Below are positions 1 to 64,000 of a DNA stretch of 64,000 nt, one piece after another. The stretch spans positions 90,267,501 to 90,331,500 of the forward strand of contig NC_080573.1 of assembly GCF_029962835.1 (NCBI RefSeq), written 5' to 3'. The notes beneath the pieces are model-generated. The model worked only from the letters and a program-made list of their open reading frames with translations, was not told the DNA's origin and did not search any database. A program made the translations under genes and the position numbers. The DNA comes from Magnolia sinica. Lineage: Eukaryota; Streptophyta; Magnoliopsida; Magnoliales; Magnoliaceae. The number at the start of each line of letters is the position of its first letter. The first letter of the stretch is position 1.

Positions 1-1875
1 ATGTTGAACACAACGGGCAAAACCAAGGATGACGCTAATGCATGCAGAGACTTGAAGCGGCTAGGAATTAAGAAGCATTTATGGTTAGAAAATACTGATG
101 GCAAAGTGATTCAAAAACGAGGTCCTTTTTTCCTTTGAAAAGAAGAAAAAAAACATTTCATCCAGACTTTACGTGAGCTTCGTGTTCCGGTTGGTTTTAG
201 TGGGAGTTGGAAGAACATCGTAAAGGAAGATAGTGTTGATTTAAAGGGAATGAAGTCTCATGATTACCACGTATTGATGCAACATCTGCTTCCAATTTTG
301 ATCCAACATGCATTCAAGGATAATAAGCCTATGCGCACTATAATTAGAAGCTTCAGTACATTTTTCAATGCCCTATGCTCGCAAATCATAGATATTGAAA
401 TGTTAATGGCTCTCGAGAAGGGCATGGCTAGGACTTTATGTGAGCTCGAGATTACATGTCCTCCTTCAATTTTTGTTGTGATGATGCATTTGCCTATCCA
501 CTTGGCTTATGAGGCTCGCGTATGTGGTCCTGTTTACTATCGATGGATGTATCCATTCGAAAGGTATAATATGATTTTAATATGAATAAACTGATCCAAC
601 ATCTGCAATTACATTTTCTAATGTGTTATTAACTCTTTTAGGTTCATGAAGACGTTTAAGGCATACGTCCGCAATATGACACGACCTGAAGGTTGTATAG
701 CAGAACGATACATTCAAGAGGAGACACTTATATACTGCAACCAGTATAGAGGGAAAAATAACACGAGCCTCTTGGAGAAATTGGAAAAACGGTTAGACGG
801 ATCAATTTCATTCATGCCGAAGTTATAAGATATTGTTGACGACTTCGATGTTAACGTGGTTGGCCCAGTTGGCCCTAGTCAAAGTGTCGTTTTAGAAGGT
901 ATTGAGTACGAACAGGCTCGCACCTGGGTACTGAAGAGTCATCCTAACTATGAGACATGGCAAGGGTACGAACTGGACTTAGCTTGTATGTATGTCTTTT
1001 TTTTTCTTTTTCTTTTTTTTTTTAAATTTCAAATTTGATTCAACAACATTGTAACAACATTTATGAAAAAAATTGTCAATTTTGTAACAACCTTCTTAAC
1101 TTGCAGGAGATATGCAAATTTCTTAAAGCAACGCAATATAGTTGTTGGGACTAGGACTAAGGTGGCGAGTGATGATGAGTTCATACCTTGGTTGAATAAA
1201 CAGCTAGACTTGAGTGAATCAAGTAATGAAGTCTTCAGAGATATAGTTAGGGGACCAAAGGCTTTTGCGATGCAGTACAATAAATATTGTATCAATGGTT
1301 TCCTCTTCATCACCAAGGAATACGAAGAGAATAAAATGAATCAGAATAGCGGTGTTAGCACAGAGAGTATGACCACCTTCCGATCTAGTGCTAAGGATAA
1401 GAATCCAGTGGATGAATCTGTACCTTATTACGGAGTCCTCCGCAAAATCATCCAATTGGAGTACCGAGAAGGGCACAAGCCAGTTCTACTAAAGTGCGAT
1501 TGGGTGAAGGTGACGCACCAATGTGTTTCTTTCGATGCGGTAGGGAATTTGAGACTGGTGAATTTGTCTAATCTTCTTAGTTCAGACCAAGTGGGTGATG
1601 AGCCATTTATTCTTGCGGAGCATGCCGTGCAAGTTTTTTATTCTAGAGATCCAAAAAATCCTAATTGGCATGTGGTCTTGGAGGTTCCAAGAAAGATTTT
1701 CGTTGAAGATGAGACAAGCATTTTATCAGAAACACGGGTTGTAACTGAGGCTGAAGTAGGACTTGATCTCACCGAAGTAGACATGGGTGGCGAGTTGTTA
1801 TTCAATGACAGTGAAGATATTTGTGTGGTTGTTGAAAAGAAAAAGAAAAGAAAGAGAGCAGGGAAAAAATCCTGA
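1..1875 (+). pseudogene. TNP2-like CACTA transposase, C-terminal half (DUF4218 + DUF4216), two stops
   Basis: The product would be the DDE-type transposase that cuts and moves CACTA elements. Three exons can be read in one frame: up to 563, 642-989 and 1107-1875, with GT/AG introns at 564-641 and 990-1106. The first two exons give the DUF4218 block (HDYHVLMQHLLPI, CGPVYYRWMYPFER, then KAYVRNMTRPEGCIAERY). The third gives DUF4216 (YYGVLRKIIQLEYREG, PFILAEHAVQVFYSRDP) and ends in a lysine-rich tail before TGA at 1873. In-frame stops at 136-138 and 826-828 interrupt an otherwise well-preserved frame, so this copy is a recent pseudogene unless read through. The catalytic Transposase_21 part lies upstream of the window. 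Confidence 0.85.
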
Positions 1876-2061
1876 TTTGTTGGTTATATTATGCATGTAA
1901 CGAAACGATTTTGATTTATGCCCTTTTTGATTTTTCCATTATCATATTAATGTGATAGAAAAAATTTATGAATTAATTTACTCGTCTCTTTATTATACTT
2001 GGTACTTTGCTATTTGGATAGAAAATTTTATAGTAATTACGTTACAAATTAGATCTTGAAG

Positions 2062-4666
2062 ATGGATCTAGAGGCAGAGCCGCTCGGGGATGCATCCTAT
2101 AAAGATGCCAGGGGTAATAACATAGCTCTCGTTATCCGTTTAGATTTAACATTTCTTTTAAAATGATCTTTCACTTAGAGGCACTGTCATTGGGCGCAGA
2201 GTCGCTAGGGGATGCAGCCCTTGAAGATGCTAGAGGTAATAAGATAGCCTTTCGTAATTGTTTAGATTTAAAATTTCTTCTATATCGGTGATGATGAAAC
2301 ATGTGTGTAGCTATTTTTCTTTTTATGCCAGGGGTAATAACATAGCTCTCGTTAGCTGTTTAGATTTAACAATTCTTTTAAAATGATCTTTCACTCAGAG
2401 GCAGAGTCATTCGGCGCAGAGCCGCTAGGGGATGCAGCCCCTGCAGATGCAGACCCTGAAGATGCTAGAGGTAATAAGATAGTTTTCCTTAATTGTCTAG
2501 ATTTAACATATCTTTTATATTGGCGATGATGAAACATGTGTAGCTATTTTTCTTTTTATGTCAGGGGTAATAACATAGCTCTCGTTAGCTGTTTAGATTT
2601 AACGTTTCTTTTAAAATGATCTTTCACTCAGAGGCAGAGTCATTCGGCGCAGAGCCGCTAGGGGATGCAGCCCCTGCAGATGTAGACCCTAAAGATGTTA
2701 GAGGTAATAAGATAGCTTTCCTTAATTGTCTAGATTTAAAATATCTTTTATATTGGTGATGATGAAACATGTGTAGCTATTTTTCTTTTTATGCCAGGGG
2801 TAATAACATAGCTCTCGTTAGCTATTTAGATTTAACATTTCTTTTAAAATGATCTTTCACTCAGAGGCAGAGGCATTCGGCGCAGAGCCGCTAGGGGATG
2901 CAGCCCCTGCAGTTGCAGACCCTGAAGATGCTAGAGGTAATAAGATAACTTTCCTTAATTGTCTAGATTTAAAATATCTTTTATATTGGCGATGATGAAA
3001 CATGTGTAGCTATTTTTCTTTTTATGCAGGCAGGTCGTCATCTTCATCGTCTAAGCAGAGAGGTCCTAACCGAGGTTCAGAATTACATGAGAGGACTTCA
3101 GTGAAAAGGGTCATTGGGATTAATGAATTTGGGCAACCGAATATAGGGGATGCAAATCAGATCGCATTCAATTCAAGCATTGGTGTTCTCACCCGTGCAC
3201 ACATTCCGATCACCTACACAGACTTTCGGTTGGTGCCTCCACAATACATTCAGAGGGTCAGTGATATCCTGGCATGTAGTTATGAATTTCAGGATAACCA
3301 AGAAGCGTGGTCACCATACATTCGTGATCGCTGTAAGGCTGCTTGGAGAAATTTCAAGAACACTTTACATGCAAAGTATATTAAGGACAAGGATCCTGCA
3401 GTTGTGAAATCTTATCCTGCCCCTATTGGTGTCCCTATTGAGGATTGGATGATCTTCGTGGATTATTACAATACTGATAAATTCAAGGAATCAAGTGTAA
3501 GAAATGCATCCAATCGGGCCAAACAAGTTGGCCCTTCTACACTTGGTCGGCGTAGCATGGCTGCCACACGTCATGAGATGGTACATGTCCTAAAATAACA
3601 AAGTTCTACTTTATTTATAATAATTATTTCAATTTATTAGTCGTTTAATTCCATTATTTATGTGTTTTGGCATGGATGTTATGGGGAAAAGGCAATTGAG
3701 AGGAATCTTACTACTGATGCCGAGGTTGGTAGGGCTGAGGTGTACATCCGAGCCCATACAACAAAGGATAACAAAGTGCAGTTTCTAGAAACCTTTGTAA
3801 GTGCAACCCTCGTACATCCTTTCATTATCCATGTGAATTTTAAATGCTTCTTTCCCGCACTATAATTTTTCTTTTGGATGTTGTCATAGGAAAAAATAAA
3901 ATCGATTCAAAGTAGTAATCCCGCATCTCGGATGACCAGCGTAGATGATGCCCTTACACAGGTATATATGCATGTCCTTCAAATACTTGAGTTTATTTAG
4001 ACTTATGCATTCTCTGATAAATCTAATTGCAATTCTGTTTACAGTCAATTGGGAGTGATAGTAGAGGGCGCATGCGGGGGATAGGTGGAAATGTAGGCAA
4101 GATTACATTGAAGAAGACAATGCCTATTGTACATAAGCTCGGTGTGGTGTCGCGGGAACAAGATAATTTGGTAGATAAATTAGATGAAATGTAGAAAAGC
4201 CTAGGAGATCTCCACCAGAAGTTTCAATGCTTTGTAGATAAGCAAGGGGAACAAGGGGATGTGGCTCCACCGACAATTCCTCCATTTAAATCTAGTCATG
4301 CATCGTCGGTATGTATGCGTTTCTCTAATACTAATTTAAGCTTATGATTATATGCACTTCCATTTAAAAATACTAACGACATGTTATATGTGTACATGTA
4401 GCCTGATTTGGTAAATCTTGGCAAGAGATGCGATCTCTGTGATTGGAAGAAACGGGTAATGCTCGTGGTGAGGTGCATGCAGTGGATCCAAAAACCTGTG
4501 TCCATGGAGCAGAAATGGACGATGGAAATTTTAGTGTTGTCCTGATGGAGATTATAGCTCCGCAATCAGAGTTATGGAAGGAAGATGGTTATCATGATAC
4601 GCTTGGAGAGGTCGGTGTAGGAGGATTTGTCGTATGGCCCAAGCTATTTCTAACCATCTATCCGTG
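2062..4666 (+). pseudogene. Second CACTA gene (TNPA/Transposase_24-like) with mini-exon repeat N-terminus
   Basis: In En/Spm-type elements the second gene encodes a DNA-binding protein that recognises subterminal repeats and assists the transposase. I place the start at ATG 2062 (MDLEAEPLGD). Proposed exons: 2062-2113; mini-exons 2179-2235, 2399-2470, 2632-2703 and 2865-2936; then 3030 to about 3577. The last carries the conserved block (QIAFNSSIGVLTRAHIPI, then WSPYIRDRCKAAWRNFKNTL). Later pieces are about 3680-3795 (GRAEVYIRAHT), 3891-3960, about 4045-4313 (coiled-coil-like) and 4403 to about 4666 (GEVHAVDPKTCVHGAEM, the family's C-terminal block). The phase is 1 at every junction of the N-terminal exons, so the frame stays open into 3030. 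Breaks seen: TAG at 4192-4194 and an apparent frameshift near 4443. The 3' boundaries are approximate. Confidence 0.72.
2179..3029 (+). repeat. Tandem array of 233-bp exon-plus-intron units
   Basis: Units begin at 2178, 2398, 2631 and 2864 (spacing 220, 233 and 233). Each unit carries a 57- or 72-nt open segment preceded by CTTTCACT(C/T)AG and followed by GTAATAAG, so it looks like an exon between good splice sites. The translated unit is AESFGAEPLGDAAP followed by ADADPEDAR. A weaker internal duplication inside each unit leaves a second AG-GG-GTAATAAC motif, which would be a 2-nt remnant. The array sits at the 5' end of the second CACTA gene. Confidence 0.85.
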
Positions 4667-4929
4667 ATGTTTATGAATATTAGACATTACAATAACTAAC
4701 ACAATTAACTTTTGTTTTTAAACTATACAGTAACATAGACAGATGCATGCATATTATGGAATCGAATGAATTTAACACTCACTTCAGATTACACCCACAT
4801 ATATTGAATGGAATGGATTTAACACCCACATTTATACATTGATATATTTGGTTGGCATTTCAATTTTCAGCCTCCATTTGAGGAATTGAAAGATTTGTAA
4901 TAATTTTCACTTCTTTAAGTGTAATTTGC

Positions 4930-4974
<45 letters not shown>

Positions 4975-4994
4975 GTAGGGAATTTTCATCATCC
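4667..4994. other. Gap after the CACTA second gene; (GA)n microsatellite
   Basis: There is no coding signal. It contains a near-duplicate 30-bp stretch (atttaacac...cacccacat, about 4770-4835) and a GA microsatellite of about 38 bases at 4934-4971, directly upstream of an ATG in good context at 4995. This may be the 5' UTR of a captured gene fragment. Confidence 0.5.
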
Positions 4995-7957
4995 ATGGCA
5001 GCTGTTGCAGAGAATGCGCCACCAGCAGGTGTACAGAAATTACACTTCAAACAGAGTATCATCTGCTGTAAGTTACTTCAAGGGTAAATGGTTTTACTCT
5101 GGCTATCTTAAAATCATTTAAATAGCAAGATGCTGATGCTAGAGGTACTCTTATTTGCAGGATCTGGTTTTGAGTGTTGCAGGATCATCTGCTGAAGTTG
5201 CACTGGCTGGTTCTCACCCCAAAGGTACTATTACATTTTTTTGATGCCTCGATTGCTAAGTACACATTAGGGACTGATCTAGTTTCCGTTGTTGCAGGTT
5301 GGTGTAGGTGTCACTTCAGGGGGAGTTAACCAGATAAGTTTATATTTTTCTTTTTGGTTGCATTTGAGTGTCTAATTACCTGCTTGCCTTTTTTCTTTTC
5401 TTCTTTCTTTCTTTCTTTTAATTGTAATTCTCTTTAAATGTTTTAGATCAATAAGGGACATCCCTGTATTCAAGGAACGGTTTCAACATGACAATGAAGG
5501 TAAACTTAACTCTAAATATCACCTTTATAACCAGAATTTGTGCTCTTTATTGTCTGTTTTTGAATTATAATTTTTTATATAATTGACACCTTTTATCTCG
5601 AAATATGATCTATGAAGTAAGATATGAACGCAATCCTTATCAAAATCCACACCTAGGGGAGCGCAAATAAGAGGATTGATCTTAATAGTATGGTCGTCAT
5701 GCACATAGACAGAAAATGCTTGCAAAGAATGTTTATGAGTACTCGGTAATTTCGGAGTCCTTCTTGGTTACGGTTTGGGCTGAAAGTACGAGTGTTGGAG
5801 CCGACGCTTTCGGAGTCTGAACTCATTCTTTTAGATTGTGTTTGTGTCCAGCAGATTACTTTTAGATTGTGTTTGTGTTTGTGTTTGTGTCTAGCAGATT
5901 ACTTTCTTATTGTTTTTAGCAAAGATCTACTGTTGTGGGCCTCTCTCTCATTTGATGATTGCAATCTATACCATGTGCAATTCAAATGGTAGTGGGCTAT
6001 CACAGAATGTGTTGCATGAGGTTCCTAGAACTACGGTGACCTTTTGTCCAAGGCAGGTAATGTCTATCTATGCCATCCAATTCTCAGATGAGGGGAGTGG
6101 CACATCATGAATTTTCTGTAGCATGGAGCAGTTTCCTAAGCTTATCACTGGGAGGGAGCTGGTTGATCTCCCCTTCCTGAGATTTGCTTTAGAGTTCAGA
6201 CAAGGTTGGTATGTGGAACACAAGTGCAAGATCCAAGTTGTCCACCAATTGAGTACCAGCTTGCAAATGTCCTATCCTAACATTCATGCTGCTCTATTCT
6301 TGTGGACCATAACATTTGAAATAGGGAAATTTGGCAACCTGTTTTTTTTTTTTTTCTGCCCATCCAGTTCTCTGTATCTTGAACTCATGTCAATTTGCCA
6401 TATGTGGTTGCATGAAGGAGCTTGGGTTGTACACACATTTGGGATTTGAAACACCTTGTTAGCAAAAATACTAGTTATTAACCTTCATTGAGCTATCTAT
6501 TTTTTGCCGTCTCTCTTCATCACTAGAGTAATTCTACCCTTTTTTGAGTATTGAAATCCTTGTCATGCTATTTGGGTTCCCTTTTTGCAGGTGCAACCTG
6601 GTCTTTCTGCACTTGAAGATGCAATGGAGGTAGGATATGAAGATTTCAAGGTAATCAACCCAGTTTCTCAAAAATCTACAATTTTTTAATCGTAAGATTG
6701 ATGTTAGCAGAATGTTTTCCTTCAAACAAGACCAGTGTAGTTTGCTTGAGAGTTTTCAACAGTGAGAGTTTAGTCCCCATTGTGTAGTCTGCTTGATCCT
6801 TGTATCTGGCTGATTTTTGTTTTTATATCCTAAAATGATGCTAAACAATGGATGGACGGTGTGGATAGGACACATATATCATGGTGGCCACTCAAAGCTG
6901 CTTACTGTTCTAGTTGGAGATGCGCCCATCTGTTTTGTTAGCTTATTTTAGGACATGGGATAAAAAATGAGCAGAATCTAATATTCAAGTGGGCTGAAAA
7001 ATGTGAGGATTGAACGTTTGCTGATGAAATATTCATGAGGCTGCAGAAGTTTTGACTTAGGGTAATATTTGTGTTCTCATTTCATCTCAATGGAATTGAG
7101 GTTATGAACTGTATGTATGGCATTTAAACATCACTGTCGACGAATCCTTACTCTTGCTCGAGGTAGTCTCTCGGGAGTTTGGTTTAAGATTACTTAATCA
7201 CTTCAGCTTAAAAAGTAGAAACCAAGATAAGCAGTCATGTTTGAAACAAGAGTCATCACTCATGTAAATATGCATTTCTTTTAAGACAGTGATTTGATTT
7301 TACCGAAGACAATTGAGTTACATAGGTATTTAATGTATAAGTGGCTATAGGATGAAGGAATGGCAAAATCAGTGTCGGCTTTGAGCAGAATCCTTACCTA
7401 TTTAGATAAGACATTTATATTGCATTTTGTGAATTGTCATCCCTTTCATGAGAAAAGAAAATGCATGAAAGCCCTCCTCAAAAGAAAAAAAAAAAAAAAA
7501 CTGTATTCAATACCTTTAAAAGCCATGACCAATGAAATGTGATTCTTGAATCTTGATACTTTGAGTTAAAAAAATCAAGCTTTTCTAATTATTAGCTTCC
7601 TTTTTTTGGTTGATCACATTTTGATGCAACTTGGTTATCAAGGCAATGGTTAATCACATTTTGATGCAGTTTGGCTATCTGGAGCATAAATGTGAGCACG
7701 CATGGAATCAATTTCAAAAATCTTAATATCTTTTGTTTTGTTTTTTTTTTTTTTTTTTCATATTGGCCATCTCTAGACTATTTTTTTATATGTATAGTAA
7801 CTCAGTTACTGAAAAATGTAGATCTTTAGCATTGATTAGAGAAGTGCTTATATTTTGGTTTAGTGCAGCAAAGATCATGGCTTGTCTACTCACATTAAAG
7901 GAGGAAAAGATGCAAGAAAATCTAAAGCCGTTGTAGGGTTTTTACAGGTGAAATCTA
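4995..7957 (+). other. Exon-like islands of unrecognised origin inside the CACTA
   Basis: Several short open stretches have splice-like flanks. ATG at 4995 (MAAVAENAPPAGVQK) runs to a GTAAGT at 5068. 5161-5224 is preceded by ttatttgcag and followed by GTAC (DLVLSVAGSSAEVAL). A stretch starts after gttgttgcag at 5298. One lies after gttttag near 5446 (IRDIPVFKERFQHDNE). 6592-6651 follows tttttgcag (VQPGLSALEDAMEVG). About 7870-7957 is followed by GTGAAA (HIKGGKDARKSKAVVG). Reading phases do not chain neatly and I do not recognise the parent genes. Given the VPS2-like exon further on, captured host exons are the likeliest explanation. A short tandem duplication (ttagattgtgtttgtgt...cagattac) lies at 5832-5902. 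Confidence 0.35.
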
Positions 7958-8424
7958 AACAACAGGAGCAAACCTCAACTTCCTTTAAAATGTCTTATCA
8001 TGTTCTTTAAATATTCTAAGTTGTCTTTTCAAGGGACTGAGGAGCATTTTAGATAATTTTCTGATAGTGGTCATGGACCCCACGGATGCTGTAATGATGG
8101 TTGAAATGAAAAACTGTCAACAGTCAGATGGTACAAACAGCTTCAACCAACCAGGGCTCAGGATCTGAACAAAATTGCATATATTGGGTCCCACCAACTG
8201 AACGGTTTGGATTTATTACTTGTAAATGCACAACGGCTGGGAGTGCATTCTGCCAGTGATTATATCAAATAACACCAGCTTTGGATCGTGTACGGAAGCT
8301 GATTGTGTGTAGGTTCTCTTGAACCAGGTCCCACAATCTTCTCCTGCGTAGGTTGGGAGGTCCGATTGAAGCAGGTCCCACCTCTCGTAGGGACAGGATT
8401 GTTGAGTGACCCAACCTGACTCTG

Positions 8425-8925
8425 TGGGACCCACTGATGTCTGTGTTTTATCCATGCCATTATTCGTTTTGCCAGCTCATTTTACGGCATGCATCGAAAG
8501 ATGAGGCAGATCCAAAGCTCAAGCGGACCACACCCCAGAAACAGTGGGGATCGAATTCCTACCGTTGAAACATTCTTGTGGGCCACAAGTTTTGGATAAG
8601 CTTAATTGCCTGCTTTGTTTGGAATAGGGTGGTACATTGAAAGGATATACCCACCATCATTTGAAACTATTGAGAAGAACACACATGCGTTATATCTAAA
8701 CCGTTCATTTATTTTGTAACCTCATTATATGGTATGGGCTTAAAAATGAGGCAGATCCAAAACTTATGTGGCCCCAAAGAAGTTTTCAATGGTAAGTATT
8801 CAATCCCCGTTGCTTTCTATAGTGGGGTCCACTTGAGCTTTAGATCTACCTGATTTTTTGGCCCATGCTCTAAAATGATCTCGAAAAATGGGTGGATGGT
8901 GTGGATAGTCCACACATCATGATGG
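8425..8925. repeat. Fold-back (inverted) repeat of a dispersed family
   Basis: About 150 bp at 8425-8575 is the degenerate reverse complement of about 8770-8925. The left arm reads gatgaggcagatccaaagct and its partner agctttagatctacctgatt. Related single arms occur near 6830-6900, 20405-20545, 34620-34740 and 58070-58200. This looks like a high-copy non-coding fold-back or MITE-type repeat. The surrounding 8000-9110 holds no gene, only this repeat and fragments such as ccggccaaacaggccc. Confidence 0.55.
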
Positions 8926-9161
8926 GACCTACACAACTTGCTAACATTGAGTGAAATTGGCACGGGACCCAATACGATTCCATCTAACCTACTTCCAAGC
9001 TATTCCACTCTTCCCAAACATAGAGTGGAATTGGCACGTGACCAGATGCAATTCCATCCCACCTAAGCCCGTGTAATCCGGCCGGCCAAACAGGCCCCTA
9101 GGGTAGTAGAATGTTTCTTGTACATTCTCTTATGACCTTCCAAATACATTGGTGTTTTCAG

Positions 9162-9233
9162 CGAATGGCACTAGCAAAGCAGGCCAAAGTGATGCAAGAA
9201 TTCCAGAAGCAGTCAGCACAAATGGATATGACG
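9162..9233 (+). pseudogene. Isolated exon of a VPS2.2/VPS2.3-like ESCRT-III gene (captured fragment)
   Basis: This 72-nt open segment follows gtgttttcag and ends at a GTAATT donor. It encodes RMALAKQA followed by KVMQEFQKQSAQMDMT. That closely resembles the segment KQMAPAKQAKVIKEFQKQSA of plant VPS2.2/VPS2.3 (CHMP2-type) ESCRT-III subunits as I remember it. ESCRT-III proteins polymerise on endosomal membranes to bud intralumenal vesicles. No neighbouring VPS2 exons are recognisable on either side (MSEAIDETLD should follow but does not within range). It therefore looks like a single exon with flanking intron, carried inside the CACTA. It is intact in frame. VPS2 identity is from memory of the family, not a search. 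Confidence 0.72.
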
Positions 9234-10070
9234 GTAATTTTTGTTGATACTAATTCCTACTCGAGCTTTCAATACTCATTATATTTATTAGCTTACCCTG
9301 CATTTCGATGCACGTGCAAATTGAATTGTGAATATTTCATTTAGTACTCACAGCGAGGAAATTGCCCTCAAATATAGAACATGGTACATCCCACATGGAT
9401 ACAACATACACGTCATTTGCACGATGAGTGGAATGATAAAATAGAAAGTATGCATATTGACACAGGTATAAAAAATCTCAATGGATGAAGTGTCCATAAG
9501 CTTTTGACGCTTTATAATATATACGCATTATTCTGGAGACATTTTGTGGAAATATAGAAATATGAGAAATATGAAAAGAAACAGATATGTGGGTTATCAG
9601 AATCAAAGTGTCCATCAGGTTGTCGAAGTTTAGTAGAAATATTTAAGAAATGAAAATGCATGTATTGTGACACATCACAGCCTAATTGTCCCTGAGGTTT
9701 TTGTGATGTCCATGTGGTCATCATGTCAATGCTCCAGATCACTTAACCATCTGTCCCACTTGCATAGATCATTAGAGTTGAAGTGCCTGGAAGGTTCTTG
9801 CAGTATGCATGGTGGGTCCATCAGATCAACTACACGTCCCTAAAATTATGGGCCCCCCACTTGTACTCTTTGTATCAGAATTGAAGCATATGTGAGTTTT
9901 TTGTGGCATCCATGTTAGGGCCCATCAGTTGAATGTGGACTGCATTTCTAGATTTAAAGCCAAAGACTTCAAGAAAACCCCCACAGGTCTGGTAGCAAAA
10001 AAAACAAAGACTTAAATGATATGTGGTTTCTTTTTTTTAAAGCATATATCCAATCCAAATATTTGGAATT
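9234..10070. other. No gene seen; AT-rich CACTA interior
   Basis: I see no conserved coding stretch. It holds short imperfect repeats (tagaaatatg...agaaatgaaa near 9550-9655) and non-coding filler of the gggcccatcag type. Confidence 0.4.
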
Positions 10071-10306
10071 TGGATGATATATTTGATTTTGATTTCTTCC
10101 TTTTCTATTATTGTGTAGACTTGCCTTCTCCAATAGGTTAGTTCGTTCAGAGCTTTGGAGAAATGGGTATATTTAGTTTTGGATGTGTGTGTTGATTAAT
10201 TCACATCTATAACTAGATATGCCAATTTTTCCGAAGGAATGAACTAACTCATTTGAGTAGGAAAAGTCTACACAAAAGAAGAAATCAAAATCATATATAT
10301 CATCCA
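10071..10306. repeat. Long imperfect hairpin (arms about 105 nt, short loop)
   Basis: 10071-10185 and 10200-10306 are near reverse complements. ggatgatatatttgatttt on the left pairs with aaaatcatatatatcatcc on the right, gttagttcgttc pairs with gaatgaactaac, and the innermost ggatgtg pairs with cacatct. The loop is about 15 nt around ttgattaatt. It directly abuts the CACTA subterminal array. It could be a nested MITE or a source of double-stranded RNA. Confidence 0.75.
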
Positions 10307-10337
10307 AAATATTTATTTTTTTTAAATTTATGAGAAT

Positions 10338-10707
10338 CACCGACGGATTTTAGCCGCCGATAACACCGACGGATGATAGCCGCCGACAACGCCGATGGAT
10401 TCTAGCCGCCGACAACCTCGACGGATTATAACCGCCGATAACGCCGACAGATTATAACCGCCGATAACGCCGACGGATTATAGCCGCCGATAACGCTGAC
10501 GGATGTTAGCCGCCGATAACGCCGACGGATTATAGCCGCCAACAACACCGATGGATTCTAGTCGCCGACAACGCCGACGGTTTTTATCCGTCGGCGAGCA
10601 TTGCCGACGCACCCTTTACCGACGGACCATGCGACGGCTAAAAGCAGTCGGGGAAGGTCATTGCCGACGGCTTTTAGCTGTCGGCGTTGCCCTGTTTTTT
10701 GGTAGTG
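10338..10707. repeat. CACTA subterminal repeat array and right terminus
   Basis: About nine to ten copies of a 26-bp unit (consensus ACGCCGACGGATTATAGCC + GCCGATA) run from 10338 to about 10590. Inverted copies of the core (ccgtcggc, gccgacgg) then continue to the terminal CTGTTTTTTGGTAGTG at 10692-10707. In CACTA elements such arrays are the binding sites for the element's second protein. The terminal TAGTG and the GCCGACGG core are both seen directly. Confidence 0.88.
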
Positions 10708-12140
10708 GTTGAACCCCTAGGCTGCACTTGAACAAACTGAAAAGTGTGCATATGATCGCTGGCTAAGCATTGCCTATATTTCCTTCACAAAGCAAAGCAT
10801 GCGTTATTAACGGATCAAACAAAGATAAAAAAAATCAAGAATAAATCGTCAATCTAGCAGTTGGAAAAAAAGATCCCATACTCAAAACACACAGTCATAA
10901 TGTTTTTAACTACTACTATATCTCTAAACAGTCACGAAAAAGGCCAGCCCACTACCCAAAACAAAATCTCTCCACAAAGCATCTATAAAATTCACAAACA
11001 GAAACTGAATGCCATGCTGCATCCCTACTTTCAGTTCCAATATATTAGGGCTAATGGAGGTGGTGGTGATTATGAAAACCAAAGGATAGAATTGAACTCT
11101 TATTGTTACTTGACAGTTCTATACCATTTGAATGCTCTACTTTGGCATAGGCCTAAGGAACAAAATTTACTACAGAACTCTGCAACCATTCAAAATATTC
11201 TAAGCTATGCATATTACCATGTAGTGTAGACCACTCTACAATTCTCCTTCTCTATAAAACTGTATATTATTTCAGATGTCTCTGCAAACACACTGCTAAG
11301 TCTTAAATGAGCCAAAGAAATGGTTGAATCCCTGCACTAGTTTTCACACTAGTGACATAACTCTAAATGGCACCAATTGAGTGGTCCTAAACTCCCTCTT
11401 AATGACATGGAAGAGGAGTTTCACATTCATCCATCTCAAATGAGGCACTTAAATACAGCCATCAGAACCATCTTTTTGCAGGATGAACCATATCTCCAAG
11501 AAAACAGTTATTAAAAAACCTAACCATCTGATTTGGACTGAACAGAGCTCACTCTATATTGGCCCTATATCAACTGTCATGAGTTTTGGTGGTGAGTGAT
11601 ACCGTATGTCAAAACCAATTTTTAATCCCTTTGCCTACATGTAGGGAAACTGATGCAAGTTGTCTAATTCACGGCAAAGCTCACTCAACATAACTCACAG
11701 GGATTAATTTAAGGAAAAGAATTTAGGCAGCAAAGCCGGGCAATTCATATCAACTGATGCCTAAGTAGATAAGAATCTGATGCTTCTAGCCAAGCTTGCA
11801 GCTTTCCTTCTTCCAGTTGAGAGAGAGAGGAATCGATTGAAATCTAAAATCAAAAATAAAATGGATTTCAAGGCATAGATAGTGAAATCAAAATCGATTC
11901 CGATTTTGAATTTCAGTTTTTTTTTTTTTTTTATAATCACAACACCTAAGCAGGAAAGCAAATAGATGCTTGAAGCCCTCTAGGCACTGTAACATAAATG
12001 CTTACTATCAAAAGCATAAACGGTCTATGTGATAGATTGTAAAAATTATTATGATCAACAAAACAACATTTTGACCCAACCCAAGCTATTACAAATTAAA
12101 GAATAATAGTATGATTAGAATAAAGCCAGTCTTTTTTCAC
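10708..12140. other. No confident gene; AT-rich segment between CACTA ends
   Basis: The one long open stretch (10861-11229, plus strand) has low-complexity, AT-driven composition and no recognisable domain. On the minus strand, about 11757-11830 reads LEEGKLQAWLEASDSYLL, which could be another captured exon but is not recognised. The rest shows nothing. Confidence 0.35.
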
Positions 12141-13379
12141 CTTTAGAGCATTTGTCCAAGCAAGTGGGTCATGGATTTTTGAACACTTTAATAAGTTCTG
12201 CAAGCTCTGCAACTGGAAACATCTGAATTTAAGAAAAAATAAAATAAAACTATATCATAGCAATGCTGAAAATGATATAATTAGTAAAGGGTATCAATCC
12301 AAAAATTATAATTAGAGAGAGAGAGAGGAGAAAATGCAGAGGATTGACAGAGAGATAGCACACTCTTTTATTCTGCGCTGAAGATTTTAGAAGATCCGGT
12401 GGTCACTGTGCCTCTTCTTGAAGCTCGTAAAGGAAAATCATAAGAGCCTCAAGTTTCCAAATTCAAAATGAACCAGGAGAACTTCGAAGTAGAATTAATG
12501 GAGAAGTGCCTCTTCTGTAGGCAATCTAAACTCATCTGATTTGTCTTTGATATTGAGCTGCAATTCTACCTCTGTATCTTTTAGTTCTCTTGCCTTTTTC
12601 TTATCAATTGCTCTAAGATATCTGATCCATCCAAATACAAGTCAGAACCTAAATCTAAATCTTTCTCTACAACGTGAAAGGAAAACCCATAAGAAACAAA
12701 TTCAAGGAGATATTATACAATTCCATTGGAATAACCAGCATTTCCATATGGGCTAGCATTCCATACTATTTCTCGTGGTGTGGCAACTTGAGTATTTTAT
12801 CCGCCTCACTTTTTGTTTCACATTAAAAAAGGATGCAATGAAACTGAAGGATAGAGTTGATGTCATATGGACATCGCGGTGGGCCTCATAGGGCTTTCAG
12901 TTACAAGAGCCTGAAAGTACTTGGGCCATATCCACAATTCATTCCTCCTAAGGAGCAAGCACCATAACTGGAAAGAAAGACCTGTCGCTTTTGTAACTGT
13001 GAACACATTCAAGTAGAAATTTCATAGGCATAAAATGTAAATAGATTCAACATTACCAAGCTCGAATTAAAATCCAAGCATGCACTAAGCTGTAGATATC
13101 TTTTTCCCTAAATAAAAGCTTGGCATGTATATTAATAGAAGGAGATTTACCATGTAGTGCCCATCTATGTATTCAAGAGTGGCACCAATTGGAACCTGTG
13201 AATCATACACAACCAGTCCAACCTGCCATTGATTATATATTTTACTTAAACTGCTCAATGTGTAGTGCCAACTGACAAATGAATAAGTAAATGAATATTA
13301 AGCAATTCTTACCCTTGATCACTTGCTTAATGGGTCTAGATTGACTCCTCTGTTAATAAAAACACCAGTCAAATCTTGT
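12141..13379 (-). pseudogene. Rearranged exon fragments of NOP2/OLI2-like 25S rRNA m5C methyltransferase
   Basis: NOP2/NSUN1 proteins are nucleolar methyltransferases that modify large-subunit rRNA during ribosome assembly. Reading the minus strand from high to low coordinates: 13379-13313 (FINRGVNLDPLSK, donor GTAAGAA); 13222-13151 (VGLVVYDSQVPIGATLEY, donor GTAAAT); about 12982-12915 (SFFPVMVLAP, then IVDMA); 12612 to about 12500 (ELQLNIKDKSDEFRLPTEEA); 12426-12364 (PPDLL, NLQRRIKE); 12222-12141 (MFPVAELAELIKVF, PTCL). In the real protein the last three precede the first three, so the exon blocks are permuted. Each exon keeps splice-site context. There are in-frame stops (for example TGA in place of Trp in LDPLSKWSK) and a small frameshift in the PPDL piece, so it is dead. 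The SAM-binding core and C-terminus are not found. Confidence 0.82.
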
Positions 13380-14939
13380 CTATGAGTCTATACAAAAACA
13401 GGGGAAAGAAAAGACATGAAGAAAAGAAATTCCCCAAAACATAATCAAACAAATGCATCTTTCAAGCCAACTACAGTGATCTGTCACAAATAATTGTACA
13501 GATGCCTCTACCAGGTGACCCACTGATTCAGAGTGGCCACACAAAAGTGCAGTAAAGTGTTTGGCCAGTTGTTGTTGTTTCATTTTGGTCTAGTCTCATT
13601 TTGTTGATCTTTTTCTTTTTCTAAATGACAATACATACAACTATGGCTGTATTTCAATCCCATTCCACAAATCCTACAGTCTCCTTGCAGCTTCTCGCTT
13701 TTCTAGCTGCCCAAACACAAAGGCCATGATCAATATCTTCAAGGAAGATAGAAAAGACCGACAAAAAGATAGAAAACTCTGTAAGCAGGAAGTGGACGCA
13801 CATAAATCACAGTTCCGCAGAAAAAAAATAGTAGTTGTTCCTAATTAATGATTTTGGTGTAGTGCCACTTACCACACATCAACAGGAGTAATGTTAGGAT
13901 CCAAGGAGGATTTCTAGTGCCCGGTACTATAGCGTAATCACCTGAAAAGAGTGTAACTAACCACACAAACTCACCTACAATGAAGAAAAGTACCAATGTG
14001 GGTGTGGCTCCATTTTAAACCAATGATGGTCAAAGCTATTAATGTTGTTCCATGTTTGGTGGCTAGCCTCGCATGGGTCATTCCTCTTTATTGATCTAGG
14101 TAGTGGCAAATGTGCCACAAATTGCCTTTCCATCTATACTTGAGAAAACAGTCTTGGAAATCCTCTATTGCAAATCATACACAAAAAATAAAAACAAAAA
14201 CAAAAAATGGTCTAAAAACTACAGACACCCTTTACACTAATACAAAACATGCAATCATACTATTTACACCACCTTACAGATAGATGCACCCTTTCCTCCA
14301 AGTTTCAGTAATACAACAAAAAAAAGCTATACTACCATAATACCAGAAGTAGAAAGAAAGGAGTCATCTAACAAACAGGTTGTATTCAGAAATTAGTTGC
14401 CATTCTCATAATTTTCAAACCCACCAAAGAATCGAAAAAAAAAAAAAAACTCTAAAATTCAGACTCAGTCCTACTTCAAATATTAGATTTCTCAAGATAA
14501 CAGAATCATACAGCAAAAGTTACCCAAATAATCCTGAAAAAAATGGAACAAGAACAACTCAAAACAAGATATACACAAACAACACTTACAATAATCTCTA
14601 CAAAATTCCAATTCCTTCCTAAAATCCAGTAACAAACTTCCAATCAGAATCAATGCTGGAAAATTAGAGCTGATATAGGAGTAAAGATCAAGCAGGTAAG
14701 TTAAAGACAATGCATAAATCAAGAGTGTTTCAAACATCATGTACCCAACATTAGCTAAATGAACATATCCATAAGCAATTGAGAACTAACTGACATGGGC
14801 AAAATCAGGGTGAGTATATATGGAAAAAGAAAAGAGAAGAAAGGTATATGATCTCTAAAATATGGCATATGACATGCATGGAGATTCAAATGTTTCATAC
14901 CCGCAGGATAATAGCATGAAGATTCAAATGTTTGGTTTC
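13380..14939. other. No gene seen
   Basis: AT-rich sequence with poly-A runs. I found no conserved coding stretch on either strand. Some may be intron or 5' flank of the captured NOP2-like fragment. Confidence 0.4.
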
Positions 14940-15183
14940 AACATAGTAAATCCCTAATTAGGGTTTCAACATCGTAAATCCCTAATTAGGAATTCGCCAT
15001 TGTAAAATCCTAATTAGGGTTTCAACATTGAAGATACTGATCTCAAGAGAGAGATTGAGGGCGACATTGACACACAGAGAGAGATAGAGAGAGACCTAAG
15101 AGAGGGAAATCGAGAGTGATTGTGCCACGTATGGAGGTTTCTTCACCGCCCGATTGAGAGAGAGCTCTTGCTTGGCAGAATGG

Positions 15184-15216
<33 letters not shown>

Positions 15217-15311
15217 GCAGTGGGTAGTTGTTGGAGTTGCAGCAGAGAGTCCGTTCATAGAGTTGTAGAGAGAGGTGCCGTGGAGTTGCAGAGAGAGAGA
15301 GAGAGAGAGAG
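14940..15311. repeat. Short tandem repeats and GA microsatellites
   Basis: About three copies of a roughly 32-bp unit (aaatccctaattagggtttc) lie at 14945-15030. GA/CT microsatellites follow at about 15183-15214 and 15288-15311. Apparent open frames here (Ser/Leu- or Arg/Glu-rich) are products of the GA tracts. This resembles a plant promoter/5' UTR stretch and may be captured along with a gene fragment. Confidence 0.6.
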
Positions 15312-15435
15312 GGCGGGGAGAAGGACAGAGTCACGGGCTGGGATAGGAATGAATAGGGTTTTTTTTTTTTTTGAATTTGTACACCTCATTTAGCAGCGCC
15401 CTATTCTGTTCAGCAACGGTACAATGCAACTCCGA

Positions 15436-15467
15436 AAGTGCCGACTAATCCCCTTTTTGTTGTAGTG
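15436..15467. mobile_element. Second CACTA right terminus
   Basis: The sequence agtgccgactaatcccc followed by TTTTTGTTGTAGTG ends at 15467. Its reverse complement starts CACTACAACAAAAAGGGG and has the GTCGGCAC subterminal core, a typical CACTA terminus. The three bases after it are CAT. The partner end is not seen in the window. The NOP2-like fragments may lie within this element. It differs in sequence from the 10707 terminus (CACTACCAAAAAACAGGG), so the two are distinct families or copies. Confidence 0.75.
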
Positions 15468-17036
15468 CATGACTTCAATGCATTAGATGTTGGACCAGTA
15501 ACGGTTGCTAGTGCATTGGAAAACCATAACTACACGTTTTCCCTCTTACACAAACAATTTAAACTGGTAAAAAAATGTTTGATCTAACAGATCACTAAAC
15601 CAAATTAGTCTAACACCTTAGCATTGAGGATGAGAGAGAAAGATCTCACTGCATAATGAGACGACATAGCAAAACCCAACTAATTCTATGGTGACATTCA
15701 ACCGGTGGAACCAAGGAAATCCTTTACTGGATCAAAAAAGCAGTGTCATGGTGGTCTTCGATCAAGAAGTTCGCTTATGTATATCGGAATAGTAGATATT
15801 GTTGGCAAGATTCACCACTCCGGTACCAGAAGGAAGAGAGATGGCGTAAATGGGAGAATAGGGTTTGTTTCATGCCCTACTCATTTCTTCTATTTAATAA
15901 AAAGCCCAGTGGGCCAGGTCCAATACATATAACACTTGCTTTTCGACATCAGAAAAGGTTGAAAATTAACCTCTTGGACACGGCTCATGGTAAATGATCA
16001 ATGTTCAAAGTATCATCCAAACCCGATATGTGTTCCCGATGAATATTGGTACTTTACATGAACAAGAAATCCAAATGCGCTTAAAATAGCGACACATTGT
16101 GATACAGGCCATTCAATGGTGAATAAAACAATCTGGTGAACCAATTTTAAACCTCGTAGGATAAAAGATTATCTAAACAACTTGAGGTGGTGGCATGTGT
16201 AGCTTACTTTTTAACACCAGTGTCATTAGGACATAAGAATAATGCAAAAAGATGGGCCACACCATGAAGATCGGGCTTAACATCCTACTAAATTAGGAGA
16301 GGATTCTTAAAATTTCTAATCCGGGGTTTTTTATAGACGTCACACATGTGATCCCTACTAATGCAAACACATGCATGGAATGTGTGGGAGCTCTGGGATT
16401 TCTATCAGGTAAGATGCGCGGATTAGATCTTCTAGCTGAAAAACTTGGTTTTAATTGCACGGTGGGCGACTAGGGCGGTCAATGGTACCCGACATGAGGG
16501 TACCTGAAGAACCTAGCCAGATTTTAGTAGGCTTTAGTCCAAATTCTTGGACCCGTCTAGTATCAGATTGGGCTCACGACCACCATTTTAGACCCACTTA
16601 AAATACTGTGGTAATTGGCTCAGTCGGGTCCATCTCAGATCCGATTAAAATTAGATCCGGTCAGATCTAATAATTATAACAGTGCTATTATGTATATATT
16701 GCTATATATTGTTTATTCAATCCATGGAGTGAGGTTTATTAAGCCGCACGTGTGTAAGAGAGCTAATTTACGCTGCATTTATCAAGGTGGTACACGTCTG
16801 TGTGATGTAATCTATCCTCTCACAAGCCCTACTATGTAAAACTCTTATTTGAGGTTAATTTGACCTAGACCCAATTCAAGACCAAGGTCTAAACGCTTGA
16901 TGGGTATCCAAGGTCTAAACGCTTGATGCATATCCATACACAAACTCCATTGAATCTGAATCAGGGACCTCAAGAATGAGACAATAAATAGAAGGGACCT
17001 GGACCCGAACCCGATTAGTCGCCCTCCAAGAACTCT
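15468..17036. other. No gene seen; short direct repeat
   Basis: There is no supported coding sequence. A 20-bp direct repeat (caaggtctaaacgcttgatg) occurs at about 16883-16902 and 16908-16927. Segments rich in gggtcc and ggacccg at 16470-16670 and 16980-17030 share a gggcgacta motif in opposite orientation, possibly the ends of a small non-autonomous element. Confidence 0.4.
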
Positions 17037-17425
17037 TACTACAAGAAAATATACCTTTATCGGCGGCCAAAACTATCGGTACAGGTCCCAGAAACTGATA
17101 GCAAAGCCTTTGCCAGTGGCCAAACACGCGCCGAAAAAGAAGACGTCACTAATTCATTTCCTGGGGCTCATTGGGCTTTCCTGGTGGTTTTGCTAATCGT
17201 TGTTATAGGTGAGCTTTACTGGCAGTCAGCAGTCTTTACCAGCGCTTCTTATGACTGTCATTATAGCCTGAAAAAGCACCGTTAATGTCTTCCTAAGCGT
17301 TGGGAAAAGCCTGATAAGTGCTTGAAAAGGTCTTATAAGCGTCGGTAAAGGTATGTCGAACTACCACTAAAGGTCTACTAAAATGCTATACTGGTTTGCC
17401 GAAGCACCAATATAGATCACTGGTA
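17037..17425 (+). mobile_element. CACTA-like left terminus with subterminal repeats
   Basis: TACTACAAGAAAATATACC at 17037 resembles the common plant CACTA start CACTACAAGAAAA with one changed base. It is followed by about 380 bp of degenerate short repeats (atcggcggcc, ctgatagc, gcgtcggtaaaggt, taagcgtcggtaaag) typical of subterminal regions. No matching right end or transposase is seen downstream, so this is a fragment or a decayed non-autonomous copy. Confidence 0.55.
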
Positions 17426-18841
17426 AAAATATTTTTTTAATACATTTGGTTTTTCATATTTGATTAAAATCTGTATTTTTTTCTATATATTTGAAATCCA
17501 AAAAATGTTGCACAACATAGTTAAAAATAAATATTAAAATAATATTTACAACAATAAGTTGAATGGTTCCAAAAACATTTTTAAAAAAATCCATCGATCC
17601 AACTCCCATTTGTCCCTACCTATAACCTGTAAAACAAAATAGAAAAAATATATTAATTACATCCCAAAAAAAATAAAAAAATCTATCTATAGATATTAAA
17701 TTAACTAATGAAGATAATCTTCTATACATGTTTAAATCCATATCTCACTTCCCAACTCTTAAGTTTTACCAATTTCTATTTAAATATGAGTTAAATGAGA
17801 TCATTTTAGAGATAAATTTGATATTTTAATAATATAAGTGTTGGATGCTTTGACAACATTTGTATTTTATATTCTTTTACTGTAAGTATCTACGCCATGT
17901 CTTTTAGACTTAGATAAACTCATTTGGTCCCGAGTCAAGTCACGACAATGTGCCACATTTACACAGATGAGGTACCAAATAGGAAAATTTTCTGTTTGTA
18001 ATAAATAGGAAGCTTGATTTTATGATTCTAATAGAGGTTTGCTCAAATATAGCCTAATGTATTACAATATGATACTCACCATTCAGCTTCGAGGATGACG
18101 ACTATAATCAGTTGGTTGCTTCCTGAAAATCAAGGATATGTTTTTAGGGTAGTAAGGGACGAACCTTACCTTCTTCATTACAGTCTCTTTCTTCCATGTC
18201 TCCGTGCCTTTAAAGAATGCCCTTATTGATGCAACTATATATAGCCATTAATTACAATGGGTTAGTACATTAGCTTCTGATTTGCGAAGATGTACTGAAG
18301 TGTTAATCAAATAAGGATGTGGAAGGTGAAGGATATAATCTACTGAAATTTCTAGCACCAAATATACTGAAAAAAAGAAGAAGATGAATTTTTGGTGGGG
18401 AGTAGTGCTCAATTAAAGGAAAGTTTGGTGGAGAAGATAATTCAAGTTTGTTAGAAACCCAAAAATGTAAACATGCTTCAATTCATGGATTTAAGACTCA
18501 TCATGAATTGGTTGCGACTTAAGAAACTCTTGTGGCCAAAGAGTAGGCCTCATGCATACGTGTTACTCTTTTGTGTTGCAGCTTCTACTCGATTCCCGTC
18601 AATCCGAAAGATAATAAATCATAAACAGAGGAAACATGCATTCAGGAAAAAAAAATCAATGTAGAATAAACCTGGAAAGAATAAATAAATAAAAATAAAA
18701 AATAAAATTCACTACAATCTGCTAGAAAAAAAAAAAGCACATAACCATCATAGTTAATCAGTTGTCGCAGGCAGCCATAACAGTATATGGCACGATAATT
18801 AGCAAAATATATCTCTACATCATAACAATAATTAGCCTTGG
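17426..18841. other. No gene seen; AT-rich
   Basis: AT-rich sequence with runs of A and T. I see no conserved coding frames, RNA genes or element ends. Confidence 0.4.
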
Positions 18842-18890
18842 GCATGATAGTTGGTACACCAGAGGTGCGTCCTTCCCAGTCCTCTCGTAC
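18842..18890 (-). pseudogene. Organelle-type 23S/26S rRNA fragment (sarcin-ricin region)
   Basis: Read on the minus strand the segment begins GTACGAGAGGACTGGGAAGG, continues to ACGCACCTCTGGTGTACC, and ends near ACTATCATGC. From memory this is near-identical to the sarcin-ricin loop region of plastid 23S rRNA (with similar sequence in mitochondrial 26S rRNA). The universal AGUACGAGAGGACC core is recognisable with one C-to-T change. Only about 49 bp match; flanking sequence does not continue the rRNA, so this is a nuclear insert of organellar DNA (NUPT or NUMT). A second, weaker echo (gctaattatcgtgcc on the minus strand) lies about 60 bp lower. Confidence 0.72.
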
Positions 18891-19319
18891 GCATCCACAA
18901 TAATTAGCCTTGGACAATTTATTTGTCAAAATGTATGTATATCCAAATATGGACCACACATAAAATATGGTTAAGTTTTAATTGTTCATGTTGACTCCTT
19001 AGTAATAAGATCAGCTAAGCCTCATTTGGCCACTCTAGGAAATTAACGTGTGTCTCACATCTATATTAAAGAAGGAGAACATCGACCATAACATAGACCA
19101 CGAATGACAAATGTCTGGAAAAGCTTTATTGTTATTTCTCATGGTAATCCACATTAATGTAATAAAAGCGAAGGGCCCATGACAATAATGGAATGTCTTG
19201 AATAATTGACCCGTTTATGAAGTAGAGTCACACAAAATCATCCCTGTTTGACTTTGAGAAAGATTTACCATCAGGAAAGGAAAAAAACAGAGTCTTTGTC
19301 TAAAGAAGTTATCATGGAC

Positions 19320-19353
19320 GAGCCATATGCAAGGAAACTTGCACATGTGGTTC
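19320..19353 (+). other. Group II intron domain V hairpin (organellar insert candidate)
   Basis: The 34 nt fold as a textbook domain V. GAGCCAUAU pairs with AUGUGGUUC through Watson-Crick and G-U pairs, a two-base AC bulge follows, then GCAAG-GAAA-CUUGC closes on a GNRA tetraloop. The AGC catalytic triad lies in the first strand. Plant organellar introns carry the near-identical GAGCCGUAUGC...GUACGGUUC form. Domain V is the catalytic heart of group II introns, which in plants are found in mitochondria and plastids. Its place in nuclear DNA, 430 bp from the organelle-type rRNA fragment, suggests transferred organellar DNA. Sequence to about 19500 could include domain VI and an exon, but I cannot name the gene. 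Confidence 0.7.
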
Positions 19354-20404
19354 TAGCCAGGCCTTCGATATCTAATAGCCTTTCTTCTACTCGCTGTTGG
19401 TACATCTCTCCTAACTATTGCCCATCTATTCCAGAATAATCTTTTCAGGAGGGAAAATTCTACATATTTCTGCCCCTTCCCTTGGACCGAGCTCATTCGG
19501 GTGGCCTATCTTAAAACCTATACAAAACCAAGGGTCTTGATAAGTGAGCAGAGCAAGGCCAGGAGACTCATTAATGAATCCTTCTAATTATTATGGACTC
19601 AAATTCAAAGGAAAAAATGGAGGGTTATTCTGTCATTTTCCTCTTTGTTCACAATATAAAAAAATAAACATGGGTGGCTTGTGGTGGTTCTTACAATGTT
19701 TGTTCAATCAAGCAGCATTCTTCTTTTTCTTAAGGAGAGGGTGGAGACAGACGTCAGGACCTATGAATGGAACAACACAACAAACATAATGAAATTCAGG
19801 AAGTGTCAAAGGAAGGAGTGATGAACTACTTGTGTTTGGTTAACTACTTGACTTACTTGGGGTTCTTTCTCTACCAATGCTATTAGATGAGATAATTCTC
19901 TCTTTTAGTTTTGCTTGTTAGTTTAGATAGTTTAAGGAAAGCAAGTGTTGTGATGAGATCTGTCTTTCAGCTTGGTCTATCAAAGAGGAATATCTCCTCA
20001 AGGGAAACTCTTCTTGTAGCGAGTTACGGGAAGAAAGTTCTCGTTATCTAGAGGAGAAAGGTAGCTACAAAAAGAATAAGAAAGAATTTGAGGACACCAA
20101 TAAAAAAAAATATCTTTCTTTATTATAAGATGCAAGAACAACGTTTACGTGCTTGGATCAATTGCTCCCTCTCTTTCTGGTTCTTTTTGGGATTAATCAT
20201 TGAATGCGGGGAGGCAAGGGATGGCACCCAGGTGGAGCATGAGACGTAGTGAGTGAGCTCCTTAATGTTTTGAGCTCGTTCACTTTATTCTCTTGTCCTA
20301 ATGTCGTAATGTTTATGACAAAAAAATCAGACAGCCCCTGTAATGGTTCAAAACTGTCTGTAATCGTGATTTACGATGGTTTCCGACCATCTTTGTTTTG
20401 CTGT
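19354..20404. other. No gene seen; possible further organellar insert
   Basis: Compositionally more even than its surroundings, without recognisable coding domains. It may continue the organellar insert indicated by the domain V hairpin, but I have no direct match to support that. Confidence 0.3.
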
Positions 20405-20545
20405 TTTGACATAAAGTACTTTCTATGGTGTGGTCCACTTGAGATTTTGATATAACTTATTTTAAGACTCATACCCTAAAATGTTCAAATAAAATGGATG
20501 GACAGTGTGGACACATACATCGTGGTGAGGCCCACGGAACTAGGT
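20405..20545. repeat. Copy of the dispersed gtggtccacttgag motif
   Basis: The stretch tggtccacttgagatttt, then ctaaaatg, ggatggacagtgtgg and catcgtggtgaggccca matches arms of the fold-back repeat at 8425-8925. It is part of a high-copy non-coding family in this window. Confidence 0.6.
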
Positions 20546-23325
20546 GTCGTCAACACACCACTCATGTCCACGCAATCTGCTTCCAGACTACCAAACAAAC
20601 GATTGGCTAAAACATTCCTCTTACAAACATTTATTTGTCTAGTACATGGTGGCCTATGTAAGGACATATATGTGAAATTGCATGGATTGTCTAGCACAAC
20701 GCATGCGAAAGCTTGACAGAGCTTAAAATCTAGGCTTAGTCCTATAGAGGGGGGATGCATAGGACCACTTAAAAAAACTTTCCTACTTAAAAAAATTAAG
20801 GAAAATAATACTTAGGCTTACAAGCAAAGTGGGTCTAATCACATAGACTACAATAGATTCAAAATTATAAGCAACTAGTAAAAATAAATAAATAGTGAGC
20901 TTGTGTGTCCTAACAAGTGCCTACCATTCAATCCAATTCAAGATTACATATAATTTAACTAATCAAACACATAATCATGAATAAAATTTGCCCAAATAAA
21001 AATTACAAATATATGCATATATAGTGGTTTGATTTTCCTACTCCACTCTTAGTAGATGCATACTCCTTGAGTATATCAGTATTCACTATCTTAGGAGTTT
21101 TCAATAAGTTCACCCCTAACCTTTACAATAGTTTCTCCTAAGCTAACTACTAACCTACACATACATTCTAGCGTCAGAGGAACACGTTTCCACCCATGTC
21201 GGTGTCTCCTAGTAGAGACTTTAATTAGTTTCTATTAGCTAACTAACAACCACTAGCAGTCCTAATCCAAGGCCTTACATACACTCCCATCGAAGGCTCC
21301 CCATTGAGACTAATACGTATACACCCATGTCCGATGAATTTAACCCTACACGAGAGCCTAGGTCGTACACAAAACCTATTCGAGTTTGGATTGCAAACTC
21401 TATACTTAATCCTACACAATAAATGAGTGTGAATTGACTATTAAGACTATTTTATAGTACCTTCTTGATATGCTTCTTTAATGATATCTCGTGTTTGAAT
21501 TGACTTCTCAATTGCTCCTACATCCGTCAATGTTGCTGGTATAGCTCTATAAATAAACACCTTACATGCGATGTACCAATGATGTGACCAAAGTGATGGG
21601 AGGATGGTAGAATCTCCTATAACTAATGATTTTAGTTTATTATTAGTAAGGATTCACCTAAATGGGTCTTCTAAAGGATTTAGACAAGGATATGCCTATA
21701 AGCTTAGTGTCTAATATCTAGAGAATGGTGAAGATCGAGTTTATCTTCATTATAGAGGTTTAAATTCTCATTAGAATAGTAAAGTTTAAGAAGATGTATT
21801 AGATTGCATTAGTTTAAAGGCTTAGGATAAGGGATATGAGTGATGAATCACCTAGGCTTCTATTGCACCAATAACTAATCCATTTTCCCAAGAACCAAAT
21901 GCTCATTTTATAGAAATCATGTTACAATGGATATAAAATGGCTACCTAATGGCTCTTTCGATAGGATCGAAAGGCCCTTCGATAGGATTAAAGGTCCTTC
22001 GATAGGATTGAGTTATCCCTCAATTCCATTGAGAAACTCTAGGAATTTTCTATTAGTTGTTGGATTGTTCCTTTGATCGCATCGAGCTAGTATTTGATTC
22101 TATCGAGACCCATCGACCACCTATCAATGGAATTAATGACCACTTGAAAACTGTTATTTTTGGCTATTTTGATTTACAACAACTTTGCACATCTTTTAAC
22201 ATATCTTATAATGTTCCAATTGAGCTCCTAAGGTTGAGGGATGATCAAATAAGGATTACTTATTAAGGCATGATCATCTAGAGGCTAGAATGTTTTGAGT
22301 CTAAGGTTAGGGTCACCAAGGCACATCAATTTATCTGTTCACTCCTTGATGCTTCATGTCCTCTTGTGTCTTCGATCTTAAGCTTTCAAGGGCTCAACTG
22401 ACTCAATGCACACGGACTCACATGATTGACAAATTGGTGCACAAATCAATGCATTAATAATAAGGACTCATTGGTAGGAAAGAAGATATAAAATATGTCA
22501 AAGCAGATGCATGGTGGAAATGGAGAGGAATATATCACTCACTATCTTCTTCCTCCTAAAAAAATCTCAAATCCATGATGAGCATTAAATTTATAAGGTA
22601 AAACAAAACCTTTAAAATGATAATGTTGTGGAGAGTAATGAAAGTGTCTTTCAAAGCAATTGATAAAGAATAGACAATCATAAATTCAAAGTATTATTAG
22701 AATGATAATTAAACAACTTATTTATAAAGTTTCTAAAACCCAGCAAATTTACTTAAATAAGGACTTCAAGTATAATTAGACTTATTCAAATCATAGAATA
22801 CTTTAAAATAGTAAAAGTTGTAACTTATTACAAAATAATAAAATTTAAAATGAAATTCAAAATTCACACCCTAAAGTTATTTTATTTTGGAAAAAAGTTT
22901 AGCGGTCTATTGCCTTTGGCATTGGTCATAATGTAAAGCTCATTGACAACTTTCTAATTCTAGGCCTAAAATAAATAACCAGAGGTGAAGTTATGGCCAT
23001 TAGAAGCTATAGTGAGTGTAGGAATCTAGATTAAACGTTCTACTAATTTCTTTTGATTATAGCCATCCACAGGACTATCCTTGACTTAAACCTCATTCAT
23101 GTTGTAACCCATCTTATGAAAAGATGGGGATCCCATGCGTGAAGATAGTAAGGCTTTGCAATAAAGAAAAACTCTTCTACTGTTTCCCTTTCCTATATTC
23201 CATGGACGACTTAGTTGCACATGGTTACATTTGCTTTGTTTGACGGGAGAAGTTCAACATTCATTTCAAGATTTAATTCCAAGATTCAAATTTTTTAAAG
23301 AAAATTTTGAAACACCCCATTGGGA
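20546..23325. other. No gene seen; AT-rich, with short tcgataggat repeats
   Basis: There is no coding signal. Around 21956-22010 the string cgataggat recurs three to four times beside ccattgag/catcgag motifs. These resemble the tcgatgccatcga repeats in the copia LTRs at 23326 and 26079, so a diverged LTR remnant is possible but not demonstrated. Confidence 0.35.
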
Positions 23326-23948
23326 TGTTGTATTTTATGTCTTAAATCGAGTCAGATACTTGGTTTTTTTATGCCATCGACAATCTGTTCGATGTCTCCT
23401 TCGATGACATCAAACAATTATCGATCCCATAGATATTTTCTGTATTTTCTTCATTTGGTTGCTGGATTAACTGGGCACATTTTTGATGTTGTCGATGAGT
23501 GTTCGATGCCATCAAGAATTTCCAAAAAATCATGTTTTATCTCTGGACAGTTGAGGTGTTAGTTCCATACCATCGAAGGATTAGTTTCAATGCCATCAAC
23601 AGATTCTACGCAGATTTTTCACAGATCTGTAAATTTACTGGATTTGTTTTCGATTTCGTTTGGGATTCTAAGGCTATATATGTGTGTGTGAACAGAATTG
23701 GGAGTTATTCTAAGGGTTTCTAAATCGTCCTAGGATTTCAAAGGTTGTAGCAAGGGTGAGATTCGAGGTTGTTCGAATTGGATAAGCTCTTTCTCTTTGT
23801 AATTTCTACTTTCATAGTGATCATTTGTCGCTTTGTACCGTGGTTTTTTCCTGAAAGGATTTTTCCACGTTAAAATCTTTGTGTTTACTTGGTGCTATTG
23901 GATTACTATCCTAGATTCATCTCTGTGTCTTCCACAGTCCCCCTAATA
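23326..23948 (+). repeat. 5' LTR of the copia relic
   Basis: Starts TGTTG and aligns with 26079-26718 over its length (cttaaatcgagtcagatact against cttaaatcaagtcagatatt). It contains repeated tcgatgccatcga motifs. The 3' edge is set by the alignment and by the primer site a few bases on; it is good to a few bases. Confidence 0.82.
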
Positions 23949-23952
23949 AGTG

Positions 23953-23964
23953 GTATCAAAGCTA
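23953..23964 (+). promoter_or_regulatory. Primer binding site, initiator-Met tRNA type
   Basis: TGGTATCAAAGC lies five bases after the 5' LTR. It matches, with one difference, TGGTATCAGAGC, the complement of the 3' end of plant initiator tRNA-Met used to prime reverse transcription. Confidence 0.8.
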
Positions 23965-24003
23965 TCGTTGGGGAGCAGGCTTGAATCTAAAGGATTAATA
24001 TCA

Positions 24004-25929
24004 ATGGGAAACACTAAGTATGATATTGAAAAGTACTCAGGTAAAAATAATTTTGAGTTATGAAAGGTTAAGATGATTAGCCTATTAACTAAGCAAGGTG
24101 AAGATGGGGCTCTCGAGGAGGGACGATCGTCTATGAGTGGCCATTATTGAAATACTCTTGATAAGAAGGTCAAATCCTCTATCCGATTGTGTCTCATGGA
24201 TATGGTTCTCTACAATGTTTTGAGGGAGAAAACCGCAACGAGTTTGTGGGCGAAGTTAGAGGACGTTTATGCGAAAAAGTCCCTTAAGAATCGCCTACAC
24301 TTAAAGTTGTAGTTGTTCAACTCTAGGATAACAGAGGGTGAAGATGTGAAAGCCCACATTAGTAATTTTAATAAGTTGATTTGCAAGTTGATAGACATGG
24401 AGGAAGTGGTCAAAAATGAAGATCAGGCATGTATTTTGTTGAATTCTCTGTCAGCGTCGTATGAATCATTCAAGGACTCATTATGCACCGATAAATTATC
24501 CTTTAGTGTGGACACCATTATCTCATTCATTCAGGGGAAGGCTATGAGAAAAATAAACAATAATGTATGGACATCTTCTGATGCACTGCTTACGAGAGGC
24601 AGAAATACTGAGCGAGATACATGATCTTCTCGGTCGAGATTCAAATCTAAGGACAAGGGCAATGGTAAGTTAAAAGTGCTGGAACTATGGGATGACAAGA
24701 CATATGAAGAATGATTTTGCAAATCTTAAATCGAAGAGAGAAGACTTTGATGCTTCTTATAGGGAGGCCAATGCTGACACGTCTGATGAATGTACGAATG
24801 AATGTGAAGGTGATGTCTTGTCTGTGTCTATGATCGGACACTTATACGATGATCGTAGGGACGAGTGGATTCTAGACATAGGCGCATCTTATCACATGAC
24901 TCCTCATCAGAGTTGGTTTGCTAGCTATAGAGAGTGCGATGGTGGACAGATGTTTATGGGCAATGATAATGCCTATAATGTTGTGGTTGTTGGTATGCTG
25001 CGCATCAAGATATTTGATGGGACAACATACCTTGATTGAGGTGAGGCACGTTCCCAATATGAAGAAGAGACTAATTTCTCTTGGTGCACTTGAGGTAAAA
25101 AGGTGTAAATTCACCGGATTTGATGGTGCCCTTAAAGTATCTAAGGGGGCACTTGTAATCATGAAAGCGCAGAGGCTCGAAAACATTTATAAGTTGATCG
25201 CGAGCACTTCAATAGGTGGAGCTGCAATGGTTGTAGCAAATTCCACTACTATTCATATGTGGCATGCTCGTTTGGGCCACATGAGTGAGCAGGGCATGCA
25301 GGCAGAGACAGAAACACCGACAAAGGTACAGGAGTAGGTGGAGCAGGTATCTGTGAGAAGATACCCAACGCATGATTGTGAGTTACCGGTAAGATTTAAG
25401 GACAACTCTAATATCACATACGCCCTCATTACAGATGATGGAGGACTCGTTTACTATTCAGGAGGCTCTTGATGAGCCTGATGTAGAGAAGTGGAAGGCG
25501 GCTATGGATGATGAGATGGACTTGTTGCACAAAAACAACACATGGGAGCTGATGGAGCTTCCAAATAGCTGAAAAGTGATCGGATGTAAGTGGTTATTCA
25601 AAAGAAAACATGATAAATACAAAGCAAAGCTGCTAGCGAAGGATTATGCTTAAAGAGAATGAATTAACTTCACAGATATATTCGTGTCGGTGGTTAAGCA
25701 GGTGTCTATCAGATTCGTGTTAGCGTTGGTTGTCCAATATGATCTCGAGCTAGAACAGATGGATGTCAAGGCTGTATTCCTACATGAGGAGCTGGAAGAG
25801 CAGATTTACATGAAGCAACTAGATGGCTATGAAGTTAAAGGGGTAGAGAACAAAATTTGCAGGTTAATGAGGTTATTGTGCGGCCTAAAACAGTCGCCTA
25901 GGCAATGGTATAAAAAATTGATTCTTTAA
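24004..25929 (+). pseudogene. Copia gag-pol remnant
   Basis: Recognisable parts: a copia gag (about 24004-24680; KLEDVYAKKSLKNRLHLKL, SALYESF-like SASYESFKDSL); protease (about 24865-25035; WILDIGASYHMTPH, with the copia-type D-G-A/S-S-H pattern); the pre-integrase histidine region (about 25060-25300; MWHARLGHMSEQGM); and reverse transcriptase (about 25440-25929; GCKWLFKRKHD, VKAVFLHEELEEQIYMKQ, GLKQSPRQW). The order protease, pre-integrase, RT is diagnostic of copia. It is broken throughout. Confidence 0.85.
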
Positions 25930-26078
25930 TGTTGATTTAGAAATTTACTAGGAGTGAATACGATCACTGTCTCTATTACGAGACACTGAGTGATGGCAAG
26001 TTCATCATCCTAGTGTTGTAATTGATGTAAGAAATAAGGGAATAGGACAAGAAGCTGCACATTTGATGATTGAAGACA

Positions 26079-26718
26079 TGTTATATATTATTATATTTGA
26101 TGTCTTAAATCAAGTCAGATATTGGGTATGTGGATGCCATTGACAGTCTATTCGATGTATTCTTCGATGGCATCGAACAGTTCTCAATTCTATCGATATT
26201 TTATGGATTTTCTTCAGTTGGTCGCTAGACTAACTGGGCACCTTTTCGATGCCATTGAGAATTTTCGAAAAATCATGTTTTGTCTCTGGACAGTTGATGT
26301 GTTAGTTCGATGCCATCGAAGGATTAGTTTCGATGCTATTTATGAGTGTTCGATGCTATCAATAGATTTTGTGCAGAGCTGTAAATTTGCGGGATTTGCT
26401 TCCAATTTCTTATAGGATTCTTTCCAAGGCCATATATATATGGGTGTAAACAGAATTGGGAATTATTCTAAGGGTTTCTAAATTGTCATAAGGTTTCAAA
26501 TGGTTAGCAAGGGTGATATTCAATGTTGTTTGAATTGGGTAAGTTCTTTCCTCTTTGTAATTTCTACTTTCATAGAGATCATATGTCGCTTTGTGTCGTG
26601 GTTTTTTTTCCGAAAGGGTTTTTCCACATTAAAATCTTTGTGTTCTCTTTGTGTTTGCTTGGTGTTATTGGATTACTACCATAGATTCATCTATGTGTGC
26701 TTCCGCGGTTCCCCATCA
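26079..26718 (+). repeat. 3' LTR of the copia relic
   Basis: Starts TGTTATAT, ends CCATCA, and is followed at once by the TGGGA target duplication. Aligns with the 5' LTR. Confidence 0.82.
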
Positions 26719-26723
26719 TGGGA

Positions 26724-27729
26724 TTCCCTCTCACCATCGATGGAGGTTGGGATATGCATGTGCACCCAGTGACCCTTAGCTTGGAGGTTTGAAGTTGCGG
26801 GTTTTCCTTTAGATTGCATACCATCTTAATGTTAATTCAACATTAGGAAGTTTAGACCATCTCCAATTCAACAACCTACAACCAACCATGCCTTGACTCT
26901 CCTTTCTATAGTCATTCAAAAGATACAGAATTTTCATATAGTATCTGACCAAGAGATTAAGAATCATAAGCCAACACTAACTTCTATTTACCTGCCACAC
27001 ATCCAACATTAAGAGATCATTTTTCCTGTGTCACGGTTCAGGATCACGGCCATGGGTCACTCCATGGGGCCCACATGCAAATATGGTTGGATAATCTGAA
27101 GCTTCTAGAATGTCTGATAAGCCGATAATTAACCGTGAAAAGATGATCCTAACCATTGATTTCTTGATTTGAATGTGACCAATGAAAAAGTCTCAGCCGT
27201 CCATATCAGTTATACATACGGAAAGAATATTCCATTCAATGTGAATTTGTTATTGTGATCGGTCTGCGGTAGCACCCAAAATCGTGACCCTTCTAATCAT
27301 CCGACCACCTCTGATTGTGAGCCCAAATGGAGCAACACATGTTGATGATCGTCGGTTGCAACATATGGAAAACCAGCTCATTTATTAATTAAACAAAAAG
27401 TAAAGAAGGACGATCATGTTCAAGATCAGATGGTTGTGGCTGGTATGAGGACCACAACCTATCCTCAGGTAAGTACAGGTAGGTCCCACTAACCGGGTAT
27501 TCTATGTAGGTGGTGGGTGCTGCATCTCAACGCCAGGGGCAATGGGTTGGTTTTGGGCAGGGCCGGTCTAGGTCCAGGCCCGACCAGACACGTAAGTCTA
27601 AAAGCCTGCGCCCGAGGCCAATAATGTTCGGTGGGCCCTGGGCCCAACCCCACCAAGCCTACCCTAGAAATTGATAAAATCCCTATTTTTTGCCTTAATG
27701 TTCTTTATCTGTATGTTGATCAAGTGCAC
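26724..27729. other. Spacer between two LTR elements; no gene seen
   Basis: I see no coding signal. The last 170 bp before 27729 carry gggccgg/ggcccga-rich sequence of the type common in this genome's non-coding repeats. Confidence 0.4.
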
Positions 27730-28468
27730 TGTTGGGGGAAAATATAACAAGTCCTTAAGTCGGATTAGGCGTCGTATCGACCTTGTTGATATGGTTTAGA
27801 CTCGCCAGGCACCAAGTCTAACTACAGCTCATGCCTGAATCACTGGATGGAGAGACATAACCCAGACTTACTAGGCACCAAGCCTGACCGCAGCCTGTAT
27901 GCCCTGAGCCACGAAGCGAGATCTCCAAGTGGGATTAATACACCTCTAGGTCCCCCTGAGGGCCTTATAGAGGCAACTATACGCTGACCCATTTCATTGG
28001 TCGAGCCCTAGTTCTGACCGAGCTCTAGTCCGACTCACCCTTTCGGTTGGCCAATAGAGCGGTCGGAGATTTGCCACATGACCTATCCGAACACGGCAGT
28101 GTTCATCGCTCCTCTTTCGGAAGCTATTTATTAGGCTCCGCCTTAGCCGATTCAAGGAATCGGCCTCGCATCTCCACCCGAGATCTTCAGGAGATAAGCT
28201 TTAATCCCAAAAATCTAGGAAGATCAAAGATTACGAGATCGCTCAAGATAGAGATCTATTCCAGTTAGGAAAGCTCTTTGAGTCTATAAATGGGGACGCC
28301 GATAGGTGAAAGGTACATACACATTCTCACCCTAACACCATTACTCCTAGACCTAGATTCTAACTTTAGCATCGGAGGGTCCCTTGGTCAAGCCAGGGTC
28401 TCCTTTGTTTTCTTCCTATGCAAGTCTTTGAGTATCATGAAGAAGGTGAGCCAAAAACAACATCAACA
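27730..28468 (+). repeat. 5' LTR of the Tat-type element
   Basis: Begins TGTTGGGGG and ends CATCAACA, giving perfect TGTTG/CAACA terminal inverted bases, with a primer site three bases on. The partner LTR is not in the window because another element enters the integrase region at 62983, so the length (739 bp) rests on these terminal signals only. Confidence 0.7.
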
Positions 28469-28471
28469 GCT

Positions 28472-28488
28472 TGGCGCTGTCTGTGGGA
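28472..28488 (+). promoter_or_regulatory. Primer binding site of the Tat-type element
   Basis: TGGCGCTGTCTGTGGGA resembles the TGGCGCCGTCTGTGGGA site found after the LTR of many plant Tat-group elements. I am not certain which tRNA primes it. Confidence 0.65.
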
Positions 28489-28541
28489 AGCGACACTAAA
28501 AGTCATTTTTCAGCTCTATTGAAGGCACTATATAACCTGTC

Positions 28542-30296
28542 ATGGCGAGAACAAGAAAAAATGCCTAGGCCCTTTCTGAGGAGGTTCCCGTCACCCGTCC
28601 ATCAGTGATAAATGGTGCCCCAGATCAGCAGACGCGACAGGAGAATCGCTGGGGCTTCACAGCCCGCCAGGCGACCTCTGGTTTAACCAGGTGCACCCGA
28701 CGAAACCGAGGGAACGAGCGACTGGAAAGAGAAGTTCAAGAGATCAGAACTAACATGAATTACATGAGACAAATGTTGGAGCAAATGCATCCCCAGCGGA
28801 CACAGTGCCCAACTTGGGGGATGGTCGATCGAATGTTGCTCGACAATTCGCCGACCCTCAGCTATCCACCCCACAAGCTGCTCCTCAGCCGAGTCAACAT
28901 CAAGACCCAGCCAAGCCTGCTCCTTCTCATGTTTTTGCGGAATTCCCACTGCCAGCTTCTAATCTACGACATGAAATAGACCGGAGGAGGAGTAATAGGC
29001 CTCCAGTCGAGGGAACGGCTGACAGTGAAGAACCATGGAAGACAGAGATCCAAAATCTAAAGAATCAGATTGCTGACCTGAAGCAAAATCGTTCGGCCAA
29101 TCAGGCAGGACCGGAGGAGAAGGAATCCCCGTTCGTGGATGAGATAATGCAAGCACATCTATCAGAACGATTTCGCCTTCCTCAGATCGTGCCCTACACC
29201 AGCAAGGCCGATCCAACAGAGTATATATAGTCCTTTGGGACTTATATGGAATTGCATGATGCCTCAGATGCCATGATGTGCCGAGCCTTCTCCCTTACTT
29301 TGGCCGATGTCGCTCGGCTTTGGTTCAAGCAACTGAAGCCGAGGTCCATTAGCTCATTCACCGAGCTTAGTGACGCTTTCGTCGCCAACTTTATCGGGAG
29401 ATAGAAAAGACTCAAGGCATCAGTGCATCTGAATAACATAGTCCAGAAGGAGGGAGAGATCCTCAAGGACTACATCAAGCACTTCAATCTCGAAGCATTA
29501 TAAGTTCGAAAGCATTTGGACGAAACATGTAAGGGGTAAGAGACAAACTGTTTCTCTTATCCCTGGATAAGAATCCTCCATCCACCTTGGCCAAATTCAT
29601 GGCCCGGGTAAAGAAATACACCAATGTCGAGGAAACTCGGATCTTGCAAGAAGCGGCTTAGAATAGAAATACATCGGCAAAAAAGTTGACCAAAAAGGAA
29701 GTCGACTTAGCCAGCAGTAAGAAACGAAAGGATGATCGGCCTCGAGATGAACGTAGGTCAGGTAAGTAACTTGACAACAAGTTCTCGACGTACACCCCGC
29801 TCAATAAGCCATAAGAGCAGGTCCTGATGGAAATCACGGACAAAGGATTCGTCAACTAGCCGGACGAACTCCGTGGTAACCCGAACCGACAAAGCAAAAA
29901 CAAATACTGCTATTTCCATCATGATCACGGGCACAATACAAGTGATAGTTATAATCTGAAGTAGGAAATCGAGAGGCTCATCCGAGAGGGCCACCTTGGG
30001 AAGCACGTGGACTAAGGAGCTAGGACTACGAAAGAGCGTCCGGGTGATAATCGACCCACAAAAGAAATTTGAATCATTGTCGATGGCCACTAGGGCGGAA
30101 GAGACTCAAATAATGCTCGAAAAAACCATATAAGAAGCATTAGTTGGCCTAAGTCTGAGATTAAGGTTCTGGCTCGGCCTTCGAAGGAGAGGAAGCTCGA
30201 AAAATATAGCATGGTGTTCATTGAAGAGGATGCTCGAGGCATCCACCATCCACAGGATGATGCTTTGGTCATTACCATCACCATAGCAAATCGTAG
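28542..30296 (+). pseudogene. Tat-type gag remnant
   Basis: Starts MARTRKNA at 28542. The retrotransposon gag core is at about 29230-29500 (FSLTLADVARLWFKQL, FTELSDAFVANFIG, GEILKDYIKHFN), followed by a Lys/Asp-rich linker and the zinc-like HHDHGH region. This gag layout is typical of Tat/Retand relatives. It is broken. Confidence 0.82.
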
Positions 30297-30736
30297 TGTC
30301 ATGCCCCAAACTTGGAAATCGGGCTCACAAAATTCCCGATTGCCAAATCCGGCGCTGACAGCCTCCGTAGTACCCTATTCTTAGTTCCCAACACCCATAT
30401 GACAGGTTCAAATCCTGGGATCCTATAAGAAGGATTTACAATATGAATTTGTTTCATAATAAGCATAACCATAACATATCCCACAAACAATAACTATAAG
30501 AACACCATCACAAAATCTATTATGATAAAAAAACTTAAAGTTACAATGCGCATAAAGGGAAATACAATGATAATAGTAACGAAAACTCCTGAAGCTCGAC
30601 CGCATACTCCTGCTCCTACCAAGCTATAGTGGCATACTAACATCACCTACACGCATCAATCATGCATAAGCTTAGAAAAAGCTTAGAGGGTGGTGAGAGT
30701 GTGTGCACAATATAAGCATGCTCAAAATGTAATATC
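30297..30736 (-). repeat. Outer (3') part of the minus-strand chromovirus 3' LTR
   Basis: Aligns with 55693-56140 (tcatgccccaaacttgg against tcatgcaccaaacttag; cacaatataagc in both). It stops at the ATATC where the plus-strand chromovirus entered, and resumes at 48755. Confidence 0.85.
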
Positions 30737-33700
30737 TGTAAGACCCGACCCGAGCTCTCGCGTGTGCATGTGTGTGTAGGAATGCATTTCATTTCACATA
30801 GTCCTGCGGTCTTACCGGTCGAATCCCGATGACCTGCAACCCTTGGTTAGTATTTGCGGTCATTCTTAAGTCCGGTCACATTGACCCGACTCGGATCGGC
30901 TCGAGACCTATGCCATCTTATTCACATCGTTGTTGCGGTTTCAACGACGCTTCTTGTATGTCCATCCAATATATAGATCAAAAGTTGTGTACATTTCATT
31001 ATATGACCATTGATCATGTGACCCACTTAGGTGGAATGCATGTGGACCACCATCACCCTTGGCATGAGTTTCAAGGTACACTACCCACACACTACACAAA
31101 GATCCATAACTAACACCACCAACCACAAACACCACCAAGAGACTTAGTCTAACCTACAACTTTGTAAACTCCTACCTATGGTAATGATTATTTTTCTTAC
31201 AAAACCATCATGGTCTCTCTCTCACACTCCTTATCTCTCCCTCCTTCTCATTTCTTCCCTCCATAGCTAGCAACCTTCCTCCAAAAATCCTCAAATTCTC
31301 CAGCCCCCAAAACCCCTCAAAACCAACCCTTGAAAACACATCTCAACCATCAAAATCTTATCCTTGCTCCAAGATCTTCATGATATAGAAGTTTGAGAGA
31401 TGGATTCTTATGGGTGACTATCCTTTTTGTTGATCTTATTTCAATTCTTTGATTTCTTCATTTCTTCATAGTTGGATCATATGGGACCCACCAATCCATG
31501 GTGGGGATCCCATTTGATCCCATGGATGTGGCCCTTTAGCCCATCCTACACGCATGTCATGATCCATGATGGGGACATTCTCCATAGACCCCATCATGAT
31601 GTATTTAATGATCCACTCCATCTCAAGGTCATCTAGACCTTAAAGATCATGTTGGGATGACATCTTAACCATCCATAGCAATTATAGATCATGCATGTAG
31701 TGATTTTATGTTGCATGTACAATCAATGTAGTTGTATGGGTATGATTCATTCTTAGGAGAGACCATTCGTGGCAGGGCCCTACCCCATCGCTGGATCCTG
31801 TTTCTTCTCCATCTTTTCTTTCCTATCTTTATAGTAAATCTGATGTATGTGTGGCTCACCAGATATGTCATGCAACCAGGCCCAAGTGATTGGACATCCA
31901 AGCCCACCTTGTTGCCTCATATTGTTGGCATGTTTTGAACAACTTTGGGCTTGATTTTATGTATGATCTTGGAAGGAGCTTGGGTTTGAGAGTTGTATGA
32001 CCCATCTAGGTAGACCCCACCTTAAGGAAATGGTGATTTATTTCCCTTTTATTTACCTTTTGGGTGGTTTGGACAGCAACATGTTGCTGTCCAAATCTGT
32101 CTGGATAGATTTTTGGGCCACATTGGGGCCTGATTTCTGGTAATTTGGTGGGAAGACTGATGAAAATTAACATATGATTCTTGTAACTTCATGACCCACC
32201 TACATTCATATCAAATTTCAGCCCCAATGGACACCATTTGAGCATCCAAAAGAGTGGGCCAACATAGTGGACTACCAGAAATTTCTGTTGTCCAGTCCAG
32301 CAGTATAGTCCCTTAAAAACTAAATTTTAAAAATACTTTCTCAGATGGTGGGCTATATTTTTGGGTCCCACCTTGTTTTAGGCTTGATTAGGGACCTTAG
32401 GCCCAAATTTTAGGAATTTTGGAGGCCCCGGACCCACCCCATGTGGTCCCAAACATGGAGACAATTATAATTCCAGCAACATTTCACCAAGGACAGTTTG
32501 TAATCCCGAATTTAATTAAAATAGTTATGGGCATCCAAAAATTATGAAAATTTACAGAGAAGTGTTCCGCTCATGTTAAGACTCATCTACCAAATTTTAG
32601 GGCTAACGGACCCCTGTGTACACCATGGAAAGGGCTGGACCAGCCCACCACTTTGGGATGTCCAGATTAGCCAGATTTTCTGGATAGTTTGTTTTATCTA
32701 AATTAATTAAAATACTTTTACTAATTTAAAAATTATGAAATTTTGTGGAGGTATATACCTCCCATGGAAGTACTAACCTGCAAAATTTCAGGGCCAGCGA
32801 TCCTCTTTACCATCTGTGGTGCGGCGTGGAGTGGCCCACTAGACTGGGACATTCAGGCTGAGGCGTCCAGCCTTGGTTGGCCATTCAAGCCACTTTGTGG
32901 GCCAACTTTAATGTATTTTATATTCCATCATTCATTAATGTGGGGTCCATAGGATACTTGATCATCCTCTCCTTCATTAGCATTCAATTGGGCTCCTTTA
33001 GATGAGTTTTTGGGCCATATACCCAGGCCCATAGAACTACCTATGCATGAAACTTTCTAGATAGGCCCATAAATGTTATTTTTGGGGCAGCATGGTGCAT
33101 TAGATTTGAGGATGATTTGATCAGTTACCTTGCCTTTTTCCTTCAATATTTTTGGGTGTAATTAGTGCTCATCTAAGGCCCATCTAAGTTGAGTTTTATT
33201 TGAACATTTTTTGTGGTTAATTGACTAGTTCCTTATGTAAGACCCGTGTCCTAATCCGTACTGTTCCGTTAGCTTCCGCGATCCTTCCGGTCAAATTTCG
33301 ACAACCTTCGCACCGTATTCGGTGTTTGCGCACGATCATAAGCCAGGTCCCGCGCACCGACGTCGGCTTGGTCTGAAAGTTATATCATAGCGACCGCGTC
33401 GTCGCCGCGGTTCCAACGCCGTGACTTGCGCACCGAACCGATACCCAGGCTAGAAGATGCCGATCAGCGTTTATTCCGAAGAAACACCGCGCGTTGCGGA
33501 TTTCGAGGGAATCTCTACTATTAGTCCCATCAATCAACCATTAAAGCATCCCATACCTCAAGTACATCAACCCATCTCCACCTTTTACAAAAGTCCACCA
33601 TTCTTTCCACCTCACCACTCCTCTTTTCCAAATTTCAACAACAACCATACACCTTTTCACAATTTTCAACCCAAACCATCCCCCATCACTCCATCACCCA

Positions 33701-35328
33701 TCTCTTTCTCTCTCTCTCTCCCTTTACAACTATCTCTCTTATTCATTTTTTTCAAAAATCCAAATCCAAGAGAGAGCACCATACGTATGAGTCCCCCATG
33801 GTGAGAAAACTTCATTTGTGAGGTCCACCTTTCCCACCCCTTCATCTCTCATCTCAACCATCCATTTCCCATCTTCCTCCATCAAAGGGTAGTACAAGGA
33901 GCTAAGGAAGCCAAGGGAGCAAGAAGATCTAGCGGTGGGTGTTTGGATAGGATAGATTTTGATGCTTTTAAGTTGGGCCAAGTGAGGCCAACCGATCAAT
34001 GGTTTGGATCTCACTTTGGACCCTAAGATGTGGCCAATGGCCCACTTGGATCATCATGATCATTCCATGATGGGGCCATTCTCCATGGACCCCATCATGA
34101 TGTTTATTTCTTTGCATGCTTAGGGTCATCTAGACCATTTAATTTAGTGGAGAAGGGATCTCCACCGTTGGATCTAATTTTTATAGACCCATGTGTAATG
34201 GGGCCCACATTGATGTATGATTTAGTGCAAAGGAGGGCCCATAGTGCCGGGGTCCCTCCATCACACGGTCTCACTCTCTATCTCTCTCCCTTTTTATTTT
34301 AATTGTTTTATTTTATTTATTTATTTTTTTTAATTATTTTTTTATTTTTATGTTAATGAGGTCATGTGGCCCACTTGAATGGACCCCACCATAGGGTATG
34401 TATTCCATCCAACTCACCTACGAGTGGGGCCCACCTTGCATGTAGTATACACACCATCCTCCATGAGGCGGCCCACATAAGCAAGGCCCACCTCTAGTAT
34501 ATTTGCAGAGTCCAGCGTCCAGGGACGCTGGACGTTTCATGGAAAATGTAAAAAATAAAAAATAAAAATGCTTGGGTTGGGGATGGCCCACTTGTGTAGG
34601 CCCCACCTTGATGTATGTATTAAATCCATGCCGTTCATTCCTTTCCCAAGATGATTTTAGGCGTTGAGCCAGAAGGTGGGATCCATCAGACCTTCAGGCG
34701 GGCCATACCGTGGCAAATGGAGGTTTGCACCATTGAAACCTCTCCTAACCCTTTTATACGCTGAAACAGGGCCAATATTGGGCTTGTTTTGACTGTCGCG
34801 AGGCATGGGGAGCCATTGGACGGAGCAGATCTGCAAGAGGTGGACCCCACCTGCAAATCCATGGAAGAAAACGAAAATAAAAAAAAAAATAATTTTTGAA
34901 CACAGCAGCAGCAGCTGCTGTGTCAGAGCCGCGCAGGCGCTGCCTGCGCTCAGCGGGCGGGCGGACTGGCCGCCGTACGGCCCAGCACGGCTGTAGCCGT
35001 GGGCCCCACCTTGATGTTTATATGCTATCTAAACCGTTCATATGGTGGGCCCCTACCTGACGTGGGCCCACCCCAAAAATCAGCTCGATCCAAGGCTCAG
35101 GTGGCCCACATCGTATGAAACAGCAGGATTTAACCCTTACCTTTGAAACCCTTTTGGGGCCCACAGAAGTTTAGGATCAAAGTGAAATTTGTTTCTACCC
35201 TTCATCTAAGGCCCACTGGCCTTATCAAGGGGTTGGATGACATATAAACATTATGGTGGGCCCCACATGGAGCCCACAACGATGTATGTGTTTTACCTCC
35301 ACCGTCCGCCTGGACGGTGGAGCCCACT

Positions 35329-35556
35329 GTGTGCGTATATGTGCGCGTGTGTGTGTGGGTGCATGTGTGTGCTGGTGTGTGTGTGTATATATTTATATAT
35401 ATAATATTATATTACATATAATATATGTTATATGTGTATATATAATGTTATATTATATATATAATATCATATGTTATATATATATATATATATAATATTA
35501 TATTATATATAATATATGTTATATGTATATATATAATGTTATATTAAATATAATAT

Positions 35557-35587
<31 letters not shown>

Positions 35588-35621
35588 ATATATATTATAT
35601 TATATATAATTTATTGATGGT
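35329..35621. repeat. (GT)n and (AT)n microsatellite with internal duplication
   Basis: GT-rich from 35329 to about 35386, then about 170 bp of alternating AT, then GT and AT again. A block of about 55 bp (ataatattatatta...atgttatatta) occurs at 35400 and again about 91 bp later. It lies inside the solo LTR. Confidence 0.85.
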
Positions 35622-35633
35622 GGGAGGCCCACC

Positions 35634-36060
35634 TCAGTACTTGTGACCCATGGTTGAGGCCCACTTTGATGTATATATAAGGCCCATGGGTCGAGACCCA
35701 TTTAATGTATTAGGGGCCCATGGGTCGAGGTTCATTTGATGTGATGGGGCCAATGAGTTGAGGCCCATTTGATGTGCACATGGGGTCCAATTGGTGAGGC
35801 CCATTTGATTCATATAAGGCCAGGTGAGTAGACCCATTTGATGTACATATGGAGCCCAATTGTCGAGGCCCATTTGACACGTGTAAGGCCCATAAGCTTA
35901 GGCCTATTTGATATGTTCTGAAGCCCCCGGGTTATAGCCCATTGCAATGTACATAAGGCCCATTGGTGCGGCCCGCTTAATGAATATAGGCCATATGATA
36001 CGGCTCATTTGATGTATTGAAGGCCCAATGGGATATACCAAAGGTCCATTGCAATGTGCA
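35634..36060. repeat. Degenerate minisatellite, core GGCCCATTTGATGT
   Basis: About eight to ten copies of a 40-50 bp unit with core gaggcccatttgatgtacat, spaced along the solo LTR. The reverse strand reads as a repetitive peptide, which is a by-product. A related array in the opposite sense lies at 57595-57870 in the minus-strand chromovirus LTR. Confidence 0.75.
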
Positions 36061-39000
36061 ATCCCGACATGATTTATGACAGTCGTGCCTTGGGAGCAAT
36101 GTTGGTTTGACGTCCACATTGCAAGTACGATGTTGATTAAATGTCCGCATTATGCCTTTCCCTAGGGCCCATTGGCGGGCCCATGCGTGTTATGTGCAGG
36201 TCGTCTAGGCCCACCTTCGTTATGCATGTCATCCATCCTATATAGCATGTTTAAATTCCATAAATTCATGATCATATGCATCATATGTATGCTTGATATG
36301 AGAGATGACTGATCATAGCATAAGTCTTTGGGTAGATTGTTTAGGGACTCCCGCATAGGGGGTGTTGCCCTACATGAGCGCACGATACGCGCAGGATTGC
36401 TGCATGACTGAATAGTGTGATTCATGCATTCGCATTGTGTGATATGGTTACTCTACGCCCTAGCGACATCAGGGCCATAGCCTCCACAGACGCATCGTGG
36501 TTGGCAGGATTGGATACCGAAAATACTGTTCTACATGGGGTGCGATAGATATCCCTGGGTGAAAGTCCCTAAACCCTTATGGTACCAGGAGGTTGCTCCA
36601 ACGTCTAGACCGAGTGGGTGCATGAGCGCTGGGTGCCGATTACCAGACGGTTGCGCTTTCCACTGTGTCGTGGTCGGTTGGAAGGGGGTGCGGCCTTACC
36701 CGCCCGAGAGTAGGGGGCAATGCTAGGCTGAGTTTGACCAGCTCGAGGAATGGGTCCGCTATTGACGAGCCGAGCCGATATTGGCAGGCGGATAGTGAGG
36801 TCTTTTCCACTCACCTTATTGCGCGCGATGGGGCGGCAATCTGGCTTGGAGTGTACTAGACCCCGGTGATATTCCAGATTTGAGCCGTATTGACATGTGG
36901 ACTTAGATGAGGATTTGTATGCTTGACTTGCATTCCGCATTGCATGGCCTTGGTATGGCCGACATCATTCTTTACACCGCATGGCCTTGGTACGGCTAAT
37001 GGGATTCTTAGCATTCATCAGCATGTTCCGCATTACTCTGATACTGCATGACTACATTATCACCTTGAGCATACACTTTCACCACCCTCTAAGCTTTCTA
37101 TAAGCTTATGCACGACCGTTGCGTGCAGGTGACGTTGGATCGCAGCAACGCTGAGGCTTGGACGCGTGGCTGATCTTCTTTTGGAGTTTTGGTCTATATT
37201 CATTGTATTTCCCTTATGCTCATTGTACTTGTAAAGTTTTTGATTATAGTGGAAATGTGATGGAGTTTTTGGTTGTTGTTTGTGGGTTATGCCTTTGGTT
37301 ATGCTTATTACGAATCAAACTGACGTACAAAATCCTCCTTGTAGCATCCCAGGATCGGAACCTGGCGAATGGGCGCTGGGAGCCGAGAATGGGGTTCTAC
37401 GGAGGCTGTCGGCGCCGGATTCGGCGATCGGGAATTTTGTGAGCCCGGTCTCCGAGTTTGGGGCGTGACACCTTAGGCCTTTTTTACTAGAACCTTTTTA
37501 AGTAGGCCCTCTGACCTTTGGGCCTATACTCTTCTTTCTATTGTGATGGGTTTATGGGCTATAAAATGCAAGTAGTTGGGCCCTTAGTTTCCCACCAAAT
37601 TAACCCTATACTTGGGCTAAGATGTGAGGCCCAACTCACTTATATCAAGTGTGAAATTGCCCACATAGTTGAACTACTAGGCTGCCCTTGAAGTCCACCA
37701 CAATGTGGGTTCATGACCTTTATGGTTGGGCCCAAACCTTACTTGAGGGCCCACCATATTGCCTATAAGTTGGGCTTTGTGTATAGCCCATTAGGCCATG
37801 TACTGCTTGGGCCTTAGACCTTACTTATATGTGTAGCAGGCTACCTTTTAGGACCCAGTTGAGGTTGAATGTCCTCCTTAGTGGCCCTAAGGTAAGCCCA
37901 TAGGGCCCTTATAAGTAGTTGAAGGCCCAACTTAGACCTTAAGTAGGACCATTTCCTCATTGGGATTATGACTCTCTTAGCTTGTGGGTTACCCCAAAGT
38001 ATTGGTCCCCCACTAGAGGACTTCACTTCTCCTTAGAGTATCGACTTTCTCCCTCCTTGAGAAAGAGAAATACATTCCACAGGTAGCGCACTTACTTCAT
38101 TGTGACCCATATGCATCATTTGTATGAATTGAATGCATTGTATAGTGGTCTTTAAGGGATGAAGTTTCTCCCCTCATGCACAATGAGTGCCTGAAGCTTA
38201 TACATGATTTGTATGTATGACTCATGCATTGGCATCGCGTTTCATGATGATACCACCCTTGCTTTATCAGGGCCTTGCCTCTATAGGGATATTCATGGAT
38301 GACTGGATGTGTGGACACCGAAAATATTACTTGAGTATACTGGGTTCATAGGATGCCCATGGGTGAAATTCTCAAAACTTCCATAGTACTAAGGATTTGC
38401 TCCAGCGCAGTGACCGAGTGGAAACTGTGAGCGCATGAGAGCGTTATACCGTTAGGCCGCGACTCCCACTATCATGTAGTCGGTTGGATAGGGGTGTGGC
38501 CTTACTCGCCTGATGTAAGTGGGCATTACTAGGCTGAGTTTGAATAGCTCGTGAAATGGGTCCGCTACCGTCAGGCCTCACTGGTGATTGGCTGTCCACA
38601 GGCAGGTAGTGAGGTCTCTTACGCTCGTTTGACTGTGCGGGTCTGTAGAGCAGTAGTCATCCAGCAGTGTAATGGACCCTGGTGTTTTCTTATGATTGGA
38701 AATATACTTGATATGTGGATTGGTTATGAGCACTGGCATTATTTCGCATCGCATTCGCATCGGTTATATAAGCTCCTTCATGCATTGCCTTGGTAAGGCG
38801 CTTAGTACTCATTGCATCTTATTCATGATAAGCCTTGGAAAGGCTAGTAATATTGTCATGGAGCATGTTTCCCTTCATGTACATCCTACTAATTTTCTAT
38901 GCACCATTATCACACACTGTCACCACCCTCTAAGCTTCTATAAGCTTATGCATGATTGATGCGTGCAGGAGATCCTAGGCAGGCGTCGTAGTGGTAGAGC

Positions 39001-39343
39001 GTGGAGTAGAGTTGAGCTTGAGGACTCCAGTGTTGCTGATCTTTCTCTCCTTTTTCTATCATCTTATATATGTCCTTTTGGACCTTATGGATACTTGTAA
39101 AAGTTTAAATTCTTAGTGGATTTTATGATGTGAGCCTTTGTTATTCTCAGATGTACTTGCTGTGATCTTGGGTATGCTCGTATTAGTAATGATTATACTG
39201 TTATGGAAATCCTCCTTATAGGATCCCAGGATCGGAACCTGCTTTAGGAGCTGAGAATGGGGTACTACGGAGGCTGTTGCGGTCAGAACCGGTTATCAGG
39301 TTCCATGTGAATCTGGTTACTGAGTCTGGGGTGTGACAGGAGT

Positions 39344-39355
39344 TGGTATCAGAGC
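39344..39355 (+). promoter_or_regulatory. Primer binding site, initiator-Met tRNA type
   Basis: TGGTATCAGAGC, a perfect match to the usual plant initiator tRNA-Met complement, five bases after the 5' LTR end. Confidence 0.9.
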
Positions 39356-39499
39356 ATAATAAGTAATTTTAGAATAACTTGGTATAACATCACATGTCCG
39401 CTAAGTGCATAGGACAAGTAGTGTCCCGAGACCCTTCTTTTGCTCCGTGTTGAGCCTGTTATTGCCCTGATTCCTTGTATCGTCGTTATTTTGTAGACG

Positions 39500-42400
39500 A
39501 TGCCACCTAGACGTGGCACCTATGGCCGTGACACTCGAGGTCGTGGTGCCTGTCAACGAGGCACCTGAGATACCCGTTCTACTAGAGCACATCCTGCTCC
39601 AGTTGTTGAGGATCCGATTCCTGAGGTCTTGATCCAGCTTGTTCCTCCTGTAGCGCCTATTCCTTCGGTTGCTCCAGTTCCCCCGTCGGTTCCCCCTCCT
39701 CAGCCTACTGTTCTGGTTACAGAGGCTCCTGCTCCACCAGCCACACTCGTACCTCCCCCAGAGGTGAGTGCCGCTCCTGCCTTTCCGACAATGCCTATAG
39801 GAGCCGAGCATTTCCATCAGCTGATGCAGCTTGTTGCTACCGCATTACAGACCCATCATCCTACTACCGTCGAGGTTTCTCGACAGTCTGACTTGCTGCA
39901 TACGAGCGCGATATCTTAAGAGTTCTGGCAGCATGATCCCCCGAGGTTTAGTGGTGACCCTGACCCTTCTGCCGCCGAGGTGTGGTGCACTAAGATTGCG
40001 AGGATTTTTGATACTATGCAGTGTCCTGCGGATCAGAGGGTATCCCTTGCGACCTATCTTCTTCAGGGAGAGGCCCATCATTGGTGGTCGTCCGTATCCA
40101 AGATGGTCGGGCCTCAGTTTATTTAGACGTGGGAGGAGTTCGTGGTCCGTTTTGACTAGAAATTCTTCCCCAAGCACGTCCAGATCCAGAGGGCGATCGA
40201 GTTTGAGACCCTGGTTCAGGAGATTTGTCAGTATCTCAGTATGAGGCCTGTCTCTTAGCCTTGTCTAGATTTGCTCCTCATCTCACGATCAATGAGAAGA
40301 AGAGGGCCCGTCGTTTTGTGACTGACTTGCGTCCTGCCCTTCGCAGCCGTGTGGTAAGGCATTGTTTGGAGACGTTCGACCAGGTCGTCCATCAGACACT
40401 AATTTATGAGGAGGACTTGGCTATGGCCTAGAGATCGAGAGAGAAGAGTTCCGGTGAAGACCGAAAGAGGAGAACACCAGCCGACAGTTCCAGATAGCAC
40501 CGTCAGTAGAGGTGGAGGGGCAGATTAGGGTTTCGGCAGCTGCGGCTCAGACAGTAGCTTCTTCATCATCATCAACACCACTAGCCGCTCCATCTTCTGG
40601 CCCATTTTCTAGTATTTACTTCAGTTGTGGACAGGCTGGGCATCGGAGGCATGATTGCCCTCTCCCCATACAGCAGCAAAGGTCACTGCATTTACCTCCT
40701 CGTCCTCCTCAGCAGCAGCAAAGAGCATAACTTCCAGCCCCTACTCCTAGGGCTCCTCCTCAGCAGCAAAGGTAGCCAGGTAGACCTCCCTAGCAGAAGC
40801 AGTAGCAACAGAGACAGCACTAGCACCAGCACCAGTAGAGGGGATATCCGTATGTCCAGTCCTTGGGTCGAGTGTGTATCGCAACCTAGTCTTTTGGTTT
40901 GTTTCCTCTACCAGCTAAGGGCCGCTTTTATTCTGCACAGCAGGCACCAGGCCAGGACCCGCAGTCATCAACCGGTGGAGTCGTTGAGGGTATTCTTCTT
41001 GTTTCTGCTATGTTACTCATATTTTGTTTGATTTTGGCGCTTCCCATTCCTTTGTGGCCGAGCAGTTCTATCGATCAACCGGTATTACATCGAAGTCCAT
41101 GTCTGAGGCCTTGGCTGTTTCGACTACCATGGGGAAGTCTATTGTATTGACCCATCGTTGCCCTTCTTGCCCAGTGTTAGTGGGTGAGATGTTTCTTCCT
41201 GTTGATCTGTTCATGATACCGATGATAGGATTTGACGTTATTCTAGGTATGGACTGGCTTGCGAAGTATGGTGTCATCTTAGGCTGTGCCGCGAGGATAG
41301 TTACGTTCCACATTCCAGGCTTGCCAGTGTTCCAGTTCATCGTCGAGCCCAGAGGAGAGCCATTATCTAGTTTCTTGGCTTCTGTCAACAAGGATTCTAT
41401 GGCAATGTGTATTGAGCAGCTACCAGTTGTTTACGAGTACCCAGATGTATTCCAAGAGATACCGGGTTTGCCGCCGCGTCCACAGGTGGAGTTTCAAATT
41501 GATTTGGTGCCCGGTACCATGCTTATCTCGAAGGCCCCCTATCGGATGACACTGTTGGAGTTGAGGCAACTGCAGGAGTAGTGGATGAGCTCCGAGAATT
41601 AGGTTTCTTCGTCTCGGCAGTTCACCTTGGGGAGCCCCGGTATTGTTTGTGAAGGAGAAGGATGGTTCATTGAGGCTCTATGTGGACTATTGTGAGCTTA
41701 ACAGAGTCACTATCAAGAACTGATACCTGCTTCCCTATATTGATGATCTGTTTGATTAGTTGCAAGGTGCAAAGTACTTTTTCAAGATAGACTTGCGCTC
41801 CGATTACCATCAGATTCGGGTCCGAGAGGAGGACAGTTTCTAGTCATGTCGTTCGGATTGACCAATGCGCCCGTCATATTCATGTAGCTGATGAACAAGG
41901 TCTTCCGGCCGTTCCTTGATCAGTTCGTAGTGGTATTCATTGATGATATTCTTATGTACTCAAGGACCTGGAAGGACCATGTTGAGCACTTGTAGATAAT
42001 ACTGGAGACCCTCCGTGCCCACCAGCTGTATGCGAAGCTAGAGAAGTGTGAGTTTTGGTAGGAGGAGGTGAAGTTCCTCGGTCACGTGGTAACGAGGGAG
42101 GGTGTCGCTGTGGACCCCTCGAAGGTTGATGCAGTGCATCAGTGGGGCCAACCCACGAACGCGTCCGAGATCTGTTGTTTCCTTAATCTAGTAGGGTATT
42201 ATCATCGGTTTATCGAGGGTTTCTCTCATATTGCAGCACCGCTGATCTGGTTGACGCGGAAGGGCATCGAGTTCATCTGAAGTGATGCCTGCAAGGAGGC
42301 ATTTACAGAGTTAAATGATTGCCTCACGTCCGCTCCTGTTCTCACTCTTCCTAATGGGAGTGAGAGTTTTGTTGTTTTCACCGATGCCTCCAGAGTTAGC

Positions 42401-44275
42401 TTGGGTGTTGTACTGATGCAGCATAGGAAGCCAATGGCATATACCTCCTGCCAGCTCAAGGTCCATGAGCTGAAATACTCCACCCATGATTTGGAGCTTG
42501 TAGCAGTTGTCTTCGCATTGAAGGTGTGGAGGCATTATCTATATGGGGTCAGGTTCGAGCTCTTCTCAGATCATAAGAGCTTGAAGTATTTATTTTCATA
42601 GTTTGAGTTGAACCTACGCCAGAGGCGATGGATGAAGCTGTTGAAAGATAATGATTTTGATATTCAGTACCACCCAGGCAAGGCAAATGTGGTGGCAGAT
42701 GCGCTCAACCGTCAGCTATGAGGCCTAGAGGCTCAGATGATGGTGCGAGAGTGGCAGATACTCGAAGATGTTTCAAAGTATGACTTTGAGTTCAGTCTGC
42801 AGTCTTCCATTATTTAGCTTTCGAGCTTGTCAATTCAACCCTCTTTGGTGGCTAGGGTGATCGAGGCTTAGCAGATAGACGAGTCACTTCAGGAGTACTG
42901 AGCAGATGCCGCATCTGTGGAGCAGTCAGACTGGCAGATTGGTTCCGATGGTGAATTACTCTTCAGAGGTAGATTGTGTGTCTCGAATGTGCTAGAGTTG
43001 TATCATGATCTGATGACCGAGGCACACCGATCGAGACTCACTATTTACCCGGGCTCCACAAAGATGTATCGTGATATGAGGAGGTAGTATTTTTGACAAG
43101 GGATGAAGCGTCAGATTGCTAGTTTTGTGACCGACTGTGACACATGCCAATGTGTCAAGGTCGATCACCAGAGACCCCCTGGTCCCTTGTAACCATTGAG
43201 CATTCTAGAGTAGAAGTGGGAGCACGTGTCGATGGATTTTATCGCAGGTTTGCTGATAACTCAATGCGATCATGATGCTATCTGGGTTATCGTTGATCAT
43301 CTGACGAAGTCGGCTCATTTCATTCCAGTGCGTGCTTCCTGGTCTATGGACTGGCTTACAAATGTGTTCATTGAGGAGATAGTGAGACAGCACGATGTCC
43401 CAGCTTTGATCGTTTCAGATCGAGACTCCAGATTTATGTCTCAGTTTTTGAGGAGTTTTCAGCAGGCGCTGGGGGTCACGTTGCATCTCAGCATCGCTTA
43501 TCATCTATAGATGGATGGGCAGACCGAAAGGGTCAACCAGATCCTTGAGGATATGCTTAGAGCTTGTGTAATCTACTTTTTGAGTAGTTGGGATGAGCAT
43601 ATGCACCTCACCGAGTTTGCATACAACAACAGTTATCAGGAGACTATCGGTATAGCTCCTTTTAAGGAACTTTATGGTAGACCATGTAGATCTCCTAGTT
43701 GTTAGATCGAGGTTAAAGAGCATCATCTCTTAGGTCCCGAGCTTGTGCAGCAGACGTCGGAGGCTATTGATATTATCAGGCAGAGGATACGCACAACTAA
43801 GAGTCGGCAGAAAAGTTTTATTGATCGTCGGCGTCGACCCCTTGAGTTCACAATCGAGGACATGGTATATCTTAAGGTCTCGCCTATGAAAGGCGTGGTT
43901 CGCTTTGGTGTTAAGGGCAAGCTCGCCCCGAGATTTATTGGACCTTTTGAGATTACCGAGTGCTTGAGTGCTGTGGCTTATAGGCTTGCCTTACCTCCTA
44001 AGTTGTCCGCGATGCACGACATGTTCCATGTTTCTATATTGCGAAAATGTGGGTCGAACATTATTCCTGTGATTAATTGATAGCCACTCGAGGTCCATGA
44101 GGATGCTTCCTACATTGAGCAGCCGATTCATATTCTTGATCGAAAGGAGCAGTTCCTCAGCACCAGGGTCATTCCCTTAGTGAAGGTGCATTGAGGAAAT
44201 CATTCGAAGGCCGAGGTGTCTTGGGAACACAAAGCCGAGATTAGAGAGTATTATCCCCATTTGTTCGATGCTTGA
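39500..44275 (+). pseudogene. Chromovirus gag-pol with chromodomain (broken)
   Basis: Parts in order: gag from 39500 (MPPRRGTYGRDTRG), with a CCHC zinc knuckle at about 40615-40665 (CGQAGHRRHDC); protease at about 40990-41330 (FDFGASHSFV, FDVILGMDWL); reverse transcriptase about 41400-42200; RNase H about 42300-42720 (FVVFTDAS); integrase about 42900-43720 (HHCC near 43000-43170, MDFIAGL, WVIVDHLTKSAHFIPV); GPY-type segment (LAPRFIGPFEI, near 43920); chromodomain about 44085-44275 (VSWEHKAEIREYYPHLF). The chromodomain and the RT-RNase H-integrase order mark it as a Tekay-type chromovirus, a group thought to target heterochromatin. It is broken. Confidence 0.92.
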
Positions 44276-44404
44276 TTGCTTGTATCGGCTTCTCTTGTGA
44301 TTGATGATTGAGATATATATATATATATATATATATGATGATGATGTTTATGCATCCTTGTTACTCCAGTTTTGTCAATTTCAAGGACAAAATTTCATTG
44401 TTGA

Positions 44405-44414
44405 TGGGGAGGAT
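44405..44414 (+). promoter_or_regulatory. Polypurine tract of the plus-strand chromovirus
   Basis: TGGGGAGGA sits directly before the 3' LTR start (TGTAAGACC at 44415). It is the expected second-strand priming site. Confidence 0.75.
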
Positions 44415-47400
44415 TGTAAGACCCGACCCGAGTTCTTACATGTGCATGTATGTGTATGTATGCATTTCATTTCTCATGGTCCCACGGTCTAACCGGTCGA
44501 ATCCCAGTGACCCGTGACCCTTGGCTAGTGTTTGCGGTCATCCTTGAGTTTGGTCACATTGACCCGACTCGGATCGGCCTAAGACCTATGCCATCTTGTT
44601 CGCATCGTCGTTGCGGTTCTAACGACGCTTCTTGTATGTCCATCCGATATGTAGATCAAAAGTTGTGTACATTTCATTATATGACCATTGATCATGTAGC
44701 CCACTTAGGTGGAATGCATGTGGACCACCATCACCCTTGGCACAAGTTCCAAGGTACACTACCCACACACTACACAAAGATCCATAACTAACACCACCAA
44801 GAGACCTAGTCTAACCTATAACTTTGTAAACTCCTCCCTATGGTAATGATTATTTTTCTTACAAAACCATCATGGTCTCTCTCACACACTCCTTATCTCT
44901 CCCTCCTCATTTCTTCCCTCCATAGCTAGCAACCTTCCTCCAAAAATCCTCAAATTCTCTAGCCCCCAAAACCCCTCAAATCTAACCCTTGAAAACACAT
45001 CTCAACCATCAAAATCTTATCCTTACTCCAAGATATTCATGATATAGAAGTTTGAGAGATGGATTCTTGTGGGTGACTATCCTTTTTGTTGATATCATTT
45101 CAATTCTATGATTTCTTCATTTCTTCATAGTTGGATCATATGGGACCCACCAATCCATGGTGGGGATCCCATTTGATCCCATGGATGTGGCCCTTTAGCC
45201 CATCCTACACGCATGTCATGATCCATGATGTGGCCATTCTCCATAGACCCCATCATGATGTATTTAATGATCCACTCCATCTCAAGGTCATCTAGACCTT
45301 AAAGATCATGTTGGGATGACATCCTAACCATCCATAGCAATTATAGATCATGCATGTAGTGATTTTATGTTGCATGTACAATCAATGTAGTTGTATGAGT
45401 ATGATTCATTCTTAGGAGGGCCCATTAGTGGCCGGGCCCTACCCCATGGCCGGATTGTGTTTCTTCTTCATATTTTCTTTCCTATCTTTATAGTAAATCT
45501 GATGTATGTGTGGCTCACCTGATGTGTCATGTAACCAGGCCCAAGTGATTGGACATCCAGGCCCACCTTGTTGTCCCATATTGTTAGCATATTTTGAATA
45601 GCCTTTAGGCTTAATTTTATGTATGATCTTGGAAGGGGCTTAGGTCTTGGAGTTTTGTGACCCATCTAGGTGAACCACACCTTGAGAAAATGGTGATTTA
45701 TTTCCCTGTTATTTATCTTTTGGGGTGGTTTGGATAGCAACATGTTGCTGTCCAAATCTGTCTGGATAGATTTTTGGGCCACCTTGGGGCTTGATTTCTA
45801 GTAATTAGGTGGGAAGACTGATACAAATTAATATATTATACTTGTAACTGCATGAGCCACCTATAATAATATCAAATTTCAGCCCCAATGAACCCCATTT
45901 GGGCATCCAAAAAAGTTGGCCAACATAGTGGACTGCCAGAAATTTCTGTTGTCCAGTCCAACAGCGTAGTCCCTCAAAAACTAAATTTTAAAAATACTTT
46001 CTCAGATAGTGAGCCATCTTTTTGGGTTCCAACTTATTTTAGGCTTGATGTGGGACCTTGGGCCCAAATTTTAGGAATTTTGGAGGCCCCGCACCCTCCC
46101 CATGTGGTCCCAAACAAAGGGACAATTATACTTCTAACAACATTTCACCCAGGACAGTCTGTAATCCTGAATTTAATTAAGATACTTATGGGCATCCAAA
46201 AATTATGAAAATTTACGTGGAAGTGTTCTGACCATGTTAGGACTCACCTACCAAATTTTAGGGCCAATGGACTCCTGTGTACACTGTGGTAAGGGCTGGA
46301 CCAGCCCACCAAGTTGGGATGTCCAGATTAACCAGATTTTTTGGATAGTTTGTTTTATCTAAATTAATTAAAATAGTTTTAATTATCTAAAAATCACAAA
46401 ATTTTGTGGAGGTATGACCCACCCATGGAAGTACTAACCTGAAAATTTTCAGGGCCAACGGGCCTCTTTACCATCTGTGGTGCATCCTGGAGTGGCCCAC
46501 TAGACTGAGACATCTAGGCTGGGCCGTCCAGCCTTGGTTGGCCGTTCAAGCCACTTTGTGGGCCTACTTTAATGTATTTTATATTCAACCATTCATCCAT
46601 GTGGGGTCCATAGGAGACTTGATCATCCTTCCCTTCATTAGCATTCAATTGGGCCCCTTTGGATGAGTTTTTGGGCCACATACCCAGGCCCATAGAGCTA
46701 CCTATGCATGAAACTTTCTAGATAGGCCCATAAATGTTGTTTTTGGGACAGCATGGCGCATCAGATTTGAGGATGATTTGATCAGTTACCTTGTCCTTTT
46801 CCTTTAGTATTTTTGGGTGTAATTAGTGCTCATCTGAGGCCCATCCAAGTTGAGTTTTATTTGAACATTGTTTATGGTTAATTGACTAGTTCCTTAGGCC
46901 TTTTTGACTAGAACCTTTTTAAGTAGGCCCACTGACCTTTGGGCCTATACTTTTCTTTCTATTGTGATGGGTTTATGGGCTATAAAATGCAAGTAGTTGG
47001 GTCCTTGGTTGCCCACAAATTAACCCTGTACTTGGGCTAAGATGTGAGGCCCAACTCACTTGTTTCAAGTATGAAATTGCCCACATAGTTGAACTACTAG
47101 GCTGCCCATGAGGCCCACCACAATATGTGGGTTCATAACCTTTATGGTTGGGCCTAAACCTTGCTTGAGGGCCCACCATATTGCCTATAAGTTGGGCTTC
47201 ATGTATAGCCCATTAGGCCATATATTACTTGGGCCTTAGACCTTACTTATATGCGTAGTAAGCTACCTTTTGGTACCCAGTTGAGGTTGGATGTCCTCCT
47301 TGGTGGCCCTAAGGTAAGCCCATCGGGCCCTTATAGGTGGTTGAATGCCCACCTTGGACCTTGAGTATGACCTTTTCCTCATTGGGATTATGACTCTCTT

Positions 47401-48754
47401 AGCTTGTACGCCACCCCAAAGTACTCACTTCTCCATAGAGTACCTATCTATGTATTTAGACCTTATCCCTCCTTGGGAAGGAGGAATATATTTCACAAGT
47501 AGCACACTTACTTCATTGTGACACATATGTATCATTTGTATTAATGGATTGCATTGTATGGTGGTCTTTAAGGGATGGAGTTTCTCCCCTCGTGCACAAT
47601 GAGTGCCTGAAGCTTGTGCATGATCTGTATATATGACTCATGCATTGGCATCGTATTTCATGATGATACCGTCCTTGTTTTATCAAGGCCTTGCCTCCAC
47701 AGGGATATTCGTGGATGGCTGGATGTATGGACACCGAAAATATTACTTGAGCATACTGGGTGCATAGGATGCCCATGGGTGAAATTCCTAAAACTTCCAT
47801 GGTGTCAAGGATCTACTCCAACACTGTGACCGAGTGGAAACTATGAGCGCACGAGGGCCTTATACCGTTAAGCCACAACTCCCACTGTCGTGTAGTTGGT
47901 TGGATGGGGTGTGGCCTTACTCGCCTGATGTAAGTATGCATTACTGGGCTTAGTCTGACCAACTCATGAAATGTGTCCACTACCGTCAAGCCTCGCTAGT
48001 GATTGGCTGTCCACAGGCTGGTAGTGAGGTCTCTTATGCTTGTTTGATTATGCGGGTCTGTAGAGCGACAGTCATCCAGCAGTGTAATGAACCCCATTGA
48101 TTTCCTTATGATTGGAAATATACTTGATATATGGATTGGTTATGAGCACTGACATTATTACGCATCGCATTTGCATCGGTTATATAAGCCCCTTCATGCA
48201 TTGCCTTGGTAAGACGCCCAGTACTCATTGCATCCTATTCATGATAAGCCTTGGTAAGGCTAGTAATATTGTCATGGAGCATGTTTCCCTTCCTGTTCCT
48301 CCTACCATTCTTCTGTGCACCATTGTCACAAACTGTCACCACCCTCTAAGCTTTTATAAGCTTATGTATGATTGATGTGTGCAGGAGATCCTAGGCAGGC
48401 GTCGTAGCGGCAAAGTGTGGAGTAGAGTTGAGCTTGAGGACTCCAGTGTTGCTGATCTTTCTCTCCTTTTTCTATCATCTTATGTATGTGCTTTTGGAAC
48501 TTATGGATACTTGTAAAAGTTCAAATTCTTAGTGGATTTTGTGATATGAGCCTTTATTATTCTCAGATGTACTTACTGTGATCTTGGGTATGCTCGTATT
48601 AGTAATGATTATGCTGTTATGGAAATCCTCCTTTTAGGATCCTGGGATTGGAACCTGCTTTAGGAGCCGAGAATGTGGTACTAAGGAGGCTATTGCAGTC
48701 AGAACCGACTATCGGGTTCCTTATGAATCCGGTTACCGAGTTTAGGGCGTGACA
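44415..48754 (+). repeat. 3' LTR of the plus-strand chromovirus
   Basis: Starts TGTAAGACCCGACCCGAG, ends GGGCGTGACA, and is followed by ATATC. Aligns with the split 5' LTR along its whole length. Confidence 0.92.
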
Positions 48755-50419
48755 ATATCAGAATAATGTGAAATACACTGGCGAATCCATGAATAATATC
48801 AACCATACTAAGCCTATACGATGCAAGGCATGAATGCTATCGGCCATATCAAGACCATGTGATGTAAGGCATGAATGTTATCGACCATATCAAGACCATG
48901 TGATGCAATGCATAAATACTATTAGCCACATCATGGCCATGCGATGCGAGATGCAACTCAAGTATACCAATCCTCATCTGAATCCACATATCAATGAATG
49001 TCATCACTAGAGCATTAAATATCAGTATAGTTCTCACTCTGAAAAATCACTGGGGTTTAGTATACTCCAAATGACACTGCCCTTTCTCAGGCGTGCAGTC
49101 CAAGTGAGAGTAAAAAACCTCACTATCCACCTGGCCAATAGTCTGCTAATACCTATCGGGCACGTCGATAGCGGACCCATTTACGAGCTGGTCATACTCA
49201 GCCGAACAATTGCCCCTACCCTCGGGTGAGTAAGGCCACACCCCCTTCCAACTAACCACGATACAGTGGGAGACGCGGTCTCCTAGTATTCGGCCCTCAT
49301 GCGCTCATATATCCACTTGGTCTTGAAATTAAAATCATCCTCTGGTACCATCAGGTTTGGGGATTTCCACCCAGGGACATCTATGTAGCTGGTAGCTGGT
49401 TAGGTGGCCAGGCCCACCATCCAGATGGACGGTCTAGTCTACACCAGAGGTGGGTCCCACCAGATGGACAAACGGTGTGGATTTACCTCACTTATAGCAA
49501 CTACATAGCTCACGATCAAGGTGGGTCCCACATGATCAGAACGTTAGAACTTGGTAACGTTAATACATCAGCTATTTATTAGCTAGTGTGAGATACACCA
49601 GCCAATCTGATTTCAGAGAGGTGGGGCCCACCATATAATAATATATATATTAGTATATTATATTATATTATCACATATATATATGTGTGTATTTTATTAT
49701 TTTTTTAATATTTGTTGTCCAGTGTCTAGGCCTTAGACGACCTTAGTGTAATACATCAAGTTACGACCCACATGGCACCGTCCAGATGGACAGTGCTGAC
49801 ATACAACACATGTATTTAAGGTGGGTCCATATGTGTGGCCCACCAACGGCTTTGAATAAAGCTGATATTGTGTTTTTCCTTCATCAAGGCCTATCCAAAC
49901 AGACAGGCAGTAGGGTGGGAACCACAAGTGGGCTGTAGTGTGGTCCACTAAATGGACAACATGGATACAATATATAAATCATCAGGTCAGCCATCAACAA
50001 TGAAAGAGAGAGATATGGAGAGAGAGAGAGAGAAAGAGAGAGATCACTGTAGTGGAGGGACCCCGCCACTATGTGCCCCTCTTTGATCACAACACATACA
50101 CCAAAGTGGGTCCCATCATAAGTGGGCCCTTAAATGAAAATCAATAGTGGATCACCCGCCTATTGGCCTTCTCCTTTAGCTCCATGGAATGTTAATCTCC
50201 TAAGCTCCTTCTTTGATGGAGGATGATGAAATTTGGATGGTTGGGGAGATGGGGGGGGGGGGGGGGGGGGGAAGAAGTGGACCACACCTAGCTCTTTGGA
50301 GTAGCTTGGACATTGGGTCCCTTGGTTGCTTGAGAGTGAAGAAAGAAATGAGAGAGAGGAAGAGAAGTGATGGGACGAAAAGGTGGAGTGATGGGTGATG
50401 AGTGTAAGGAAAGGATGGG

Positions 50420-50464
<45 letters not shown>

Positions 50465-50847
50465 GACTTTGGATGAGAGTGGAATGGGTAGGATATGGGT
50501 TGTTTGTACTTGTGATAGGATGTGTACTTGACCTGTACATTGATTGACTAATTTGACATTTGGTAGAGATTCTTTTGGAATTTGCAATGCGCGGCATTTT
50601 TCTCGAAATGAACGTGGGCCCGCAACTCCTGGTCTGGGTATCGCATCGACGCGCGAGACGTGGCGTTGGAACCGTGGCGACGGCGCAGTCGTTAGGATAC
50701 AAGTTTCGAGTCGAGCCGACTCAGATCTTTAAGATGCGACTTATGGTCACACGTGCAAACGCTAATTACTAGTCGTGGGTTACCGGAATTCGACCGAGAG
50801 GACGTGGGAGTCTACGGAACGGTACGGTCTAAGATACGGGCCTTACA
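48755..50847 (-). repeat. Inner part of the minus-strand chromovirus 3' LTR
   Basis: Resumes the LTR interrupted at 30736 and ends TGTAAGGCCCG (minus strand) at 50847. Its counterpart is within 56140-59795. The whole left LTR (about 2.5 kb) is shorter than the right one (4.1 kb). It contains a GA microsatellite at 50421-50462 and a run of 21 G at 50251-50271. Confidence 0.85.
50251..50271. repeat. Poly-G tract (21 G)
   Basis: An uninterrupted run of G, with a shorter one (14 G) at the matching LTR position 59224-59237. It is about 580 bases from the LTR start on the minus strand and C-rich on that strand. Confidence 0.9.
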
Positions 50848-50989
50848 GCTCTCCCCACATAATAAAAATTTCATCCTCGAAATTTATACTATCGTGCAAC
50901 TAGGCATAACTTATAAGGAAAAAGGAAACATAGCATCATCGTATAAAATGAGAAATAACATACAAGATACAATATATAATCAATCATCA

Positions 50990-53900
50990 AAGAGATGGGG
51001 ATAACGCTCTCGAATCTTGGCCTCACGCTCCCAAGACGCCTCATCAACAGAATGGTGACCCTACTGAACCTTCACCAAGGGAATGACCTTGGTCTGGAGG
51101 ACCTGCTCCTTCTGATCAAGGATACGAACTGGCTGCTCAATGTAAGAAGCGTCCTCACAAACCTCCAACGACTGCCAATCAATAACAGGGATTACGTCTG
51201 ACCCACACTTCCTCAGTATAGAGACATGAAAAATGTTATGGACGCCAGACAACTGAGATGGCAAGGCAAGTCGATTGGCCACGGTGCCAACGCACCTAGT
51301 GATCGCGAAAGGTCTTATGAATCTTGGGGCAAGCTTGCCCTTCGCTCTAAATCGAACTACGCCCTTCATAGGCGAGACCTTGAGATACACATGACCTACA
51401 ACTGCAAACTCTAAGGGACGATGCCGATGATTAGCAAAACTCTTATGTTGGCTTTGAGTTGTGCGCATCCTCTTCCTGTTGATATCGATGGCCTTAGATG
51501 TCTGCATCACAAGCTTGGGACCTAGGAGACCCCGCTCTACAACCTTGGTCCAATAACTCGAAGATCTGCACGATCTGCTATATAATGCCTTAAAAGGAGT
51601 CATGCCAATGGTTGCCTGATAATTGTTATATGAGAACTCAGTCAATCGTAAATGCTCATCCCAGCTACTCCCGAAGTCAATCACACAGGCCCAAAGCATA
51701 TCCTCAAGGATCTAGTTGACCCTCTCGGTCTGCTTATCGGTTTACGGATGATTCGTGGTGCTGAGTTGCAAAATAGACCGCATTGCTCTCTGAAAGCTCC
51801 TCCAAAACTGAGACGTGAACCTCGGGTCTCGGTCAGAAATGATCGAAACTGGAATACCGTGCAGTCTCACAATCTCCTCGATGAATAATCTCGCAAGCCA
51901 GTCTAAAGATTAGGTCGCACAAATCACAAGAAAATGTGCCGACTTCGTCAGGTGATCCACGATAACCCAGATGGCATCATAACCGCGCTGAGTCCTCAAC
52001 AATTCCATAATGAAATCTGTTGACATGTACTCCCACTTCCAAGTCAGGATGCTCAACGGCTGCAATGGACCAGGGAGTTTCTGATGATTGGCCATGACAC
52101 ATTGCCATGTGTCACACTTGGTTACAAAATCGGCGATCTAGCACTTTATCCCCGCCCAAAAATACTGTCGCCTCATATCACGTACATCTTCGTCGAGCCA
52201 TGGTGGATAGAAAACCACGATCGATGTGCCTCGGTTATAAGATCTCTCGCAACTCAAGAATATCTGGGACACATAATCAATCTCTAAAGCGAAGTTCACC
52301 ATCAGAACCAAATATTGCCTCTGCTCGGTAACCCTATACGACTCATCTGTCTGCTGAACCTTGATCACCCTTGTGACAAGAGAGGGTTGAATTGACAGTC
52401 TCGATAGTTGAACGATAGAAGACTGCAAACTGATCTTAAAGTCATATGCTGTCACATCCTTAAGCATCTTTCACTCCTAAATCATCATATGTGGCACTAG
52501 GCCTCGTGGCTGACGGTTGAGGGCATCTGCCACCAAGTTTGCCTTGCTAGGGTGGTACTGGAGATCAAAATTATAATCTTTCAGGAGCTCCATCCAACAC
52601 CTTTGCTTTGTGTTTAGCTCGGATTGAGAGAATAGGTACTTTAAGCTCTTGTAATCGAAGAAGATATCGAACCTAACCCCATAGAGATAGTGCCTTTATA
52701 CCTTTAGTGCGAAGACTACTGCTACCAGCTTTAAATCATCCATGGGGTAGTTTAGCTCATGGACCCTGAACTGGCAAGAAGCATAAGCCACTGGCCTCCC
52801 ATGTTGCATCAGGACAACACTCAAACCAACATGCGAGGCATCGGTAAATACAACGAATCTATCACTCCCAGAGGGAAGAGTGAGGACAGGAGCGGAAGTG
52901 AGGCGATCTTTCAGCTCCATAAATGCTAGCTCACAGTCATCACTCCAAACAAACTCTACGCCCTTCTGAGTCAACTTGGTCAACGGGGTTACAATACGAG
53001 AAAAGCCCTCAATAAAATGTCGGTAGTAGCCCGCCAAACCTAGGAAACTATGAATCTCTGATGCGTTCGTGGGCTGGCCCTACTCACCCACTGCCTCAAG
53101 CTTCAAGGGGTCCACAGCAACACCCTCCCTCGTTACTACGTGATCGAGGAACTTCACCTGCTCCTGCTAGAACTCGCACGTCTCTAACTTTGCTACAGCT
53201 GGTGGGAACGGAGGGTTTGAAACGCAATCTCCAAATGCTTCACATGCTCCTCATGGGTCCTCGAATATATCAGAATATCGTCGATGAACACCACAACAAA
53301 TTGATCAAGATACGGATGGAAGACCTCGTTCATTAACTGCATAAACATGATGGGCGCATTGGTCAGTTTGAAGGACATGACATGGAACTCAAAATGACTT
53401 AGCGCGTCCTGAAAGCCGTCTTTGGGATGTCCTCCACCCAAACTCAAATCTAATGATAACCGGAACGCAGGTCAATCTTTGAAGAGAACTGTGCACCCTG
53501 TAGCTGATCAAATAAATCATCTATCGTCAGGAGCAGATACTTGTTCTTGATCGTGACCCGGTTGAGCTTGCGGTAATCTATGTAGAGCCTCAATGAGCCA
53601 TCCTTCTTCTTGATGAAGAGTACCGACACTCGCCATGGCGAACTTCTTGGACGAATGAATCCCAACTCATGCAACTTATCCAACTGCCGTTGCAGCTCTG
53701 ACAACTCCATCAGTGTCATATGATATGGGGCCTTCAGGACAGGCAAGGTATCGGGCATAAGATCAATTTAAAACTCAATATGCCGGCATGGTGGCAATCC
53801 TGGAATGTCCTGAAACACGTCGAGGAAATCACAAACAACCAGCAACTGATCAACACTCGCTGCCATGGGCTCCTCTACTGCACACGACATCAAACAAGAC

Positions 53901-55512
53901 AATAGCTCTCATCTGGGCTCGACAACGAACTAGAACTGCAGTAAGCTTGGTATACAGAACGTGACTATCCTCGCGGAGCAGTCCAAGATGGCGTGATACT
54001 CTGTAAGCCAATCCATGCCCAGGATGACATCAAACTCGGACATCGGCAGCATGAACAGATCAGCAGGCAAAAAGATATTACCAACTAGAATGGGGTAAGA
54101 CAAGAAAAATCGGCTTAACACTGTAGTCTTCCCTAAGGGCGTCGATACGGTCAACCCCTCGCGAGCAGATTCTGTCAGCAATACAATCGAACGACAGAAT
54201 CCTTCAAACATAAAAGAATATGAAGCACCGGAATCAAACAGAAATTGGGCGATACATGCGGAGACTGGAAGTATACCCTCAACAATTCCTTCGGAGGACT
54301 ACAGGTCCTGCTGAGCAGAATAGAACCTAGCTTGAGCTGGCTTGGGAGGTTCTTTTTCCCTCGGAGGGTGCTACTGCTACTACTACCGCTGGGGCGGCTT
54401 ATACTACTATTTTTGCTGCTGTTAGGTCCTCGGCGGCTGAGGTGGCTATGGTCACTACTATTGGGGTCGCTACTGCTGCGGTGGAGGTTAATGTGACCCT
54501 CTCGGCTACTGTTGTTGCTGAGGGTAGGGGCACTCATGCATGCGGTGCCCTATCCTACTACATCCAAAATAGGTGCTTGTAAATGGCCGCTAGGGTGGCG
54601 CTGGAGGTACCGCTGGTGCTACTGGTGCTCTGGTAGATGGGTGGCTCCTGTGCCTCTGTGGCCGTTGATGCTGCTGGGAGCAACCGGAGGGGACCTACCT
54701 CTTCCGGTCTCTCCTCTGATCTCGATTGCTCTATGTGCCGGCCCACTCAGTCTTATAAATCTGAGCCCTCTGTACTATTACCTGAAAAGTCAGGAGCTCA
54801 TGCCCAATAATACGGCCTCGAAGACCGCAACGCAAGACGCTCTCAAAACGATGGGCCTTCCACTCCTCATCATCAATCAAATACAGCGCGAACCTCGATA
54901 GCGCCACTAAACGAGCCGCATAGTATTTCACAGACATGTCTCCTTGCACCAAAGTCTCGAACTCTAACGCTCGCTGCCGACGAATGTAGTCAGGAAAGTA
55001 CTGCTGGTCGAATCGATCAATGAACTCCTCCCATGTCCAGATGAAGTCAACTCCTGCAACACTGGTGATGGAGGTCCACCAGTGCTCGGCCTCACCTTAG
55101 AGAAGAATATGGCTAACCAGACACACTGCTGGGTCGTACATGCCATCGTATTAAAAATCTTCTCCACCTCGGACCGCCATCTCTCGGCTACTATCGGATC
55201 TACCTCGCCCTAAAAACGAGGGGAATCGAGTTGTCAGAACTCTCAAAGAAGCGCACTTGCGCGCTCCTGCTCTGCCTGGGCTGACGAAACAATGGGGTGC
55301 CTGCCCTGCCCCTGAAGGGTGGTCGTCATAGCCTGCAACATCTGCCGTAACTAGGAGGCACTCCCAGGTATTGTCGGATACACACCGGTCTTGAGTGGAG
55401 GAACGACATCCTTAGGTTGGGGAGTAGGGATCTCTGGTGGTGGAGTGGGAGTCGTAGGTGGTAGAGCGGGAGTCGCAAGTGGTGGAACGAGAGTCGCTCT
55501 CCTGGGCGGCAT
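50990..55512 (-). pseudogene. Minus-strand chromovirus gag-pol with chromodomain (broken)
   Basis: On the minus strand: gag from 55512 (MPPRR start); protease about 54211-53930 (FDVILGMDWLTEY); reverse transcriptase about 53758-53190 ([32 protein letters not shown]); RNase H about 53037-52690 ([12 protein letters not shown]); integrase about 52470-51400 (DAIWVIVDHLTKSAHF); GPY-type segment (LAPRFIRPFAI); and chromodomain about 51080-50990 (ASWEREAKIRERYPHLFDD). It is the same layout as the plus-strand chromovirus and a close relative. It is broken, though less heavily. Confidence 0.9.
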
Positions 55513-56169
55513 GTCCTATAGGGAAGAATAAGATGCCTATCAATTTTGAGAACTCTCGAAGTCATGCACGTTAAAGGTTTATAACAGAAGATCACTAAGT
55601 TATCCGAACTCAGGACTTAATTATTCTAAACTCATAGCAGACATGTGATGTTATTCTTAGTTATTCCCAAGTTATGCTCTGATACCAACTTTTGTCATGC
55701 ACCAAACTTAGAAACTGGGCTCACAAAATTCTCGATTGCCAAATCTGGTGCAACGGCCTCCGTAGTACCCCATTCTCGGCTCCTGACACCCATATGTCAG
55801 GTTTCAATCCTGAGATCCTATAAGGAGGATTTACAACATGAAGTTGTTTCGTAATAAGCATAATCATAGCATAACCCACGAACAATAACTACAAGAACAC
55901 CATCACAAAATCTTCTATGATAAAAAACTTTAAGGTACAATGCGTATAAAGGGAAATACAATGATAATAGTAAAAGAAACTCCTGAAGCTCGACTGCACT
56001 CTCCTGCTCCTATTAAGCTATGGCTACGTCCTACCGTCACCTGCATGCATCAATCGTGCATAAGCTTATAGAAAGGTTAGAGTGTAGTGAGAGTGTGTGC
56101 ACAATATAAGCGTGCTTAGAATATAATATCAAAGTAATGCGAAATATGCTAGCGAATCCATGAATACAG

Positions 56170-56345
56170 CCTTACTAAGGCTATGCGATGCAAGGCATGA
56201 ATGCTATCGGACATATCAAGACCATGCGATGCAAGGCATGAAAGCTATCGGCCATATTAAGACCATGCGATGCAAGGCGTGAATACTATCGGCCATATCA
56301 AGGCCATGCGATGCAAGGCGTGAATGGTGTCGGCCATACTAAGAC
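56170..56345. repeat. Tandem array of 45-bp units in a chromovirus LTR
   Basis: About four copies of gatgcaaggc(a/g)tgaatgctatcggccatat-type units. Similar units are at 48810-48930 in the sister LTR, and inverted, more diverged relatives (catggccttggtatggcc) lie at 36940-37000 in the solo LTR. Confidence 0.8.
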
Positions 56346-57594
56346 CATGCGATGTGTGATGTAACTTAAGCATATCAATCCACATCCAAATCCACATATC
56401 AATGTAGCTCATCACTGGAGCATCAAATATCAGTATAATTCTCACTCTGAAAAATCACTGGGGTTTAATACGCTCCAAATAACACTACCCCTTTCTCAGG
56501 TGCACATTCCAAGTGAGCATAAGAAACCTCACTATCTGTCTGTCTAATAGTCTGCCAATACCTATCCGACACATCGATAGCGGACCCATTTATGAGCTGG
56601 TCATACTCAGCCTAGCAATTGTCCCTACCCTCGGGTGGGTAAGGCCACACCCCCTTTCAACTGACCACGACACAGTAGAAGATGCATCCTCGTGGTATTT
56701 GGCCCTTGTGCGCTCATGTATCCACTCAGTCTCGACGTTGGAGTCATTCTTTAGTAACATTAGGTTTAAGGATTTTCACCAAGGGACGTCTATAACACCC
56801 CGATGCTAGTAACAGTATTTTCGGTATCCAATTATGTCATCTACATTATGCTTGTGGATGCTATGTCCCTGATGTCACTAGGGCGCACATAAATCATATC
56901 ACACAAATGCGAGGTGCATGAATCACACTATCAGTTATGCAATAATCCTGCGTGTATCGTGCACTCATATGGGGCAACCCTACCTATTAGGGAGCCCCAT
57001 AAACAATCTGCCCGAAGGCATATTCTATGATCAGTCACTCCTCATATCAAACATACATATAATGCGTATGGGCATGAATCATGAAGCTATACTGTAACGA
57101 CCCGACCAACATTATACGATATTGTCCACTCTGGGCACAGCCCACATGGTTTTGTTCTTGGGGTCGCCCCCAAAAGGCCTCGTACAAAGAAGGTCCTAAC
57201 CACACATATAACCACCATTACTTTGGACAGCGCTTCTGATGTGGGACAAGTTTAACCTCCCACTGCAAACACAGTAGCCTTTTAGCATAGTAGCCTGCCA
57301 ACCACTGGTAGCTTGCCCAGACCCATAAGCCCCGCCCACATCAACGTCCACCCACATGTGCCCGCCCACATGTGCAACAATGACAGGGCGTCACATATAC
57401 TAAGCATGTTATGTGGTAATGAACTCTCTTCGTAACGAAGATGGGCCTAGACGACCCACACACAATAAGTATGGGCCTAACAATGGGCCCTAGGGAGAGT
57501 TACAATGCGGACATTTAACCATCATTGCTCTTACAATGTGGACTTCAAACCATCATTGCTCCCAAGGCATGGACTATCATAAACATCATTACAT

Positions 57595-57870
57595 ACATCA
57601 TGGTGGAATCACACATCGCAATAGACCTCATATGCATCACATTAGGCCTCACACAAAGGCCTCACACACATCTCATTGGGCCTCACTCATCGTCCTTATA
57701 TACATCACATTGGGCCTCAACTAATGGGCCTCAAATACATCACAATGGGCCTCATATACATCAAGTGGACCGCATCAATGGGCCGCACCAATGGGCCTCA
57801 TATACATCAAGTAGGCCACATCAATGGGCCTCAAATACATCAAGTGAGCCACATCAATGGGCCACACCAT
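57595..57870. repeat. Minisatellite, core TGGGCCTCATATACATCA
   Basis: About ten imperfect copies of an 18-36 bp unit. Two overlapping open frames across it are repetitive by-products. It is the opposite-strand relative of the array at 35634-36060. Confidence 0.75.
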
Positions 57871-59795
57871 CTACTCCATTCATCTATTTTAAAGATCATT
57901 TTAAAGCATTTCCCAAAAAAATGAGCCTTATCGACAAATCATCTGGACCATACCATAAATAACAATGGAGATAATGATTTCCACCGTTAAAATTCCCAAG
58001 GCCCACCATAACATTTATTTTCCATACAATCTATTCATAAGGTCACAAAGACCTGATTTAAATGGAAAACAAATTTCATACTGATCCAAATCTTCTGCAC
58101 TCCCAAAAGGGTTTCAATGGTAGGCGTTCAATCCTCCACTATTTTCTGCAGTGTGGTCCACCTGATAGATGGTGTGGATTAACGCATATATCATGGGGTG
58201 ATCCATGTAGCACCATCCAGATGGACAGTGTGCACATATAGCTCGCCATTAGGGGCCCCACCCATCCAGAATGGAAGGAAAACTTACGTATAACACATAC
58301 ATCATGGTCAGGGGTCCCACGGACCTGCTGATGTCAATACACAGCTATGTAGCTGGTGAGGTGGCCAGGCCCACCGTCCAGATGGACGGTTTGGTCTACA
58401 CCAGAGGCGGGTCCCACCAGATGGACAGACGGTGTGGATTTACCTCACTTATAGCAACTACATAGCTGGTGTGCGGTATGCCAGCCAATCTACTTCCACG
58501 GCCAAGGTGGGTCCCACATGATTAGACCGTCAGAACTTGGTAACGTTAATACATCAGCTATATATTAGCTGGTGTGAGATACACCAGCAAATCTGATTTC
58601 AGAGAGGTGAGTCCCACGTGGGGCCCACCATATAATAATATATATATTAGTATATTATATTATATTATCATTTATATGTATTTTATTATCATTTTTTTAA
58701 ATATCTGTTTTCCAGTGTCCAAGCCTTGGACGGCTTGGATGTAATGCATCAAGCTACGGCCCACATGACACCGTCCAGATGGACGGTGCTGACATACAAC
58801 ACATGTATTTAAGGTGGGTCCACATGTGTGGCCCACCAATGGCTTTAAATAAAGCTGATATTGTGTTTTTCCTTCATCAAGGCCTATCCAAACGGACAGG
58901 CAGCAGGGTGGGCCCCACAAGTGGGCTATAGTGTGGTCCACTAAATGGACAGCATGGATATAATATATAAATCATCGGGTGGGCCATCAACAATGAAGGA
59001 GAGAGATAGAGAGAGTACAGTGGAGGGACCCCGCCACTATGCGCCCCTCTTTAATCACAACACATGCATCAAAGTGGGTCCCATCATAAGTGGGCCCTTA
59101 AATGAAAATCAACAGTGGATCACCCACCTATTGGCCTTGTTCTTTAGCTCCATGGAATGCTAATCTCCTAAGCTCCTTCTTTGATGGAGGATGATGAAAT
59201 TTGGATGGTTGGATGGTGAGATTGGGGGGGGGGGGGGATAAGAAGTGGGCAACACCTAGCTCTTTGGAGTATCTTGGACGTTGGGTCTCTTGGTTGCTTA
59301 GGAGTGAAGAGAGAAATGAGAGAGAGAGAGAGAGAGAAGTGATGGGATGAAAAGGTGATGGAGTGATAGGTGATGGGTGTAAGGAAGGGATGGGTGGAGA
59401 GAGAGAGAGATGACTTTGGATGAGAGAGGGATGGGTAGGATATGGGTTGCTTATACTTGTGATAGGATGTGTACTTGACTTATACATTGATTGATTGATT
59501 TGACATTTGGTAGAGATTCTTTTGAGATTTACAATGCATGGCGTTTTCCTCGAAATGAACATAGGACCACAACTCCTGGCCTGGGTATCGCATTGGCATG
59601 CTAGATGCGTTGTTGGAATCGTGGCGACGGCACGGTCTCTAGGATATAAGTTTCGAGTCGAGCTGACTCAGATCTTTAGGATATGACTTTGGGTCGCGCG
59701 CACATACACTGATTACTAGTCGCGGGTTACTGGAATTCGATCGGAAGGACCATGGGAGTCTACGAAATAGTACGGTCTACGATACGGGTCTTACA

Positions 59796-62700
59796 CAGAG
59801 TCTTCAGGGTCCTCGTTGAGACAGGCTTGTTTGCAGACATGCTCGTCACCCAGGCATTCGATAAGATAAGCATCGAACGGTTGGCGCTACGGTCGGTGAG
59901 GACTCCTTTAATCGGCTTCTCAAGCGGACAAGTCCTCCTTGAAGGAATCATTCAACTCCCCCTCACCGTCGGAGACGCATCGAACCAAGCAGCGGCCATG
60001 ATTGACTTTCTCATAGTCAACCAATCTTCAGTCTACAACACAATACTCGACCAACTTTCGATGGCCTCCTCCGAGCCATAGTCTTTATGTACCATCTCTC
60101 CATGAAATTTTTGACTGAGATAGGAGTCAGGATTGTCAAGGGAGATCAGCACGATGCTTGATGATGTTATGCCATAGCCATGAGAACACCGTTTGAGGTA
60201 TCGACGATTGAGTCCCTCAATCCGTGCGATGAATCCCCTGAACGCGGCCGACCGATAAAATATCTCATCCAGGTTCCGCTGCACAAGTTTGATGTCCCCA
60301 AGACCATCCAGATTGGCTCGTCTTTAACATCGCCATTGAAGGAGAGGATAATAGCATTGCTACGCCGATACGTTGACATCTTCGCATGGTCTCATGAAGA
60401 CATTTCGGACATCAATCCTTTTGTCATGACTCATCGACTCGACCTACAAACCAATCCAACAGAAGCAGCATGTCCTCGGTCCTAAGAGGTATGCCGTGAT
60501 CGAGGAAGAGGTTGGAAAACTCCTTAAGGCCAAGTTCATCGAGGAGATATACTACCCTGAATGGGTAGCCAATGTCATACTGGTAAAAAAAGCCAATGAA
60601 AAATGGTGAGTCTGTATTGATTATATGACCTAAGTAAAGCCTGCCCAACGAACAGTTTCTCTCTTCCCAGGATCAATCAGTTAGTCGACAGCATTGTGGG
60701 GCATGAGTTGCTCAGTTTTATGGATGCTTACTCAGGTTACAATCAAATTGTAATGCACCCTTCTGATAAATCAAAAATCACCTTTGTCACTGCCAAGGGC
60801 CTTTATTGTTACCAAGTAATATCATTTGGATTAAAGAATGCTGGAGCGACCTATTAAAGGTTGGTTAACAAGATGTTCACCCGCCAGATAGGGCAGACAA
60901 TGGAAGTATATATCGATGATATGATCATCAAGAGTATTAAAGTGAACGATCATGTTACCAACCTTGAGGAGATGTTCCTCATCCTCCGAGAATATCAAAT
61001 GAATCTAAACCCGAGCAAATGCGCATTCGGCGTAAGCTCGGGCAAGTTTCTTGGTTTCCTGGTTAGCCAAAGAGGGATTGAGGCAAATCCCAACAAGATC
61101 AAAGTATTGCTCGACATGGGAGAGCCCAAAAAGATCAAAGACATCTAAAGGTTGACTGGGAGGATAGAGGCGCTCAATCACTTCATGTCCAGAGCCATCG
61201 ACAGATGCCTTCCCTTCTTCAAACAGTTGAAGGGTCGGCAGATAGTCGATTGGACAGAAGAATGCAAGACGGCCTTCCAGTAGCTCAAAGAATATTTGGG
61301 GTCACCACCTTTGCTCTCCAAGCCCGAGCTAGGTGAACCGCTACTGATCTACTTACCAGTCTCTAACGCAGTCGTAAGCTCGGCCTTAATTTACGAGCAT
61401 GAGGGTAAAAATTTTCCAGTTTATTATATTAACAAAGCTCTTGTCCCTGCAGAAACAAGATATCCGACCCTAGATAAAGTGGCCCTAACGTTAGTTGTTT
61501 CATTCCGACGCCTGCGGCCCTACTTTTAGGCTCATTTGATTATCATTATGACCGACCAACCGCTATGATAAATACTCAAAAAACCAGAAGCTTCGGGACA
61601 ACTCACAAAATGGGCAATCGAGCTGAGCGAGTTCAACATTCACTGCAAACCCAGAGTAGCAATTAGGGGTCAGGCGCTGGTCGACTTCATTATTGAAGTC
61701 ATGCAGCAACCTGAGAAATTTTTCACTGAGCTAGAAAGGTCGCCCGACTAGCACGATCAGGAATAGTCTATTCTGGAAACTCTTGATCACACGTATATAC
61801 AGTACGCCTTAAGACTTGAATTTCAAGCCTCCAAAACACTGCGAAATATGAAGCTCTGCTCCTAAGACTCCGATTAGCAGCCAGCCTGGGAGTTTCTTAT
61901 CTCAATGTGTACAGCGACTCTCAGCTAGTCACTAATCAGATAGCTGATATCTATTAAGCTAGAAAAGAGATACTGAAAGCCTACCTACAAAAAAGCATGA
62001 GAGTTGATCGGCGGGTTTCGGCATTGTTCTATCACCCGAATCCGGAGGGCCGAAATGCCAAAGCCGACCTTTTGGCGAAGTTGCCTCGGCTGATGAAGAC
62101 GAGATCCTTAGATCTGTCCTTATTGAGTACATGGCTAAGCCGAGCATCGATGAAACCAACCCCGCGGCCATGCTCCCCATCAAATCGGAACCGACTTGGG
62201 TTGACCGTATCATTTAGTATCTCAAGACTGACGAACTGCTCGAGGATCGCACTGAGGCGCGATGACTAAAGGTCCGAGCTACCCATTACACCATGCTCAA
62301 CGGGATCCTATACAAGAAAGGGTTCTTTGCACCCCTCTTACGATGTTTACGACCTAGTGAGGCCAACTATGTCATGTAAGCGATTCATGAAGGCATTTGT
62401 GGCAACTACTTTGGAGGATGATCCTTAGCTCACAAAGTTATTCGGCAAGGCTATTATTGGTCAACCATCCAGCAAGATGCTCGAAAGATCATCCAAAGAT
62501 GTGACAAGTACTAGAGGTTCGCAGTCATTACTCGGCAGCCGCCCGAGGAGCTCACTCGGATAGTCGGCCCTTGGCCCTTCGCTCAATGGGGGATCGATAT
62601 CATCGGACCTTTCCCCCCAGGGAAGGGTCAGACAAAATTTGTCATCATCGCTGTAGACTACTTCACTAAGTGGGCGGAGGTTGAGCCCCTGGTCAAAATA

Positions 62701-62982
62701 ACTGAGAAAAAAATTATAGATTTTGTTTGGAAAAACATTATCTGTCGATTTGGGATACCTCGGGCCATTGTCTCAGATAATGGGAAGCAATTTGACAACA
62801 AGCATTATCAGGAGATGTGCTAGAACCTCGGGATCAGGAACGTTTACTTGTCCCCATGTCATCCTTAGGCAAATGGCCAAGTTGAAGCTGTCAATAAGAT
62901 CATCAAGCAGCACCTTCAGACCAAGCTTGACCGAATAAAGGGGGCATGGGCCGAAGAACTCCCCAAGGTTCTATGGGCCTCC
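59796..62982 (+). mobile_element. Tat-type Ty3/gypsy retrotransposon, right piece
   Basis: Continues the element whose left piece ends at 30296. Parts: protease (about 59800-60080; VLVETGLFADMLV), reverse transcriptase (about 60480-61150; FMDAYSGYNQIVM, VYIDDMIIKS, LNPSKCAFGV, KFLGFLV), RNase H (about 61290-62100), and integrase (about 62280-62982; YYWSTI, WAQWGIDI-like FAQWGIDIIG, VDYFTKWAEVEP, IVSDNGKQF). A new LTR element cuts the integrase at 62983. Order and motifs fit the Tat group. It is broken. Confidence 0.88.
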
Positions 62983-63705
62983 TGATGTAGAGTGGGTCAT
63001 AGACAATTTCATGGCCAAGATGGATCATAAAATGGCCGGTCGACGATAGAAGTGATCCGAACCGTCGGACCTTAGATTGGACATATTTCACAAACCGGAA
63101 TGGGTTATCGGGCGTAAAATATATGATTTTGGGGTAGAACAAGTTACTTTAGCCAACCAACCCTGCTATGCCAGTTGCACAAGCTAGATTTGCGAAATAC
63201 CCCTGGATCGATGGTCGTTTCCCTGTTTTAATTTTGTTTATACTATAAATAATAAGTTTTAGTTTGATTATAACTCTTCATCCGTCGGGCTTTAGGAGTT
63301 GCGTCCAACGTGAAAAGAGCTTAGAATAATTAGGAGAACGGTTTGGCGAAGCCAAATAGGACACTTACTATTTTGGCCGTAAACCTTGCGCACTAGTAGA
63401 CATCACGACCATCTATAAATAGTAAGTTTACTATTTATAGTAAGTCGCAAATTCTAGGAGTTTTAGTTGTAGTTTGCTTCTGATTTCTCTCATTGCTTGG
63501 TATCCCTATTTAAAGGGTTGTGAACTTATTTAATAGAATTTTTTAATCAATTTTAAATTTATTAGAATTTATTTCTATTTTCTGCTTTCTTTCCTCGTGG
63601 ATTCGAGAAGTCTATGTGAGGAGTCCAGAGAAGCTCTGTGGATTCGGAGTAGTTATCCTCTTGAGGAAGACGGTGATCAACCTCATCACGTTTATCTCTG
63701 TGTCA
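62983..63705 (+). repeat. 5' LTR of the element entering at 62983 (723 bp)
   Basis: TG...CA ends, with the insertion point sharply visible against conserved integrase coding on the left and the primer site two bases after the right end. It contains tactataaataa (63240) and ccctatttaaagg (63504), the latter about 200 bp before the LTR end and the better promoter candidate. Confidence 0.8.
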
Positions 63706-63707
63706 AT

Positions 63708-63719
63708 TGGTATCAAAGC
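63708..63719 (+). promoter_or_regulatory. Primer binding site, initiator-Met tRNA type
   Basis: TGGTATCAAAGC, two bases after the LTR; one difference from the usual TGGTATCAGAGC. Confidence 0.82.
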
Positions 63720-63738
63720 GAGGATTCCCCTCAGGCCG

Positions 63739-64000
63739 ATGGCAAACAATGAAGGTATGAATCAAAATCCTGTGGACGGTGATCCAAGGATTCGTTATCT
63801 TTCGAAAAGAATGGAAGCTTTCCACCGAGAGAATCAGTTGACCATGCAAGGGCTACAGGTAACCCTCAACCATCTTGCGGATGTGCTACTTCCACCCCGA
63901 GCCCTAGGCGATGCTCCACCACCTACGGTTGCTCCACCACCCGTGGTTGCTGTATCACACAACCCCGATTTTCGTAGAGCACTGCTAGTGGCAAACTGTA
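63739..64000 (+). CDS. gag N-terminus of the LTR element (open to window end)
   Basis: The ATG is at 63739 and the frame stays open for the remaining 262 bases (MANNEGMNQNPVDGDPRIRY, then MEAFHRENQLTMQGL, a short helical stretch, then a Pro/Val-rich segment). Its place, about 20 bases after the primer site, is that of gag. No gag core domain is reached before the window ends, so family assignment is tentative. Confidence 0.65.
   Translation, partial: MANNEGMNQNPVDGDPRIRYLSKRMEAFHRENQLTMQGLQVTLNHLADVLLPPRALGDAPPPTVAPPPVVAVSHNPDFRRALLVANC

Follow-up and report, generated by a model that had tools for sequence, protein, structure and literature searches.

The 64,000-nucleotide stretch of DNA analysed here (the window) opens within a transposon whose second gene begins with a run of short, closely related exons. 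This raises the question of how such a run arose, and whether the protein tail that it would encode was put to use. We consider it probable that a phase-symmetric mini-exon was tandemly duplicated and that its copies were tolerated in the acidic tail of a tnpA-type gene belonging to a decayed CACTA (En/Spm) element.

A reading made from the letters alone (the sequence-only reading) had assigned the run to a CACTA second gene, and the surroundings bear this out: DUF4218 and DUF4216 lie upstream, Transposase_24 lies downstream, and a 26-bp repeat array with a CACTA-type end follows 7 kb on. Gene 1 is represented by its 3' part (1..1875, plus strand like all gene features below), which is truncated by the window start and encodes the C-terminal region of a tnpD/Tnp2-type transposase, with Pfam matches to DUF4218 in 139-582 (E 4.3e-21) and to DUF4216 in 1039-1872 (E 4.7e-15). 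Its Transposase_21 domain would sit upstream of the window start. In gene 2, exon 6 (3030..3580) would encode a Ser-rich linker, a conserved region and the start of Transposase_24, and exon 7 (3692..3796, with the weak acceptor GGGGAAAAG) the remainder of that domain; exons 8 (3890..3961), 9 (4045..4308) and 10 (4402..4680, the C-terminal part) complete the joined gene model. The boundaries of exons 7-10 were picked by eye for frame and domain fit. The joined model matched Transposase_24 (PF03004) with 60.9 bits against a cutoff of 28.7 and covered profile positions 4-134 of 138, compared with 28.2 bits (just below the cutoff) and 35.7 bits (profile 4-52) for the unspliced frames. Because the boundaries had been fitted to the domain, this gain is no independent proof of the exon 7-10 junctions, and it is uninformative on the mini-exons. 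When compared with solved structures, exon 6 returned one chance-level match (E 0.74). Since Transposase_24 is the mark by which tnpA candidates are picked in the available text of a lettuce study (PMC8195511), gene 2 is a tnpA-type CACTA second gene; the domain is also present in ORF 2 of Chenopodium elements, as stated in the accessible portion of their description (PMC8978399). This copy is broken, with in-frame stops near 136 and 826 in the part of gene 1 seen, a further stop near 4192 in exon 9, and an apparent frameshift in exon 10, where the tail runs on in another frame.

The 26-bp repeats (10340..10590, plus strand, consensus CCGACGGATTATAGCCGCCGATAACG) comprise 9.3 copies at 10340-10580, with self-matches to 10590, and are read as subterminal repeats about 100 bp inside the probable element end. 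This end, a probable 3' terminal inverted repeat CACTACCAAAAAACAGGGC on the minus strand (10689..10707), adjoins the array and was picked for that position from nine matches with at most two mismatches to a CACTA end sequence, 2.26 such matches being expected; its own sequence occurs once in the 64-kb window. It is the one probable CACTA end in the window, the 5' end lying outside, and it and the genes 7 kb away are presumably parts of one element. Maize TNPA binds subterminal repeats (PMC2613891, available text) and acts on the element promoter as both a repressor and a reactivator (PMC1636069, likewise); by analogy with maize TNPA, the gene 2 product would bind the ends of the element. Directly before the 26-bp repeats lies a self-complementary stretch of about 240 bp (10069-10308), 74% identical to its own reverse complement, which looks like an inserted MITE-type palindrome.

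The run itself consists of exon 1 and four mini-exons of 57, 72, 72 and 72 nt, at coordinates that agree almost to the base with those proposed from the letters. Exon 1 (2062..2113, 52 nt) has an ATG start, ends in phase 1 and is followed by intron A (2114..2178, 65 nt), which runs from GTAATAAC to TTCACTTAG. Mini-exon 2 (2179..2235, 57 nt, EALSLGAESLGDAALEDAR) and mini-exons 3 (2399..2470), 4 (2632..2703) and 5 (2865..2936), each of 72 nt, are all phase 1-1, and all four start with AG and end with G. The expected uniformity of splice sites was largely found: the donor GTAATAAG follows all four mini-exons and the acceptor TTCACTCAG precedes three of them, the first mini-exon having the acceptor TTCACTTAG and exon 1 the donor GTAATAAC. 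Start-to-start spacings are 220, 233 and 233 bp, the last two being identical as noted before. Furthermore, Tandem Repeats Finder reported a period of 233 with 3.5 copies (score 1455), and a separate repeat search returned spacings of 233, 233 and of 220, 233, 233. The tandem repeat at the front of gene 2 is beyond chance. G+C content is 0.56-0.62 in the five exons compared with 0.26-0.30 in the five introns, and a higher G+C content in exons than in introns is favourable for splicing in plants. From the sequence alone, we infer that the mini-exons would be spliced as drawn.

Exon 1 shares much of its structure with the mini-exons. Self-BLASTN aligned 2074-2157 with 2196-2279 (82% over 85 nt), a half-unit match that involves exon 1. 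The part of exon 1 that corresponds to the mini-exons (2072-2113, 42 nt) follows an AG at 2070-2071, begins with AGGC, ends in G and is phase 1-1 like them. Judged by their sequences, exon 1 and the mini-exons are homologous. The resulting length series of 42, 57 and 72 nt, overlooked in the earlier reading, advances in steps of 15 nt (5 aa), and the exons split into 15-nt blocks with the peptides EAESF GAEPL GDAAP ADADP EDAR. Within mini-exon 3, identity at a lag of 15 nt was 0.58; among 20,000 codon shuffles, a fraction of 5e-5 attained this value.

Also overlooked was the composite nature of the internal introns. All three consist of an intron B (94-96 nt), a relic GG and an intron A (65 nt). 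The first (2236..2398, 163 nt) holds intron B at 2236-2331, GG at 2332-2333 and intron A at 2334-2398; in the second (2471..2631, 161 nt), intron B extends to 2564, GG occupies 2565-2566 and intron A starts at 2567; in the third (2704..2864, 161 nt), the corresponding positions are 2797, 2798-2799 and 2800. The last intron of the array (2937..3029, 93 nt, GTAATAAG to TTTTTATGCAG) is an intron B. Part A measures 65 nt in all four cases and part B 96, 94, 94 and 93 nt, and both parts could be aligned in all six pairs of units. At each of the three internal introns, TG[CT]CAG, GG and GTAATAAC follow one another directly. The terminal intron B ends in TTTTTATGCAG and exon 1 in GATGCCAGGG, and the internal junctions preceding GTAATAAC read TTTTTATGCCAGGG in two cases and TTTTTATGTCAGGG in one. 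The junctions match both the end of intron B and the end of exon 1, and they show that the unit was formed by fusion of the last 3' splice site to this exon end, at a short sequence common to both, ATGC(C)AGG.

The acceptor of the relic, TTTTTCTTTTTATG[CT]CAG, is rich in pyrimidines and a possible competitor of the one at the mini-exon. Inclusion of a relic GG adds 2 nt, and a stop arose in all seven combinations tried with all four mini-exons included; therefore, correct splicing must bypass the relics. Recursive splicing was rejected on the same two counts, as the GG between acceptor and donor would be left in the transcript.

In terms of frame, the mini-exons could be included or skipped in any number, as their phase had suggested: all 16 combinations lead in frame into the exon at 3030, and all are free of stops from 2062 to 3579. 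In all four mini-exons, a single frame of the three is open, namely the one that exon 1 together with the exon at 3030 requires; in the 42-nt part of exon 1, two frames are open. Because the mini-exon copies have a single origin, the agreement between splice sites and frame amounts to about one observation, not four. Furthermore, the open frames carry little weight because just 7 of the 216 possible single-base changes in mini-exon 3 create a stop. The composition of the encoded tail is acidic and rich in Ala, Asp, Glu and Pro, as had been described, the full 108 aa containing 28 A, 16 D, 16 E and 10 P compared with 5 R and 2 K. If expressed, the protein would likely begin with an acidic tail whose length, from 17 to 108 aa, would be set by the number of units spliced in, with the Ser-rich linker and then the conserved domain predicted to follow. 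A Pfam search of this acidic N-terminus gave no family above its cutoff, the best being DUF6743 (15.2 bits against 27).

The units are not of equal age. Pairwise sums gave 7-9 mutual differences in 230-231 aligned positions among the three youngest units, compared with 17-20 in 215-216 between the mini-exon 2 unit and the three younger ones, and the last duplication steps are younger than the first. The sequence-only reading had the array growing recently by unequal exchange. Tandem duplication with younger later steps stands, but slippage or microhomology end-joining may also account for it and the word recent carries no date; unequal exchange is a plausible mechanism.

Comparison of the three youngest units revealed no difference between exon and intron divergence. 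The pairs 3-4, 3-5 and 4-5 have, respectively, 3, 2 and 5 differences in the 72 sites of the mini-exon, 2, 2 and 2 in the 65 sites of intron part A, and 4, 3 and 2 in the 93-94 sites of intron part B; variable columns number 5 of 72 in exons vs 10 of 158 in introns (p=1.0). All five exon changes among mini-exons 3-5 are non-synonymous. The chance of this outcome without selection is about 0.22, and the result therefore speaks against strong purifying selection but not for its opposite; five changes are too few to decide between neutrality and selection that was weak or positive. Between mini-exons 2 and 3, 4 codons of 19 differ non-synonymously and none synonymously, and between exon 1 and mini-exon 2 the counts are 5 non-synonymous and 3 synonymous codons of 14. 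The latter comparison, with 3 of 8 changed codons synonymous, may be compatible with earlier constraint. Likewise, the 15-nt length difference between mini-exons 2 and 3, set beside indels of 2 and 1 nt in the intron parts, agrees with an older frame constraint, yet it is one single exon event. A count over all four units found 14 of 57 columns variable in the exons vs 20 of 158 in the introns (p 0.055, with the greater variability in exons). It was set aside because, in mini-exon 2, the aligner had placed the 15-nt gap at the end, and pairwise counts with one 15-nt gap were used in its place.

These observations suggest the following history. First, exon 1 would have been copied together with its donor and the first part of its intron, and this copy would have become an internal mini-exon of phase 1-1. 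Its coding part would then have lengthened in 15-nt (5-aa) steps through 42, 57 and 72 nt. Next, intron A, mini-exon and intron B, together about 233 bp, would have been duplicated in tandem via the joining of TTTTTATGCAG to GATGCCAGGG at the shared motif, with further duplication by unequal exchange or slippage. Each added 72-nt unit would extend an acidic, probably disordered tail by 24 aa and leave the conserved domain in frame, and such growth would have been tolerated because the exon is phase-symmetric and the frame of the conserved domain is kept. This order of events, and the neutrality of the changes, are what the single sequence at hand suggests. Our best reading is that the expansion was tolerated, not selected.

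The opposite possibility, that the family keeps the mini-exons to tune the tail length of its tnpA-type protein through splicing, appears quite unlikely. The 16 in-frame isoforms, the uniform splice sites and the size of the mini-exon 2/3 difference (15 nt, against 2 and 1 nt for the intron-part indels) all speak for a selectable tail. Moreover, CACTA transcripts are known to undergo alternative splicing in maize and soybean (PMC1636069, PMC2613891); in the available text of these reports, however, it splits tnpA from tnpD without varying the number of repeats. The present copy is broken, its exon changes are no rarer than its intron changes, and all five alter the protein. The working expandable tail that had been proposed from the letters is thus not upheld for this copy, which is broken and whose youngest exon copies are without detectable purifying selection.

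Damage to both genes would also suit a non-coding intronic minisatellite: a 233-bp repeat would have expanded while the gene was dying or once it was dead, with the extra exons as passengers, and splicing would never have involved more than exon 1, exon 6 and perhaps one mini-exon. The like divergence of exons and introns in the three youngest units and the competing relic splice pair in each of the three internal introns fit this explanation. We nevertheless judge it unlikely. The four mini-exons are open in the correct frame, although little loss would be expected at 3-4% divergence with so few stop-making changes, and the 57-nt and 42-nt members are in frame despite their older divergence. 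It is very unlikely, in turn, that exon 1 was itself an internal array unit, spliced via the AG at 2070-2071 from a transcript initiated at gene 1, with the ATG at 2062 incidental. The mini-exon-like features of 2072-2113 (42 nt, AGGC after AG, G end, phase 1-1) argue for this, as do the 186 nt that separate the gene 1 stop from the ATG and the contiguous tnpD-tnpA transcription described for lettuce in the accessible text (PMC8195511), but the AG is preceded by GAAGATGGATCTAG, which has no polypyrimidine tract, and the in-frame ATG at 2062 provides a simple start.

Tolerated duplication of a phase-symmetric mini-exon, the reading that we prefer, invokes a known process, tandem exon duplication, in an unusual place, where it is well preserved. 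Tandem duplication of a symmetric-phase exon with its flanking intron is a general mechanism, and it keeps the frame at any copy number. The array follows this pattern, the same phase 1-1 exon having been copied with flanking intron (four copies here). It differs in that the host of the array is a transposon gene, the exon is made of 15-nt repeats, and every junction carries a 2-nt relic with a splice pair.

Among related elements, those of maize (En/Spm, tnpA), Antirrhinum (Tam1, tnp1), soybean (Tgmt, mosaic transcript) and lettuce (tnpA candidates) likewise have a multi-exon second gene beside a Tnp2-type gene, and maize TNPA, Tam1 TNP1 and the Tgmt mosaic product show little mutual sequence likeness (PMC2613891, available text). 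In the portions of these sources available, the alternative splicing described joins distant exons, and a tandem array of duplicated mini-exons is not among the descriptions. Among the matches listed from the open-licence literature, in titles and abstract openings, no tandem mini-exon array in a CACTA gene was found, which is a weak absence. Schistosome micro-exon genes (MEGs) resemble the array by description, as they contain runs of short symmetric exons that are removable with the frame intact (PMC8293314, in its available part); this is an analogy, and unlike the array, MEGs are host genes with proteins exposed to the mammalian immune system and exons mostly <=36 bp. Jozin CACTA elements of Chenopodium carry internal tandem arrays near their 3' end (PMC8978399), and a review table links a Chenopodium satellite to the Tnp2 transposase part of Jozin (PMC9659126), as far as the accessible text of both goes. 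The Jozin arrays lie near the 3' end of the element, whereas the present array contains in-frame coding exons.

Self-BLASTN detected no second copy of the array in the 64-kb window, the array matching itself alone. In viral contigs, the array protein gave three pattern stretches, none of which was confirmed, and the exact 23-base array pattern had no occurrence; in bacterial and archaeal contigs, none of 38 pattern stretches was confirmed (records near the source genome were possibly omitted from these searches). The lack of the array in bacterial and archaeal contigs is expected for a plant element, and it is the families found here that point to a plant.

The locus thus offers a readable case of exon-by-exon growth of a transposon gene, with nested levels of 15 nt, 42/57/72 nt and 233 bp, and with a junction that reveals the splice site and the exon end between which the fusion took place. 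In this copy, the array is a fossil without detectable selection among its youngest units. It would be a long shot to propose that the N-terminal acidic domain of the tnpA-type protein varies by whole exons across the family, with intact members carrying different numbers of mini-exons and splicing them in variable number, to give a graded series of tails on a protein that would act at the element ends. The composite introns with their relics would then serve as a frame check, since relic use ends in a stop. If intact relatives do use the array, the tail length of a transposon protein would be set by array size and splicing, which would bear on the fast change of tnpA-type proteins, highly divergent between elements. 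That a longer acidic tail alters a TNPA-like action on the promoter is speculation.

Several other features were observed in the window. Between gene 2 and the probable 3' end, possible exons were recognized by eye at about 4995-5070, 6591-6650 and 7864-7947, and an exon-like piece at 9162-9233 reads RMALAKQAKVMQEFQKQSAQMDMT, which we take to resemble CHMP2/VPS2. This 24-aa piece had no match among solved structures at E<=1, 12 motifs from other parts of CHMP2/VPS2 were absent from the 64-kb window, and Pfam found no domain above cutoff in the three forward frames of 4801-10802. If the piece is CHMP2/VPS2-like, the element has taken up fragments of host genes, a frequent event in CACTA elements according to the available text of the lettuce study (PMC8195511).

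Two LTR-retrotransposon bodies, 72-75% alike and in opposite orientation, occupy 41178-44277 and 50978-54087. A Pfam scan of 10 of the 38 listed reading frames identified an RVP_2 protease in 40988-41578 and SH3_Tf2-1 in 43706-44077 and 51064-51711. Long direct duplicates pair 30737-33235 with 44415-46896 (91% over 2.5 kb), 37471-39338 with 46892-48754 (89% over 1.9 kb) and 49511-50847 with 58497-59795 (84% over 1.4 kb), and are probably further transposon copies around the retrotransposons. Closely related 41-bp minisatellites of 3.9 and 4.2 copies lie at 48788-48947 and 56183-56354, in two related repeats. A gag_pre-integrs domain at 24900-25334 (34.1 bits against a cutoff of 28.4) marks a retrotransposon fragment, presumably of Copia type, and a weak Med9-like match at 28754-29227 (19 bits, below the cutoff of 26.9) is possibly a host gene fragment.
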